Origin: Henckelia pumila
Lineage: Eukaryota; Streptophyta; Magnoliopsida; Lamiales; Gesneriaceae
NCBI RefSeq assembly: GCF_033568475.1
Contig: NC_133123.1
Span: 22,864,622-22,928,621, forward strand
Reading direction: 5' to 3'
DNA: 64,000 nucleotides
The notes under the pieces are model-generated. The model searched no databases and was not told the origin of the DNA. It saw only the letters and a program-made list of their open reading frames with translations. The translations under genes were made by a program, and so were the position numbers. Positions 1-64,000 of the stretch are shown here, piece after piece (within the stretch, counting starts at the first letter, position 1; every line of letters begins with the position of its first letter).

Positions 1-45
1 TCCAGAACATATGCATGAACTGGTTGAGCCAGATAAATGAAAGAC

Positions 46-3000
46 CTTTCAAACAAATTTCCTGCTGCAACTGTACTTCCTTGAACATAGTAGTCAACAT
101 TTTCAGTAACCTCCTCAAGGTTAGTAGCTGTTTGTAGTACCTGCAACATAAGGACGTGCATGTAAGAAAGACTGCAGAGATAACACGGTAGCTGATTCAG
201 GATAAGTCATCTTTCTAAACCTGGCAAATAAAAATTTTCCAAAATTTCTCGTCTTTTAAACAGAAAAGGTTATACTACTGACACACCATTGTACGGTTTT
301 CCAAACTAATTATCAAATATGCATGATATTCATCTTCATAAGCTGCTCCCTTTAAGGAATCACTGCGTAAATTCTTGTGGTAAACCGTCCAAATCCCTTT
401 GCAACCGGGTAGTGATTCCTGCATAAAACCACGATGTTTTGATGCATATCAATAATAAAGTCACAAATGAAAGTCACTCAATTTGAAATACATAGTACAG
501 GTAGGTGATCCAACCCAAATCAATCGGCTTGGAATTGAAGAAATGGATGATAAGATTCTGAATGTGCAGAAGCTGGTAAAGGCACTATTTGGGTAAACAT
601 ACAGTTTCATATAATAGTTGACATATCACAAGACAGGTAAATAACAAATGCTACTCACTGTAAAGGTTTACATATTTCATTGAGTTTGGATACACAATGA
701 CATTGAAACATAAAAAGATCTCATTTTTAAAGAAGCAGAAGTTATTGTTGTGCAGCTTGACTCAAGCTTAAATTTCAGCAGGCTTGTGTTTATATATCAT
801 TCAGAAACTACCAAGCTTTTTCCTATTATTTATCTATATTGAAATTTTAATCGTATCTGTTGTCTCCACAGTTTGAAAATTGATCTAATTTTTCTTCAGA
901 ACACAAATGGCAATGTTCCTGGTTGAACTCAAATTTTCACTAGTTTAACGAGTTAGTAAAATGAGCTAGCTGAAACTAGAAAGTTCAATATGAGCTAAAA
1001 GTTAATTGCAGAAATTTGAATATCTTCACTCAGAGCTTGACTCATTTATAGCCCCTATACTCCAAAATGGAAAACTTTCCTTTTATTCTTCCACCTGTCT
1101 TTCCTATTCTATCAGCACTAAACCAATGTGTAGCATAAACATAAAACATTTTGTTAAAATAAAATAAAAAAATAACTTCAGTGCATTCTTCCACCAAAAT
1201 GACTCCATTCGAAGCCGTTTATGGGATTCCGCCTCCGACTCCACTAGCTTATATTCCTGGCACCTCTTGTGTGCAAGCTGTCAATGAGTATCTTCGTGTT
1301 CGTGATTCCATTCTCCGAGAATTACGACGTAATCTATCGGTGGCCAGAGATCGAATGAAAGTTCAAGCCGACCAACATCGAAGAAAAATTTCTTTCACTG
1401 TCGGAGATTACGTTTACTCCAAGCTTCAACCGTTTCGTCAATCTTCTGTTGCTATCAGGCGTAATATGAAGCTTGCTCCCCGTTTTTTGGGCCCTATCAG
1501 ATTCTTGACGAAGTGGGTACGGTGGCTTATAAATTGGATCTTCCCCCAGGATCACAAATTCATAATGTCCCAGACAATTAACACGTACGAGGAGGTGGGG
1601 CATAAATCAGTGGAGATAGTGGAAGATTTGGTCAATAAGATGCATCTTTAATTAATTGTTTATTCTCTCTCATGATGACTGATCTTTAGCTTAGTGGGTA
1701 AACATTCCCTAATTTTAGCATTAGTACGTTATTATTTTCTTCATTGTAAGACTAATATAAATAGTATGAAGCTTATCGAATGAAGTATTAACTATTTCGA
1801 GTTTCAATCCTCCTATTCCTTTGTCTTTCTTTTTCCTTAATCCTATTAAATTCATTCATATCACGATCCTCCCACAATCTAATCCTATCACCCTGTTTGA
1901 CATTGTACTTGACAAACAGAAGAAGAGCCGGGTAAATCCTAGAGATGAATTTCCAAGGGCTCTTGAAAGTGGCATTCTTGGCTCAGTCCGCATCCTACCC
2001 GTTACCTTGCAATCCATATTTGCTTACAATATAACGAATCCCTCTCCATAGAAAACCTCCACCACAACTAAGGCTTTATTCCTCAAACAAATAAAACCTA
2101 TGCCCAATCCCCCACTGTTCTTAGGTCTACAAACTTGGTCCCAAGCAACTTGGTGACAATGATACTACTCGTCAGCCCCGTCCCACAAAAAATCCCTCGT
2201 AATATTTTGCATGGCGCCCGCTATACCACACGGTATCCTGAAAAGAGAGACAAGAAACACAAAGGCAGGGCATTCAACACCACCGAAATCAAAGTCAATC
2301 TCCCACCTTTGGACAAAAGGCATTTTTCAGCTAGACAATTTCTTATTAAGTTTCATTAACACCGGTTCCCAAAACGAAAGTTTCAACGGATTACCTCCCA
2401 AAGGAATCCCCAAAATCTAATAGGCCACGATTCACCGCCACACCCGATAATCCTTGATAACCCCTTCACCTTCTCTTCCTCGCGATTGAGGCCTAGCAGA
2501 GCATTCTTGCCCAAATTTACATTCAACCCTCACATATAGCACAAAAGGAATTCCAAATATCCATAAAAAAATGCAACATAACCCTCCTCCTTCACAAAAA
2601 AGAGATTATCATCCGCAAATTGAATATGGGAAGTCTCAACCCCATCCTTACCACATCCAAACCACGTCATATCCAACGCTTTTGCCTTGTCCATCATTCT
2701 GCCCAACATCCACTATCAAATTGAAAAGAAAACGAGACAGAGGATTCCCTTGCCAAAGACCTTTCTCTCCCTTGAATTTTCCTTTGGGCCTCCCATTGAT
2801 AAAAATCGAAAACGATACGTTTGGAACACAACCTTGATCCATTTTCTCCACCTTTCCCCAAAACCATTTTTCAACATCACGAAGTCCAAGAATCTCCAAT
2901 CCACATGGTCCTAACTCATAAACCTTCTCAAAGTTTAATTTAAACACCCTCTCTCTTCTTCTTTAACCCATACTCCACCAATTCATTAGCAATGAAACAG

Positions 3001-6000
3001 AAATCTAAAATCTGTCTATCCTCCATAAAGGCACTCTGAGTGTGCCATTGTGAAAGAAATCACCTTCTTCAATCTCGAAGCCAACACTATGGCTGTTATC
3101 TTATAAATGCACTACTAATGATATTACTATTTCATTATCTAGTCAAGGACTCAAGTACATTAATAATGAATTTATTTAATTAAAATTTTGAACTAACATA
3201 AAGATAATGCCCGATGCACTAATTTATTAATGTCTTTTTACTTTTTCATAATTTTTTTTAAAAAAAAGGTCTTAACTTCCAACCAGACATTTGTTTATTA
3301 TATTTCTTGATAAAAAAACCTGTTACAAGAACAAGTAACAAAAACATCATTCCTCTCAGTTAGACACAATATCTAGTTGGTCTATCAGTTAGACTAAATA
3401 TCTAGTTGGTCTAAGACAGAAAACACCAAAATTTATATAGCATGTATGGTCGGGTATAGACGACACACAACTCAGAACTAATTACGGCATCGAATAAGTA
3501 GCGCTCGAAGGGAAAAAACAGTCAATACATTAACGTCAAATTCTTGGTCCCTTGGATTTCGAGGCTTTCAAACTTTCTAAATAAAACTCTTCAACGAACA
3601 TTTTTTTTAAATAGGAAACATATAATTTCTAGACTACTGATTCAGCAATTTCTTTCTAAAACACAATTCTTGGATTTTTTTTCGGCATACAAACCCAAAC
3701 TCTTCTGAATTTAAAATTCACTTAGTTGGGCTAAATCTTTTGTGCTCTTTCTATACCCCTTAGAGAAGTTTGGATATAGAGGTAATAACTTTGAAAAATG
3801 CTTAAATAAGTGCAACTTTTTTAATTGTTTTTTTAGAAGCGATTTTATCATTTTGGATAAATATTGAAAAGTATTTTAAATACTTTTCAATATTTATCCA
3901 AAATGATAAAATCGCTTCTAAAAAAACAGGGGCCTATTCAGCAGCTAGAATTCCGGTTGGGAATGAGATAAATTTGGGTGTCGGAGTGGTTTTATGAAGA
4001 TTTTCTCTTGGAACATTAGAGGAGGAGGGTCCAGCAGCAGGAGGAGTTTGATTCGAACGATTCTTCGTAGAGAGAAACCTGATTTAGTGATCTTTCAAGA
4101 AACTAAGCAAGCCAGGGTGGACAGGAGATTCATAGCTAGTTTGTGGAAATCAAGATTCGTAGAATGGTTGGAGTTGCCTGCAATTGGTAGATCAGGGGGA
4201 ATTTTATTGGCTTGGGACTCTAAGTCGGTGTCAGTGACGGATAATTTGATTGGAGATTTTTCAGTTTCGATTAAGCTAGATAAGGGCAGTAGTTTGGAGT
4301 GGTGGTTTTCGGCGGTGTACAGTCCATGTTCTCCTAAGGATCGTCAAAATTTTTGGGATGAGTTAGCAGGTTTGAAGGTTTATGTGGTCCTAATTGGTGC
4401 GTAGGAGGGGATTTTAATGTGGTGAGATTCTTGAGTGAAAAATTGAACAGCAGTACTTTGACCAGAAGCATGAGAAGTTTTGACTCTTTAATCACAGAGC
4501 TAGAATTGTGTGATCCTCCGCTCTTGAACGGTAAATTCACTTGGTCCAACATGCGAGCATCCCCTATTTGTTGTAGGCTGGATAGATTTCTTTTCTCTGG
4601 AGGCTGGAGAGATATGTTCAAGTTTAGTAGACAGACGATTTTGCCGAGATTAACTTCAGATCAGAACCCTTTGATTCTGGACACAACTCAGGGGGAGTGG
4701 GGCCCAACACCTTTCAGGTCCGAAAACATGTGGTTAAAACACAAGGATTTCAGAGACGAATTCGCTAAGTGGTGGGTGAGTTCACATTCACGGGGTTGGG
4801 AGGGATACAAATTTATGAGAAAGCTGAAGGACATAAAATCGGACGTTAGAAGTGGAATTCAGAGAAGTTCGGGAACCTTGATGCGAGAAAAAAGGAGCTG
4901 GAGAATAAGATTCTTGAGTTGGACGTTCAGGAGAGTGAGGGTCGGTGGGTAGATAGCATGGTGCTTGAGAGAAGGGCTTTTAGAAGCGAACTAGAAGAGA
5001 TAGTATGCAGAAACGTTCAAAAAGAGCAACAGAAAGCAAAAGTTAAATGGTTGAAGGAGGAGGATTGTAATACGAAATTCTTCCACTCGTTACTTATCCA
5101 AAGAAGGAGTAGATCGAGGATTGAGAAGTTGGAATTGGAAGATGGGAGTTTTTGCACGGACAGCGAGCTTATAAAGGCGCAATTGATTGAATTTTACCGT
5201 AAGCTTTTCAGCAAATCGGGCAGTAGGGCCTTTGGCACAGAAGGGGTGGAATGGAGTCCTATTGGCCGCGACGAAATGGTTCAGCTTGAGCTTCCTTTTT
5301 CGAAGAATGAAATAAAAAAAGCAGTGTTTGAGTGTGACGGATCTAAATCTCCGGGAGCTGATGGGTTTTCGTTACAAGTTTTCCAGGAGTGTTGGCACGT
5401 CATTAAAGGGGATTTGGTGAAGGTTTTTGCTGAATTTTATGAAAAAGGGATTATTAATGGAGTGACTAACGAAACTTATATTTGTTTGATTCCGAAAAAG
5501 AAAGATTCTTTGCGTATTAAGGATTTTAGGCCTAATAGTTTGGTAACCAGCTTGTACAAGATTTTGGCTAAAGTATTGGCTTCGCGTTTGAAGAAAGTAA
5601 TAGGAACTACGATTGTGGATACACAAACGACAGATCCTCGATTGTAGCCTCATAGCCAACGAGATGGTAGAAGATTTTAGATTGAAAAAGAAGAAAGGTT
5701 GGGTGTTCAAGGCAGATTTTGAGAAAGCTTACGATAACGTGGATTTCCGATTTTTGGACTTTGTTCTCATGAAGAAGGGATTCGGAGACCAGTGGAGGAG
5801 ATGGATCAGGGGCTGTCTCGACAATGTTAGCTACTCGATTATAATTAATGGCAGGCCGTGTGGAAAAATCAAAGGCGAAAAGGGATTGAGGCAGGGAGAC
5901 TCTTTATCTCCTTTCCTTTTTAATTTGGTTGCGGATGTTCTGGCTAGGTTGGTGGATAAGGCTAAGTCCATGAACTTCATTCAAGGGTGGGTCATAGGAA

Positions 6001-9000
6001 AAGATAGTGTAGAGGTTTCTCACTTACAATTTGCAGACGACACTATATTTTTTGTGAAGGATCAAGAGCACTTGAGATTTTTGAAGGACGTTCTGAATTC
6101 TTTTTGTGACATGTCAGGGCTAAAGATCAATTTAGATAAGAGTGTTTTATTGAGTATTAACTACGAAGCAGATGTGGAGGTGGAGATGGCCAGGGAGTTT
6201 GGATGTGGGCTGGAGTCCTGGCCAATCAAATACTTCGGGGTTCCTCTGGGAGGAAATCCAATCAAGGCATCTTTTTGGGAACCGGTGTTATTTAGGATGT
6301 CAAAAAAGTTAGCGAGTTGGAAGAAATCTTTCCTTTCGAGAGGGGGTAGACTTACGCTGATTTCGGCAGTTATGAACGCCATACCGTTGTATTATTTGTC
6401 GTTTTTCAGAATTCCTAAGGGGGTGGTGGCGTCCTTGGAGAAGTTGATGAGGAATTTTTGTGGGACGGGCCGGATGGAGATAAGCACTGTCATTGGGTAG
6501 CTTGGGATAAGGTTATCATTCCAAAGAATAGGGGAGGACTGGGGATCGGCAATATCGGTCTGCGGAACAAGGCCTTGTTGGGCAAATGGTGGTGGCGTTT
6601 CTCTAAGGAGGGGAACACGTTGTGGAGGAGAATTGTTATTAGCAAATACGGCATGCAAGAGAATGGCTGGGACGCGGGATTGGCAAGGAATAACACGTTT
6701 CGTAGCCCTTGGAAGTTCATCTCTAGGATTTATCCGACTTTTTTGCAATCAGTGAGGTTCGTAGTCAAGGGGGGAGATAGAGTTAGATTTTGGGAGGATT
6801 CTTGGGTGGGGAATTGCTCTTTTAAAACCCTTTTCCCGGTGTTTTTCCGAATTTCTAGAGCTCATAATAAGACTATCTCACAATTCATTTCTAGAGAATC
6901 TTCTTTTCCCATTAATTCGTCCTCTTGGAATTTACATTTTCGTCGCGATCTCAGAGATGAGGAGATGGGTGATTTAATCAATTTGTTGGAAGTTTTGGGA
7001 AGGGTTAGTCTTAGGGAGGGTGGTGAGGATAGTAGGAGTTGGATTTAGGATGTCTCAGGTGAGTTTTCAGTGAAATCTTTCTTTCATTCTTTTTTTCCGG
7101 AATCTCGGTTCCCTAAATCTGATCTTTTTCAATCGATTTGGAAAGCTCCGACTCCTTCAAAGGTTAAGGTGTTCTCTTGGGCCGCAATTCTGGGAAGGAT
7201 ACCGACTTGTGATTTGATCCAAAAGAGGTTCCCAAAATGTTTTCTTAATCCAAATTGGTGTGTGCTTTGCAAGCAAGAGGGTGAGTGTCAGGATCATATG
7301 TTGGTACATTGCCCATTCGCATCATCCTTTTGGTGGTTAGCGTTGAAAGCTTTGGGACTGTCATGGGTGACTACGAAGACTACGAAGGACTTGTTCGCAG
7401 CAGATTTGGGGAGCTATCTGGGCAAAAGGGGGAGAATTCCTTGGGCAGCCATAACTCATTGCATTTGCTGGTTCGTTTGGCTAAAAAGAAATAGGAGGAT
7501 TTTTGAGGAAGAAGAGGTTTCGAGGGAAGAGATTTGGGACAAGATTAAGTTGGGAGTCGCAACTTGGTTACATTATTCACCTCTATTCGAGTCGTTTTCA
7601 GTTTCAGAGTCGTATAGGGACTGGAGTTTGGTTTTCATTTAGTACCTTCCTAGATCTTGTATAGTGAATTTAGTGGACCACTGGTCCACCTTCCTATGTA
7701 ACTATTATTAAATTTTAATATTAAATATGTTTCTTATAAAAAAAAAATATTGAAAAGTATTTTTGTTATTATTTTTAAATATCATTAGAAGCAAGAGACC
7801 AAAAGCTAGAAATTATAGCTTCTAAAAAAACACTTTTAAGTTACTTTTTTAAAACGGTTTTTGTAACCAACCACTACAATCTTTTAAGAAAGCCTTTTTT
7901 TCAAAAAAATTGTTTTTGATCTCCTGAATTCTCCAACCAAACGGGCTCTTAGTCTCACTTATACATTTATACCTATCTAACATCTGAAACGTAAAAGCTA
8001 CAAAAAAGTTTGCACCAAAGTCGAAAGTCACAAAAGATGGGCAATCAAACCAAAACTAACTGCAAGTACGCCATCAATAAAATTGATATAATGTGACATT
8101 TACGGCAGATAGTAGCAACCACCTAAACATAAAAGTTGGTAACAAGCACCACGTTCAAGAAAACCATGAATCACAAAATTTCTAGAATCTAGAGTCATGC
8201 CACCTGAGTTATGGTTTCTGGGCGAATTGATTGTTGAAGTACACTGAGAGAACCATTCTTTCCATGTCCAGAACAGCACACCTGCACAAGATTCAAAACA
8301 AAATTTTTTATGGCTTGTGCATCATGAAATAAGAAATAAATGCATCATGAAATAAGAAATAAAACTGAACTTTTGGTTAGGGGGTCATAGATGTATTAAG
8401 ATAAATAATAATGACAATTCAAAATTCAAAATGATTGGCACAGACAAATACAAGATGCTCCGGTTTATTTGTAGCACTAAAAAATAATAGAATAATGAAA
8501 TCATAACTTACCAATTCATAATTACTTTGCTTTGCACTTCCTGTTGCATTTGGGTCAGCGTTAATTCTCAAACCATAAGAGAAATCTTTTAACGGACCAA
8601 CATTAAGCAATGAATCCCTCACGGCAAATGAGAAAGTTTTCTGCATGCATCAAAGAACATGGCATTATAAGAAATGAAAAACTATTTAGAATGGAAGCAT
8701 AAAACATAATTCAAGATGCCACAAGTAAAACTCATTGCGCTCTTCATGAGCTCCAACAAGAAAGGTAGTTCTTACCCTAAAAAGGATATTTCACTTGTTG
8801 GACCCCCGACTATATACCAACTCAGGGTTAAGAGTCGCCGAAGCAAATATCGTAGGAAATGGCTAGGCAGTAAGAATCATGGATTAATGGAGACATGGAT
8901 TTAGAAAACAATTTCAAAATATTTATCAAATGATTTCCGAATATTAGTTACTAGATAAGGTTATGAACAAAGACAAAGCACACAAGATGGGCAAAGAAGT

Positions 9001-12000
9001 TATATACTACTTTAATTTTAGATTCCCAACACTATCGTAGCTCTCCAATTAAAATAAAGTTATTCCTGCAATTATACTAATCAACTTGAAATTTTTTTAT
9101 CAATTGTTCTCCGGTTATTTAATATTTGAAGGTGGGATCTAACATCACAACAACAGGCTATGAAAACAAACAATATCAATAAGTTGACAAAGAGCATGGA
9201 TATATATACCAAAACAAACACTGGATCTTTCCACTCATCTCTCATCAACAACGATTCGACTAGAGGTTTCGTAATTATAATATCATAAAGAACAAAGAGG
9301 AAATAAAATTTGGCTACTGTCAATTAAAATAAAGGTGAGTGACATTTGAAACACATCCCCAAGCACATCATAGAAATTGGTTATCAACATAAATGTAAGA
9401 TAACATAGCTCAGTACATTTTCAGAAGACGTTTAACCTGAGCTAGATGAGCATTATTTGGGCCAGTGCCAAATAAAGAAAGTTCCTCATTATTGGTTATA
9501 TCCTTCAATGTATCAGAGGGAGACCTCCGCAACCGCTTTGCCAAAGGGGCATCAGTTTCTATATCCCCAACCTAGAAAAATAAGAAAGACAAATACAAGA
9601 TATCAATAAATAAAAAATAATAAATGTCTTTCGAAATTTCCAAGATATCAATCAAGTAAATTTAACTAAAAACATAAAATTTAAAATTTCCAAGATTACA
9701 TAATGGTGAAAAAAAGTAGTGAATCCAAACAAATTTTGAACTTCAAATTCCAGCACCAATCCTTTAGTAAAAAACGAGAGCCCAGATGAATAAAACAAGA
9801 GCTGCATTAACGTTAAACTGAATGTTTAAAAAGGCAAACCTCTTCCTTCGCACCAGTAGCTGGAGTAGGGGTTCCCACTTCAGAATTATATTGCACTAGC
9901 AGACTGTCACCCAAACGACTGCCCAGGAAGAATAGTGAATTTCCAATTGTTGTAATATCCTAAAACAATCAATAAAATAATGAGCAGGATATTAATTAAA
10001 AAAAAGTTCATCCGGTAATATACACAAGCATGATCAACTTGAAAAGCAGCTGACCGAAGCAAGTACAGAAGCTCTTGACTTGGAAAGTTCAAGCCTCTGC
10101 ACAATTCTGCAAAAAATGGATATACATCAGTAATAACATGAGAAACAGGATACCGTGGGTCAAATTAGAAGACACGGGAAACTGTAAAATGCAACAGAGA
10201 AGAACATTAAAATGCAAAGCAATACCAACCTTCCATCATAAACAAGAGTCAGCAAAAGCAGTTCTCCCGTTTTTGTCGAGAACATGGCAACGTCATTTGT
10301 TAACCATGTTGCATTGGCAGCATCAAGCTCTGTAATGAAACCAGGTCTAGGCATCTCTTGACTGAACCGTGGATAAGGAATTCATGTTAGGAATAACTTA
10401 GTTGTCTCATTAAAAAAATAAGATAGAGACATGAATCAAAGTTTCATACTAAAACTTTCTTCAATAGTCATTATACATAATTGTCAATAAAACTTCCCCT
10501 TGCCTAAATATCATAGAAGAAACATTATGTGCTATCGAGTCAAGACATGTAGCAAAAAACAGGCCATGGTATCACTTGACATTTCCCCACGCAACCACAG
10601 TGGCATTTTAATCAAATTAGCTCAACTACTCTATTGACTTCAATAACTGAAATTTTCATTAACTGAAATATCCAAAGAAAACTTAGCAAGGAGTGGCAAG
10701 TGTTCTCAGCCATGTCACAACCGGTTCTGATAGCCTGGTCTACGGGTGTCAGGAAACTTGCGTCCAGAAAAATAAAATCATACAGAAAGCAGAATTGAAA
10801 TGGAAAATGAAGCATCAGGACACCCTCAAGATGGATTCCTGTAAAAAATTGTTGACAATTATGAATTAACCCGTTCTATTAAATTTACACATTAGTTCAC
10901 CTAGATGAGAAATAGCAAACAAAGAGAGAACTTCAAAAAATTATGCTACAAGTTTTTCACTATCCTGAAAATTGTTCAACCTCGATCCGCTTAAGAATAG
11001 AAAAAATGTCCATTACGTTTAAAAAAAACCAAGATTCATCAACCTAGACAAATAGCTAGGAAAAGGTTTAATCACAGCGTAATAATTGTAAGGTAAGATA
11101 AAGATGTACATGTAATCATGTATAGGAGCTGCCATTAGAGTTTCAGTTACAAGGTGGAAAAACAGGGACATATTGAAAATCTCGAGTATCTTGATAGGGG
11201 AAAAAGGGAAAGAGGAAGGATAAAAGATTCAAGCCGTTGGATCTCACCTTCCATCAACAGGCACGGCAAAATTGTTCAACGCTAAGAAGCATGATGTTGA
11301 CTGCCCAAGTGAAATATAAAGAATAAATAGCAGGAAATATAAACCACAAAACATCAAGAAAAGAGTTAAGGTAAACCTGGCTATGATAGTGAATCGTATT
11401 AGCAGCAATCACAAGTACTCCCCCAATGGGAGATGGAACAGCAAGGATCTTGTATGCATCATGAGGAAGATTCTGAAAACAGATAAAGGGGAAAGCAAAA
11501 TTTTAAATAAAATCTACAGCTAGAAAAAATGTCAGCCTTCATGAATCCAGAACTAAGGCTGGAAATGTTGGAAATAATTTGCCACTAATTAAAGATATAG
11601 AACAAAATCAAAGAAGAGTGGCTAGGTTTTAGGGCCTCGGGTATTCATTATGTCACAAGCTTTTAGGACCTCGGGTATTCATTATGTCACAAGCTTTTAG
11701 GACCTCGGGTAAAAGAAAAGCTAGTGAGATAATGAATATTTGCTCACAATTACAGGAAAGAAAAAGGCATTCCCATCATAAGAATGCACACATTTATTCC
11801 TGCATGTGCACCTGAGGTAACTGGAATGTAAATATACTCTCACAGATCAAGAGAGAAGATAAAATTTGCGACACAATGAGTACTTGATCCAGGTCAGTGA
11901 ATCGAAAACCTTGCTGTCATGAGAATGCCTGGAAATATGAGTGGAGTGCAGATACAAAGAAAAAAAGACACAAATCTTAGAACACTTTGGAACCTTGTAA

Positions 12001-15000
12001 AATCTGTTGCTCCAATGTCATGTAAATAGAAAGTTAACAGTCGTCATAATAAATGAAACTATAACTTACATTGGCTGACCATATGAGAGGATGCTGCTTC
12101 AAAGTTGTATTGATACTAAGCGCAGATATCATACAAGTGTGATGTTTCCATGACACACGACCGGCCCAAGTAAGCTCCTGCTCATGTAGGATAACCACAA
12201 CAGGCTCAATGTAACCTGTCAAAGGTTTAGTCCACAACCGTAAAATATAAAGATGAGAGACAGTCAGGCTGAAATGCAATTATTCACATAGTATCTGAGA
12301 GTGTTGTCTCAGAAATTGGCAATAAATAGCAAGAAAAGGAATTCAAGGGACCAACATCTTAGTCATCGAACTGGCAAAAAGATCACGATTTCAATACTTT
12401 CAACAGATAAAAAAACAGGTAATCCATTGGCAACTTTTAGATAGCATGGTTTCCTATAAAAGTTTACAGGTAGCAGATATCAAACTACTGTCTGCCTACT
12501 TTCAGCACTTGCCTTCAACCAATAAATAATGTTCGAGATAAATTAAGTATCATGAAGTATGTGTGTGCTATCACTTGGTAAATCTCATTAATGCATAACA
12601 CATTTTCTTCCCACGGCAAATGTCTTCATCAAAATGAAACCGTTAAAGAGTTTTAAGACTTATGGCAGTTGGCTCTGTGCCTGAGACATGGAACTGCCGA
12701 GTGCCGAGCTTAGATGAGAGTGTTATCCATACTCAAGATCTTTAAACAAAACACATCTTTCAGTCGAGGCCTTTTCAGAGCTTGCACTTGCGCATAGCAT
12801 AGAGAAAGTTGGCATAGAAATGAATAAGGTGAATGTTCATTAAAAGCATAGAAACTTATAGATTATCGTGAGAAGAAACAGGTTTGACAAATGATTTAAT
12901 AAAATGCAGTATGAAGTGGTCAAGACACACACACGTGAGTAACTGTTGTTTCCACGAGACTGTATTTTCAAAGCTTGGATAACTTGTGCACAATATGTAT
13001 CAGAGATAAGCACCGATTAGTATGATAAACAGCCATTAATCTCATTCTTACTGGCTTTACGAATATTTATTTTGTACTTATTAACTACGAAGGGGAGAAG
13101 ACATGAGTGTGACCCTACAGTGTAAACAGCCATTAATCTCATTCTTACTGGCTTTGGGAATATTTATTTTGTACTTATTAACTACAAAGGGCAGAAGACA
13201 TGAGTGTGACCCTATAGTGGGCAGATTCTCAAATAAACTCGGTCAAAAAAATCAGAATGTAACACTTGAACGGTTCCAGAACAAATTTTTTAAAAAAGAA
13301 AATAAATGTTTATGGAAGCTCCATGCAACAAAATGTGAATTTTTTATATAAGAGAAAGCAATGTAACCTTAACCACATTGTAATCTATTGTTATCAAAGT
13401 TATCAGATTAAAGAAACCAAGTCAATTCTTACCATGTAAAAAGATAAAATCTTTAACATGCTTCATGTCAAGATCTTGCAGACCAACAATGTAGGATGAC
13501 TCAATTCGAGATGCAACAGATGGCCCTGAATTAAAAGTATTGTCCTCCACAACCAAACCAGAACTGGCCTAGCATCGAAAGTTCATAATTAAATTTCCCA
13601 AAAATAATAAAAAATAAAAAACGACACACACACATGCATGCACACAATTACTGTTGACCACGGAAACTGGCAAAGCATTTGTCAAGCCACAGCACATGGC
13701 AATGCACTCATCACATCAACTGCCAATATTTAATAATGTAAAATTATAAACGGGGACGTACAATCTGGGATGGATTCTCAGAGAATACCCTGCTTATGTG
13801 ACATGTCATTGTCAATGATGTACTGGGTAAGGATCCTTTTTCAAGTTAAAAGAACTAATGAGCATCAAATCTTGTTTTTAGGTGAGTTAAGAAATGATTA
13901 AGAACCATGCAATCACCCAAATCCCATACACCCAGGAAATCCCCATCTGTTTCACACTCATGAGCAGAATGAAATCATGCTTCACTGAAATGAACTATGC
14001 TGGTATGAAAGCAATTTGCGAGTCACAACACAATCATGTCATCATTAGGTTGAGCATTTCCCGAACTTTGATAGAAATTTATGTGACAATGGCGTCTATA
14101 ATATTTTTGAAACTGAACATGTGAAATTGCACGGACAATTGAAATCAGTACAAACAGGAGATAGCAACATGTACCCAAAAATGCGCGGATGGATGATTTG
14201 ACACATACCAAAAACATCTATTGGGGTATGGCTCAGCACAAGGCATGTGCAAATGACACATTACCAACCAACTTTGCTCATTCAGTCATTTCCATGGCAT
14301 AGCCAAAAGATACATTAGCTAAAAATTATATCTAGACTTCTAGTATCAAGTCACACAACACACACCATGCTAATTAACATTGGTTATTGAAGTATTATAT
14401 CAAACCTTATGTCCAAACCTTCTAGTATCATCAATGCTCAATACAGCAACACAATATAACTGGCACTAATGCACGTTGAAATAAACATTGTTATCGAGAA
14501 AAATAAAATCAAATTTGGGAAACGGTAAAAGAAAACCTCAGCTGTCTTGAGAACTATCATCTGTAGTCCATAAACAAGAACAGCAGAACACCTTCCCAGT
14601 GGGTCAACTTTTGCTAGTGGACCTTTGCTAAAACATTCTCTGCCTTTTTTCAAGTGCAGCCAATCTGGACCCTCAAAACAATGCATAGAACTGTAAGATG
14701 AAATGAAAAGCCATTTATGATTTGAACAGAATTAGATATGTAGTCAGAAAAACTAATAGACTAATACATGAAAATGAACTGCTTTAACATACCATGCTCC
14801 ATGAAGCACAATGAAATTACTGCAACTAACAGTAAATAACTATACACGTGCATTGTGTGGCAATTGAAAACCAGTAATTCCCCAAACCTGGCTGCCGGCT
14901 GCCCGTTTACCAAAATAATTTTTAGCATTCAAGACTTTTAGCAAGTTCACGCTGAAGATTAATTTTACTTAAATCTAACTTTTTAGATCCATTAATAAGT

Positions 15001-15792
15001 TAATTTCCGAGTGAAACAACATGCGAGTGCCTTTCTTCATCTGAAATGTGTGCATGGACTATAATAAAGCTCACCTGGTGCGAAGTCCGTGTAAAGAATC
15101 ATCAAATTCCAAAACTGAAATTTTTGCATCTCGAAAAGTCAACATAATCGAGTCTCTCCTCCTTCCTTCATTAACACCTCCATTTGCTAACACCCCCAGT
15201 GATTCCACATTGCCATGCAATCTACAACAGTTTAACAAACCAGTATAACTAAGCACGTGATTGCCACCACAAGGGGAAAAAAATCAAATTTGGTGCCTAA
15301 TTTTTTCAAAGCTCAAGTTTTGCAACCTCGCTCCAACTCAATTTGCCCTTGATTTAATTCCTCAGTTCACAAAACTAAAAATGGAGTTGATACCATACAA
15401 ATCCACCCCACATATGATTTAAAATTTTGATACAAGATGGCCTCCAAATACATTGTCAAAAAAAGAAACCTGTAATGGCAGACGAGCTCGAGGGAGGCGC
15501 CGGATACGCCCGCCAAGACACCGCCACGTTTGGCCGGTTTGGAGTTCATAAGGTTAGAAGATTCCTCCTGAATTCTGACGGTGTAGACTTCCAGGACGTT
15601 GGCAGCTACAGTGATGAGGTTAGGAACAGGGCCAACAAGCTTGGTGGAGGAGGGCCAGTCAGAGTCCAGCCCATCACCGGGGAGTTCAGGGGCTCGCGGA
15701 GTGGCATCCGCGGGGGAGTGGCTGATGAACCCGGAGGCGCAGTGCTCGATGCCGGTGGCGTGGTGCATCATCTTGTATGCAGCGAAGCTCAT
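46..15792 (-). CDS. CPSF160: CPSF160, cleavage and polyadenylation specificity factor 160-kDa subunit (N-terminal half, 15 exons, 3' end outside window)
   Basis: The product is the large nuclear scaffold of the complex that recognises poly(A) signals and cleaves pre-mRNA. I recognised it by its plant CPSF160 sequence: start [10 protein letters not shown], then [17 protein letters not shown]-type, [97 protein letters not shown]. Exons in transcript order: 15470-15792, 15075-15221, 14537-14690, 13433-13568, 12070-12215, 11377-11472, 11248-11300, 10230-10361, 10055-10106, 9840-9959, 9437-9571, 8512-8640, 8204-8281, 287-418, 46-140. Every junction is GT-AG, phases join, and the exons total 1928 nt (about 643 codons) without a stop. 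The family is about 1,440 residues, so the remaining half including the CPSF_A domain lies beyond the left edge. Intron 13 is about 7.8 kb because of retroelements. The gene is apparently functional. Confidence 0.97.
1181..1651 (+). mobile_element. Ty3/gypsy integrase C-terminal fragment
   Basis: The open frame reads [14 protein letters not shown], the typical plant Ty3/gypsy integrase sequence after the catalytic core, then a basic coiled stretch ([14 protein letters not shown]) and [15 protein letters not shown], the GPY/F-type module. After about residue 105 the frame shifts: the familiar tail continues in another frame near 1508-1570. No LTR, reverse transcriptase or integrase catalytic motif is nearby. 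This is a dead scrap in CPSF160 intron 13, antisense to the host gene. Confidence 0.85.
1860..3106 (-). mobile_element. Truncated LINE (L1-type) reverse transcriptase fragment
   Basis: The minus strand carries LINE RT pieces: an LASRLKK-like block near 3060-3100, [10 protein letters not shown], then [25 protein letters not shown] around 2700-2800, a FADD catalytic-type motif near 2600 in another frame, and downstream sequence matching the region after RT near 1920-1980. It resembles the plus-strand LINE at 3929-7744 closely enough to be the same family, but it is 5'-truncated and broken by frameshifts. It lies sense to CPSF160 in intron 13. Confidence 0.8.
3107..3825. other. AT-rich intron sequence
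   Basis: No gene is seen. A short direct repeat with TCTAGTTGGTCTA lies at 3370-3405. The last 100 nt resembles arms of a hAT-type MITE (AAGTG...TTTTTTTAGAAGC) whose other part follows the LINE at about 7780-7860. Confidence 0.5.
3826..3928. repeat. 103-bp perfect palindrome at the LINE 5' junction
   Basis: Two 51-nt arms are exact reverse complements around position 3877. The left arm contains the LINE target-site duplication (AAATATTGAAAAGTATTTT, 3859-3877). The right arm is an inverted copy of that same flank and ends where the LINE begins. Confidence 0.9.
3929..7744 (+). mobile_element. LINE (L1-type) retrotransposon, ORF2 only, inactivated
   Basis: Domains in order: AP endonuclease (starts [12 protein letters not shown] at 3994; VIFQETK; second half 4419 on, [15 protein letters not shown]), reverse transcriptase (about 5290-6400: [43 protein letters not shown] at about 6030), then a C-terminal zinc-binding RVT domain (7118-7330, with C-x2-C and H-x4-HC spacing). 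The frame is broken near 4400, 4940, 5645, 6490 and 7047, so no active protein is made. There is no ORF1, so the copy is 5'-truncated. It ends in an A tract followed by a copy of the 19-nt left flank (7745-7763), a target-site duplication. It is antisense to CPSF160 within intron 13. Confidence 0.93.
11627..11710. repeat. 34-bp tandem repeat, 2.5 copies, in a CPSF160 intron
   Basis: Units start at 11627, 11661 and 11695 with TTTTAGGRCCTCGGGTATTC and are nearly identical. The array sits within the intron between exons 5 and 6. Confidence 0.9.
13027..13220. repeat. 97-bp tandem duplication in a CPSF160 intron
   Basis: 13027-13123 and 13124-13220 are direct copies differing at a handful of bases. 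They lie in the intron between exons 4 and 5 and do not touch coding sequence. Confidence 0.92.
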
Positions 15793-15840
15793 TTTGCCAG
15801 TTTGGGTTTAGCAATGTAAAGAGTGAAGCAGAGTAAAAGA

Positions 15841-15853
15841 TTAGGGTTTTATA
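15841..15853 (-). promoter_or_regulatory. TATA box overlapping a telo-box, CPSF160 promoter
   Basis: On the minus strand TATAAAA (15853-15847) runs directly into AAACCCTAA (15849-15841). The first is a good TATA box about 55 nt before the ATG. The second is the telo-box core found in promoters of plant housekeeping and translation genes. The 5' leader would be only about 25-30 nt. The assignment rests on motif and position only. Confidence 0.5.
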
Positions 15854-15856
15854 CGG

Positions 15857-18563
15857 GGAACTGTAACCGCGGCCGTTGGCGGGACTCACAAATCCACGGA
15901 CCCACCCGCCGGTGATTTTTAAAGAGTTATTATTATTATTATTATTTGTCTATTTAATTCAACTAGTCATTCTTTTGCGATGAACTGATTGTTATGGTTA
16001 TGTAATTATTAGTAAAAATTAGTAAATATGAATAAATAATTATAATTTAAATACAAATAAATTAAGATTGAGCTTTAATTAAATGATTTAAAATCTATGA
16101 ATTTAAATGTATTTTCATTATTTAGATAACTTAAAAAAAATCAAATTCATCTTGATATAACTAATCACAATATATTTTTAATCATTAAAATATTGAAATC
16201 AATTTAAATTCATTGTGGTTAGTGGATGTTGACAAAGCTTATATGTTATTTAAATTTGTATAAAACAGTTTTAAGTTATCGAAATAAGCTATTTGACATC
16301 TACCAAGATGTTTTTTATAATAAAAAAAAATCGTTACATTCCTACTTTTTTAAAAATGTCTTATTTCAATATTTTACTTTTCATGTTATCTTTGTATATT
16401 TAGTTAATTTTTCGCCCAATTTTCACGTTAACTAAAAAATTAACAGTCACTCATATTTTTCATTAACCTAAGATAATTTATTTTATTTTTTATATAAAAA
16501 TTTATGATAATATTTTAAAACTATTTTTGTATATATACAATTACTTATATTATCTTCGTAGTATTTTGTAATTTTTACAATAAAAAATCTCAAAATATTA
16601 TTTAAAAATAGATTATACTGTTTGAAAAATATGAACTTAACATTATCTCATAAAATAATTCTGTAGTTTTTAAATATGCTAAATTTTTTTGTCTTATTGT
16701 GTGACATTGTTTTAAATCTGATGTTGAATATATAATCTAAAAAAGGCTTATACTAAAAAAAAATTCAATTCAACATTATCTCGTAAAAGGATTTTGCTGC
16801 TTTTTAAATATTCTGTTATTTTTTTTGGGTCTTATTACGTAACATTTTTTTATATGTGCGTCTAAAAAGAGATTAAATTTTGCGGTTTTTTAATTATCTA
16901 TATATTTTTCTGTCTTATTTGTGTAACTTTTTTTAAAATTTGTTATTAGATATATCATCTAAAAAGAAATTATACAGTTTATAAAATTTAAATTTAACAT
17001 TATCTTTGCGTAATATTATTAAATATGTCGTTGAATATATAATCTAAAAAATAAGTATAAAATTAAAATTTAGCATTATCTCGTAAAAAAGATTATGTTT
17101 TGTTTTTAAAATATGATGTTATATATTTTTCGTTTCTTTGGGTAACGTTTTTTTTAAATTTTTTTTTTCTCGTAAAAATTTAAATTTACTAAATGAATAT
17201 ATTATTTCATCTTTTTAAAGCCAAAATCTGAATTTATTGTTATTTCGGAATTTCATCTGTTTAAAAATAAAATTTGAATTTGTTGTCATCTCATAATATT
17301 TTTCTGTGTTAATGACTAATTATATTTTTCACATATAGATTATTCGTTGTTTTTTTATAATTGCATTTTTTTGATTTTAGTAATGAGTTTTAGGCGAGAA
17401 AAAATTGAGCTTTCATTTTTAGCAGATTTTTCTACACACACATATATATATATATTGATATAGATATAGATATTTAAATAATAATAGTGTAAAAAAATAA
17501 AGGAGTTATGGTTTCAAGTTTTTTTTAATGTGCACAATGCACAAATAAATATTATATTAAAATTATTGAGTAGACTTTACAAAAATCAAAGACGCAACCA
17601 TTTGATAAATTTATTTTAAATTATATATTCATTAATGTTATAAAGGTTTGTTATTAATAATATTTAATAGATATAATAAAAATAATTAAATTATTTATTT
17701 TTGAGTTATTTTTTAATGTTTATTGATAATTTTTTCCAATTGACATCCCATAATTTATAAAATTTTATTAGAGTAGTTTCACAGAAATAAAAAAGACAAT
17801 GATGAGATATTTTGAAATTATGAAGATAAGAGAAAAAAGTAATGATATACATTTTTTATTTTTTTTAATTTTATGATAATACTATTTAAAGTAATTTATT
17901 TTTAGCAGAAAATTTGAAGTTTCTTTTTTTGGAAGATCTGTTTGCTTTATATATACATAGATAGATATAGATTTGTTGCAAACAAAGAACAAAAATTTAA
18001 ATATTCATTAAAATTATAAACTTATTAAAAAAATTTGTTTTATTACGTGTATATATATATATAACCAAGCAATTCAACTAAAGAAAACTTAACGTTTTTT
18101 CGCTCAAAATACTTACTTCAAATAGATTATTCATCTATAAACAAAAAAATTAAAAATCAAAACATATAATTTAAATATTTATGTATAATAACATAATCAT
18201 TACTACATAGGTGATGACACTAAAATCAAAGAGTTGTAATGATAATACTTATTTTAATATATATATATATATATATATATAAACAAAAAAATATATTAAA
18301 ATAAGAAAAGTGACATTTTTCCCTCCTAAAGTTTTATTTCAAAAATATATCATATATGCAAATAAAAATGTGATTGAATTTAAACTTATAGATAATATAA
18401 TATTGAAAAATAATAAAAAAAAGATGATATTATAAGTAATAAACTCTTTTATTTAAAAATTTTAAAATACCATTAAAAATATGATTGAATTTTTAAAAAA
18501 ATTAAAATAGTTATTTTTTTGATCAAACAAAGTTTACTTTTTGTTTTAATAAGCAGGTTGTTT
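15857..18563. other. AT-rich intergenic DNA upstream of CPSF160
   Basis: No coding feature is seen. It contains an (ATT)n run at 15927-15946, TA microsatellites near 17440 and 18257-18281, and an old degenerate repeat array (listed separately). Confidence 0.7.
16640..17095. repeat. Degenerate AT-rich tandem repeats
   Basis: The block CATTATCTYGTAAAA followed by a TTTTTAAATAT stretch, then GTCTTAT and GTRACATT, recurs with starts at 16641, 16774, 16998 and 17074. The spacing is irregular and the copies are diverged. It looks like a decayed minisatellite or the inside of an old transposon. Confidence 0.5.
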
Positions 18564-20410
18564 CACTACAACAAATATGAGTTTTCGTAGCGCGACATCA
18601 GAACCCGGATCCTCTACAGTGGGGTGTCAAACATCAAATGGTGCTGTGGATGAAACGACGGTGTTTCTTGTCATTTTTTTCCATTTGTATCTCTTTTGTT
18701 AAATGAAAACGTGGCTTTCATCAAATAAAAATTTCAGCATCATTTTTTCTTCTTTTTTTATTTTCTTTTTATCCCTTATTCCACATCTTCAATGGCACAC
18801 CATCCTGCCTCCTTTTTTCTCTTGCTTTCGTTCCATTGTTTATGCTTATCGACGAAAACTTGACTAGGGGTAATTGGATAAGGTATATCGCATATCGTAT
18901 CGAATACCGCATATCTATCGAAAATTTCGGTACCAAAATTTTCGATACCGATATCGTAGTATGGCATAAATTCATACCGATACCGTACCGAATACCGAAA
19001 TTTGGTACGGTATCGGTATGATATCGTGTATACCGATTTTTTTTAAACTGTTTTTTTAAAAAAATATCGGTATACGCGGTATCATACCGATACCGTGTAT
19101 ACCGATTTTTTTCGGTATACCAAAATACCAAAAATTTGAAAATCTTATACCGATGCTGAAAATACCGAAATTTTTGGTATATACGATTTTTTTCGGTACG
19201 ATAAAGGCGGTATGACGACATTTCAGTATTTTTCGCCAGCCCTAAACTTGACTACAAAGTTCGTTTTTTCCACGCACATACAGATTTAGTTTTACAATCG
19301 GTTTCGCTCGGTTTACGGTTTTTTTAATGAAAAATATTAGAAAATAGATTCAAACCGATTTTAAAAATAATAATATAGTGTATTTAAAATATAAAATATA
19401 GCTTAAATCATACAAAAATAAAATAAACTAAAACAATAATCGAAATTCAAAACTAAGTTAATAATTGAGCACAACAAAATAACCATTATATTGTCATTTT
19501 TTTTAATTTCAAACTTCAAACAAAATATTTGTAATAAAAAAAATGAATACTCTAAAAACTAATTTGAATATTATTTAAGAAGATGATGAGTTTTCTTTGT
19601 AAGATGAATAATTTTGAAGATATTTGAGATTTAGTGACGGTTTCTTTAGACGAATGTGTTGTTTACAATTATTAGTTTAAAAATATTATTTATCGATGGA
19701 TTCTAGTTTAAATATTGAGTTTAAACCTAGTACAAATTTGATATTCTAGATGATTCCCGGTAGTTTTGGGTTAAATATGATGGTAAAAACTAGATTTGAT
19801 AGTCTCACCACTTTGATTAATGTCTATGCAATTGTATTATTTTCATCGGGGAATAACTCCTTAAAAATGACAAGTTTGAGAAAAAAGAAAAAGAGAAAAG
19901 AAAAATATTTAAAAAGATAAGAATGAAATAAAAGTAATAAAAAAAAATAGCGAAGAACAATAAATAAGAAAGGAACACGTTTTAAAGAACGAAAAAAAAA
20001 GATTAAAAAAAATTGGCAAGAAACGTTGCAAAAGAGAGAAACAATCAAACAAATAGGAAAAAATTGGCAAGAAACGTTGTCGTTTCATCCACAATCCACA
20101 GCACCATTTTATGTTTGACACCCCACTGTAGATGATCCAAGTTCGCGACATCAATAGCGTACAATAAAAATGCGTAGTTGATAAGGTTATTAATAGCACG
20201 CGCATTTGTGTGTGATGTTAATACATTAATAATTTATAAAATAACAGCATGCAATTATTAATTGCACGCTGTAAATAATAGTTTTAACGACGTGCAAATA
20301 AAAACACGTTGTAAATAAATTTATCATGAGCTTGCAATATGTGTGATGCCGATAACAATGAAATAGAATAATATTTGCAGTGTGCGATACGCCGTTGTTG
20401 GGCTTTTTCC
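18564..20410. mobile_element. CACTA (En/Spm-like) element end, interrupted
   Basis: CACTACAACAAATATG at 18564 is the canonical CACTA terminal inverted repeat. Short subterminal motifs of the GCGACATC, GCACGC, GACGTGCAAA and CACGTTGTAAA kind follow. They are split by the Mutator-type insertion and resume at 20154. I could not find a convincing right terminus, and the boundary at about 20410 is only where the subterminal motifs fade. No transposase is seen, so it is non-autonomous or truncated. Confidence 0.7.
18601..20144. mobile_element. Non-autonomous Mutator-type element nested in CACTA
   Basis: Terminal inverted repeats of about 55 bp begin GAAC--GGATC-TCTACAGTGG. The element is flanked on both sides by GCGACATCA (18592-18600 and 20145-20153), a perfect 9-bp duplication as Mutator-like elements make. 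The inside holds a region of imperfect TACCGATA/GGTATCGG repeats (about 18870-19215) and AT-rich filler, with no transposase. Two long minus-strand frames there come only from the repeat. Confidence 0.9.
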
Positions 20411-22995
20411 CAGATTCAATAAATAACACCAAATCTCTAATCTCATAAACACCATGTGCTTGTCTTCTCTTCTCACCGTGACGCAGGTTGTTCAACCACG
20501 TGATTTGGTTAAGTTTTATCATTTTGTCATTTTTATAAAATTTCAAGCCAGCATGAATTTTTTAATTACCAAACTAATAATAAATTTCGGTTTGTTCTGG
20601 TTTGAATAATGATGCAATTCAATAATTTTTTAGTTTCATATAGTGAATTAATACATGAAAATTTCAATTCAAAAAAAAAAATTATCAATTGACAATGGAT
20701 AAAACTGTAGTGATATTTTATTTAGTCATGAAACAGAATGATTGAGTAAAATATTATAAATTAAAAATACTCGCTCGTTCAAGTTATAGAAATTTGCAAC
20801 TTTTAAAAACCTAAACTTTTATGGTTTTTTTTTTATTTGGGCTAAAATCTACAATAAATTAATTAGCCGATCCAAAACTATGCTGTTTGGTTCGGTTTCT
20901 CGAACACCCCAAAGTAGTGATATTAAAAATTTATAGTTGAGACAAATAAATCACGTTTTGAAGATTATATATATCAATCCAAGTGCGCAAATAAAATTTG
21001 ATTTCATGGTTTCAGTTAATTTACACAATTAGTGAAATTATATTGCATATTATGAATTTGCCACTGTATGACCAATCAATCACCGCTCTTCTTGTTCAAT
21101 GCTTAATTACTATTCATCGTGGTAGATATTTTGATTGTTAGAGGCAAAGAAATGAATCTAGCGCATTTACTCCTCGCTCATTCCATTGTGCAACGAGGCG
21201 AGTTATGAATATTGGTTACAAATTAATCTCGTTGATAATTCATTTATATAGTCTAGTCCCTGTTAATATTCAATAAAATGTTATGATTTTATTATATTTA
21301 TAAATTAAACAAAAAACAAATTGAATATAAAAACAAATGCAAAGAATTAATATATATAAGTGAAATATAAAAAAGAATATGTAGTAGCAGCTCCATACAT
21401 ATATATTAGCTCATTATAATACATATGTGTGCTGATGTAATATGGTCTAAAGTATATAACATAATTAAATGATGGTTTAATAAATTAACTTAAAATTAGA
21501 CCAAATTTATTTTATTGGAGGCCATTTTTAAAAACCCTCGGGATCATCTTATACTTTTTTTCATATTCATTCAACACGGATTAACTTTAAACATTTTGAA
21601 AATAACATTGTGTCGCAAACCAACACGTTCATGTACATTCCACAAATTTTTAAATATGGTACCCTGTAGATGCTTGGTGACATCCATAACTTTCTACATT
21701 CTTCAAGATCTACACTTATATAATTATCTACAATTTCACTTGTACATATTGTGTAGAATAATAATATTGATGTCATGGGATATATCCCGAGATATCGTCT
21801 GATATCTCGGGATATATTTATTTTTTGCATGAATTTAGATCGGAATTTATGATAACAAGCATGTTATTGGTGGTAAGTGATGTCTTGTAATTATTATTGG
21901 ATATAGGTCTCGCAAATATTCACTATCTACACTCGAACTTTGACTTGTCAATATTATCGGATCATGGGCCACATCCCATAAGATCATGGGCCTTGCCCTC
22001 TTAATTATGGACGGACATCAGTAGGCTGACATGAACATACGTTATCAATTATCTGAAGGACAAATAAATTTTTATTATATATACTATTTTCTTCTTGATT
22101 ACAGGAAATGGGGGAAGGGAATTTCTGCACTTTCTTCCCCATGATGTTTCCCATGTTTTTTTCTATCTTTTCTTCCATTTTTTTGTCTGACTTAGGCATT
22201 GGAGGGGTCACGCCGGAAGAAATCTTGGCGTTCTCTAATCGGTTTTAATGACTTTCAGGCAAATACAGGTGAAGAATTCAAATACGCTAGGAGCAAATTT
22301 TTGGAATCGCATCAAATATAGATAAAAATACATAGTACATATTGGGTAGAATAATATAGATAGAAGCATATTCTAGCAGAACCTTGTGGAGAGTTGATGT
22401 ATATAAGTTTCATCGACAAGGGCCAACCATGCAATTTAGTTTTAATGAAAATGGTTATTGGTCCTGAAAGATTCAGTTAATTAGATTTTAGACATCTCTT
22501 GCTAGCAAACTTGTATATATGTGGGAATTGAGATCCATGCTTGCCAATTGTAAATCACAAGTATATTTTAATTACTGAAATTATTCTCGATTCCATTTGT
22601 CTACAAAGTTTAATAAAATGATCTAAAATTTTAAACTTTTCTAGTCCATTTTAATTACCGTCACTGAAACTAATAAATATTCATATTCAATAATCTTAGA
22701 TTAAAAATTACAGTTGTCAAGTTAAATGGTTTTTAAGACCATCTAAGAATGATGAATATTACAACTAATTAATTTTACTTAAGAGTATCAAATAAGTTGT
22801 AAATAACCATAATCATGTTACAGACATACCAATATTTGTATAACAATTCTTATAACACAAAAATTTCAATACAAAATTATATTTATAAAAAAATATCGCG
22901 ATAAATTTAATACAAAATCTTATGATATGATAACAAAATTTCATTATATAATTGTTGTAAATATCGATTTACGATATATTTTTTTAACCACAACT
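20411..22995. other. Gene-free AT-rich spacer
   Basis: No gene with a recognisable protein is seen on either strand. A strong small hairpin at 21780-21817 is listed separately. Confidence 0.6.
21780..21817. repeat. Perfect hairpin with 17-bp arms and 4-nt loop
   Basis: ATATATCCCGAGATATC pairs exactly with its inverted copy across the loop GTCT. No flanking U tract or gene suggests a terminator. It is probably a transposon relic or an incidental palindrome. Confidence 0.85.
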
Positions 22996-23350
22996 AGGGG
23001 TGCAAACCAACCGAATTGAGCTGAATAATGTTAAAATTTTAAGGCTCGAATTCGGCTCGTTATAAGTATATTCGAGTTCGAACATATTCATGAACTATTG
23101 CTCGAATATTATGGTTCGAAAAGCTCAAAATGTTCCAAAAGTTTGAAATGTATATATATTTGTTATATAATTATATTATATTAATTAAATATTAACTATT
23201 CGCGAATCATCGAACAAAATAATTTTGGCTCGAGCTGTCTCGAAAAAAATTTCGAAAATTCGGCTCGATTTCGATTAGTTCGAATACGAATCAAATATTT
23301 ATCGAGTCGAGTCGAAAAACTCACAAACATATTTAATTCGTTTACACACC
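22996..23350. repeat. MITE-like repeat rich in TCGAG/CTCGA motifs
   Basis: It begins GGGGTGCAAACCAACCGAAT and ends ATTCGTTTACACACC, imperfect inverted ends. The body repeats GGCTCGA, TTCGAAT and GAGTCGAG. This matches a common plant repeat type that starts with GGGGTGTAAACGAG-like sequence. The exact ends are uncertain. Confidence 0.55.
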
Positions 23351-24296
23351 ATGCACCAGCAATAATCCACTAAAGATAAGATTTAATATGACATGGGTCG
23401 AAGAAATTTTTGTAGAGTAAAAACGGGAAAATATACAAATATGACAACCACGAAATGTGCTTGTGATAAGGGGGGATGGAGGATCCCAGAAATACCAACA
23501 AGAACAGGGTTTGTCCCCCGAGATGCATTTTCACGGCTAGGCCAAAGCCAACTAACCTGATTTTTTTTAAAAAAAAATATTATTTTACTAATATTTAAAT
23601 TTATTTTGATTTATTTTTGGTTTAGAAATATATATAATTATATGTGATATTTTCATTATATATATTTTTTGTTGACAGATGGTCACTCACCGTTTAGACG
23701 CTTTGGAGGTCGCCTACGCGGATTTTAAACAGTCTAAGCGACGATTAGATGACCTAAACTGCCAATTACTATAATAACACTCAAAACACTTTTTTTTAAA
23801 AAAAAAATTTAGTTGGTTTTCGTAACCAAACACACTGGTAATTAGATCTTAAATTTCTTGTTCATTCCTAAATTACAAGGAATCTTTTATTTCTAAATAA
23901 TTTAATTGAAATAGGGCGTCACAAAAAATTTCTATTCGACGTTTTTTTTTTTATTTCTTTTTTTTTTTTATCTTTTGCTATTCGACATCTTAGAATGAAT
24001 CCCCAATTAAAATATATGTGTGTATTTAAGTTATTCAATTCCAAATTCCACCAAATCTCATATAAATTTTTGAGTTCAAATACACTGTTAAAGTTTTAAA
24101 AGTCAAAAAAATATAGAATTAATTTTGAAATTTGATATATATATATGTATATATTTATTTATTTAATTTTTGTTTTCATCTATGGTGGATTGTTGAAATA
24201 GGGGATAGTATTCAATGACGGGATAACATCGAAATGATTGATTGAAACCATTCCTCCTGCCTCCTACTCTGCGCTGGGATCTCTTAACCTACGCCC
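23351..24296. other. Intergenic DNA and presumed DRM1 promoter
   Basis: The stretch is AT-rich. TATAAAT at about 24061 and a TA-rich run near 24140 are candidate TATA elements for the gene starting at 24297, but neither is clearly placed. No other gene is seen. Confidence 0.4.
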
Positions 24297-24659
24297 ATGG
24301 GTTTACTGGACCACCTCTGGGACGACACAGTCGCCGGCCCCCCGCCGGAAAACGGCCTGGGGAAACTCAGGAAACACTCTACTTTCAGCCTCGGATCTAA
24401 CTCCGGCAAGGAACCCGAAGGCCCAAATCGAAAATCAGAGGCGGCCGAGGATGCGACGAGGGTCACCAGAAGTATTATGATAGTTAAGCCGCAGCAAAAA
24501 GACTCGCCGCCAGCTTCTCCGGCGGGATCCACTCCGCCGGTTTCCCCTTTCTCCGGCGGAGGAAGAGAAGCCTTTCGGTTCAGGCGCAAATCGGCATCCT
24601 TCGCATACGAGAGGGCTAGCGCGATCGGACCCCGGAGCCCTCCTCCTCACGACCTGTGA
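24297..24659 (+). CDS. Dormancy-associated / auxin-repressed protein (DRM1/ARP family)
   Basis: The 120-residue product has all landmarks of the family: the N-terminal block MGLLDHLWDDTVAGPPPE, GKLRKHSTFS at 24-33, the central RVTRSIMIVKP (residues 55-65), the proline/serine block SPAGSTPPVSPFSGG, and a C-terminal FRFRRKSAS...GPRSPPP. The ATG context is GCCCATGGG. DRM1/ARP proteins are small and disordered, and they mark growth arrest: they rise in dormant buds and fall with auxin or sugar. Their molecular function is not settled. The frame is open from start to stop with no intron, although several family members are interrupted by introns. Base composition is GC-rich compared with the AT-rich surroundings. 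The call is firm; the exact paralog is not. Confidence 0.92.
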   Translation: MGLLDHLWDDTVAGPPPENGLGKLRKHSTFSLGSNSGKEPEGPNRKSEAAEDATRVTRSIMIVKPQQKDSPPASPAGSTPPVSPFSGGGREAFRFRRKSASFAYERASAIGPRSPPPHDL

Positions 24660-24784
24660 GCTCAGTCTTAGAGGCTTCGTCTCCGGAGCGGAGTTATGTT
24701 TTGTACGTAGCTGTGTGTATATGCTCGTTTTCGAGTTTGAAAAAGAAGACTCTGTATCTGTATGTCTCATGCTCTGCATCGTAT

Positions 24785-24790
24785 AATAAA
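24785..24790 (+). terminator. Poly(A) signal of the DRM1-like gene
   Basis: AATAAA lies 126 nt after the stop codon, in a T/G-rich context typical of plant 3' UTRs. Confidence 0.5.
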
Positions 24791-25406
24791 AGGCTCGTGT
24801 GTTTGGTTGCATAATTGGGAAAAATAAAACGCAAATAACAATGATCTTTCTTTCTATAGAATTCTAAAAGGGATTTTCGATCCAATCCGACTCAATTTGT
24901 AAACGTTAAAATTTTGTAAACAAAAGTACATAATAACTTTTTTTTAAATGTTCGCCCAAAGAGTAGCTTTAGGCTCGTGTTTTCTGCATGTCTGGACTTG
25001 ATAGCACATTATGATCAGTTTCCTTTCCGCATATTTTTGCGGGAAAATCTTGATCAAGTGGTTTTAGGATTTGTCTACTTCAGTGCATAATAGTAGTGTG
25101 GGAGATGGATGTAGACGCTAAATGATGCTGGATGGTGAAAGAAAGATTCTACTGACATGTTTTAGACTTTAAAATGTGGCTCGGGCTATACTACACCGGG
25201 TGATCTTCATCCAGTGCAGCATCTACCCTTGATTGGGCACCCGGGCCCAAGATCACCCGGTGCATCATAGCATCTCCTTTCAAATGTGAATTGGTTCTTG
25301 TAAAGTTTACACTGACTAGTGAATGAATCTCTTGTTTTAGTTTTCTATTACGCTCTACCGTTTTGCATGCATACCGAGGTGATCAAAAGACATGATGAAT
25401 ATGTAA
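24791..25406. other. Intergenic spacer
   Basis: No gene is seen. It contains an inverted repeat, CACCGGGTGATCTT (25194-25207) with AAGATCACCCGGTG (25249-25262), around a GC-rich 41-nt loop holding CACCCGGGCCC. The flanks (CTATACTA / CATCATAG) extend the symmetry imperfectly, so it may be a small MITE. Confidence 0.6.
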
Positions 25407-25679
25407 GAGCATATTCAAGGGTGAGATGGAGTTGGTGTGAGGAAGTTCAGCGATGATAACTTCATTGCTTGGTTCTGCGAGGGTGAGATGATGTTGTAGA
25501 GATGATGTTGAAATATTAATTTTTTATTTCATTAAATATATATTTTTATTTAAACACAAAATAAATTTGCATAAATTAAAAGAAATTAAAATTTAAATAT
25601 TACAAAAAATTCAAAATACACGAAATTAAGAAATTTTAAAAAGTACAAATAATTAAAGCAATACCAACAACAAAATAAA

Positions 25680-26983
25680 TTACTGCCCAAATCTTTTACG
25701 AAGAATTGCTTGTTGCATCTTCGTAAAATATTTACGTTGCACATCATTCATGTTTGGATCATTAATATATTTTTCCATGATTCGATTTTCTTGCTCTCTC
25801 CCAGCCTCCATCTCTTTCATCGCTTGTTTCCTTTCCTTCATTTCTTGCTTCCTCAACTCTATTTCGTGCTTTTTGGACATCCGTTCCTCAATTTTTGCAT
25901 AATGCTCTCTTGCCATAGAAATTTTCGTATCCTCGATTTCATAAAATCTTGTTTGCTCCTCACGCATTTTTGCATACAAATCTGTCATGAAATTTTTTGA
26001 GCCGGATCCTTTCATGTTCGCTTTGAAGGTCTTTCTTCCCATTGGTCTAATGGTTTTCTCCACTTCTTGCACGTCATTTCCTTCATCGGCTGTAGGCGTA
26101 TCAATGGGAGTGGAGAAAGGAGATGGAGATGATTCACCATCAATATTTTTCAGCTTTTTGGCCGCATTTGTCGCATCGCCTTCGTATTTTGCTAACGACT
26201 ATATCCTCCATTTCGGTTGATCCTTAAGGACTAAACAAGTTTTTTCGTCGGACCATGCGGTTCCACAATCTCTCTCAAACATTGTTTGAGCTTGAGCATA
26301 CTAATTAAAAATAATAATTTAGCAATTTTTTTACTATCAAAGTAGAATAACACATTGTGATAAAATTTTAAAAATACCTTCATTTCGAATGACGATCCAT
26401 TTTGGTTGAGGGCTTCTATTTCGCTCATTTTGTTTTGAAAAGCGAAAACTCGTTTTGCAAGATCTTGAAAATGTTGGCGCATGTTGTCCCTAGAACGAAC
26501 TTTTCATCATATTGGCAACTCTTGATTATATTCTTTTTCAACCATTCCCCAAAAACTAGCATTGCTTTGGTCATTTCCAAGTGTCGGATTGGTAGACGCG
26601 TTGCACCATGCCTTTGCAAGACGTTCATCTTCATCTTTCAACCATTTTTTCCTCGTGATGGCGTCACCCCCACTTGCAGCAGCAACTTGTTTTCCTTTTC
26701 TTTTTGATTTTGAGGATGTAGTTTCGAAAATAGGAGGAGAGACTTCGTTTGGATTTTGGAAAAATTGAGTTTGATTGAACATGTGACTCAACATTTGCTC
26801 GTCGGAGTATTGCGATTGAGAAAGACCAATCCACTGGGTATTGAATTGCGAAAAGTTTGGTGGAGGAGAATTAAGATCATCATTGTTCCATGGATTCATT
26901 TTCGGATTTGGATTGAATGAAATCAAAGAAGAAGATTTTTTTTTTGTAGAATAAAAGTGTAGTAGAAGTTGATGATTTATCAA
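25680..26983 (-). pseudogene. Harbinger ORF1-type Myb/SANT-like protein with C-terminal coiled coil, broken
   Basis: The N-terminal part (26983-26507) has Asn/Pro/Gln-rich sequence, a basic patch KSKRKGK, and a trihelix/SANT-like TRKKWLKDEDERLAKAW-type helix followed by SFWGMVEKEYNQ. The middle (about 26480-26370) has MRQHFQDLAKRVFAFQNKM in another frame. The C-terminal part (26072-25680) is a charged coiled coil of E/K/M/R heptads ending ILRKRFGQ. This is the DNA-binding accessory protein of PIF/Harbinger transposons, often annotated as NAM-associated or glutathione-transferase-like. Frame changes around 26500 and 26100-26370 break it, though part could be an intron. Confidence 0.8.
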
Positions 26984-27377
26984 GGAGTAATGAAGAATAT
27001 ATATAGAAGATTGAAAAATATAGCTGTTACTAGACGTTGGAGGTTTTTTTGAATTTTTTATTTTTTTAAAAAAATTAAATAATTTTTTAATTATTAATTT
27101 TTTAATTTTTAATGATTTAAAAGGTCAGATTAATCTGGACCGTTGGATCTCCAACGGCCAGATTAATCTCACCATGCAATTTAAAAAAAAAGAAATAAAA
27201 AGGAAAAAAAAAGAAAAAAAGAAGAAAGCCGTTTGAATAAATTAAAAAAACAAATTAAAAAAAAAAGATGGGGCATAACCGCGCGAAGGGTCTCTGCGCG
27301 GGGCCCCTATCTTCCTCGCATGCGAATAACATCCGCGTGCGAGATTCTCTCCCCTTGGAGGGGCGAGAAGATGAAGT

Positions 27378-27418
27378 GGGGCGAGGAAGCCCACTTCATC
27401 GCTGGGCTTCCTCGCCCC
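27378..27418. repeat. Subterminal hairpin of the Harbinger element
   Basis: GGGGCGAGGAAGCCCA (27378-27393) pairs perfectly with 27403-27418. A similar, imperfect hairpin is kept near the right end of the shorter relative at 30760-30803. Confidence 0.85.
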
Positions 27419-27840
27419 TTGTACATGCCCTATGTAATATAAGTTGTCACGTCTCTGGCCGAAAGCGCGATTGCACAGTGATCCTCTATAGTAATCATTT
27501 CGTATTCGTCTTCATTTTATGAAAATAATTAACTTAAGTTGTTATAAAAGTCCATTATATCCTATTATAAATTCATTTTTTAATCTTTTATTTTTTCCGC
27601 GGGACAGAGATATCACATAAGTACTGAGAAATTGCATTAGACATACAATAATTTATGCGATGTTAATTACATTATGATGTTTACAGGTTGAGCTTGGCTT
27701 TTTATCATTGATGATTATTTATGTTTGATTGACGTGGATAAGTGGATTAGGTTTGCTTGTTTATGTTTGATGTTTTTTTTTTTAAATTATTTGTGCAGCT
27801 GTCGTTGTGTTTTCTTGTAAGGTAGTGGGCCATTGTCTTA

Positions 27841-28269
27841 GGCTACGTTTACTTTGAATGATGAGATTGAACAATGATAGATTAAAGTATGATTATTAAT
27901 ATAATTTGATATGATAGAGAGTGATTATGGATAAATAATAATATGTTTAGTTGGATGGATTAATTTTGGGATTGAAATGATAATTAAGAACAAATTACGA
28001 TTTCACCCTTTAGCTATCATAATAATCATATGTTCGGCAAAGAAGGAAAGAAGGTGGAAGATAAAAAGGAAGGACATAATTGATTTTTTTCATTCTCTCA
28101 CTCCATAATATTTATAATCCCATTAAAAATTTAGGACTAAAAATAATCTCTCAATCCTATCATTAACGGGCCTAAAGATTTATACCATTTTTCAATTTTG
28201 CAAGTAAACATAGGATTAGTTGGTATTATCTATGTTATCATTCATTTATCAAGGCAAGTAAACGCAGCC
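27841..28269. mobile_element. Tourist-like MITE (429 bp)
   Basis: The ends GGCTACGTTTACTT and, inverted, GGCTGCGTTTACTT are flanked by TTA on both sides (27838-27840 and 28270-28272). No coding capacity. TTA/TAA duplications mark the PIF/Harbinger group. Confidence 0.88.
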
Positions 28270-28838
28270 TTATGGTTTAATGGTGATCATATTGACATTA
28301 GTGTATAAAAAAAGATTGGCTACAAGACAATATGTTTACTATCCCGTGGCCCACTAAATAAAATAGCCCACGAGCTTTAGCTTGGCTATTAAATAATGCG
28401 TGGAAAGCCCATTGCATTGACAATACCCAACCTTTTAAAATTTAAAACAAGTTGGGCTCAATCCCATACAATTTTCGAGAAAACAATAGTTCTAGTCGTT
28501 ATATCAAGTATACTGTATAATATTTTATTTGTCTATACTAGCTAATTTGTTCAATTGAGCTGTTCTTAACTTTATTAACGTACTTTAATTAATTAATTTT
28601 AGGATACAAGTAACTTTATTTCTGTTGGGCCTGAAATATTGACAAGTACTTTAAAATTTTTTTTAGGGTACAAGTACCTTAATTGGGCCTGAGATATTAG
28701 AAAAAGTCTGTTTTAGATATTGCTAGTAACCAGAATTAAATTTCTCTAAAAAAAAAAAGGTAACCAGAATTAAATAAATTTAAAATTTAGCTTATTCAAA
28801 ATTTTTTTTTTTAAAATTTAGCGAAAACAATAGAAATT
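28270..28838. other. Spacer with a short direct duplication
   Basis: No gene is seen. GGATACAAGTAACTTTA...GGGCCTGAAATATT at about 28602-28645 recurs imperfectly at about 28667-28700. An A tract at 28823-28828 region lies just after the tRNA 3' end and reads as a T-run terminator on the minus strand. Confidence 0.5.
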
Positions 28839-28863
28839 TGCGGTGAACGTGGATCGAACACGT

Positions 28864-28906
<43 letters not shown>

Positions 28907-28911
28907 CCCGC
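28839..28911 (-). tRNA. tRNA-Phe (anticodon GAA)
   Basis: The 73-nt minus-strand sequence folds into a full cloverleaf: acceptor GCGGGGA/TCACCGC region with A discriminator, D arm TAGCTCAGTTGGGAGAGC, anticodon loop CTGAAGA (anticodon GAA at 28876-28878), and T arm GTTCGATCC. There is no intron and no encoded CCA, as expected for a nuclear gene. A TTTT run about 12 nt downstream can end Pol III transcription. Confidence 0.97.
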
Positions 28912-28964
28912 ATTTTGATGTTGGAGTAGTTTTACTATTAATGACCCTTAAAGTTCTCTACAAC

Positions 28965-29385
28965 TCCAAAGAAGGCATCAAATTCCTCCATGGTGACTTG
29001 ACTTGGGGTCTTGATACCTGCCATATCACCATCATCATCAGATGAAGCAACAGGGCGCTGGCTGAAGACGAAGACGAGCTCGAACGAATCCGACTTCCAC
29101 CTAACTAAAGACTTGGAGATTTACAGAGATGGAATTGGATGGTTGCAGATTCAAGGCAACCAAGTTTCTTTAGAAAGTTTATGACTCCCCTTGGCCACAC
29201 AGGAACCCCACCAAACCAGCCTAATGAGATTTGAACTGAAACGGAGCGTGTTTGAAGAACATGAGCGGCAAAATGCTTCGAGACTGAACTGCAAACGCAC
29301 CATTTGGCATCCAAGATTTTGTCGAAAACCGATCTAATCAACTCCTTTGGGAGACGATCGAAAGGGTTTTTCTTTTAGAGGCCAT
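28965..29385 (-). pseudogene. F-box family pseudogene (copy 1 of the cluster)
   Basis: The fragment matches the intact genes at 32357, 36295 and 52869: an NPFDRLPKEL-type F-box start, SVFDKILDAK, SSVSKHFAAHVLQTR, a block corresponding to FLKKFSSIDSMTI, then a piece corresponding to the RWKYGSSGFIF...TMEE region. A one-base shift separates the ATG (29385) from the F-box frame, internal parts are deleted, and the C-terminal half is missing. Confidence 0.85.
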
Positions 29386-29402
29386 CTTGTTTTGCAATTC
29401 TT

Positions 29403-29710
29403 CCGGAAAATTGCTTTTTTAGTTCCGAATATTTGTAAATTTGCGATTTTGGTAATCTATATTTTTAGATTTCAGTTTTAGTCCGCTATTTTTATTTTTT
29501 TTTGCAATTTTAGTCATTTTTCTGATGTGGCGTTGATGTAGTGCTGTTGTGGAGCTGACGTGTATAGCGCCACGTAAGCATTTTCGAATAAAAATGACTG
29601 AAATTGCCAAAAATCGAAACATGCATGAAAACTGAAATAAAAACATATAAAGGACCGAAATCGCAAAGTGACAAATATAAATGACTAAAATTGCAGTTTT
29701 GCCATTCTTT
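29403..29710. repeat. Diverged MITE-like element
   Basis: Both ends carry inverted versions of AATTTGCGATTTTGGT / GCAATTTTAGTCATT sequence, and the centre has CTGACGTG and GCGCCACGT. This is a widespread plant repeat type, possibly Mutator-related. It sits directly upstream of the F-box pseudogene. The ends and any duplication are unclear. Confidence 0.5.
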
Positions 29711-29727
29711 TATTACACGATCACTAA

Positions 29728-30120
29728 GGCACCATTTGATTTGAGGTATGTTATAAGTAATATATAAATAAGTAGTACAATGTAATAAAAAATAAATAAA
29801 AAATGATAGTTAAAATTGAATTGGATTTGATTGATAGATTATGGTTTATTTGATTTGATTGATTAAATTTTATATAAAAATGTTAAATGACTATTTTGTC
29901 TTTTTAACAATAAATAAAATAAAAATTATATTATTTATAAGGGGTAATATAGTAATTTGAATTCAATGATTTGATTGATGTGAGATAAATAATTAATGAT
30001 TTGATTGATGTAAAATAAATAGTTAACATATAGATAAATAATATGATGAGAAGAACATGAGATGTGATGAGATGAGATGAGTTATACATATATTAGTAAT
30101 ACCGTGAACAGAACGGTGCC
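29728..30120. mobile_element. Tourist-like MITE (393 bp)
   Basis: It begins GGCACCATTTGATTTG and ends GAACGGTGCC, with TAA at 29725-29727 and at 30121-30123. The right TAA is also the left TAA of the next element. Noncoding and AT-rich. Confidence 0.78.
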
Positions 30121-30123
30121 TAA

Positions 30124-30815
30124 GAGCATGTACAAGGATGAGATGAAGTTGGTGTGATGAAATTGGTAACTTCATTGCATGATGATAACTTCATTGCTTG
30201 TTTTGCGGGATGAGTCGTGAGATGTTGCTTGGTTCTGCGAGGGTGAATCGTGAGATGATGTTGTAGAAAGGAAGTTGAAATATTCATTTTTTATTTTATT
30301 AAATATATTTTTATTGAAACACAAAATAAAATTACACAATTAAAAGAAATTAAAATTACACATAAGTAAAATTTTAATATTACAAAAAAATTAATAAATA
30401 AACAAAATTAAGAAATTTTAAAAATTGCAAATAATTAAAACAAATTACCAACAACAAAATAAATTATTGTCCAAATTAGATTAATTTTTTTATCATTAAT
30501 TTTATAATTTGTAAAATTATTTTTTATAATTTAAAGGACCAGATTAATCTGGACCGTTGAATCTCCAACGGACTAGATTAATCTGACCATTGGATCAATA
30601 TCAAGTTTTAAAAACAAAATAAAAAAATAATTAAAAAAAAGAAAAAAGATTGCAGGCCGGTCACCGCGAGGAGGGTCTCCGCGTGGGCCCCGCCTGCATC
30701 ATTGGACAAGAAAAACGCCTCGTGCGATGTCTTCGCCCCTTCAAGGGGCGAGAAGAGCAATTGGGGCGAGGAAGCGCACTTTCTCGCTGGGCTTCCTCAC
30801 CCCTTGAAGATGCTC
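30124..30815. mobile_element. Internally deleted Harbinger derivative (692 bp)
   Basis: The ends GAGCATGTACAAGGATGAG and, inverted, GAGCATCTTCAAGGGGTGAGG are flanked by perfect TAA duplications (30121-30123, 30816-30818). It shares both terminal regions with the 2-kb element at 25407-27430: the left 250 nt with AACTTCATTGCTTG, and the right part with CAGATTAATCTGGACCGTTG and GAGGGTCTCCGCG. All ORF1 sequence is missing. Confidence 0.88.
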
Positions 30816-30818
30816 TAA

Positions 30819-32356
30819 CATTTAATTGATTCTGTGTCAGGATCATTTCTCTTTTAAATTTTTTTAATGGATATAGATTTGTCATATTTTATTTATGATT
30901 CATATCTTTTTGTATGGATTGTAATATTTATAGGATTTGGCGTATAATTGTCAGAAAATTAATATGATTTTGAGTAAGTTCATGATATTTTTACTAAATA
31001 TCAAAGAATTTACATCAAATATTAGTTATATTATAAGTTACCCTATTTGTCTCAATAGCTTATAGCTAGTTTGTGCTCTCTTTTATTTTAAGTAACAAAA
31101 GACAAGTTCAGCCAGGCCAAGAGTGCCTCCTACAAAACCCCAAAATAATGGCTAGAAATACTGGTTCAATGAAATCTGTAGTTGTGATGCTAATAGATTG
31201 TATACTAACTAGTACAACTGCAGAGAACAAAATTTTCTTCATAAATGAATTATAACAACTATGCTAGTCTGCACAGAAAACTGAAGTGAGATTTAAAATT
31301 GAGTGTAGTTGAAACTAGATCGTGATGCAAGCTAGTCAATGTCAAACAAAGCAACAACAAATAGTCAAATACTATCCATCTGCATCCCTCTCTTTCTTCA
31401 CATGGCTACCTTCCACCATGCAACATCAATAAACCGATAGAGAGCAGATAGGGGGAAGTGAATTCGACTCTAATGGAGCAACAAGCTGCAGCAGATGAAG
31501 TTAGCTGCTCAAGTCATTGAAGAATTCCGCAGTATGGACAGAGGGCATTGCTTCTTTGCTACAAATTGATAATGGTTCATGAAGCGAAAGCAGGATATGT
31601 TAGGATTAGCCAACCTCATAGTATGTATAGAATCTTGAATCAAGACAAAACAAATAGTTGGAGCTCTAATTATTGTTCGACGCATAGCTGTAGCATTTAA
31701 CTGTTTTTGCTTATATAATTTATTAAAATGACCTTTAACCAGATTAATTTTTCGCTCATGATGTCAACACAAATTCGGCTGCACAGTGATGGTCTTGCTC
31801 TTGAAGCAGTTTGTGGCTGGATTGCGAACAACTACCGAAGGAGGCGGTTTACAGTTTAGGTTTGCAATACTAGGGGGTTGATAATACCTTGTTATTGCTT
31901 GTGCAACTCGAACAAACCTACTAGAATAAATGGAATCAGTACTGAAGACGTTAATCTAAAAGATTTATTTCAGCTAATAAATCAAGGGATACCTCAAGAG
32001 ACATTCAGTTATAGATGCTGCCATCTAATATGATACTGCAGATTCCATTTGTGTTAGCAGCTACAGAACTTTTCAACTTGAGGACCATAAAATCCCTTCA
32101 CATTTGATTAATAAACAAGTTGATAAACTACAATTTCGATTAAGATGACAAGAATTGTCTTGTGTAATGATTGAAAACATTGATGAAGACATATATATGG
32201 CGCAACTAAAAGACTTCAAATTCGTGGAAACTCAGACAAAAGGTCTAGAGATTTCAGAATTTGCATTTACAGATCTAAACAAGCATCCTGAAAATGGAAC
32301 ATCCAATCTATCTATCATCAAACAGGTCTAATTCAACCTTTTCTTTTTGCTGCAAA
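30819..32356. other. 3' flank of F-box gene A, duplicated in the cluster
   Basis: No gene is seen. From about 31090 the sequence (GTGCCTCCTACAAAACC, TGCTAATAGATTGTATA, ACTATCCATCTGCATC, CAAGCTGCAGCAGATGAAG) recurs imperfectly downstream of the other F-box genes, near 34920-35450 and 50380-51000. Gene and flank were therefore duplicated together. Confidence 0.7.
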
Positions 32357-33385
32357 CTAATTAAGGGAAGTATCTAAAAGTGAAACAATCTTTTCAAAAC
32401 AAGCTCCTTCCTTCACCAAAATCATGGCAAGTTCGCGGTACTCTTCCTCTTCAAATGAATTTTCTGCCACTAAAGTATCAGAGCATTCAATTTGTCTGAA
32501 CAAGATCAGGCTCACATCTTTCATTATGCATCCAGAAAGTGGCATTTTCACCACTGGTGCTTTCCACAGTTTTAGGCAGAACTTGTCATCCAATGGATAC
32601 TTCTCTTTCAAGCCTGCAATCCCCTCCTCATCAAGAACAACTCTACCCTGTTTGATATCGTCCCCTGCCGCAACATTTTTTATGTTTGGAACACTAGAAA
32701 TAAGCTTGTGTATAAGAGTCACCCTTAAAATGGCATCCAACAGGTGTCGTCCCACCAAAAGAAGCGAAATCATGATTTCCTCCATCGTTAAATCATTTGC
32801 AGTTTGCACACCGGAATCACCAATATTTTCATCCGTAGATGCAACAAGATTCTTGGCGGACACGAAGATGAACCCCGACGACCCATATTTCCACCTGAGC
32901 AGAGGCTCAAATCTCGGCCGGCTGTTAGTTCCATTATGATCACCGCCGAGACAGAAGCGTATTGTCATGGAGTCAATAGAAGAAAATTTCTTCAAAAAGT
33001 TCATCATGCCCGGATTCAACAAAACAGTCCCGTCTCCCCACCCGAATCGATATTTGAGCCGCGACCACAGGGCCGTCAGAGGCTTGAACAGAAAATAGGG
33101 GATATTCCGAAGAAGAGCGAGCACGGGACGCGACCGCCGCGCGGCAGCAGGATCACGGTGGCAGGTGCAAACTTTAAACATACCTGGAATTTCCACAAAC
33201 ACCACGCGGGTCTGAAGAACAAGAGCCGCAAAGCTCTTGGAGACCGAGGAGCAAATGCAGAGGCATTTGGCATCCGAAATCTTGTCGAAGATGGACACTA
33301 CGAGCTCTTTGGGGAGGCGATTGAAAGGGTTTTCCTCCACAGAAAAAGCAGACGCCATTAACTTTTTTCTCATTGATTGTTCCAT
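32357..33385 (-). CDS. F-box protein A (SCF substrate adaptor)
   Basis: The product has 342 residues. An N-terminal F-box spans about residues 18-60 (NPFNRLPKELVVSIFDKISD...VSKSFAALVLQTRVVFVEIP); F-boxes bind SKP1 in SCF ubiquitin ligases. The rest has no LRR or Kelch repeats. Family hallmarks are FLKKFSSIDSMTI, RFEPLLRWKYGSSGFIFVSAK at about 161-181, LTMEEI, LKLWKAPVVKMPLSGCIM and a C-terminal EEEEYRELAMILVKEGACF. The layout resembles plant AUF-type F-box proteins, but the target is unknown. A second in-frame Met at 33358 (MASAF) matches the start of copy B; the upstream Met is supported by copy C, which starts MEESM. One exon, intact. Confidence 0.9.
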   Translation of the reverse strand: MEQSMRKKLMASAFSVEENPFNRLPKELVVSIFDKISDAKCLCICSSVSKSFAALVLQTRVVFVEIPGMFKVCTCHRDPAAARRSRPVLALLRNIPYFLFKPLTALWSRLKYRFGWGDGTVLLNPGMMNFLKKFSSIDSMTIRFCLGGDHNGTNSRPRFEPLLRWKYGSSGFIFVSAKNLVASTDENIGDSGVQTANDLTMEEIMISLLLVGRHLLDAILRVTLIHKLISSVPNIKNVAAGDDIKQGRVVLDEEGIAGLKEKYPLDDKFCLKLWKAPVVKMPLSGCIMKDVSLILFRQIECSDTLVAENSFEEEEYRELAMILVKEGACFEKIVSLLDTSLN

Positions 33386-36294
33386 TGTTTCCGTGTATTT
33401 TCTTGTTCTTGAGTGTACGAGAGTGGAGTGGAGTGGCTGGCAGGGAGAGGGGACGGAGCCTGCAGCTTGTTGGCCAAGTGAAGCGAATGGGGTGGGGTCT
33501 CTTCATTTCGTCAAATCAAATTCCATTCATAATAATATCTACGTCTAGAAAAACTCTCGATTTTTTATTTTTTATTTTTTTTGAACAAAATGTTGAATGA
33601 AATCATGAAACGTTTCATTTAAAAATAAATTTAAACTTCTCACACAAATATATTAAAAAAGTTTTGCTCGATTTAGTATAGATGGATCATGTATTATATA
33701 GGGCAGATTCTCTCTCTATATATTTTGCGGTCACACTAAATTAACATTTTAAATTCGTGGAATGATTTTTAATTTTTATAGATTCTACTTCTTATAATGT
33801 ATGTACTCATTTATTTGAATGCAATTTATTCAATAACATAATTAATTAATTACTCTTCAAACTTTGTATGTACTATTTGAATTTTAAAAAAAAAACACAC
33901 AAAAGAAAGAAAGAAAGAAAGAAGTGTCTACTGGATTGTATATTAACACAACTTCATAGAATAGAACACAATTTTCTTGAGAAAATGAATTATCAGAATG
34001 AAGCAAATTGTCAGCCAAAGCATAAAAACACTATCCATCTGCATGACTGCATCCCTCCAGCTCTTCCTTTCACATGCATAGTTTCTGCCTCGCAGCACCT
34101 TTAAAACAGGTGAAGAACAAATAGGCAGACGTAGAATCTAAGTTTCCGGGTCGTATGATATCATCGACGTATTACACAACTCAGAAAAGTTTAAACAAAC
34201 ACAAGAATATCCACGATACAATAATATTCAACGAGATGCGCTGGACGAAGTGAGATGCTGACCGCAAAACCAACACAGGCTGGAAAGTCAGCTCGCGTCT
34301 CGATTCTCCCGGCTGTTGGAGGCTTGTTCTTTTTGGTCTACATAAGAAGAACAACTGAAACCAAAGTACTTACAATCTTCAGAACCTTCCATCTCAAAAT
34401 TTTAAATTAATAGAGGGCACTCGCCGTCAATTCAAAATCACCATCAACTAAAAATATTAGGCTCAAGATACTTTTCACCACTTGTCCAACTATACAATGA
34501 AGAGAACAAGGAAAATAGACGTGACATCAGCCTCACAAGTTTAATACAATCTGGAAAGCAGTCAAGAATGCAAGTACAGTTGAACCACATTCAGTAATTT
34601 AATGCAATTCATTTATTTTGACATGTTATCCTTTGTCCATAAAGATTGCCATGGTGATTAAACCTCAAGGCAAAACAAGTGTACATTCATTCATCATCAA
34701 CTGTCACAAAACAGTGATATCCTACCGCCTAACTGACGAGGATATTGAGAAACTAGCAAGAACATAGTCGAATTCACAAGCGAGCATCTATTACCATGTT
34801 CTGCAATAAACACAAAGTGCAAAACATAAAACTTCAGATTCCACCAAACAACCAACTAAGGTTGATCAACAATTCTTTTCCAATTTCAATTTAATAATCC
34901 ACAAGGAGAAAAGCCAGTAACTGTTGTGTGATGCTAATAGGTTGTATATTAACATAACAGCAAAAGCACAATTTTCTTGAGAGATGAATCATCAGAATGA
35001 TGCTTATCTGTACTAAAAAAACTGAACTACGAGTAAAATTGAGCAAAATTGAATGTTAGATGATTGTAAAACAAGCTTATCAATGCCAAGCAAAGCATAC
35101 AGATACTATCCATCTGCACCCCCCAGCTCTTCCCTCACATGCCTAGCTTTTGCCAATCAACATTTATAAAACAGATAAAGAACAAACAGGGGGAATTGAA
35201 GTTGATTCAATCAAGCAACAAGCTGCAGCAGATGAAGTTAGCTACTTAAGTCATCGAAGCATTCCGCATGTATGGATGGGGGCATTACATTGTCGATACA
35301 AAATGATAGTAAGTAATGAAGGAAAACATGGTGTTAGACTCAGCCAGCCTTACAGTGTGTATAAAGTCTTGAAACAAGACAGAACAAATAGTTGCACCTT
35401 TGATTACTTTTGGACACATAGCTGTAACATATTGGTGTAGCTTAATATGGTTTATGCATACAGAAGAGAAGAAAATTGATCAATGAGTGATATTGTTTTA
35501 ACTAGAGAAATTTCGTGCTCGTGACAGCAACCCCTAATGGGCTGCATCGGCATGGCCAGTCCTCAAATGGAGAGTATGTATCAAAAGAAAATAATAGAGT
35601 TTTTTTTTTAATCGTGAAGCAGTTTGCAGTGTTGGTTTGCGATATAACTACTTCTAAAACACGTAATAATATTTGCAGATTTTACTGATATTCAATAAGA
35701 GATGTGCCGGTTATAATGTCAGAAACCTTGCTAACATTTGCTTCTATATTTCGCTCTAAATAGACGATAGATTAGCATTATGCTTATTGCAGCAAAGTCC
35801 ATGTAGTGCCAAAACACTGTAGAGTAAATCGAACCGAGTTCTTTCAACTAATGAATCGAAGGAACAGCTCAACAACATTTAGCTGTGGATGGCGCAATCT
35901 AATTTGATACTGCAGGTTTCATTAGCAAAATCTGAGCTTACAATAATTGAATGCAAGTTCCCAAAGCAATCCCAAAAATGAAATCAAAAGGGAAAAACGT
36001 ACCTCTTCACTAAAGTATGTGGTATCAGTTACGTAACAGAACTCTTCAACCTGAGGAGCATATATCACTTCACATTTGCTAAATTGTACAAGATGATTAG
36101 GATTGTTTTGTTTCACGAAAACATTGATGAGGAAATATATATGTTGTAACTAAATGAATTTAAATTCGAGGAAACTCAACAAAAGATCTACAAATTTCAG
36201 GTGACCATTCACAGATTTAAGCAAACATCCTGACATCCCGACCTATCTATCATCAAAGAGTTTTCTAACTTCAACATTTTCTTTTTGCCACAAA
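33386..36294. other. Spacer between F-box genes A and B with duplicated flank pieces
   Basis: No coding gene is seen. Two stretches, about 33920-34100 and 34920-35450, are diverged copies of the same F-box 3' flank, so an extra flank without a gene survives. A (GAAA)n microsatellite lies at 33900-33922. The gene A promoter should lie at about 33390-33700. Confidence 0.6.
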
Positions 36295-37278
36295 CTAAAT
36301 GATAAGAAGTTTCGAAAGTGAAGTAATCTTTTGAAAACAAGCTTCCTCCTTCACCAAAATCATGGAAAGTTCACGGTACTCTTCTTCAGCAAATGAATTT
36401 TCGGCCTCCAATGCATCGCAACCTTCAATTCTTCTGATCAATATAAGGCTCACCTCTTCCATTATGCATCCCGCAAGTGGCACTTTCACCAAAGGAGCTT
36501 TCCAAAGCTTTAAGCAGAACTTGTCCCTCAGTACACTCTTCTCTTTCATAACTGAAATCTCTTGGTCATCAAAAATAACTCTGCCCTGTTTCATATTGTC
36601 CACTGCAACAAAATGTTTTATGTTTGGACGATTATCAAAAATGGTGTACATAAAAGCCAGTCTCACAGCACAATCCACGAGGTGTTGAAACATCGAAAGA
36701 AGCGAGACAAGGACTTCCTTCCTCGTTACATCATTCGCAGTTTGAACACGGGAATCGCCTGTATTTTCATCAATAGATGCAACACGATTCTTAGCAGATA
36801 CGAAAATGAACCCCGACGACCCATATTTCCACCTGAGTAGAGGCTCGAAACTCGGCTGGCTGTTACTAGCATCATGGAGAGGGAAATGAAATGTTATGGA
36901 GTCGACGCAAGAAAATTTTTTCAGAGAGCTGACGATGTCCGGTTTCGACAAAGCGGTCTCGTCTCCCCGCCTGAATCGAGATTTGAGCAGCGACCACATG
37001 GCCATCAGAGGCTTAAACAGAAAATTGGGGATATCCCGAAGAAAAGAGATCAGCAGACGAGACGGCCGTGCGGCGGCGGGATCGGGGTGGCATATGCAAC
37101 CTTTAAAAAAGCATGGCATTTCCACAAACAAGACGCGGGTCTGGAGAACAAGAGCCGCAAAGTTCTTGGAGACCAAAGAGCACTTGCATAGGAATTTTGC
37201 ATCCGAAATCTTGTCGAAGATGGAGATGATCAGCTCTTTCGGGAGACGATTGAAAGGGTTTTCATCTTCAGACGCCAT
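36295..37278 (-). CDS. F-box protein B (paralog of A)
   Basis: The product has 327 residues and one exon. The F-box is at residues 6-50 (NPFNRLPKELIISIFDKISDAKFLCKC...FAALVLQTRVLFVEMP). It shares nearly every block of copy A, including FEPLLRWKYGSSGFIFVSAK, KLWKAPLVKVPLAGCIM and the acidic-aromatic C-terminal EEEYRELSMILVKEEACF. It starts directly at MASEDENPF, supporting the internal Met of copy A as ancestral. It is presumably an SCF adaptor; substrate unknown. The pararetrovirus-bearing element lies about 430 nt upstream of its ATG. Confidence 0.9.
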   Translation of the reverse strand: MASEDENPFNRLPKELIISIFDKISDAKFLCKCSLVSKNFAALVLQTRVLFVEMPCFFKGCICHPDPAAARPSRLLISFLRDIPNFLFKPLMAMWSLLKSRFRRGDETALSKPDIVSSLKKFSCVDSITFHFPLHDASNSQPSFEPLLRWKYGSSGFIFVSAKNRVASIDENTGDSRVQTANDVTRKEVLVSLLSMFQHLVDCAVRLAFMYTIFDNRPNIKHFVAVDNMKQGRVIFDDQEISVMKEKSVLRDKFCLKLWKAPLVKVPLAGCIMEEVSLILIRRIEGCDALEAENSFAEEEYRELSMILVKEEACFQKITSLSKLLII

Positions 37279-37707
37279 TGATTCCTTCTCTGTATTTTCT
37301 CGCAGTTCAGTTATCAGTCAGTGTCCCAGGACGAGAGAAGAGAAGGAGCCTGCTGGGCCGCCAAGCGAATGGAATCTTAATATCCTGTGGTAATGTGCAA
37401 CATAATCTACCGTAGGCCTTTTTGCTTTTTTTTTTTTGTTTGAAGAAAAAAATGAATATCAATTTAAGATAATATTTTTGGGTACAATAAATTAATATAT
37501 ATTAAATTCGTGTGATTATTATATTTTTTATAAAGAGAATTCTTATGCGTGAACTCATTATTTGAATCTCATTTTATCCAACATGTAATTTCTCTTCAAT
37601 TTTGAAATATTGTCACTTTAATTTTTTTACCAATGATTTTTAAAAAATAAAAATAGTTGAAATCCACTTGAATTTAATTTTTCCAAACAACGCACTAGAA
37701 AATATAA
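37279..37707. other. Upstream region of F-box gene B
   Basis: Promoter-sized AT-rich DNA between the ATG of gene B and the terminal repeat at 37708. The TSD copy AAAATATAA occupies 37699-37707. No other feature is recognised. Confidence 0.5.
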
Positions 37708-37949
37708 GAGTCAATTATGAATAAATCCCCAAACCCAAACCTTTTTTTCTCCCAACTCCCTCCCTTAAAGATTCTTTTTTTGCACTCCCTAATGACCACA
37801 AAATTTGATTATTTTAATATTTAATTCTTGTACTCAATATGAGTTGTTTTGTGCTTAGATCTGAAGGTTTTATACTTATATCTAAAGATCTCTGTGCTTA
37901 TATCTCATGTTTTAATGCTTATTTTGGAACAAAGAATTATGTGCAAAAA

Positions 37950-37961
37950 TGGTATCAGAGC
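37950..37961 (+). promoter_or_regulatory. tRNA-Met primer-binding site
   Basis: TGGTATCAGAGC is the standard complement to the 3' end of initiator tRNA-Met used to prime minus-strand synthesis in Caulimoviridae. It lies 79 nt before the first ORF, within the leader. Confidence 0.92.
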
Positions 37962-38016
37962 TTTAGGTTAAATATTCAGACTTAATATTATTCGTTAACT
38001 CATACTTTTCTTTGTT

Positions 38017-38026
38017 GAGGAGAAGA
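38017..38026 (+). promoter_or_regulatory. 3' strand of the predicted leader shunt stem
   Basis: GAGGAGAAGA is an exact complement of TCTTCTCCTC at 45132-45141, and neighbouring bases (TTTG/CAAA) extend the helix after a small internal loop. It is followed by a T-rich stretch and an ATG at 38040, the usual arrangement of a shunt landing site. Confidence 0.65.
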
Positions 38027-38039
38027 TTTTTTACAAAAG

Positions 38040-38147
38040 ATGACTTCAAACGAAGGTTTGAATCAAGAGGATTTTATTTATATGAAATCCTATAAACAAG
38101 TTAATCTGTTCACAATAGATTACTTACGACAGAGAGATGATTTCTAA
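38040..38147 (+). CDS. Pararetrovirus ORF1, small protein of unknown function
   Basis: A 35-codon frame opens right after the leader (MTSNEGLNQEDF start) and overlaps the next ORF by 11 nt. No domain is recognised. It may be intact, or the remainder of a longer gene. Closely packed small ORFs are usual in the family. Confidence 0.5.
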   Translation: MTSNEGLNQEDFIYMKSYKQVNLFTIDYLRQRDDF

Positions 38148-38508
38148 CTCTCAATTTTTAGAAATTACCTCAGATTCCTCTAAACTCTCCGGAGATGTTA
38201 GAAAAATTCAAAAGACGGTATAATATTACAGCAATCAGCTGTATGAAATACCTCGGCAGATTGAAGGAATCCTTAAGAAACAAGAAGAAATTCTTATAAC
38301 CCTAAAGGATCTTCAAACTAAAATCACAAATTTAGAACAAACTTCAGGTTCTAGAAAAGGAAATACAGGAGGAAGGTTACCACTCTCGTTTAGTACCGAA
38401 CCGTTGTTACATCAGAAAGGTAAAACCAAAATGGTTCAAAAACCTTTAACTGATGATGAAAGGATGATTAATCTTATAAAAGCAGTATCAGAGAAAAACA
38501 CTATCTGA
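38137..38508 (+). pseudogene. Pararetrovirus ORF2, coiled-coil protein, one internal stop
   Basis: A 123-codon frame has a single TAA at 38221-38223. The middle is a predicted coiled coil (repeated I/L with K/E/Q, around 38260-38340), followed by a basic Gly/Arg/Lys-rich stretch. This composition recalls virion-associated or aphid-factor-type proteins of caulimovirids, but I cannot assign it. It ends in TGATG, overlapping a start of the next frame. Confidence 0.55.
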
Positions 38509-39905
38509 TGACTACTTTAGAGAGATTAAATCTCGAGGATCTACAAGATCTCGAGATTCTTTTGCGAATATCAAAGTAGTAGATCTAAAAATGAACTCCC
38601 CTAGGGTGAACAACCCATAGGGAATCCCCCAAGATATGCGGTTAAAACAGAAGAACCACATAGTAAGTTTCAGGTTGGAGAAAATTCACATCCAGCAGGA
38701 ACTAGATCAAGAAGGAGTAAAATCCCACTCCATCAAACTCCTTACGGAAAACTGTTTTAGATCCAATACATCCTTACGGGGTTATGTTAAACCTTGATGT
38801 TTTGGACTTAAAAAACAGAGAAGATCTTATAGATGATTGGACGTCAGCTATGAGAATTGCAGCAGGGACATTAGATCTCAATAAAGAAGGATTCATTAAA
38901 CTTCTAGAAATGAGTCTAATGGGATCTGTCAAGATTGCTTGGGAGATGACTATGCCAGATACGAAGGAATCAATCTTAGCAGAAGAATCCCTCAGCGAAA
39001 TTGGAGAAAGAATGGCCACCCTATTTAAATCACAATTCATAGAGGTAGACTATTTCAACAATCAAGATACAGAGAAAAAGAGAAGATACACTCAAGCTCT
39101 GTATAGCCTCGAGTTACATGATATATGTTTAGTTGATGAATACATTATGTTATTCACTAAATACAGATGGAATTCAGGAGTCGAGGAAAATGTAGCTATT
39201 CAGCTATTTTTCGCAAAAATGCCAAGTCCCTCGAGAGAAATGCTGATTAAAGAATACGTTCCAGGTCATCTTGACACTTTGGCAAGACGCGCGTCCTTTT
39301 TGAAAGGAAAATTGGCAGAATGGTGCCATATGGCAGCATTACAGAAGAACTACAAGAAAATAAGGGGTATAAATAAACGTACACCTTTATGTTGTAAAGA
39401 TAATGATCTTCCAACGATCATTGAAAACAGATCACAGGGATTTAAAAGGAAGAAATTCAGAAGTAATCCCTACAATAAAAGAATGAGAAGTTCTTGGAAA
39501 CCAAGAACATTTTGGTCCAAACAAAAGGCCAGATCTTATAGGTCAGGAAGAAGAAGTGGACCTACAAAAACATCCCCAGTAACAAGCTCATCACAAAGCA
39601 GGGGAAGAACACCATCAAGAAGAACTTTCAGGAGAACTCATACAAGAGCAAGTGAAAGTTTCAAGGATTGCAACTGCTGGACATGTGGAGCAAGAGGACA
39701 TATATCTACAAATTGTCCAGAAAACGAGAAAAAAGGAGTTAAATTTTTTGAAGCAACATCAGATATGGATGATGCGGTCTTCTTTCAAGATCTAGTCCAA
39801 GTATATCAATTTGAGGATATCCCCTCAGATGAAAGCATATACGAAGAAGATATATTGTTTAGTCAAGAAGATTCTGAGGATGGATCAGAATCAGAATCAG
39901 AATAA
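38508..39905 (+). pseudogene. Pararetrovirus coat protein, 5' part frameshifted
   Basis: From 38784 a frame of 373 codons is open. It contains the core region, a long Arg/Lys/Ser-rich stretch (about 39430-39650), the CCHC zinc knuckle C-x-C-x2-C-x4-H-x4-C near 39670-39720 that defines caulimovirid coat proteins, and an acidic C-terminal tail of E/D/S. Upstream, 38508-38780 holds related sequence in at least three frames with stops near 38578, 38622 and 38758, so the N-terminal part is broken. The coat protein assembles the capsid and binds pregenomic RNA. Confidence 0.87.
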
Positions 39906-41109
39906 AGAAGAAGTGTTTCGGCATGAAACACATGAAAGTTTGGCTGGATTCTTTAGCCAAACCACGATATCTCATAATATGGTCCAAAGGATTATGAGAG
40001 AAAATCCAACGTTACAAAAGTACCAGGGATTTTCGGCAGGACAAGTAGAAAGAGTCTTAGGCAACCTAGGGCTTAGACAAAGAAGACATAATTTGATTTA
40101 CAAAGTATCCAGAAGGGAAATGACAATCCCCATGGAGTTAACAAGTAATCAAATAGAGATGCAGTTAATTACTTTTGAAGAAATAAGAGAGGAATTGCAA
40201 AAGTTGAAAGGTGAGGTAGCAAGGACGATGTCTTGGATTCATATTGGAGCAATCCAAATAATGATCAAGACAACTTTTAAAGAAGGAATAGATTCACCCA
40301 TAGATATCGTAGTATGCGATAAAAGAATGGGAAATATTCAAGATGCTGCCCTGGGTACTATCTCAGGAAATCTTTGTGCAGGAAAAATTGTAGGAGTTAT
40401 CTATCCAATAATAGCCTACAATTTAGCTGACAGGGACTTTAGTCGAGCCTTGACGTTGCATCAAAACTTCAAGGAAAAGAGACTAATGAAGGAAGGTAAT
40501 AGACAATATTCTATTACATATCAAATTTCATATGCTCTTTCTAATACTCATCATTCTGAATTATTTATTAGAAATGAGTTCATTGAAATTCCAGAGATCT
40601 TTGGGAAAGTTGCTCATGCAATATACCCAGAAAAAATCGAGTTTCCTTTAATTCAGGAAACAGACATTCAAATCCAAGACAGACCGGTTCTATACAGAGA
40701 CCTTAAAATAGAACCTCAAAGGTTATCTTTTCAAGGAAACCGAATGACAAGTAGGAGATGAGACAAATCTCCTATTCAAGAAATTCCACCAGAAGAAAAA
40801 GAGTTTTCTATAATAGGAAAACTTAGATCTCCAGAAGGATGGAAAGAAGTGAAAATAGTATTCGATATTACAAGTCATCGGAACCAGTTCCCTTGTAACT
40901 CGATTTACTATTTGGAACAACATGAAAAAGGAACTTACCAAGGATTAATAAATATTGGAGAATTGGAAGTTCAAATATGTGGAATTCCAGGAAAAGAAGT
41001 GGATCAGCTCATTCTTGGCCTAGAGTTTCTGGAGGACCATAAACCATGGAAACGCCTTGAAAAAGAAATAGAGTTCATGGCAAAAGAAAAGACTTGGAAG
41101 ATTCAATAA
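39811..41109 (+). pseudogene. Pararetrovirus movement protein (30K superfamily), one in-frame stop
   Basis: The frame overlaps the coat gene by about 95 nt. The core DKRMGNIQDAALGTISGNLC at about 40316-40376 and the following YNLADRDFS block are the movement-protein signature that carries virus through plasmodesmata. A TGA at 40759-40761 interrupts the frame, which then stays open to 41109 (LILGLEFLEDHKPW). Lying after rather than before the coat gene is the informative feature for classification. Confidence 0.85.
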
Positions 41110-41121
41110 GAATTCTACGAA

Positions 41122-41388
41122 ATGGAAAACCAAGAGAATTGGATAAGGGACAATCCCTTAATCAGATTCGAGAACTCTGTTTACAAACAGAGGAAGAAGC
41201 AGTTGTTGAAATTAGTAAGTCATAAACATGATTTACTAGATCGCATCGAAGAGGTAGAAAGGAGTAACCATACTCTACCTTCTGAAGCCTTAGGAAGACT
41301 AAAGGTGAATAGTCTTAATCGGCTTACTGAGTTACAACACAGTCTATTAAAAATGGCAGGGCCATTTAGTAATCCCTTTAAAAAATGA
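41122..41388 (+). CDS. Pararetrovirus 88-codon ORF, unknown, coiled-coil
   Basis: The product is short and highly charged, with heptads of L/I/V (KLVSHKHDLLDRIEEVERS) and a basic end (PFSNPFKK). It could be a virion-associated-type protein, by coiled coil and basic C-terminus only. The stop overlaps the next start as ATGA (41385-41388), typical of caulimovirid gene junctions. Confidence 0.5.
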   Translation: MENQENWIRDNPLIRFENSVYKQRKKQLLKLVSHKHDLLDRIEEVERSNHTLPSEALGRLKVNSLNRLTELQHSLLKMAGPFSNPFKK

Positions 41389-43409
41389 CAACAAATCCTT
41401 TCTCCATATACATTCCGATAGGGATGTTGTATGAACAATATAAGGCTGAATACTTTGCAGCTTATATTGATTCGGAAGCAGGAATTTGTACAGCAAAAAG
41501 AGGAGTCTTCCCTGAAAAATGTGAAGAAGATTTGCCAAAAATTGCTTGACGAGATTTCTCTCGAAAATTTTAATTCTTTGCAAAGGAATAAAACAAGCAG
41601 AGATCCTTATAGGAGGAGCAGGTCAGACATCTTGGTACAAGGTAAAGACACCACCAATCTATTTCCATGATACAGGAGCTGATATCCTGTTAGGAAATAA
41701 CTTCTTACAAATGTTTAAGAAGTACACACAAGACAATGAGTCAAGAAGACTTATGTTCACTACAATTTGTGATCATAAAATTATCATTCAAAGAATCAAA
41801 GTTGCTTTTTATCGACAATTGCCGATAATATTTCGCAGCCAGCATGGTGATAAGGGACAACTTTTTCACCCAAAAATGAAAGATCCAAGAAGGTTTGGAG
41901 AAACCATGTTGAAAATAACAACAGAACAAGAACTCCAAACAGAGGATATGGAGCTTCTCAAGGTAACTCTAAATCATAGAGATATAGAGTTAGAAAATAA
42001 GGTATCCCTTGAAGATGTCAAAAAGAGGCTCAAAGAAAGTTATAATGAGCATCCTTTGGCATGGTGGGATAGACATCAACTCAAAGCCTGTCTTACTCTA
42101 AAAGAAGGCAAATAGTATGAATTCGTCAGATATAAGCCTATTCCGATGAACATAACAGATCAAAGGGATATGAGAATGATTATCAAGGAACATTTGGACC
42201 TTGGTCTAATCAAAGAAGGAGTTTCACCATATAGTAGCCCAGGTTTTCTGGTCAGAAATCATGGTGAAATAAAAAGAGGAAAACCCAGATTAGTCATTAA
42301 CTACCAAGGTATTAATAAAATCCTGGAGTTTGACGGGTACTTCATACCTAGTAGAGAACATCTAATTAGCTGTGTACGAAATGCTAGAGTGTTCTCAAAA
42401 TTTGATTGTAAGTCTGGATTCTACCAGATAAGAATGGAAAAAGGCAGTAAGAAATTCACAGCCTTCTCTACTCCACAAGGACACTATATTTGGGAAGTTA
42501 TGCCTATGGGATTGGCTAATGCACCCAAGATATTTCAAAGAAAGATGGATAACCTTTTTAAAGATTATTTCAACTTTATGTTTGTTTATATTGATGATAT
42601 TCTTATAGCATCAAAAAATATAGACGAACACGTTAAACACTTAGAGATTTTTTCTAAAATTTGTAAACAAGAAGGACTGGTGTTATCTGAAAAGAAAGCA
42701 GTCATAGCAACAAGGAAAATTGAATTCCTCGGTATTGAGATTGATGAAACTGGAATAATTCTACAACCCCATATTGTGGAAAAGGTAAAGAATTTTCCAG
42801 ATAAACTCAAAGATGTAAAACAGCTCCAGAGTTTTCTTGGAGTAGTTAATTTTGCAGGGATGTTCATTAACAATCTAGCAATGTACAGAAAGGTGTTCAG
42901 TCCTTTATTAAAAAAGGATGCTAGGTTTATATGGACCGATGACCATACTAAAGGGGTAAACCAATTAAAAGAGATATGTAAGAATCTCCCAAAAATGGCT
43001 ATACCCGTAGATAAAGATGATCTGGTATTATTTACGGATGCCAGCGACGATTGGTGGGTGGCAGTCCTTACCAAAATCACTCCAGATGGGGAAATACCAT
43101 GCAGATACTGTAGCGGTCTTTTTTCATAATCTGAGGCCATTAGATGGCATATCAACGAGAAGGAATTTTATGCGGTTAAAAGGGCTTTTGAAAAATAGCC
43201 ATTATTTTTACTTGCTAAAAAATTTCACTCTGAAGGTTGATAACACCCAGGTAAAAACTTTCCTAAAGAATAAGATTGAATCTAAACCTGAGAAAGCTAG
43301 GTTATTAAGATGGCAAGCTTTATGTCAAAATTATATTTTTGATATTGTTATTATTAAATCTCATGAAAATATTCTTGCAGATTTTTTAACAAGAGATGGA
43401 AGGCAGTGA
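41385..43409 (+). pseudogene. Pararetrovirus protease-reverse transcriptase-RNase H, broken
   Basis: Order: aspartic protease (41385 on), reverse transcriptase, RNase H. The protease active-site triplet D-S/T-G reads D-S-E, so the glycine is lost. A stop and frame change lie near 41545. A GADILLGNNFLQ block (about 41678-41710) follows in the new frame. A TAG at 42113 precedes the RT, which is open from 42116 to 43129 with PRLVINYQGIN, FDCKSGFYQI, MPMGLANAPKIFQ and the catalytic YIDD (about 42590). The RNase H begins LFTDASDD near 43027 and is cut by TAA at 43127 and another stop near 43197 before ending LADFLTRDGRQ. The last 14 nt overlap the next ORF. Confidence 0.92.
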
Positions 43410-44313
43410 CGTGGATTCCATCCTGAAAATGCAGAGGCATCTCAGGGAACACCTTGGGTTGCTTCAAAACGAGTTCAACCAGTTAGCCATTAATGCTGAA
43501 ATGGCCGGCAGGTTACAACAAGCTGATCGGATCAAAGTATCTAATCGAATTATAGGATGTATGCAAGCTCAAACACAACTATGGGCTGCTATTCAAGGGC
43601 CAATTGTGAAGGCTATAGAGAAACCATTGGTTTCTCATAAACAAGATATACTAAAACCATTGGTTTTACAAGAACAAGAAATACAACCACCGGTTGTGAA
43701 ACAAGATGTTGAGGAATCTAAAACTCAAGAAACAAGAGCTAATCTATCATCAGCCTTTGATGATCTGGATGAAGCAACAATTGATGAGGATAACTCATCA
43801 ATTCAACCCTCCGCCTCTGGGGTAAAAGAGGAAGAGATCAATCTTAGGCCTAACACTGACAAGGGCAAATCTAAGATTGATACTAATCCATCTATTATTT
43901 CTCCATTCCAGGTTTATCAACAGAAGTGGGAGAAATTGAATACAAGGAATGAAATCAACCCGAACACTTGCAGGGTTGATGTTGCAGGAATATATCCAAG
44001 GGTTTGGCTAAAAAACAATGTCAATCCTAAAGATGTAAAACTCTGGTATGAATTTGGGGCTTTGGCCTCAGTTTATACAACGTCACCAAGCTTTCTGAAG
44101 ATATCACAGTTACCAAAATGGATTCAGGAAGCAGTCCAAGAAACATGGGCAAATAATGATCATTTGTCCAGAGGAGATGTGCTTGAGTTATATTTTTTCA
44201 GTGCAGCTCCAGAACCAACAGTGAAAGGATCACACGAACCCTTTCATTTTATCAAGCTGAGGAGACCTGATATAAACAGTCATAAATTTATCAAGGATCC
44301 TAAAACTGAATAA
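43396..44313 (+). CDS. Pararetrovirus transactivator-like (TAV) ORF
   Basis: A 305-codon open frame starts inside the end of the RNase H frame, the position of the translational transactivator/viroplasmin gene in caulimoviruses, cavemoviruses and solendoviruses. The N-terminal third is helical and Gln/Leu-rich, the middle acidic and low in complexity, and the C-terminal third has a compact aromatic region (NPNTCRVDVAGIYPRVWLK, DVKLWYEFGALASVY) like the RNase H-type fold seen in such proteins. The assignment rests on position and general features. In the family this protein allows reinitiation on polycistronic RNA. Confidence 0.65.
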   Translation: MEGSDVDSILKMQRHLREHLGLLQNEFNQLAINAEMAGRLQQADRIKVSNRIIGCMQAQTQLWAAIQGPIVKAIEKPLVSHKQDILKPLVLQEQEIQPPVVKQDVEESKTQETRANLSSAFDDLDEATIDEDNSSIQPSASGVKEEEINLRPNTDKGKSKIDTNPSIISPFQVYQQKWEKLNTRNEINPNTCRVDVAGIYPRVWLKNNVNPKDVKLWYEFGALASVYTTSPSFLKISQLPKWIQEAVQETWANNDHLSRGDVLELYFFSAAPEPTVKGSHEPFHFIKLRRPDINSHKFIKDPKTE

Positions 44314-44790
44314 AATACCCTTGGTGTCCACTTTCGGGGAAAATGAGATCTCAATCAGAAGGGCATGGGGTATTTGAGTCTGTCTTACTGAGATGGACAA
44401 AGTCAAGTTTCCATTCAAATTTTATCACAATTCTGTGAACGGATCGTTCCTGTTGAACACAATGATAGGAAAAACTACACCATTTGCGAAAGAACTCTTC
44501 GAAAAAAAGAGAAATCTTTTGTGGAACAACAAGCTGCCGGGGAGTAAAGAAACTCGTCGAAAATTTTGTAACATGGCTCATATTGGACGATGGTCAGAGA
44601 ATATCTGCCCAGAATGCCCAAATCAGAAGGAGCCAGAATTTGCAAAAACCTTTAGACCCCGAACGGATCGAAAGGATTTTTCCAAGACAAGCAAAGGTGG
44701 ACAAGGACCACCAAAGATGCGTTTTCACAGGGGTCTACTTCAAAAGCAAAAGATGCCCCGACAACAATAAAACAGGCATGTGAGGAGAAT
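44314..44790 (+). pseudogene. Remnant of the 3' end of the transactivator ORF
   Basis: Frames of 125 and 99 codons overlap here (44393-44770 and 44484-44783). Cys- and Lys-rich segments switch frame near 44580, suggesting one original C-terminal extension broken by frameshifts. Function unknown. Confidence 0.4.
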
Positions 44791-44821
44791 AAAGCCAAAA
44801 GAAAGTGGCAGACATGTGATT

Positions 44822-44990
44822 CCTCTACTGGTAAAAGATGCCATCAATAAATGGCATAAAAAATTCAAGACAGCTGCCTCCTCCACTAGTAAAAGATGCC
44901 ATAAATAATGGCATAAAGAAATACAAGACAGCTGTAAGATTCCCTGAAGTTTCTCGGTGAAACGAGTGGAACTACAGCTATAAATACAGG
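44822..44990 (+). promoter_or_regulatory. Pararetrovirus promoter with duplicated enhancer-like repeat
   Basis: A segment GGTAAAAGATGCCATCAATA...CAAGACAGCTG (44822-44876) is repeated imperfectly at 44880-44934, each with the small palindrome ATGCCAT...ATGGCAT. The TATA box TATAAATA lies at 44979-44986. This corresponds to the pregenomic RNA promoter after the last gene in caulimovirids. Transcription would start near 45010. Confidence 0.8.
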
Positions 44991-45009
44991 CATTTGAGGA
45001 AGCTGAAGA

Positions 45010-45514
45010 CATCGATCATTCCCTTCAGTTTTCTTACGAATAAAATTGTTGTAATATTTCTCTTTCTATTGTAATAATTTTTCGTTGATGTATCTTAAGA
45101 ACGAGGCTACTATGAGTAGCTAAACAAGTTGTCTTCTCCTCTTCAAAGGAGTTGATTTATGTAATAATATTATGTCTGAATAATTTTTCTAAAGTCTCTT
45201 GTTCTTTCATGTTCATATTTTATAATTAAATTTATATACCATACGCCTTAAGGTAGAAAACGAATTAAGGCTGTGCTGGGTGTCGTTGAAGGAGCTTGTG
45301 CAGAAACCATCTGTTGCGACTACGTGGTTGGAGTGTGAGGAGCACTTCGTAAAACTCGGCAGGTATGATCCAACGACATTATGGTCAAATAGGTATTTAA
45401 ATTTGATTCATTTTACGGAAGCATGTTGGACCCTAATCTAAAGTATATAGGCTGGAAACCTTGCGCAACCAATAGTTTTTCACGACATGAACTGGTTCGA
45501 TAGGTAAAACAACG
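45010..45514 (+). other. Pararetrovirus pregenomic RNA leader, 5' portion
   Basis: It has an AATAAA at 45039-45044 suitable for RNA 3'-end formation, a 3-codon sORF (45112-45123) and a stem strand TCTTCTCCTC at 45132-45141. The remaining leader continues to the inner end of the right terminal repeat. In the integrated copy this leader is separated from its 3' half (37843-38039). Confidence 0.7.
45112..45123 (+). promoter_or_regulatory. Leader short ORF (ATG AGT AGC TAA)
   Basis: This three-codon ORF ends 8 nt before the stem strand. In caulimovirids a short ORF ending a few nucleotides before a stable stem drives ribosome shunting. Its function here is inferred from geometry. Confidence 0.6.
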
Positions 45515-45722
45515 CCAAAGTACAAAAGATTAGTTAAATACTTGTTTAATCAAAATTGGGGACCACTAGGAAGTGCAAACTAAAAAATTTGAATGTAGGG
45601 AGTTAGGAGAAATTTATGTTTAGGTTTAGGGATTTTAAAATAATTACCCCAAAATATAAGCAATTTTATTTGAAATCAAATAAAGTAATTTAGATAGTGC
45701 TTGCAGTGAGTATAAATAACTG

Positions 45723-46788
45723 TAGAGATGTCAAAATGGGTTGAGTTAGAAATTTATCACCAAATCCGTCTATATAATAGAGCGGGGCAGGCCAACTCAA
45801 TCCAACAGACCCAACCTACTTTGACAGCTCTATCCACATTAGGCAAGAACATGGGCGGAGGCGACTAAGACCCGGTGTGGGCAGCAACCCACAGCAACCC
45901 ATACTGGTCCCAAAAAAAAGTTGTATATATATATAGGCCCAAAACATTTATATATATATAATATAGAAAATTTTAATGCAATTTATGCAAAAATTAAATT
46001 TTTACGTGAAATTTATTGATGTTTTGGTATGCCACTAACATGATCTTACTTAATATATAGTGTTTGTGTGTGTATATTATGTATAATTTGTAGATTCAAA
46101 TTTTATATTTTTTATATGCTATTATTTACGTGTTTAGTTGTTCATACTAAATCCAAAAAAACAATAATAATTTTTTTTATTTATAAATTTTTAGATCCAA
46201 AATTTACCTCATTTGTACAGTTTGTACAATGTATTTTTCTCACGAGTAATAAGTGTCATGCGTTTTGAATTTTGATTAACAACCATTACAATTCATATTA
46301 CTTGTTTCATATTTCAAATTCTTTACAAAACCCACAATTTCACCAAATTTTAGGTCTACTTTTTTTTTTTTTTTTTTCCTTTTGCAATTAGGAGTGAATA
46401 TAATTGATGCTTATTTTTTCGAATGTAGAGTGTACATTTTCTACCAAATTTACTTTTGATTACGGATTCTGTACACAATGTTATTCGTCATTTTTTCTGG
46501 CGTTTTTCATCAACTTGTAAATGTCCTTCTGATCGTGTGTAGTTTGTGTTCGAACCTAAGATACATTATTTATGGTTCTCGATTAAAATTAATTTTTTTT
46601 GCGTTATAATTATAATATATTGTTGCATACACTCAACCAAAATCCTAGCTCCGCCCCTCGGCAAAATGGGACGGGCCGACCTACTTTTTAGGTGAGTTGG
46701 AAAATTGTCAACCCAACTCAACTCAACCCACCAATTTTATATGATGGGCGGGCCAATACGACGGACCTAACCCATTTTGACCCCTCTA
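45723..46788. mobile_element. TIR element with TCAAAATGGGTT ends, interrupted
   Basis: The left end TAGAGATGTCAAAATGGGTT and right end AACCCATTTTGACCCCTCTA are inverted. Both flanks contain GGGCGGGCCAA/GGCAGGCCAAC-like runs. A second element (45850-46659) is inserted within. No coding capacity. Confidence 0.65.
45850..46659. mobile_element. hAT-like non-autonomous element, nested
   Basis: The ends CATGGGCGGAG and, inverted, GAGGGGCGGAG resemble those of the element at 58201-59337. The flanks GGCAAGAA (45842-45849) and GGCAAAAT (46660-46667) agree at 6 of 8 bases, suggesting an old 8-bp duplication. It is noncoding and AT-rich with a poly-T run near 46361. Confidence 0.55.
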
Positions 46789-47654
46789 TTTGAAATAAAT
46801 GATTCTTAACATTTAGTTTTTTTTAAAAAAATTTGAGTTTTTTTTAAACCCAAATTTAATGTTAACTTCTACTTAATTTAAGTGAAATCTAAGTCACATG
46901 CTAATTGTGATTCTCTAAAAATAATTATAATAACAAATTGATATTATAATAAATTATTTATCAAACATTGTCTATTTTTAATTATGATTTTTTATGATAA
47001 TAACATATTTCCTAAGAAAACGATAGTAGCATACTCGTTTTTTTTTACTCTAAACTAGTTGTATACATTTTTCAATCAACGTTTTTTTTACGGCAACATT
47101 TTTCAATCAATGTCACTAAATCCAAAAAAAACCATCATGATTTAAATCATAGATTTAAAAATCGTTTCGATTGACGGTTGGAAAGGATGGAAACGTGATA
47201 AATATCGTGACATTATTTTTTTTCATAAATCAATCAATCGTTTTGTTATCTGTCTAATGTTTTAAATGTTCTTTGTCAAATGCTTGTTTTGTTAACTTAA
47301 AATATTATTAAAGTAGATCACTACTTAATAATTGAATTATAATTGATGATGAAGTCAAAGTAGAGATATCTAAAATAGTACCTTTAAAAAAACAAAAAAA
47401 CAAAAAAACTCTATTTTAAATTTCACGTGTTCATGATTTTCTTCATTTTTTCTGTTTTAATTTTAAATTTAAATATGCTAGAAATAATAATATAACAACA
47501 CTAATAAAAATAATAAATATTTATGTTTTAACAACACACAAAGCATTTGCGGATGTAAGTAGAAGATATTTATGATCGACAATATTCTCTGAATTTTTTT
47601 AAAAATACCTACTCGGCTTTTGACGAGTTTTTAGCAAAGTGACTATTAATAGTC
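46789..47654. other. AT-rich spacer
   Basis: No gene or clear element is seen. Confidence 0.5.
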
Positions 47655-48380
47655 ATCACGACTATATTATTATCCTTAAAAACTATATTATTATAGTTTG
47701 CATATTTTGCCAGCATTTGTCAATCATCCAAATCCAATAGAAACGAACAAAAACGAAAGACAAATTGATAGCATAAAACAAAAGGAAAACAAGCGAACTT
47801 ACAGCCTAAATGGAACGACGCATCATCAGCTAACAAGGAAAATATATATTTCTTTGGTTGAATTTTTGAAGAAATAGTAGAATCTGAATATGAACCTGAA
47901 GCTCAAATGGGAAATATCATGTCAGTTGTATATTTCAATCTATTTTAGATTACACTCCATGCATAAAAATAATTTCAAGTCTTCTACTTATGATGGGCAG
48001 GGAACCAAAATTCCCCGTACTCAATGAATAATAAATTATTAAATTCGAGCAAAAACACGTCAGTTATTACATTCCAAATGGAATTGAATTAAATTCCAAA
48101 TTCAACACAGATGAAGCAACCGTCTACATAGTAGTGTTTAGTTAGCAATGAACCTTTAAAAAGCCTTGAGAATTCCAACAATGCCTGTAAAAGCAAGGAA
48201 CTGGTACTTTTAAATTGGAATGGGAATGAAATAGATAAGACAAAGCAAATAAGCTAGTATGCGGTAGGCTTGCAAATAAGCTAGACAAAGCAAAGCAAAG
48301 CAAAGTTCATTAAAAAATTATTGTCCAAAGTGCATTTAATTTGAAAGCCTCAAGTTTCAAGGCCACTGTCCAAATAATGG
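47655..48380. repeat. Direct repeat, copy A (about 0.75 kb)
   Basis: The stretch matches 49572-50375 nearly base for base in places (TTTGCCAGCATTTGTCAATCATC, ACGACGCATCATCAGCTAAC, CTTCTACTTATGATGG, GGCCACTGTCCAAATAATGGA). It is followed at about 48470 by sequence also found at about 31100, a piece of the F-box 3' flank. Confidence 0.85.
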
Positions 48381-48651
48381 AAAATTTCATGTTAGCCCTA
48401 GAAATACAACGCCCTGTTAGTTTCTTCCCAGAACTAATTTCATTGATCTTGTCCTGAAGGGAAGACAATTTCAGGTAAGCCAAAAGTGCCTCCTACAAAA
48501 CCAGGAAAAAAAAGCTAAGAATCTGATCTAATGATATCTCTCGTAGAACAACCCTTGTAGAACTTTCCAAGTGGTTATTAGTTTCCGAGTGAATGAAGTC
48601 CTAATTATGGTTGTACATCATTAGTCCTTATGACCCGGAACAACACTATTA

Positions 48652-49566
48652 GGCTGTGTTTGATAGCCTTGATTAACTTAGGAAAAGCGAAGTGTCCGGC
48701 GTTTGGTTGTATTTTTTGTGAAAATTACTTATACCAAGGGCCCGGTCATAGCAACTGTTCACGATGGAAAATGCTGTATTATTGTCTGGGCCTTTTAGGT
48801 GATATTAATAAGCCCAAATGTCTACAGTTACTCGAATTGAGGATTATTGGACTCTTCTGCCCTTTGCCCTAGCGTTTCTTCACCCTATCAGCCGCTTCTT
48901 CTTTCTTATCTTCCAACTTTCACAGCTACGAAGGTAACTTCATTTCTAAAACTAACCCCAAACTCATTTATTGGGAATTAGGTCATCAAAATTTTGAAGG
49001 CAACGAATATGACTCAATAATCCATCTGAATCGCATTTCCACCTTTAATTAAAATGAACTGAAATAAATATAAACTAAAATATTAAAATATTTTCCATGA
49101 ATATAGGTCTGATTCGAATGGGAATCGAGATAAAAATAAATACCGTAGGAAGATCGTTTCAGATTGCAGTCAAATACATTATGAAATCATATTTTGTCCA
49201 GCCAATATTGAAAAAATGATGAGATTACCGAGTAAAGAATGTCAAAATAGCATATTCATCCGAGCTGCACATGAGCTGGGTGAAAGAGAAGATGAGGAGC
49301 AATACAATACACGTGAATTAATGGCCTACACCAAGACTTGCTGGTGAATGGTCTAAAATTAAGTGGAGGGTGTTTTGGTCAATTAACAATGAGTATTATT
49401 TGTCCAATAATTTATCATGAGAAACAAACACAGTATACATATTATTTATTTACGTGAATCATCCATACCAAACAACACACTATTAATTTCATATTTAAAT
49501 TATACATTCATTATCCACCAAATTATCAATCCCTAATTTATCTCATCACACGTATCAAACACAGCC
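48652..49566. mobile_element. PIF/Harbinger-like non-autonomous element (915 bp)
   Basis: The ends GGCTGTGTTTGATA and their inverted copy are flanked by TTA at 48649-48651 and 49567-49569. A GC-richer block near 48640-48880 makes a short frame without known homology. It is inserted between the two copies of the direct repeat. Confidence 0.85.
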
Positions 49567-49571
49567 TTAGT

Positions 49572-50375
49572 ATATCATGACTATTAAAAAAAACTATTAT
49601 TATAGTTTACATATTTTGCCAGCATTTGTCAATCATCAAAATCCAAAAGAAACCAACAAAAACAAAAGACAAATTAATAGCATAAAACAAAAGGAAAACA
49701 AGCGAACTTACAGCCTAAATAGAACGACGCATCATCAGCTAACAAGGAAAATGTATATTTCTTTGGTTGAATTTTTGAAGAAATAGTAGATTCTGAGTAT
49801 GAATCAACTTTACAACACTAAAATCTCAAGCTCAAATACCATGCATAAAAATAATTTCACGGCTTCTACTTATGATGGACAGGGAACCAAATTCCCCTTA
49901 TTCATTGAATAAATTCGAGCAAAAACACGTCATTTAATCAGTCACAGATCGAACAGGAATAAACAAAGAAATTACATTCCAAATTGAATTGAATTAAACT
50001 CCAAATTCAACACAGATGAAGCAACCGTCTACAGAGTGTTTAGTTAGCAATGAACAAAATTAGAATTTTGAAAAAATAACAGTGAACAGGGGAGGGGGTG
50101 GGGGTGGGGGGGGGGGGGGGGTTGGATTGAGAAAACTACCAAAAGAACCTTTAAAAAGCCTTGAGAATTCCAACAATGCCTATAAAAGCAAGGAACTGGT
50201 ACTTTTGAATTGGAATAGGAATATAATAGATAATTTTAATTACCTGCTAGTATGTGGATGTGGTAGACTTGGATATAAGCCAGACAAAGCAAAGCAAAGA
50301 TCATAAAAAAACTATTGTCCACAGTGCACTTAATTTTGAAAGCCTCGAGTTTCAAGGCCACTGTCCAAATAATGG
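49572..50375. repeat. Direct repeat, copy B
   Basis: See 47655-48380. Copy B carries an insertion with a G-rich tract absent from copy A and runs directly into the F-box 3' flank (TGCTAATAGATTGTATATTAA). Confidence 0.85.
50089..50121 (+). repeat. G tract, quadruplex-capable
   Basis: The 33-nt run has only one A and two T interruptions and ends in 17 or more consecutive G. It can form G-quadruplexes, and its length may be an assembly uncertainty. Confidence 0.85.
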
Positions 50376-51392
50376 ATGCTAATAGATTGTATATTAATGT
50401 AACTGCATGGTAAACAATTTCCCAGAGAAATGAACTATCAGGACAATGCTAGCTAATTTATATATAAAACTGAAGTAAGATCTGAAAATTTGAATGTAAT
50501 GCTAGATTATCGATGCCAGTCAAAGCATACAAATACTATCCATCGGCATCCTTCCACTTCTTCCCTCACACACCTACTTTTCCAGTGTAAAATCAATAAA
50601 ACAGATAAAGAACGAATATGGTGAAGTAAAGCCGATTTCAATGGAGAAACAAGCTGCAACAGATGAAGTTAGTTGCTTAAGTCATTGAAGAATTCTGCAG
50701 GTTTGGGTAGAGGGCATGACTTTGTCGCTACAAAGTGATAGTGATTCATGAAGCAAAAGCATGGTCTTAGAATCAGCTAACCATATAATGTGTATAGAAT
50801 CTTGAAACAAAACAGAACAAATAGTTGCAGCTTTAAATATGATCTACATGCAGATTTAATGTTCAATTGGTGTTGATTATATAATTTGTGCATATAAAGG
50901 AGAAGAAAATTGTCCAAAGCTTGAAACACAAGTGTTATTAAAAAACTAGAAACGTTTCTTGCTCCTTATGCCAGCCAATACTCATTGGTCTGCATTGGCA
51001 CGACTTTACTCAAATGGAGAGTATGTATCGAAAGAAAGACAAAAGAGGTTTTACTTATGAAGCAGTTTGTAGTCTTGGTTCGCAATAAAACTACAGGAGG
51101 TCATACCTCTTCCTTAAAGTATGTGCTATCGGTTACTTAGCAGAACACTTCAACCTAAGGAACATGCATATCTCTTCACACTTGCCAAGATGACAAGGAT
51201 TGTTTTGTTTCATGAAAACACTGATAAAGCAAATATATAGCTGCAACGAAAAGACAATAAATTCGTGAGAACTCAACAGAAGGTCAACAAATTTTAATTT
51301 TTTATTTGCGTATCTAAACATGTGGCCAGAAAATGGAACATCATCATCAAACTTTTTTCTAACTCCCAACATTTTCTTTTCGCTGCAATCTA
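50376..51392. other. 3' flank of F-box gene C, duplicated family flank
   Basis: No gene is seen. It is a third diverged copy of the flank described at 30819-32356, including ACTATCCATCGGCATCC and GATGAAGTTAGTTGC. A short stretch near 51110-51200 matches 35990-36120. Confidence 0.7.
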
Positions 51393-52869
51393 TTAACCTG
51401 AAAGAACTGAAATTGGAAACTTCAATCCAAAACTAGCTTCTTCCTTCACCAAATTTGTTGCAAGTTCACGGTACTCTGCTTCCTCAAACGAATTTTCAGC
51501 CAACAATGCTTGACAACCTTCAGTTGGCATGAGCAAGATAAGGCTCACATCTGTCATTACGCATCTAGAAAGGGGCAGTAGCACCGCAGGAGCTTTCCAT
51601 ATCTTCATGTAAACCTTGTCATCAGCCTTCCACCAGGGATTCTCCTCTTTCACAACTGCAATATCGTCTTCATCAAAATCGACTATCCCCTGTTTCATAT
51701 CGTCGAAGGTGGCAGCATGATTTATGTTTGGAAGAACAGCAGCAATATCCTGTATATGAGCCACCCTCGACATGGAATCGCAAAAGTGATTTCGCATGAA
51801 CATATACTGGATCAACAATTCCTCCATGGTTAAATTAGGTTCAATTGCTGCATTGCGATCCATTGTAGATACAAGATCTACATAGATAGAGGAGAAAGTT
51901 CAGTTATTTCTCTGTATGTGAAGTTACAAATGCAAATGTGGGAAAATACTTATAATTACTGGTGATTTTGTTAACTGACTCATATTCTAATAACAGTGTT
52001 GATTACCCAGATTATCTTGAGTTTAGATCAATGAATAAGCTTCGAATTCTTGGTTATCAGAGATTGAACGTGAGACTTTGATCAAGACCACAACACAAAA
52101 GAATCAATAACACAGTAGCAACACCACAGAGAGATGAATATTCTAATCGGTGGTTTTCTCCAATTATCTTTTAACTGCCAATTCAAGATTCCAAGCACAA
52201 ACTGAATAAACGTCACATGCTCTAATAGAATCACTTGCATACATCGGCCAAAAAAAATAAAAAATAGAAAAAGAAGAAAAGGAATCAATCACCTGTATAT
52301 TCATCCTTTAGAGCATAACGGTTCTTGGCAGAAAAAAAGATAAACCCCGACGACCCAAATTTCCACCTGAGCAATGGCTCGAATCTTGACTGGCTGTTAG
52401 CAGCATCAGCATCAGCATGACGGAAAGAGGAGTGAATGGTTATGGACTCCAGGCAAGAAAATTTCTTCACAAAATCGATGACGTCGCCACTTGACCGAAC
52501 ATCGGTCTTCTTCATCAGCCTCAAGAGAAACTTGAGCAGCGTCGACAGCATGAATAGGAGAGGCCTGTGAACAAAACCGGGGGTATTTCCAAGAAAACAA
52601 GACATCACTCTACAAAGCCATACTTGAGGTGGGGAAGCGACGACGGAAGGATCGGGGTGGCAGCTGCAAGCTTCAATCTCACCTGGCATTGTCACAAACA
52701 GCACGCGGGTTCGAAGGACGAAAGCGGCAAAGGACTTGGAGACCAACCCACAAATGCAAAGGCATTTGGCATCAGAAATCTTGTCGAAGATGAAGACTAT
52801 CAGCTCCGCCGGGAGGCGATCGAAAGGGTTTCGCTCTGCAGATATTTCAGACTCCATTGATTCTTCCAT
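51393..52869 (-). CDS. F-box protein C (paralog with an intron)
   Basis: Two exons are predicted: 52293-52869 and 51393-51877. The donor is ACAG|GTGATT and the acceptor TGTAG|ATCTTG. Phases join to give about 353 residues. Exon 1 holds the F-box (NPFDRLPAELIVFIFDKISDAK...VSKSFAAFVLRTR, residues about 14-55), then FVKKFSCLESITIH and RFEPLLRWKFGSSGFIFFSAK. Exon 2 has NLTMEELL, MKIWKAPAVLLPLSRCVM and the EEAEYRELATNLVKEEASF tail. Genes A and B lack the 415-nt intron. Alternative: two frames of a dying gene; conserved blocks on both sides and consensus splice sites favour splicing. Presumed SCF adaptor, target unknown. Confidence 0.83.
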
Positions 52870-53013
52870 CTTTCTCTGTGCTTTTTTGCTCTTCAGTGTA
52901 TGAAATGAGAGTGAAGTGGCAGAAACTGCTTGTTACGCAAGAAATATGGGTCTTCAATTTGATCCCTTCAAGTAGCTATTTCCCTTTTTTTAATAGTATA
53001 GAAATTAAATATA

Positions 53014-53320
53014 GGGTAATGCTACGTGTACAGTATTATACATCGAGTTACACATGATATTTAAAATTACATTATTATCTTTCCACTTGATTTGGAAAAA
53101 TTCTTTCAAAAATGCATATAGAATATCATGTAATTTTAAGGTAGTGTTTGAGAGAGCTTTTACGAAGCACTTCTCAGCTTTTCGTTAACAAAATTTCACA
53201 AAATTTCATATTTTTATTAACGGAAAAGATGAGAAGTGCTTTTAAGAAGCTCTCACAAACACTACCTAAGTGTCATGTGTAATCCAACATATAAGACTCC
53301 GTGTACATGTAGCATTATCC
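53014..53320. mobile_element. MITE with GGGTAATGCTAC ends, interrupted
   Basis: GGGTAATGCTACGTGTACA on the left matches, inverted, GGATAATGCTACATGTACA on the right, and TTACACATGA follows on both sides. The middle is occupied by another MITE (53139-53267). Flanks TTAAATATA and TTAATTAAT agree at 6 of 9 bases. Confidence 0.75.
53139..53267. mobile_element. Small foldback MITE, hAT-like, nested
   Basis: About 48-bp inverted ends begin AGGTAGTGTTTGAGAGAGCT and contain AAGCACTTCTCAGCTTTTC, the AGAAGCTTTT-type sequence common in plant hAT MITEs. Total 129 bp. Confidence 0.8.
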
Positions 53321-53350
53321 TTAATTAATATATATCAGTTAAAATATTAA

Positions 53351-54524
53351 GGGCATCCCCAATAGCTTGGACTGCCATGTGGTGACATGGCAAATGGGAA
53401 AGAGCTACTTCCATAATGGGACGAGCTCTTTCCCTGTTAGAGCAAAGGGTGCTCTTGAATTCAAGAGCGCCCATTCCTCTGCTTTTTTATTTATTTATTT
53501 ATTTTTTTTGAGAGGAAGATCACAAGTTATTTAAATTTATGAATTACATAAGTTTTTAATAACAAGAGCAATCAACCAATAAGAAAAATTCACACGTTCC
53601 CAAACAAATGGAACGGAGTTAGAAGAAGCAAAAGAAGCGATCGAATGAGCAACACCATTCGCCGATCTGCGCACGTGACACAGAGAGATTGCATAATCCT
53701 GAAATAATAAATTTCTAATATAATGCGCTAGAGCTCCAGAGTAGCTAAAATTCTCATCTGGTATCGTGACTGCTTGCACGACAAGAAGAGAATCCGAAGT
53801 GATTAGGTTGACATGATGATGAAGTTGACATGCCAACATGATTCCAGCCTCAATTGCAGCTAACTCTGCATATATAATATTCTGTGGTTTCTCGATCCGT
53901 CTACCAAATGCGAAAACCGGTTGACCTTCGTGATTACGGACAATTCCAGCAAATGCGAAGCTATTTGTAGACTCCTTATAAGCTGCGTCGACGTTTTTTT
54001 ATTTTTTAATATATATAATTATATTACACTTATATGAATATATATACACTTTTGTGTTTTGACCGTGTTTTTTCATTTGTTTTTTAGTTTTCATTTTTAT
54101 TATAATTATTACTTTCATTTGTTTTTAGTGTTTTTATTTTTTAAAATTGTGTGTATAGTCATTGTATTTTTTTAATTTTTTTTATTAAACTAGCTGTTTA
54201 ATTTTTTAAAATAGATCAATGATAAAATACATCTAATAATAAAAATCTAAAAATTTTATAATTTTTAATTAATAAAAATTATATTTTTTTTTATGAAAAT
54301 TAAGTAAAACATAATAAAAATACATCATTTGTATGTATAAATATATAAAATTTATAAATTGATAGTTGATATATTTGAATTGAGTGTGAGGTACATAAAA
54401 AAATTGTTTGAGTTTTTTGTTTTAGTAGAAGGTTAGATGAGATTTTTTTTTTTACGTGGCAATGATGTGGCGGAGTGAGAAGTGCGAAAAAGCTCGTGTT
54501 GAGGTTTTTCTACTGTGGATGCCC
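53351..54524. mobile_element. TIR element carrying an RNase H domain
   Basis: GGGCATCCCCAATAG at the left and, inverted, GGGCATCCACAGTAG at the right are flanked by TAA and TCA. Subterminal CATGTGGTGACATGGC and ACGTGGCAATGATGTGG also mirror each other loosely. The inside holds an open RNase H reading frame on the minus strand and AT-rich filler. Confidence 0.65.
53537..53995 (-). pseudogene. RNase H-like (RVT_3 type) domain, fragment
   Basis: An uninterrupted 152-codon stretch begins NVDAAYKES and contains AELAAIEAGIMLA, ITSDSLLVVQAV and a final CHVRRSANGVAHSIASFA. These give the Asp, Glu and Asp of the catalytic site in proper order; the last conserved Asp is His. Such domains end plant LINE proteins or stand alone in RNase H-like proteins. 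There is no own start codon near the beginning (first Met at 53839), so this is a captured or truncated fragment. Confidence 0.8.
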
Positions 54525-55862
54525 TCAGAAGATCATAATTTATTTTAAATAAATCCTATTATTATTGTCACGCCCCGCTCCCGGGGCCGATGAAATCAGC
54601 ATTGATTTCAAATAAAATTCGAAAACAACAAGCCTATGAATACAAACTTTAACTAAAACCGCTTCTTACTACTTCAAAATTAAAAAGAAAAAAAAAGAAC
54701 AACGATCAAACTTAAACTAAAGAGGTGGATCTCGAGAGTTTTTTTCTTTACCATCCCAAAACATGTGGTGTTCATTTTTCTCTACTTGTTCCTCGGTATC
54801 ATCTGGGAGGAAAAATAAGGGGTGAGCAATCTGGGTGTCGCTCAGTAAGTGGAGATCGAACGACCATACAAACATTTAAAATGCACACACACACACACAC
54901 ACATATATTTATATATATTTGACAGGATTCAAACTTGGTTTTAAAACATAACATAATTCATAGACATATTCATAACATAACATAACATAACATAACATAT
55001 CTTATAATGACATAGCATAACTTATCATAACGTAACTTGATTTGACATACGTAACTTGACTTGACATGAAACTGAAATTCATCACCTTATTCATAGCTAA
55101 CTGATCAGTCCCCTGTACAATTATTATCACCCACCGCGTCAGAACTTTAACCTATCATGGTTCGAAAATTTCTTTTTCACTCTTAATTCAAATCATAACA
55201 GCGCCATACAAACATTTGAAACAGAACATAATTCATGTCATATCAAAAGAAAATACTTGACAAGATTTCAAAATATCATGAGCGATCGAATTTTTAAGAC
55301 ATACTTATCATTTTAAAACACAAAGCCCGCTTACCAAAAATTCAGTGAATTTCCAAAAAGGTCAGAGACATATAAATTCGTCGAATCTGTGAAATTTGGT
55401 CAGGACATTATTGAGGATGTTCTCTAAATTTTGAATGGTGGAGATCTGGTTTGGTGATCGTTTGTGTCCGTTTCCAGGCAACGAACAGAAGCTACTTACT
55501 TTACCGAGTAGAATCTGTGCAGAATTCTAGAAAATTACTTATATATAGTTCTAGCCGTTAGATCAGTCTAAAATTTTGACTGCATATTGATAACATCTTA
55601 TGCTACATTCGAAACGATGAAGATCGGATTTAGATCTACTTAGCATTGGCAATAGGTCCTGGACATATGCTTTTTTTTCGAACTTGAATAAAATATATGC
55701 AACGTTCCGCCCACTCTTCTCTCTTGCCTCACTCAAAAAAATTTGAGAGAACTTGTTGGGTGATTTTTCTCATGGTTTGAGAGTCTATTTATAGCCATAT
55801 TCACCCTTGTCAACTCCCTTGGTTACTATTGGTGCAACTCCAACTCCAACATGTCTTGCCTA
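54525..55862. other. Repeat-like spacer with microsatellites
   Basis: It starts TGTCACGCCCCG near 54567, a sequence common in plant repeats. It contains (CA)n at 54884-54902 and (CATAA)n at 54971-54995. A CTATTTATAG motif near 55790 and a T-rich leader-like run hint at a decayed LTR in minus orientation before the gag-protease piece. I see no intact gene. Confidence 0.45.
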
Positions 55863-57352
55863 CATCATCTACTCTCATGGGCCGACCTTTCTCCCAGTAG
55901 GAAAAATATAAGTTTTTATCTCCTTCCCTTTATTCTCAAGCTCCTATACTTAGCATTGGCCATATTATGAAAAATAAAAATTTTGAATTCTCAACCACCT
56001 TAACTCTTCTACTAGGACGAAGCCTATTAGGACAAAACACGAACTTCAACTTACAACCCCTTAATTCATATTGGCCTTAGCCACATCTTCCATCCTCTAA
56101 CTCGTCTACTTGACATTAACTATAGTAGGAAAAATACAACTCTTCACCTTCCAACCTCTAACTCCTCAACTTGACCTTATCCACAGTAAGAAAATATACA
56201 ACTCTTCACCTTTCATTCTCTAACTCCTCTAATTGGGCTTAGCTATTGTAGAAAAATATACAACTCTCCATCTTTCATCCTATAGCTCCCCTACTTGGCC
56301 TTAGCCACAATAGAAAAAATACAACTTTTCAACTTTCAACATCTAACTCCTCTACTTGGCATTAGCTACAATAGAAAAAAAAAAAACAAATCTTCACCTT
56401 TCAATCTGTAACTCCTCTATTTCGCCTTAGCCACAATAGGAAAAATACGAATTATAGGTGAAATAACTTAAGGTTCTCAAGACCTAGGGACCCAGCAAAA
56501 CCATCATTCACCCTTCGATAAAAATAACACTTATTACTTTAGAAAGGGAAATTGTTGCATTGAACTTCAAACGATCACATGAGTAATAGTTAAAAATAAA
56601 ATACATCAATGATTAATTTAATGATAATACTTTCTAAGATGATAAGCATTCCAAGACCTCTTTGAAGCCCCTCCATGTGCATCTTCCTAATAGTAAGCTC
56701 AAGAATTAAGCTTATCATCTTAGGGCGACACCAATTCTAATTCTTTAGGCTTCTTCCCCTCAAGTATTTCAATCTCTTTCTCAGCCGCTGGAAACATATT
56801 TCTTCCTTCTTTAAATCATGTTAAACTTCATCCGTTGACTTTTTTCCTCCGCCTTCCCCACTCCATCATAACATCGATGTGCCACCCTTTGATCCCCTTG
56901 CAAGACCCCAACCTCTCTTCCTACTAGAAACTTGAGCTTATGATGATATGTAGAATTGATGGATTTAAAGTATTTCATAGGCGACCTACCCAAAATCTCA
57001 TTGGATGATGTAGGAGCATCTATTGCCGTGAAGCTCACCATCTTTGTTACCCGCCTAGGATCATCTTCCATGGATATTGGGAGGTCAATTTGGCACATTG
57101 GTTGGATATCATGGCATGTGAATCCATACAAGGGTGTGGAAATTGGCTCCCATTCGAATCATTTTATCTTTATTTGATCCAATGTTCCCTTGAATAATAA
57201 ACTCAACGAAATCCCACTATTAACAAATATCCTTGCTACATCAGAATTTTCAATCGTAACAGTCACCACTAAGGAATCATCATGCGGAACCACTAAACCA
57301 TGAAGATCTTCAATCCCAAAAATGATAGTAGGATCTGTGGAATATCCAAATC
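55863..57352 (-). mobile_element. Ty3/gypsy gag-protease region, copy 1 (inactive)
   Basis: Minus-strand frames at 57159-57368 and 56811-57131 give the plant Ty3/gypsy protease: HGLVVPHDDSLVVTVTI, the active-site stretch FVNSGIS where the catalytic Asp of D-S-G is Asn, then YGFTCHDIQ, ILGRSPMKYFKSINSTYHHKLKF and a GDQR-A-RCY tail. The lower part (55863-56700) is a series of repeats of CTTAGCCACARTAGRAAAAATACAAC at roughly 60-70 nt spacing. The copy stops abruptly at 57352. No RT or integrase is present. Confidence 0.8.
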
Positions 57353-58015
57353 GAACCGATTGAACCAAAATTTTAAAAACCGAACCGACCGAATTTTCAT
57401 ATCAAAACCGAATAAACCGAACCTATAAAAGGTAGGCCGAAATAACCTAATTTTTATTGAAAAAAACCTGTTTAGTATAGTTTTCACATGCTATTGATGA
57501 AATCTCCGATTTTCTCATATCTATTTTTTTTTTTATTAAAAACAAAACTTGTTTAGGCAAAAATGAAGAAAATAAATCAAAATTATGGGCACTTTGCACT
57601 CTTAACTCCGCATACAATGTCATGATGAAGATGAAGTTGGGTTAGCGCAACAAATAGTGAAATGAATCAGATGAATAATGAATAGATGAAATATGTTTTC
57701 TTGTTGGGTTAGATATGTAATAAAATCGAGTGTATGTGTTTAAACTCTAAAGCCCAATACAAAATTAAAAAAATTAGAGTTCAAAGAATAAATATTAAAA
57801 CTTTAAAAGTCAGGCCCAATATCATTTTTTCAAATATATAATTGCATATCGGTTTATTGGGTTAAACCGAGTATTTTAGAAAAAACCGAACAGGTTAAAT
57901 CGAATTAACCGATATTTTTTTAAAAATAACCGACAAACCGATTAGACCAAACCGAATTTTCGATTTAAATCGGTTCGGTCAGTTTTTTCTGTTTAACCCA
58001 TGTTTTGCTCAACCC
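57353..58015. repeat. Repeat rich in AACCGAA / TTCGGTTT
   Basis: Multiple imperfect CCGAACC, AACCGATT and TTCGGTT motifs occur at both ends with AT-rich filler between. The right end reads, in reverse, GGTTGAGCAAAACATGGG. A shorter relative is at about 61381-61560. Probably a non-autonomous transposon truncating the gag-protease copy. Confidence 0.55.
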
Positions 58016-58200
58016 TACATACGATAGGGTGGATTGGAGTTTTCTTGAAGAAGTCATGTTCATAATGAGATTCTTTGATAAATGGACTAGATTAATTATG
58101 AGATGCATATCTTCTATATCTTATTCATTTGCGATAAATCAGGAGATAGTCGGCAGCCTGAAACAATAGAGGAGAATTTGACAAAGATATCCTCTGTCGT

Positions 58201-59337
58201 CAGGGGCGGAGCCAGGATTGAAAAGTACCTGGGGCTGGCTGACTGCCTCCGCCCCGTGTTAGACAATATATATGTATGAAAAGTCAGTTAAAATTGAACC
58301 GAACTTTTTAAAATCGAATTAATATTTTTTCAGTAAAACGAATCGATCGAACTTTACTATGAACACACAAAAATTAAAAAAATCTATTATTTTGATTAGT
58401 AATCAAATTAAATGATTTTGATCTTTTAGAATTTTTTTTAAAAATCAAGTTCTACATCAAAAATTATAGTTAAAAATTGAATTATATAAATTTAAATTAT
58501 TTATTAAAATATATTTCAAATCTAGTTCTACTGTCCAATAAAATTTTATTAGAAAATTTAACATTATTATTATTTTTATATAAATATTAGGTTTGTTAAT
58601 TCAGTAAACAAAACTATCACATTAAAAGCCGAAACCAAATTGACCTAACTAATATTTTGAAAATCTAAAACTGAAATTCTGAATAAACTGAACCTATTTT
58701 CAGATGAATTCAACTCGTAAGGTTATTCTGATTGAAATTGATATCTTCTGCTTATCTAGACTGTAATTGATGTTTGCTCCTGATATGTCGATATATATAT
58801 GCTCTTTTGGTTTAAAAATAACTTTCAAAATTTTATTTTCTTCATTTCTTGAAATACCTAAATAAAAAATTTCAATCATCCTAAAAATTTACAACAAACG
58901 GTCATATTCCAAATCTCATAATTATTGAATTTTAAGTTTTTTTTAAACTAGAAAAATCGCAATACAAGCTCAATATTAATTGCAAAGTCATCTAAAATAT
59001 TTCAATTTTCAACCAATTGATTATTTTTCTTGAATTTCGAAACAATAGTTTTTAGGGTAAAAATCTAAATTTGAAAATTAATATGTATTATAAATCAATA
59101 TTATTGCAACTAAATATTCGAAAAAAATTTAGAGTTTTTGAATTTATCTCAAATCACATAATTTCAAAACCTACGACAATAAATCAACCAAAAAAATGTA
59201 ATGAATTGTTCTATTTTTAATATTTTTACATGGGGCTGAATTTATTTATTTTTAATTTAAAACTACTAATTTTTATTTTTTTTGAAAAATTGGGTGGAGT
59301 TGGAGCCCACCCTAGCCCAAGGGTGGCTCTGCTTCTG
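58201..59337. mobile_element. hAT-like non-autonomous element (1.1 kb)
   Basis: CAGGGGCGGAGCCAGG at the left and, inverted, CAGAAGCAGAGCCACC at the right are flanked by TCTGTCGT (58193-58200) and TCTGTCAT (59338-59345), 7 of 8 identical. No transposase is seen. Confidence 0.78.
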
Positions 59338-59889
59338 TCTGTCATCTTTTCTATTTGTTCTCTGTGCACATAGCCTCTCATAGATGTTGGCTATGGCCCT
59401 GGATAGTGGACTCATCATCCATGACATCAAAATATGTCCTTAAGCCCATCAATATCACATCTTTTCTTTTCTTTTTTTTCCAGATGACACTCTTGTGTTT
59501 TTCGAGCTACTCTTGAGGACTAAAGTTACAAATGCAAAGGAAGGAAACTACTTATATATTTTTTATTAAAATTATTGATAATTTATCAGCTGCTACACAA
59601 GTATTTAGAAATGATTGACAAATTAATATTCTAATTAGATAAACGTCATATAAAAAAAATTCACCGTTCAAAGAATATTAAGTGTCATTGACTGTGACAA
59701 GAAGACATCGTCAGGATTCTTTCTAAATCCTTGCTGTAGAATACTGTTAGAATTAAGTAGAAGAGTCTAAATCTAGAATGATCCATTATAAGAAATATTT
59801 CGTAGATGATACATGAGACATAGTATCCACAACATATTAGATTATTCTTATTTGTTCATTCATAAGTAGAGTAGTATAAATAAGAGAGC
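59338..59889. other. Spacer
   Basis: No gene is recognised. From about 59849 it belongs to the tandem duplication that also covers the F-box fragments. Confidence 0.5.
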
Positions 59890-60238
59890 TCACTTCATTT
59901 TGTATCCATTCACCGCTGAGAAGTCACACCTTTCAACTGGTCTCATAATGACAAGGCTCACGCCTTTCATTATGAATCCAGAGAGGGGCATTTCCACCTG
60001 AGCATCGTTCCCCACCTTCAATCACAAGGTTTCAGTAGTAATATTTTCCTTTTTCATCAGAGAAATATCTTCTTCAGAATAATCTTCCTTTGCTGAATAT
60101 CATCTGTGACAACATATTTCATGTTCGAAAGATCATTAACCATCTCGACTATATGTGCCATTTTGAACACACAATCGACCAGGTGATGTCTCACCCGAAC
60201 AAGAGGAAAAAAAGACATCATTCTGGTTTTAATCATAA
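59890..60238 (-). pseudogene. F-box family C-terminal fragment (copy 5)
   Basis: The minus strand gives a block like the LVDCAVRLAFMY region, VVTDDIQQ, then in another frame EEDISLMKKEN, EMPLSGFIMKGVSLVIMRPVERC. These match the middle and C-terminal parts of F-box proteins A-C. A frameshift and an internal stop disrupt it, and the F-box half is absent. Confidence 0.85.
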
Positions 60239-60403
60239 TGGTCTCTGGAATCTACACAATATAAGATTCACATTATAAACGATGAAACGAAAGAGCCAAG
60301 ATCTCACACTGAAATTTGGAAGGATAAAAAAATGGACTATCCAAAAAAGATTAGATTGATCTTATTTGTTCATTCATAAGTAGACTAGTATAAATAAGGG
60401 AGC

Positions 60404-60757
60404 TCACTTCATTTTGTATCCATCCACCGCTGAGAAGTCACACCCCTCAATTGGTCTCATAATGACAAGGCTCGCGCTTTTCATTATGAAGCCAAAGAGG
60501 GAAAGTTCCACCTGAGCAGTGTTCCACACCTTCAAGCACAAGGTTTCAGTAATCAGATTTTGCTTTTTAATCAGAGAAATATCTTCTTATTTCAGAATAA
60601 TCGTCCCCTGCTGAATATCGTCCGTGGCAATATATTTCATGTTCAAAAGAACTTTAACCATCTCGTCTATATGTGCCATTCTAAATGCACAATCGACCAG
60701 GTGATGTCTTACCCGAACAAGAGGAAAAAAAAAACATCATTCTTGTTTGAATCATAA
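60404..60757 (-). pseudogene. F-box family C-terminal fragment (copy 6)
   Basis: A near-copy of the fragment at 59890-60238 with its own frameshifts. The two lie about 0.51 kb apart as a tandem duplication that includes the flanks TTTGTTCATTCATAAGTAGA (59851, 60365) and GTCTCTGGAATCTACACAAT (60241, 60760). Confidence 0.85.
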
Positions 60758-60789
60758 TGGTCTCTGGAATCTACACAATATAAGATTCA

Positions 60790-62062
60790 CATTATAAACG
60801 ATGAAACGAATGAGACACGCTCTCATGTTCTCACAATGAACTTTAACCATCTCGGCTATATTTAATTTTTGGCGGGTCCAACGGGCGTAACCCGAATTGG
60901 ACCCGCTGGGTTCGCGGGACGGGACGGGTTCAAAGGAAGGCGGGGCGGGTCTCGGGTTTAATCAAACCCGCCCCGTTGCCATCTCTATCACTCACTTACT
61001 CACCCACCAAACGAACCTCTCAAATAAGAACGAGGAAGAGATGGAGAATGACAAGCAAAACCAATTCTGGGGTTGGTGAAGAAGACCAATAAACAGATGA
61101 TGTTTAGTTTCTGTTTCCATTTAGTTGTACTAAGCTGCTGCGTATTAAGTTTAGTTGTTTTCAGTTAAATATTGTAAAGAATATTAAATTTCGATTTTAT
61201 GTAAGACAATGTATTTCATTTTTATGAATGAGTAGACTGGTTTCTGGAATTTCTGAAAATCCGAGACTTGTTGTTTAATGTGAAAACATTAAATAACGTC
61301 GATGTCAACTAGGCCCAATTATGGGACATGACAAAAATTGAGTTATATTAGACATCAAAGAAGAGAGTAAAGTCTTCTGAGTAGAGGTGTTCAAAATTCG
61401 GATACAACTGAAAAACCATAAATCCAAATCGGAAAAACCGAATACCGAACCAAATCAAACCAAAAATCAGATTTTGAAATTTGGAGATAAATGTTAAAAT
61501 TGAATTATATTTGGTTCGATTTCGAATTATATATATCAAAATCTAACCGATCGAAAAACCGAAATTTTATTAAATTAATAATTTTATTTATATTTATATT
61601 TATATTATATATTTTAGAGATGTATTTAGTGAATGAAGGATCATTTATAATTATTTTTAGTTTATTATTGTTTATTTAAATCATTTAAACTTTGAATTTG
61701 AAGGTTTACAAATAAATCATGTAAAAAGATAAATGTGACAAATATCAGTTTTATCTTATAACTTGCAAATTTCTACTAGTTAGGTAAATACAAAGTTATG
61801 TGAAATTTGACTCATTCAAAAATACGTTGATAATTGAAATTGAACTCATGACCATTATATATTTTTTGCAATCATTTTTTATTTCTATTCCAGTTCTATT
61901 TTGAACGGATATGAAATATGACCGATCCCCGAAAAAGGCAAGATCTAATAAATTAGCATTTTTGCGTTGATGTGAACGAATTTTTCTTCAAGTATTGATG
62001 TGGTAAAAAACAAAAAAAATGCGTAAAATTATTGTTGGAATATTCATGGTTTTGGTGTTGAC
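60790..62062. other. Spacer with repeat fragments
   Basis: A GC-rich patch at 60870-60985 (GGCGGGTCCAACGGG, GGGACGGGACGGG, inverted AACCCGCCCCG) and an AACCGAA-type patch at about 61381-61560 are repeat ends. No gene is seen; the open frames here derive from these repeats. Confidence 0.5.
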
Positions 62063-64000
62063 ATAATCTACTCTCATGGGCCGACCTTTCACCCAGTAGG
62101 AAAAATATAAGTTTTTATCTCCTTCCCCTTATTCTCAAGCTCCTATACTAAGCATTGGCCATATTATGAAAAATAAAAATTTTGAATTCTCATCCACCTT
62201 AACTTTTCTACTAGGACGAGCCTATTAGGAAGAACACGAACTTCAACTTACAACCCCTTAATTCCTATACTTGGCCTTAGCCACATCTTCCATCCTCTAA
62301 CTCGTCTACTTGACATTAATTATAGTAGGAAAAATACAACTCTTCGCCTTCCAACCTTTAACTCCTCAACTTGACTTTTGCCACAGTAAAAAAATATACA
62401 ACTCTCTACCTTTCACTCTCTAACTCCTCTAATTGGGCTTAGCTATTGTAGAAAAATATACAACTCTTCATCTTTCACCCTTTAACTCCTCTACTTAGCC
62501 TTAGCCATAGTAGAAAAATAAAACTTTTCACTTTTCACCTTTCAACATCTAACTTCTCGACTTGGCATTAGCCACAATAGGAAAAAAAAAAAAACAAATC
62601 CTCACCTTTCAATCTGTAACTCCTCTATTTTTCCTTAGCCACAGTAGAAAAAATACGAATTATAGGCGAAATAACTTAAGGTTCTCAAGACCTAGGGACC
62701 CAGCAAAATCATCATTCACCATTCAATCAAAATAACACTTATTACTTTATAAAGGGAAATTGTTGCATTGAACTTCAAACGATCACAAGAGTAATAGTTA
62801 AAAATAAAATACATCAATAATTAACTTAATGATAATACTCTCTAAGATGAAAAGTATTCCAAGACCTCTTTAATCCCCTCCATGTGCATCTTTCTATTAG
62901 TAAGCTCAAGAATTAAGCTTATCCTCTTGGGGCACCAATTATAATTCTTCAAGCTTCATCCCCTCAAGTATTTCAATCTCTTTCTCAGCCACTGGAAACA
63001 TATTTCTTCATTTTTTTAAATAATGTTAACCTTCATTCGTGCCTTTTTTCCTCCTCCACCACCACTCCATCATAACATCGATGTGCCACCCTTTGATCCC
63101 CATGCAAGACCCAAACCTTTCTTCCTACCAGAAACTTGAGGTTCTGATGATATGTAGAAGTGATGGCTTTAAAGTATTTCATAGGCGACCTACCCAAAAT
63201 CCCATTGGATGATGTAGGAGCATCTACTGCCGTGAAGCTCACCATCTTCATTAACTGCTTAGGATCATCTCCCATGGATATTGGGAGGTCAACTTGTCAC
63301 ATTGGTCGGATAGCATGGCATGTGAATCCATACAAGGGTGTGGAAATTGGCTCCAATTCGAATCATTCTATCTTCATTTGATCCAATGTTCCCTTGAATA
63401 ATACACTCAACGAAATCCCACTATCAACAAATATCCTTGCTACATCATAATTTGGAATCGTAACAGTCACCACTAAGGATCATCATGCGGAACCATTAAA
63501 CCATGAAGATTTTCAATCCCAAAAATGATAGTAGGATCTTGTGGAATATCCAAATCCGTAGATACCTCGAAGTCCTCCATCTTCCTCCCATACTCTTAGT
63601 GTGCCCACGAATCATACTCTTAGCGTGCCCCTTACCTCGAGCCCGATCATCTTCCCTCTCTCCCACCCCTTGCTCCCTACCTTCCTTATCTGCCCGGCCG
63701 CCCCTTCCCCTTTACTACACCCTTGCCTTTGCTCATATTTCTTATGTCGTCGAGCGTCTTCTAGATTAACGTACTTTTCTTCCCATGCCAATAGATCATC
63801 GTAGCTTGACGTAGGTTTCTTAACCAATGACTTGAAAATTTCACCCCCTTTCAATCCTTGAGTAAAACACTTATTAGTATATTCAAAGTAGCAATCGGCA
63901 CTTCCAAAGCCACACTGTTAAAGTGTTTGATAAACTCCCTCAAAATTTTCCTGGTACTTGTTGCTACTAGCAAATTGATGCATGAAATCAATACTGAAAT
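62063..64000 (-). mobile_element. Ty3/gypsy gag-protease region, copy 2, continues past the right edge
   Basis: 62063-63545 repeats 55863-57352 in the same orientation with few changes. Here the protease active site keeps Asp (IFVDSGIS, about 63400). Beyond it copy 2 continues into gag: FKSLVKKPTSSYDDLLAWEEKYVNLEDARR near 63720-63840 and, in shifted frames to the window end, FIKHFNSVALEVPIAT-like capsid sequence. Stops and frame changes make it non-functional as seen. RT and integrase are absent on this side. Confidence 0.82.

What the first reader, a model, noticed from the sequence alone, without database searches (positions are those of the whole stretch)
37699..45659. Near full-length pararetrovirus held between 135-bp inverted repeats with a 9-bp target duplication
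Seen directly: terminal inverted repeats at 37708-37842 and 45515-45650, each abutting AAAATATAA, with a complete caulimovirid gene set between. Caulimovirids have neither TIRs nor an integrase. Either the virus DNA joined into the middle of a Mutator-type foldback MITE, or a TIR element now carries a viral genome as cargo. If the latter, viral DNA could be copied and moved by a host transposase.
Basis: partly seen in the sequence, partly recalled or inferred. Interest (0 to 1): 0.88.

Follow-up and report, generated by a model that had tools for sequence, protein, structure and literature searches.

The report
Plant virus inserted with transposon ends
A plant reverse-transcribing virus that lacks an integrase appears to have taken on the ends of a DNA transposon and has used them to insert itself as whole units at many places in its host's chromosomes.

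Summary
The window copy (37708-45650) is one of many insertions of one unit in an 885-Mb plant genome, probably Henckelia pumila (Gesneriaceae). The arms read in other loci continue into viral DNA, in unrelated flanks. Of 26 two-ended copies, 21 have perfect 9-bp target duplications; swapped flanks give 10 of 650. Of 15 coordinate-paired copies, 12 are 7.90-7.95 kb. No empty MITE appeared among the scored hits. So it is not a virus that fell into a MITE: virus plus ends moved as a unit, in Mutator (MULE) style. A second lineage (B) has homologous but diverged ends and also makes 9-bp duplications. A versus B shows strong purifying selection: RT dN/dS 0.04, ORF4 0.17 and 0.04. A/B recombinants switch beside the reverse-transcription primer site. 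Best reading: a caulimovirid that carries transposon ends in its leader, replicates by reverse transcription and is inserted by a host MULE transposase. Insertion as a unit is shown; replication with the ends aboard is inferred; the transposase is unidentified.

The parts
37699..37707 (.). target-site duplication, left copy (AAAATATAA)
37708..37842 (+). left terminal inverted repeat (arm L)
   Evidence: inverted match to 45515-45650; 40 of 40 scored genomic hits at 96% or more, 40 being the best of 785 candidates
37843..37949 (+). viral leader, part between left arm and primer site; strongly different in lineage B
37950..37961 (+). tRNA-Met primer binding site TGGTATCAGAGC; the A/B recombination boundary lies beside or in it
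37957..38026 (+). descending arm of the predicted pregenomic-RNA leader stem
   Evidence: inverted match to 45132-45199, score 57, best of 500 shuffles 36; duplex -99.2 against -70.1 +/- 5.0, 0 of 150 shuffles reach it
38040..38508 (+). first leader-proximal ORF region, broken in this copy
38784..39905 (+). coat protein (Caulimovir_coat_dom; weak CCHC match below cut-off); open here, but the frame is shorter than the 478-480 codons seen in 13 of 30 copies
39880..41109 (+). movement protein ORF (MP domain), one in-frame stop in this copy
41525..42115 (+). aspartic protease piece (Peptidase_A3)
42116..43409 (+). reverse transcriptase / RNase H region, in two overlapping pieces in this copy
43396..44770 (+). 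3' ORF4 in the TAV position, function not recognised by Pfam; one frame shift and one stop in this copy
44821..44934 (+). 58-bp tandem repeat upstream of the TATA-like box (enhancer-like, by recall)
44978..44986 (+). TATA-like box of the presumed pregenomic promoter (near the right end, reading outwards)
   Evidence: label recalled
45039..45044 (+). AATAAA, presumed polyadenylation signal
   Evidence: label recalled
45112..45123 (+). short ORF (three codons and stop) ending 8 nt before the leader stem (shunt take-off configuration)
   Evidence: configuration as in PMC5902531 (passages)
45132..45199 (+). ascending arm of the predicted leader stem
45515..45650 (-). right terminal inverted repeat (arm R)
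   Evidence: 40 of 40 scored hits at 99% or more, 40 being the best of 525 candidates; in 30 of 30 loci (window included; chosen by full arm matches) virus lies inside and flanks differ outside
45651..45659 (.). target-site duplication, right copy (AAAATATAA)

Best explanation
This is one insertion of a caulimovirid (pararetrovirus) whose genome carries a pair of long, Mutator-like terminal inverted repeats. SHOWN: virus plus both ends was inserted as one unit, with defined ends and 9-bp target duplications (TTAATATAA-like sites), at many places in this genome. SHOWN: two lineages, A and B, have the ends at the same position, and between them RT and ORF4 evolved under strong purifying selection. 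INFERRED: the replicating form is a circle in which the two arms lie close together in the pregenomic RNA leader, at the top of its long stem; reverse transcription copies the ends along with the virus (hence A/B recombinants with a boundary beside the primer site); a host MULE transposase acting in trans inserts the unit. In this way the virus gets round its lack of an integrase. A short burst, about 1% of divergence per sampled copy ago, spread it; each copy has since decayed on its own.
For: Unit with defined ends: 13 of 13 other left arms read continue into viral DNA (6 of them only for the roughly 50 bp held), in unrelated flanks except that c8 and c9 share one; in 30 of 30 right-arm loci, window included, virus lies inside and the flank changes right after the last arm base (these loci were chosen by full arm matches). 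Target duplications: 21 of 26 two-ended copies 9/9, one more 9/9 with a 2-nt slide, one 8/9; swapped-flank control 10 of 650. Length: 13 of 15 coordinate pairs are 7,542-7,945 bp, the others 5,162 and 8,156. No empty arms: none of 40 scored of 1130 candidates spans the joined arms. MULE transposase domains abound: 150 of 150 scored (of 1188 candidates) over cut-off. Viral life behind the ends: A versus B RT mismatches by codon position 3/3/32, dN/dS 0.04, one B copy; ORF4 net dN/dS 0.17 and 0.04, against 0.46-0.72 within lineages. Lineage B ends also make duplications: of 5 two-ended B copies 3 are 9/9 and 1 is 8/9. Recombinants: in 6 of 6 B-ended copies the last B-specific difference is at 37942 (0 of 20 other A copies have it); the shared differences further right, from 38134, are private to the window copy, since most other A copies show them too; site 37958 in the primer site differs in 4 of 6 B-ended and 1 of 19 A copies. 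B sequence resumes between 42440 and 42517 in the one copy read there and runs through the right arm: one contiguous B block on a circle. Leader stem bridges the two ends. Source had open frames: 13 of 30 copies have a coat ORF of 478-480 codons and 6 of 28 a movement ORF of 437. Star tree: 96.6% of branch length terminal.
Against: No copy with the two outer ends joined (gap 0-16, exact motif) exists in the chromosomes, so the circle is unseen. No element linking these ends to a transposase gene was found; MULE assignment rests on 9-bp duplications and long TIRs. Purifying selection could in principle predate the ends if A and B gained them separately (arms are 73-80% alike, which favours one origin). 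B evidence rests on few copies: 6-7 for ORF4, one for RT. The B-A-B pattern could also be gene conversion between chromosomal copies. 5 of 26 copies lack a perfect duplication at the expected place, and some right ends are changed in their last bases (c2, c7, c10). Samples lean to copies most like the window.
Confidence: 0.66

Rival explanations
1. A DNA transposon (Pack-MULE-like) captured a viral genome once, and a MULE transposase then multiplied it purely as DNA; the viral genes were passengers.
For: Ends, duplications and burst need no viral function; singleton changes in copies are spread rather evenly over codon positions (coat 55/51/46, movement protein 57/36/42); variants shared by two or more copies show no clear bias either (17/10/22 and 18/18/10); MULE transposases are plentiful; no joined circle was seen.
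Against: RT dN/dS 0.04 and ORF4 0.17/0.04 between two lineages that both carry the ends; recombinant boundary beside the primer site; no empty element with these arms among the scored hits; the one internal-deletion junction tested is single-copy among the scored hits, whereas DNA-only movement tends to spread deletion derivatives (recalled).
Confidence: 0.22
2. The viral circle is inserted at a fixed point by some other enzyme (for example a retrotransposon integrase acting in trans), and the arms are simply the top of the viral leader hairpin.
For: On a circle the arms would continue the leader stem (arm duplex -81.8, without a shuffle control). Use of retrotransposon machinery has been proposed for caulimovirids (PMC10377300, passages).
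Against: 9-bp duplications with long terminal inverted repeats are the MULE pattern (PMC4486113, passages); retroviral-type integrases make 4-6 bp (recalled).
Confidence: 0.09
3. Chance integration of viral DNA into the centre of a foldback MITE.
For: Arms meet the virus without an obvious spacer; palindromic repeats are proposed break points for caulimovirid integration (PMC10377300, passages).
Against: Many filled loci with different flanks and duplications; no empty element among the scored hits.
Confidence: 0.01

Closest known systems
Teratorn (piggyBac-herpesvirus fusion of teleost fish; PMC10175614, abstract and section 10 read)
   Different: There the virus is a herpesvirus in a 180-kb element with piggyBac; here a reverse-transcribing plant virus of about 7.7 kb, MULE-type ends, 9-bp duplications, no transposase recognised inside.
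Endogenous caulimovirids (florendoviruses, petuvirus, solendovirus and others; PMC4241990 and PMC10377300, passages)
   Same: Coat, movement, protease, RT/RNase H genes, tRNA-Met primer site, shunt-type leader.
   Different: Those described by 2014 are nearly all fragmented and rearranged, with no coordinated integration assumed (PMC4241990); here whole units with defined ends, inverted repeats and target duplications.
Foldback / MITE-like MULEs such as MuTAnT (PMC4486113, passages)
   Same: Long TIRs, G/C-rich outermost bases, 9-nt duplications, AT-rich targets.
   Different: MuTAnTs are mostly 200-300 bp and related to a mudrA-like element; here the ends enclose a viral genome and no empty form was seen among the scored hits.
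Pack-MULEs (recalled)
   Same: MULE ends around foreign sequence.
   Different: They carry host gene fragments as passengers; here a complete replicon whose RT and ORF4 stayed under selection between lineages.

Membership tests
Caulimoviridae (endogenous) | coat, movement, A3 protease, RT, RNase H domains | tested here: met
Caulimoviridae (endogenous) | tRNA-Met primer binding site and shunt-type leader (short ORF before a long stem) | tested here: met
   PMC5902531 passages. The stem was at chance level under a looser scoring
Caulimoviridae (endogenous) | no integrase, no defined ends in the host genome | tested here: not met
   No integrase domain in the ORFs scanned, but ends are defined and flanked by duplications
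Solendovirus / Cavemovirus-like genus | coat gene before movement gene (recalled), ORF4 in TAV position | tested here: inconclusive
   Gene order seen; ORF4 has no Pfam match in this copy; no tree of RT with named genera was made
MULE (Mutator superfamily) | 9-11 bp target duplications (range recalled) | tested here: met
   21 of 26 copies 9/9, control 10 of 650
MULE (Mutator superfamily) | long terminal inverted repeats | tested here: met
   135/136 bp, local score 117 against at most 76 of 1975
MULE (Mutator superfamily) | mudrA-like transposase in the element or in a partner with the same TIRs | tested here: inconclusive
   None of the 10 ORFs given to the scan, 9 of them inside the element, matched a transposase; genome rich in PF10551, but TIRs of those elements were not read
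Foldback MITE with viral insert | empty copies of the joined arms | tested here: not met
   40 of 1130 candidates scored, none spans the join; old diverged empties could be hidden
LTR retrotransposon / retrovirus | LTRs and integrase | tested here: not met
   No direct repeat of 25 nt or more joins the two ends; no integrase domain in the ORFs scanned

The most novel reading that the evidence does not exclude
A pararetrovirus lineage has made transposon ends a heritable part of its genome: the two ends lie together in the leader of the replicating circle, where the same inverted repeat serves both as top of the pregenomic RNA hairpin and as substrate for a host MULE transposase. The virus thus alternates between reverse-transcribed episomes and transposase-made insertions, a new way for a reverse-transcribing element to enter chromosomes, and possibly the unknown route behind very high-copy pararetroviruses in other Lamiales.
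Probability: 0.5. Interest if true: 0.97.

Novelty: categorically new. Interest (0 to 1): 0.93.

Why it matters
How integrase-less plant pararetroviruses enter and multiply in chromosomes has been called speculative (PMC10377300, passages) and unknown (PMC10175614, section 10). This family gives a concrete, testable route: borrowed transposon ends with precise target duplications. It would join a reverse-transcribing virus to a DNA transposon, a second and independent virus-transposon fusion beside Teratorn.

Tried and rejected
Rejected: chance arms; virus inside a MITE; an empty site by comparing the tandem F-box paralogues in the window (homology ends about 415 bp left of the insertion); relatives in viral contigs (none). 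A first local alignment of the leader ends gave a chance-level score (108 against a 99th percentile of 111 of 568 random pairs); with stricter scoring against shuffles the stem stands out, so it is not independent of scoring choice. Shared variants in coat and movement genes show no clear codon-position bias (17/10/22 and 18/18/10) and are mostly C-to-T or G-to-A changes (41 of 49 and 41 of 46), so selection could not be read from them; the A/B comparison was needed. Copies hold up unevenly: c10, d4 and L065/L109 have no recognisable duplication; c5, c8, c9 and L059 have no right end in the stretch read; c8 and c9 share one left flank and are not independent. d15 failed because the wrong left stretch was fetched; the left flank of the same copy in L069 ends ttaaaagaa, equal to its right flank; it is not counted among the 21. 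In one search the B copy L107 reached beyond its homology; without it the ORF4 3' result is unchanged (net 0.04, 32 A and 6 B copies). The RT row has 16 gap letters. Not answered: exact copy number (pattern counts all busy), B lineage without A sequence, transposase partner.
Full report
1. The observation. The arms 37708-37842 and 45515-45650 are a real inverted repeat (score 117; the best of 1975 random pairs is 76), and AAAATATAA stands at 37699-37707 and 45651-45659. Between them lies a caulimovirid: coat domain, movement protein, A3 protease, RT, RNase H, a tRNA-Met primer site at 37950 and a 3' ORF with relatives in Salvia, Perilla, Sesamum and Dorcoceras among its 10 hits. The closest coat relative is in Henckelia pumila (85% over 76% of the query); that contig's length, 201,206,415, nearly equals contig C2 of the window's genome (201,204,019), so the host is probably Henckelia pumila, Gesneriaceae. 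That is an inference. Compared with relatives the window copy has about six in-frame stops and about four frame changes over its genes (my rough count from the pieces).

2. Not a virus in a MITE. The genome search answered only now and then (answers). The left arm gave 785 first-look candidates; all 40 scored are 96% or more identical. The right arm gave 525; all 40 scored are 99% or more. A 701-bp coat piece gave 1212, 40 scored. Candidate numbers are not confirmed counts; 40 left and 40 right arms with 15 copies in both lists make 65 distinct places with such an arm. Hits are ranked by likeness to the window and by full matches, so the samples below lean to the closest and most complete copies. 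Of 13 other left-arm copies, 13 run from the arm straight into viral DNA, 7 read for several hundred bp and 6 for about 50 bp; a right end was found for 10 of the 13, in three of them (c2, c7, c10) with changed last bases. In all 30 right-arm loci, window included, virus lies inside the arm and the flank differs from copy to copy right after its last base.

3. Target duplications. For 26 copies with both ends (window included) the nine bases on either side are identical in 21; one more (c2) is 9/9 if the right end is taken 2 nt shorter; c7 is 8/9; c10, d4 and d15 fail. d15 is a fetch error: L069 shows the matching left flank. Left and right flanks of different copies agree 9/9 in 10 of 650 pairings and 8/9 or better in 35; several copies share a target sequence. 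The target is TTAATATAA-like. Left flanks beyond the duplication average 34% identity, at most 68%, over 325 pairs. Copy lengths from 15 coordinate pairs: 5162, 7542, 7900-7945 (12 copies) and 8156. These are mostly whole-unit insertions with defined ends, the pattern of Mutator-like elements (MuTAnT: long TIRs, 9-nt duplications, PMC4486113 passages).

4. No empty form, no spread deletion, no joined ends. A query of both arms joined found only single arms in its 40 scored of 1130 candidates; a recent empty element should have ranked first, an old one might be hidden. The internal-deletion junction of copy L007 matched in full only at its own place among 40 scored of 2051; this is one junction. 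The outer ends placed next to each other (0-16 nt apart, exact motif) occur nowhere; this tells against chromosomal relics of a joined circle. The genome has many MULE transposase domains: 150 of 150 scored (of 1188 candidates) are over the cut-off, several in open frames above 700 codons, so a transposase in trans is plausible, but the ends of those elements were not read.

5. The leader. Near the right end stand a TATA-like box (44978), AATAAA (45039) and a short ORF (45112-45123), 8 nt before a sequence (45132-45199) complementary to 37957-38026 near the left end; an ATG follows at 38040. The match scores 57, the best of 500 shuffles 36; as RNA, the two end pieces taken as separate strands reach -99.2 kcal/mol against -70.1 +/- 5.0, and 0 of 150 shuffles do as well. 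An earlier scoring was at chance level. Short ORF, then stem, then landing site is the shunt configuration reported for pararetroviral leaders (PMC5902531 passages); the primer site here abuts the stem rather than lying clear of it. So the two viral ends most likely belong to one leader, cut at the place where the arms sit; on a circle the arms would be near its top. A lone linear insertion has its promoter pointing out of the right end, so full pregenomic RNA needs a circle or tandem (inference).

6. Two lineages with ends. Of 30 coat loci, 21 (window included) have the A-type left arm, 6 a different one (75-79% identical) and 3 have no left end in the stretch. In the six, sequence up to 37942 is B-type; from there on they follow A: the differences from the window that they share further right (38134 and on) are shown by 16 to 18 of 18 other A copies as well, so they are private to the window copy; site 37958, inside the primer site, differs in 4 of 6 and in 1 of 19 A copies. 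Of 7 right ends read (mates of the six and of L063), 6 run at about 87-88% identity through ORF4, promoter, leader and right arm; L059's match stops at 44598. On a circle this is one B block (RT middle - ORF4 - promoter - leader - right arm - left arm - primer site) and one A block. Reverse transcription begins at the primer site, so a single template switch in RT would give it; gene conversion between chromosomal copies is the alternative. B copies also make duplications: 3 of 5 two-ended copies 9/9, one 8/9, one none.

7. Selection. A versus B in RT 42511-43126: 3, 3 and 32 mismatches at codon positions 1, 2, 3; dS 0.32, dN 0.013, ratio 0.04, one A (the window) against one B copy. ORF4: net ratio 0.17 for the 5' part (3 A, 6 B copies) and 0.04 for the 3' part (32 A with 7 B copies, with 6), while within-lineage ratios are 0.46-0.72. 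Arms differ by 20-27% (5 B copies). The simplest reading is that the common ancestor of A and B had the ends and that its descendants needed working RT and ORF4. After insertion copies decay with little or no selection: singletons 55/51/46 and 57/36/42 by codon position in 30 copies. Coat ORFs of 478-480 codons remain open in 13 of 30 copies and movement ORFs of 437 in 6 of 28, so many lesions are private and the source was open in both. Pairwise divergence averages 2.2-2.5% (435 pairs each) and 96.6% of tree length is terminal: one burst, as far as these nearest copies show. At about 7e-9 changes per site and year (recalled) this is of the order of 1-2 million years, with wide error.

8. Verdict. 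Movement as a unit by a MULE-like reaction: very likely (about 0.95). Ends as a stable part of a replicating pararetrovirus: likely (about 0.66), mainly on the A/B evidence. Which transposase: unknown. Seven literature searches in open-access papers listed no title or abstract reporting a pararetrovirus with transposon ends; I saw listings only (20 of 1,517, 15 of 48, 10 of 12), except the passages and sections named, and subscription journals are mostly missing. Reviews describe caulimovirid integration as speculative (PMC10377300 passages), as unlikely to be coordinated by the virus (PMC4241990 passages) and of unknown mechanism (PMC10175614 section 10). The last calls Teratorn the first fusion of a cut-and-paste transposon with a DNA virus; by that measure this is a different kind: reverse-transcribing virus, MULE-type ends, no transposase recognised aboard.

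Noticed in passing
29126-37317 and 51214-52932: Tandem array of F-box-like genes on the minus strand; the insertion sits roughly 0.4 kb upstream of one of them.
   Followed up: partly
3826-3928: A perfect 51-bp inverted repeat with a 1-bp centre; long perfect palindromes are unusual or an assembly trace.
   Followed up: no
4362-7642: LINE-like non-LTR element remains: endonuclease, RT and zf-RVT domains.
   Followed up: no
55862-57135 and 62061-63339: Two copies of a roughly 1.3-kb block, pieces 92-96% alike, about 6.2 kb apart, each with 62-bp tandem repeats.
   Followed up: no
28838-28912: tRNA-Phe gene on the minus strand.
   Followed up: no
L016, L018: Two copies (C3:156.9 Mb and C3:100.7 Mb) share the same left flank, so one site was duplicated in the genome or assembly.
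   Followed up: no
P0027-P0142 (mostly Sesamum, some Salvia): Very many movement-protein relatives in Sesamum species (277 hits in all, 120 listed); whether those pararetroviruses also carry ends could not be tested.
   Followed up: no
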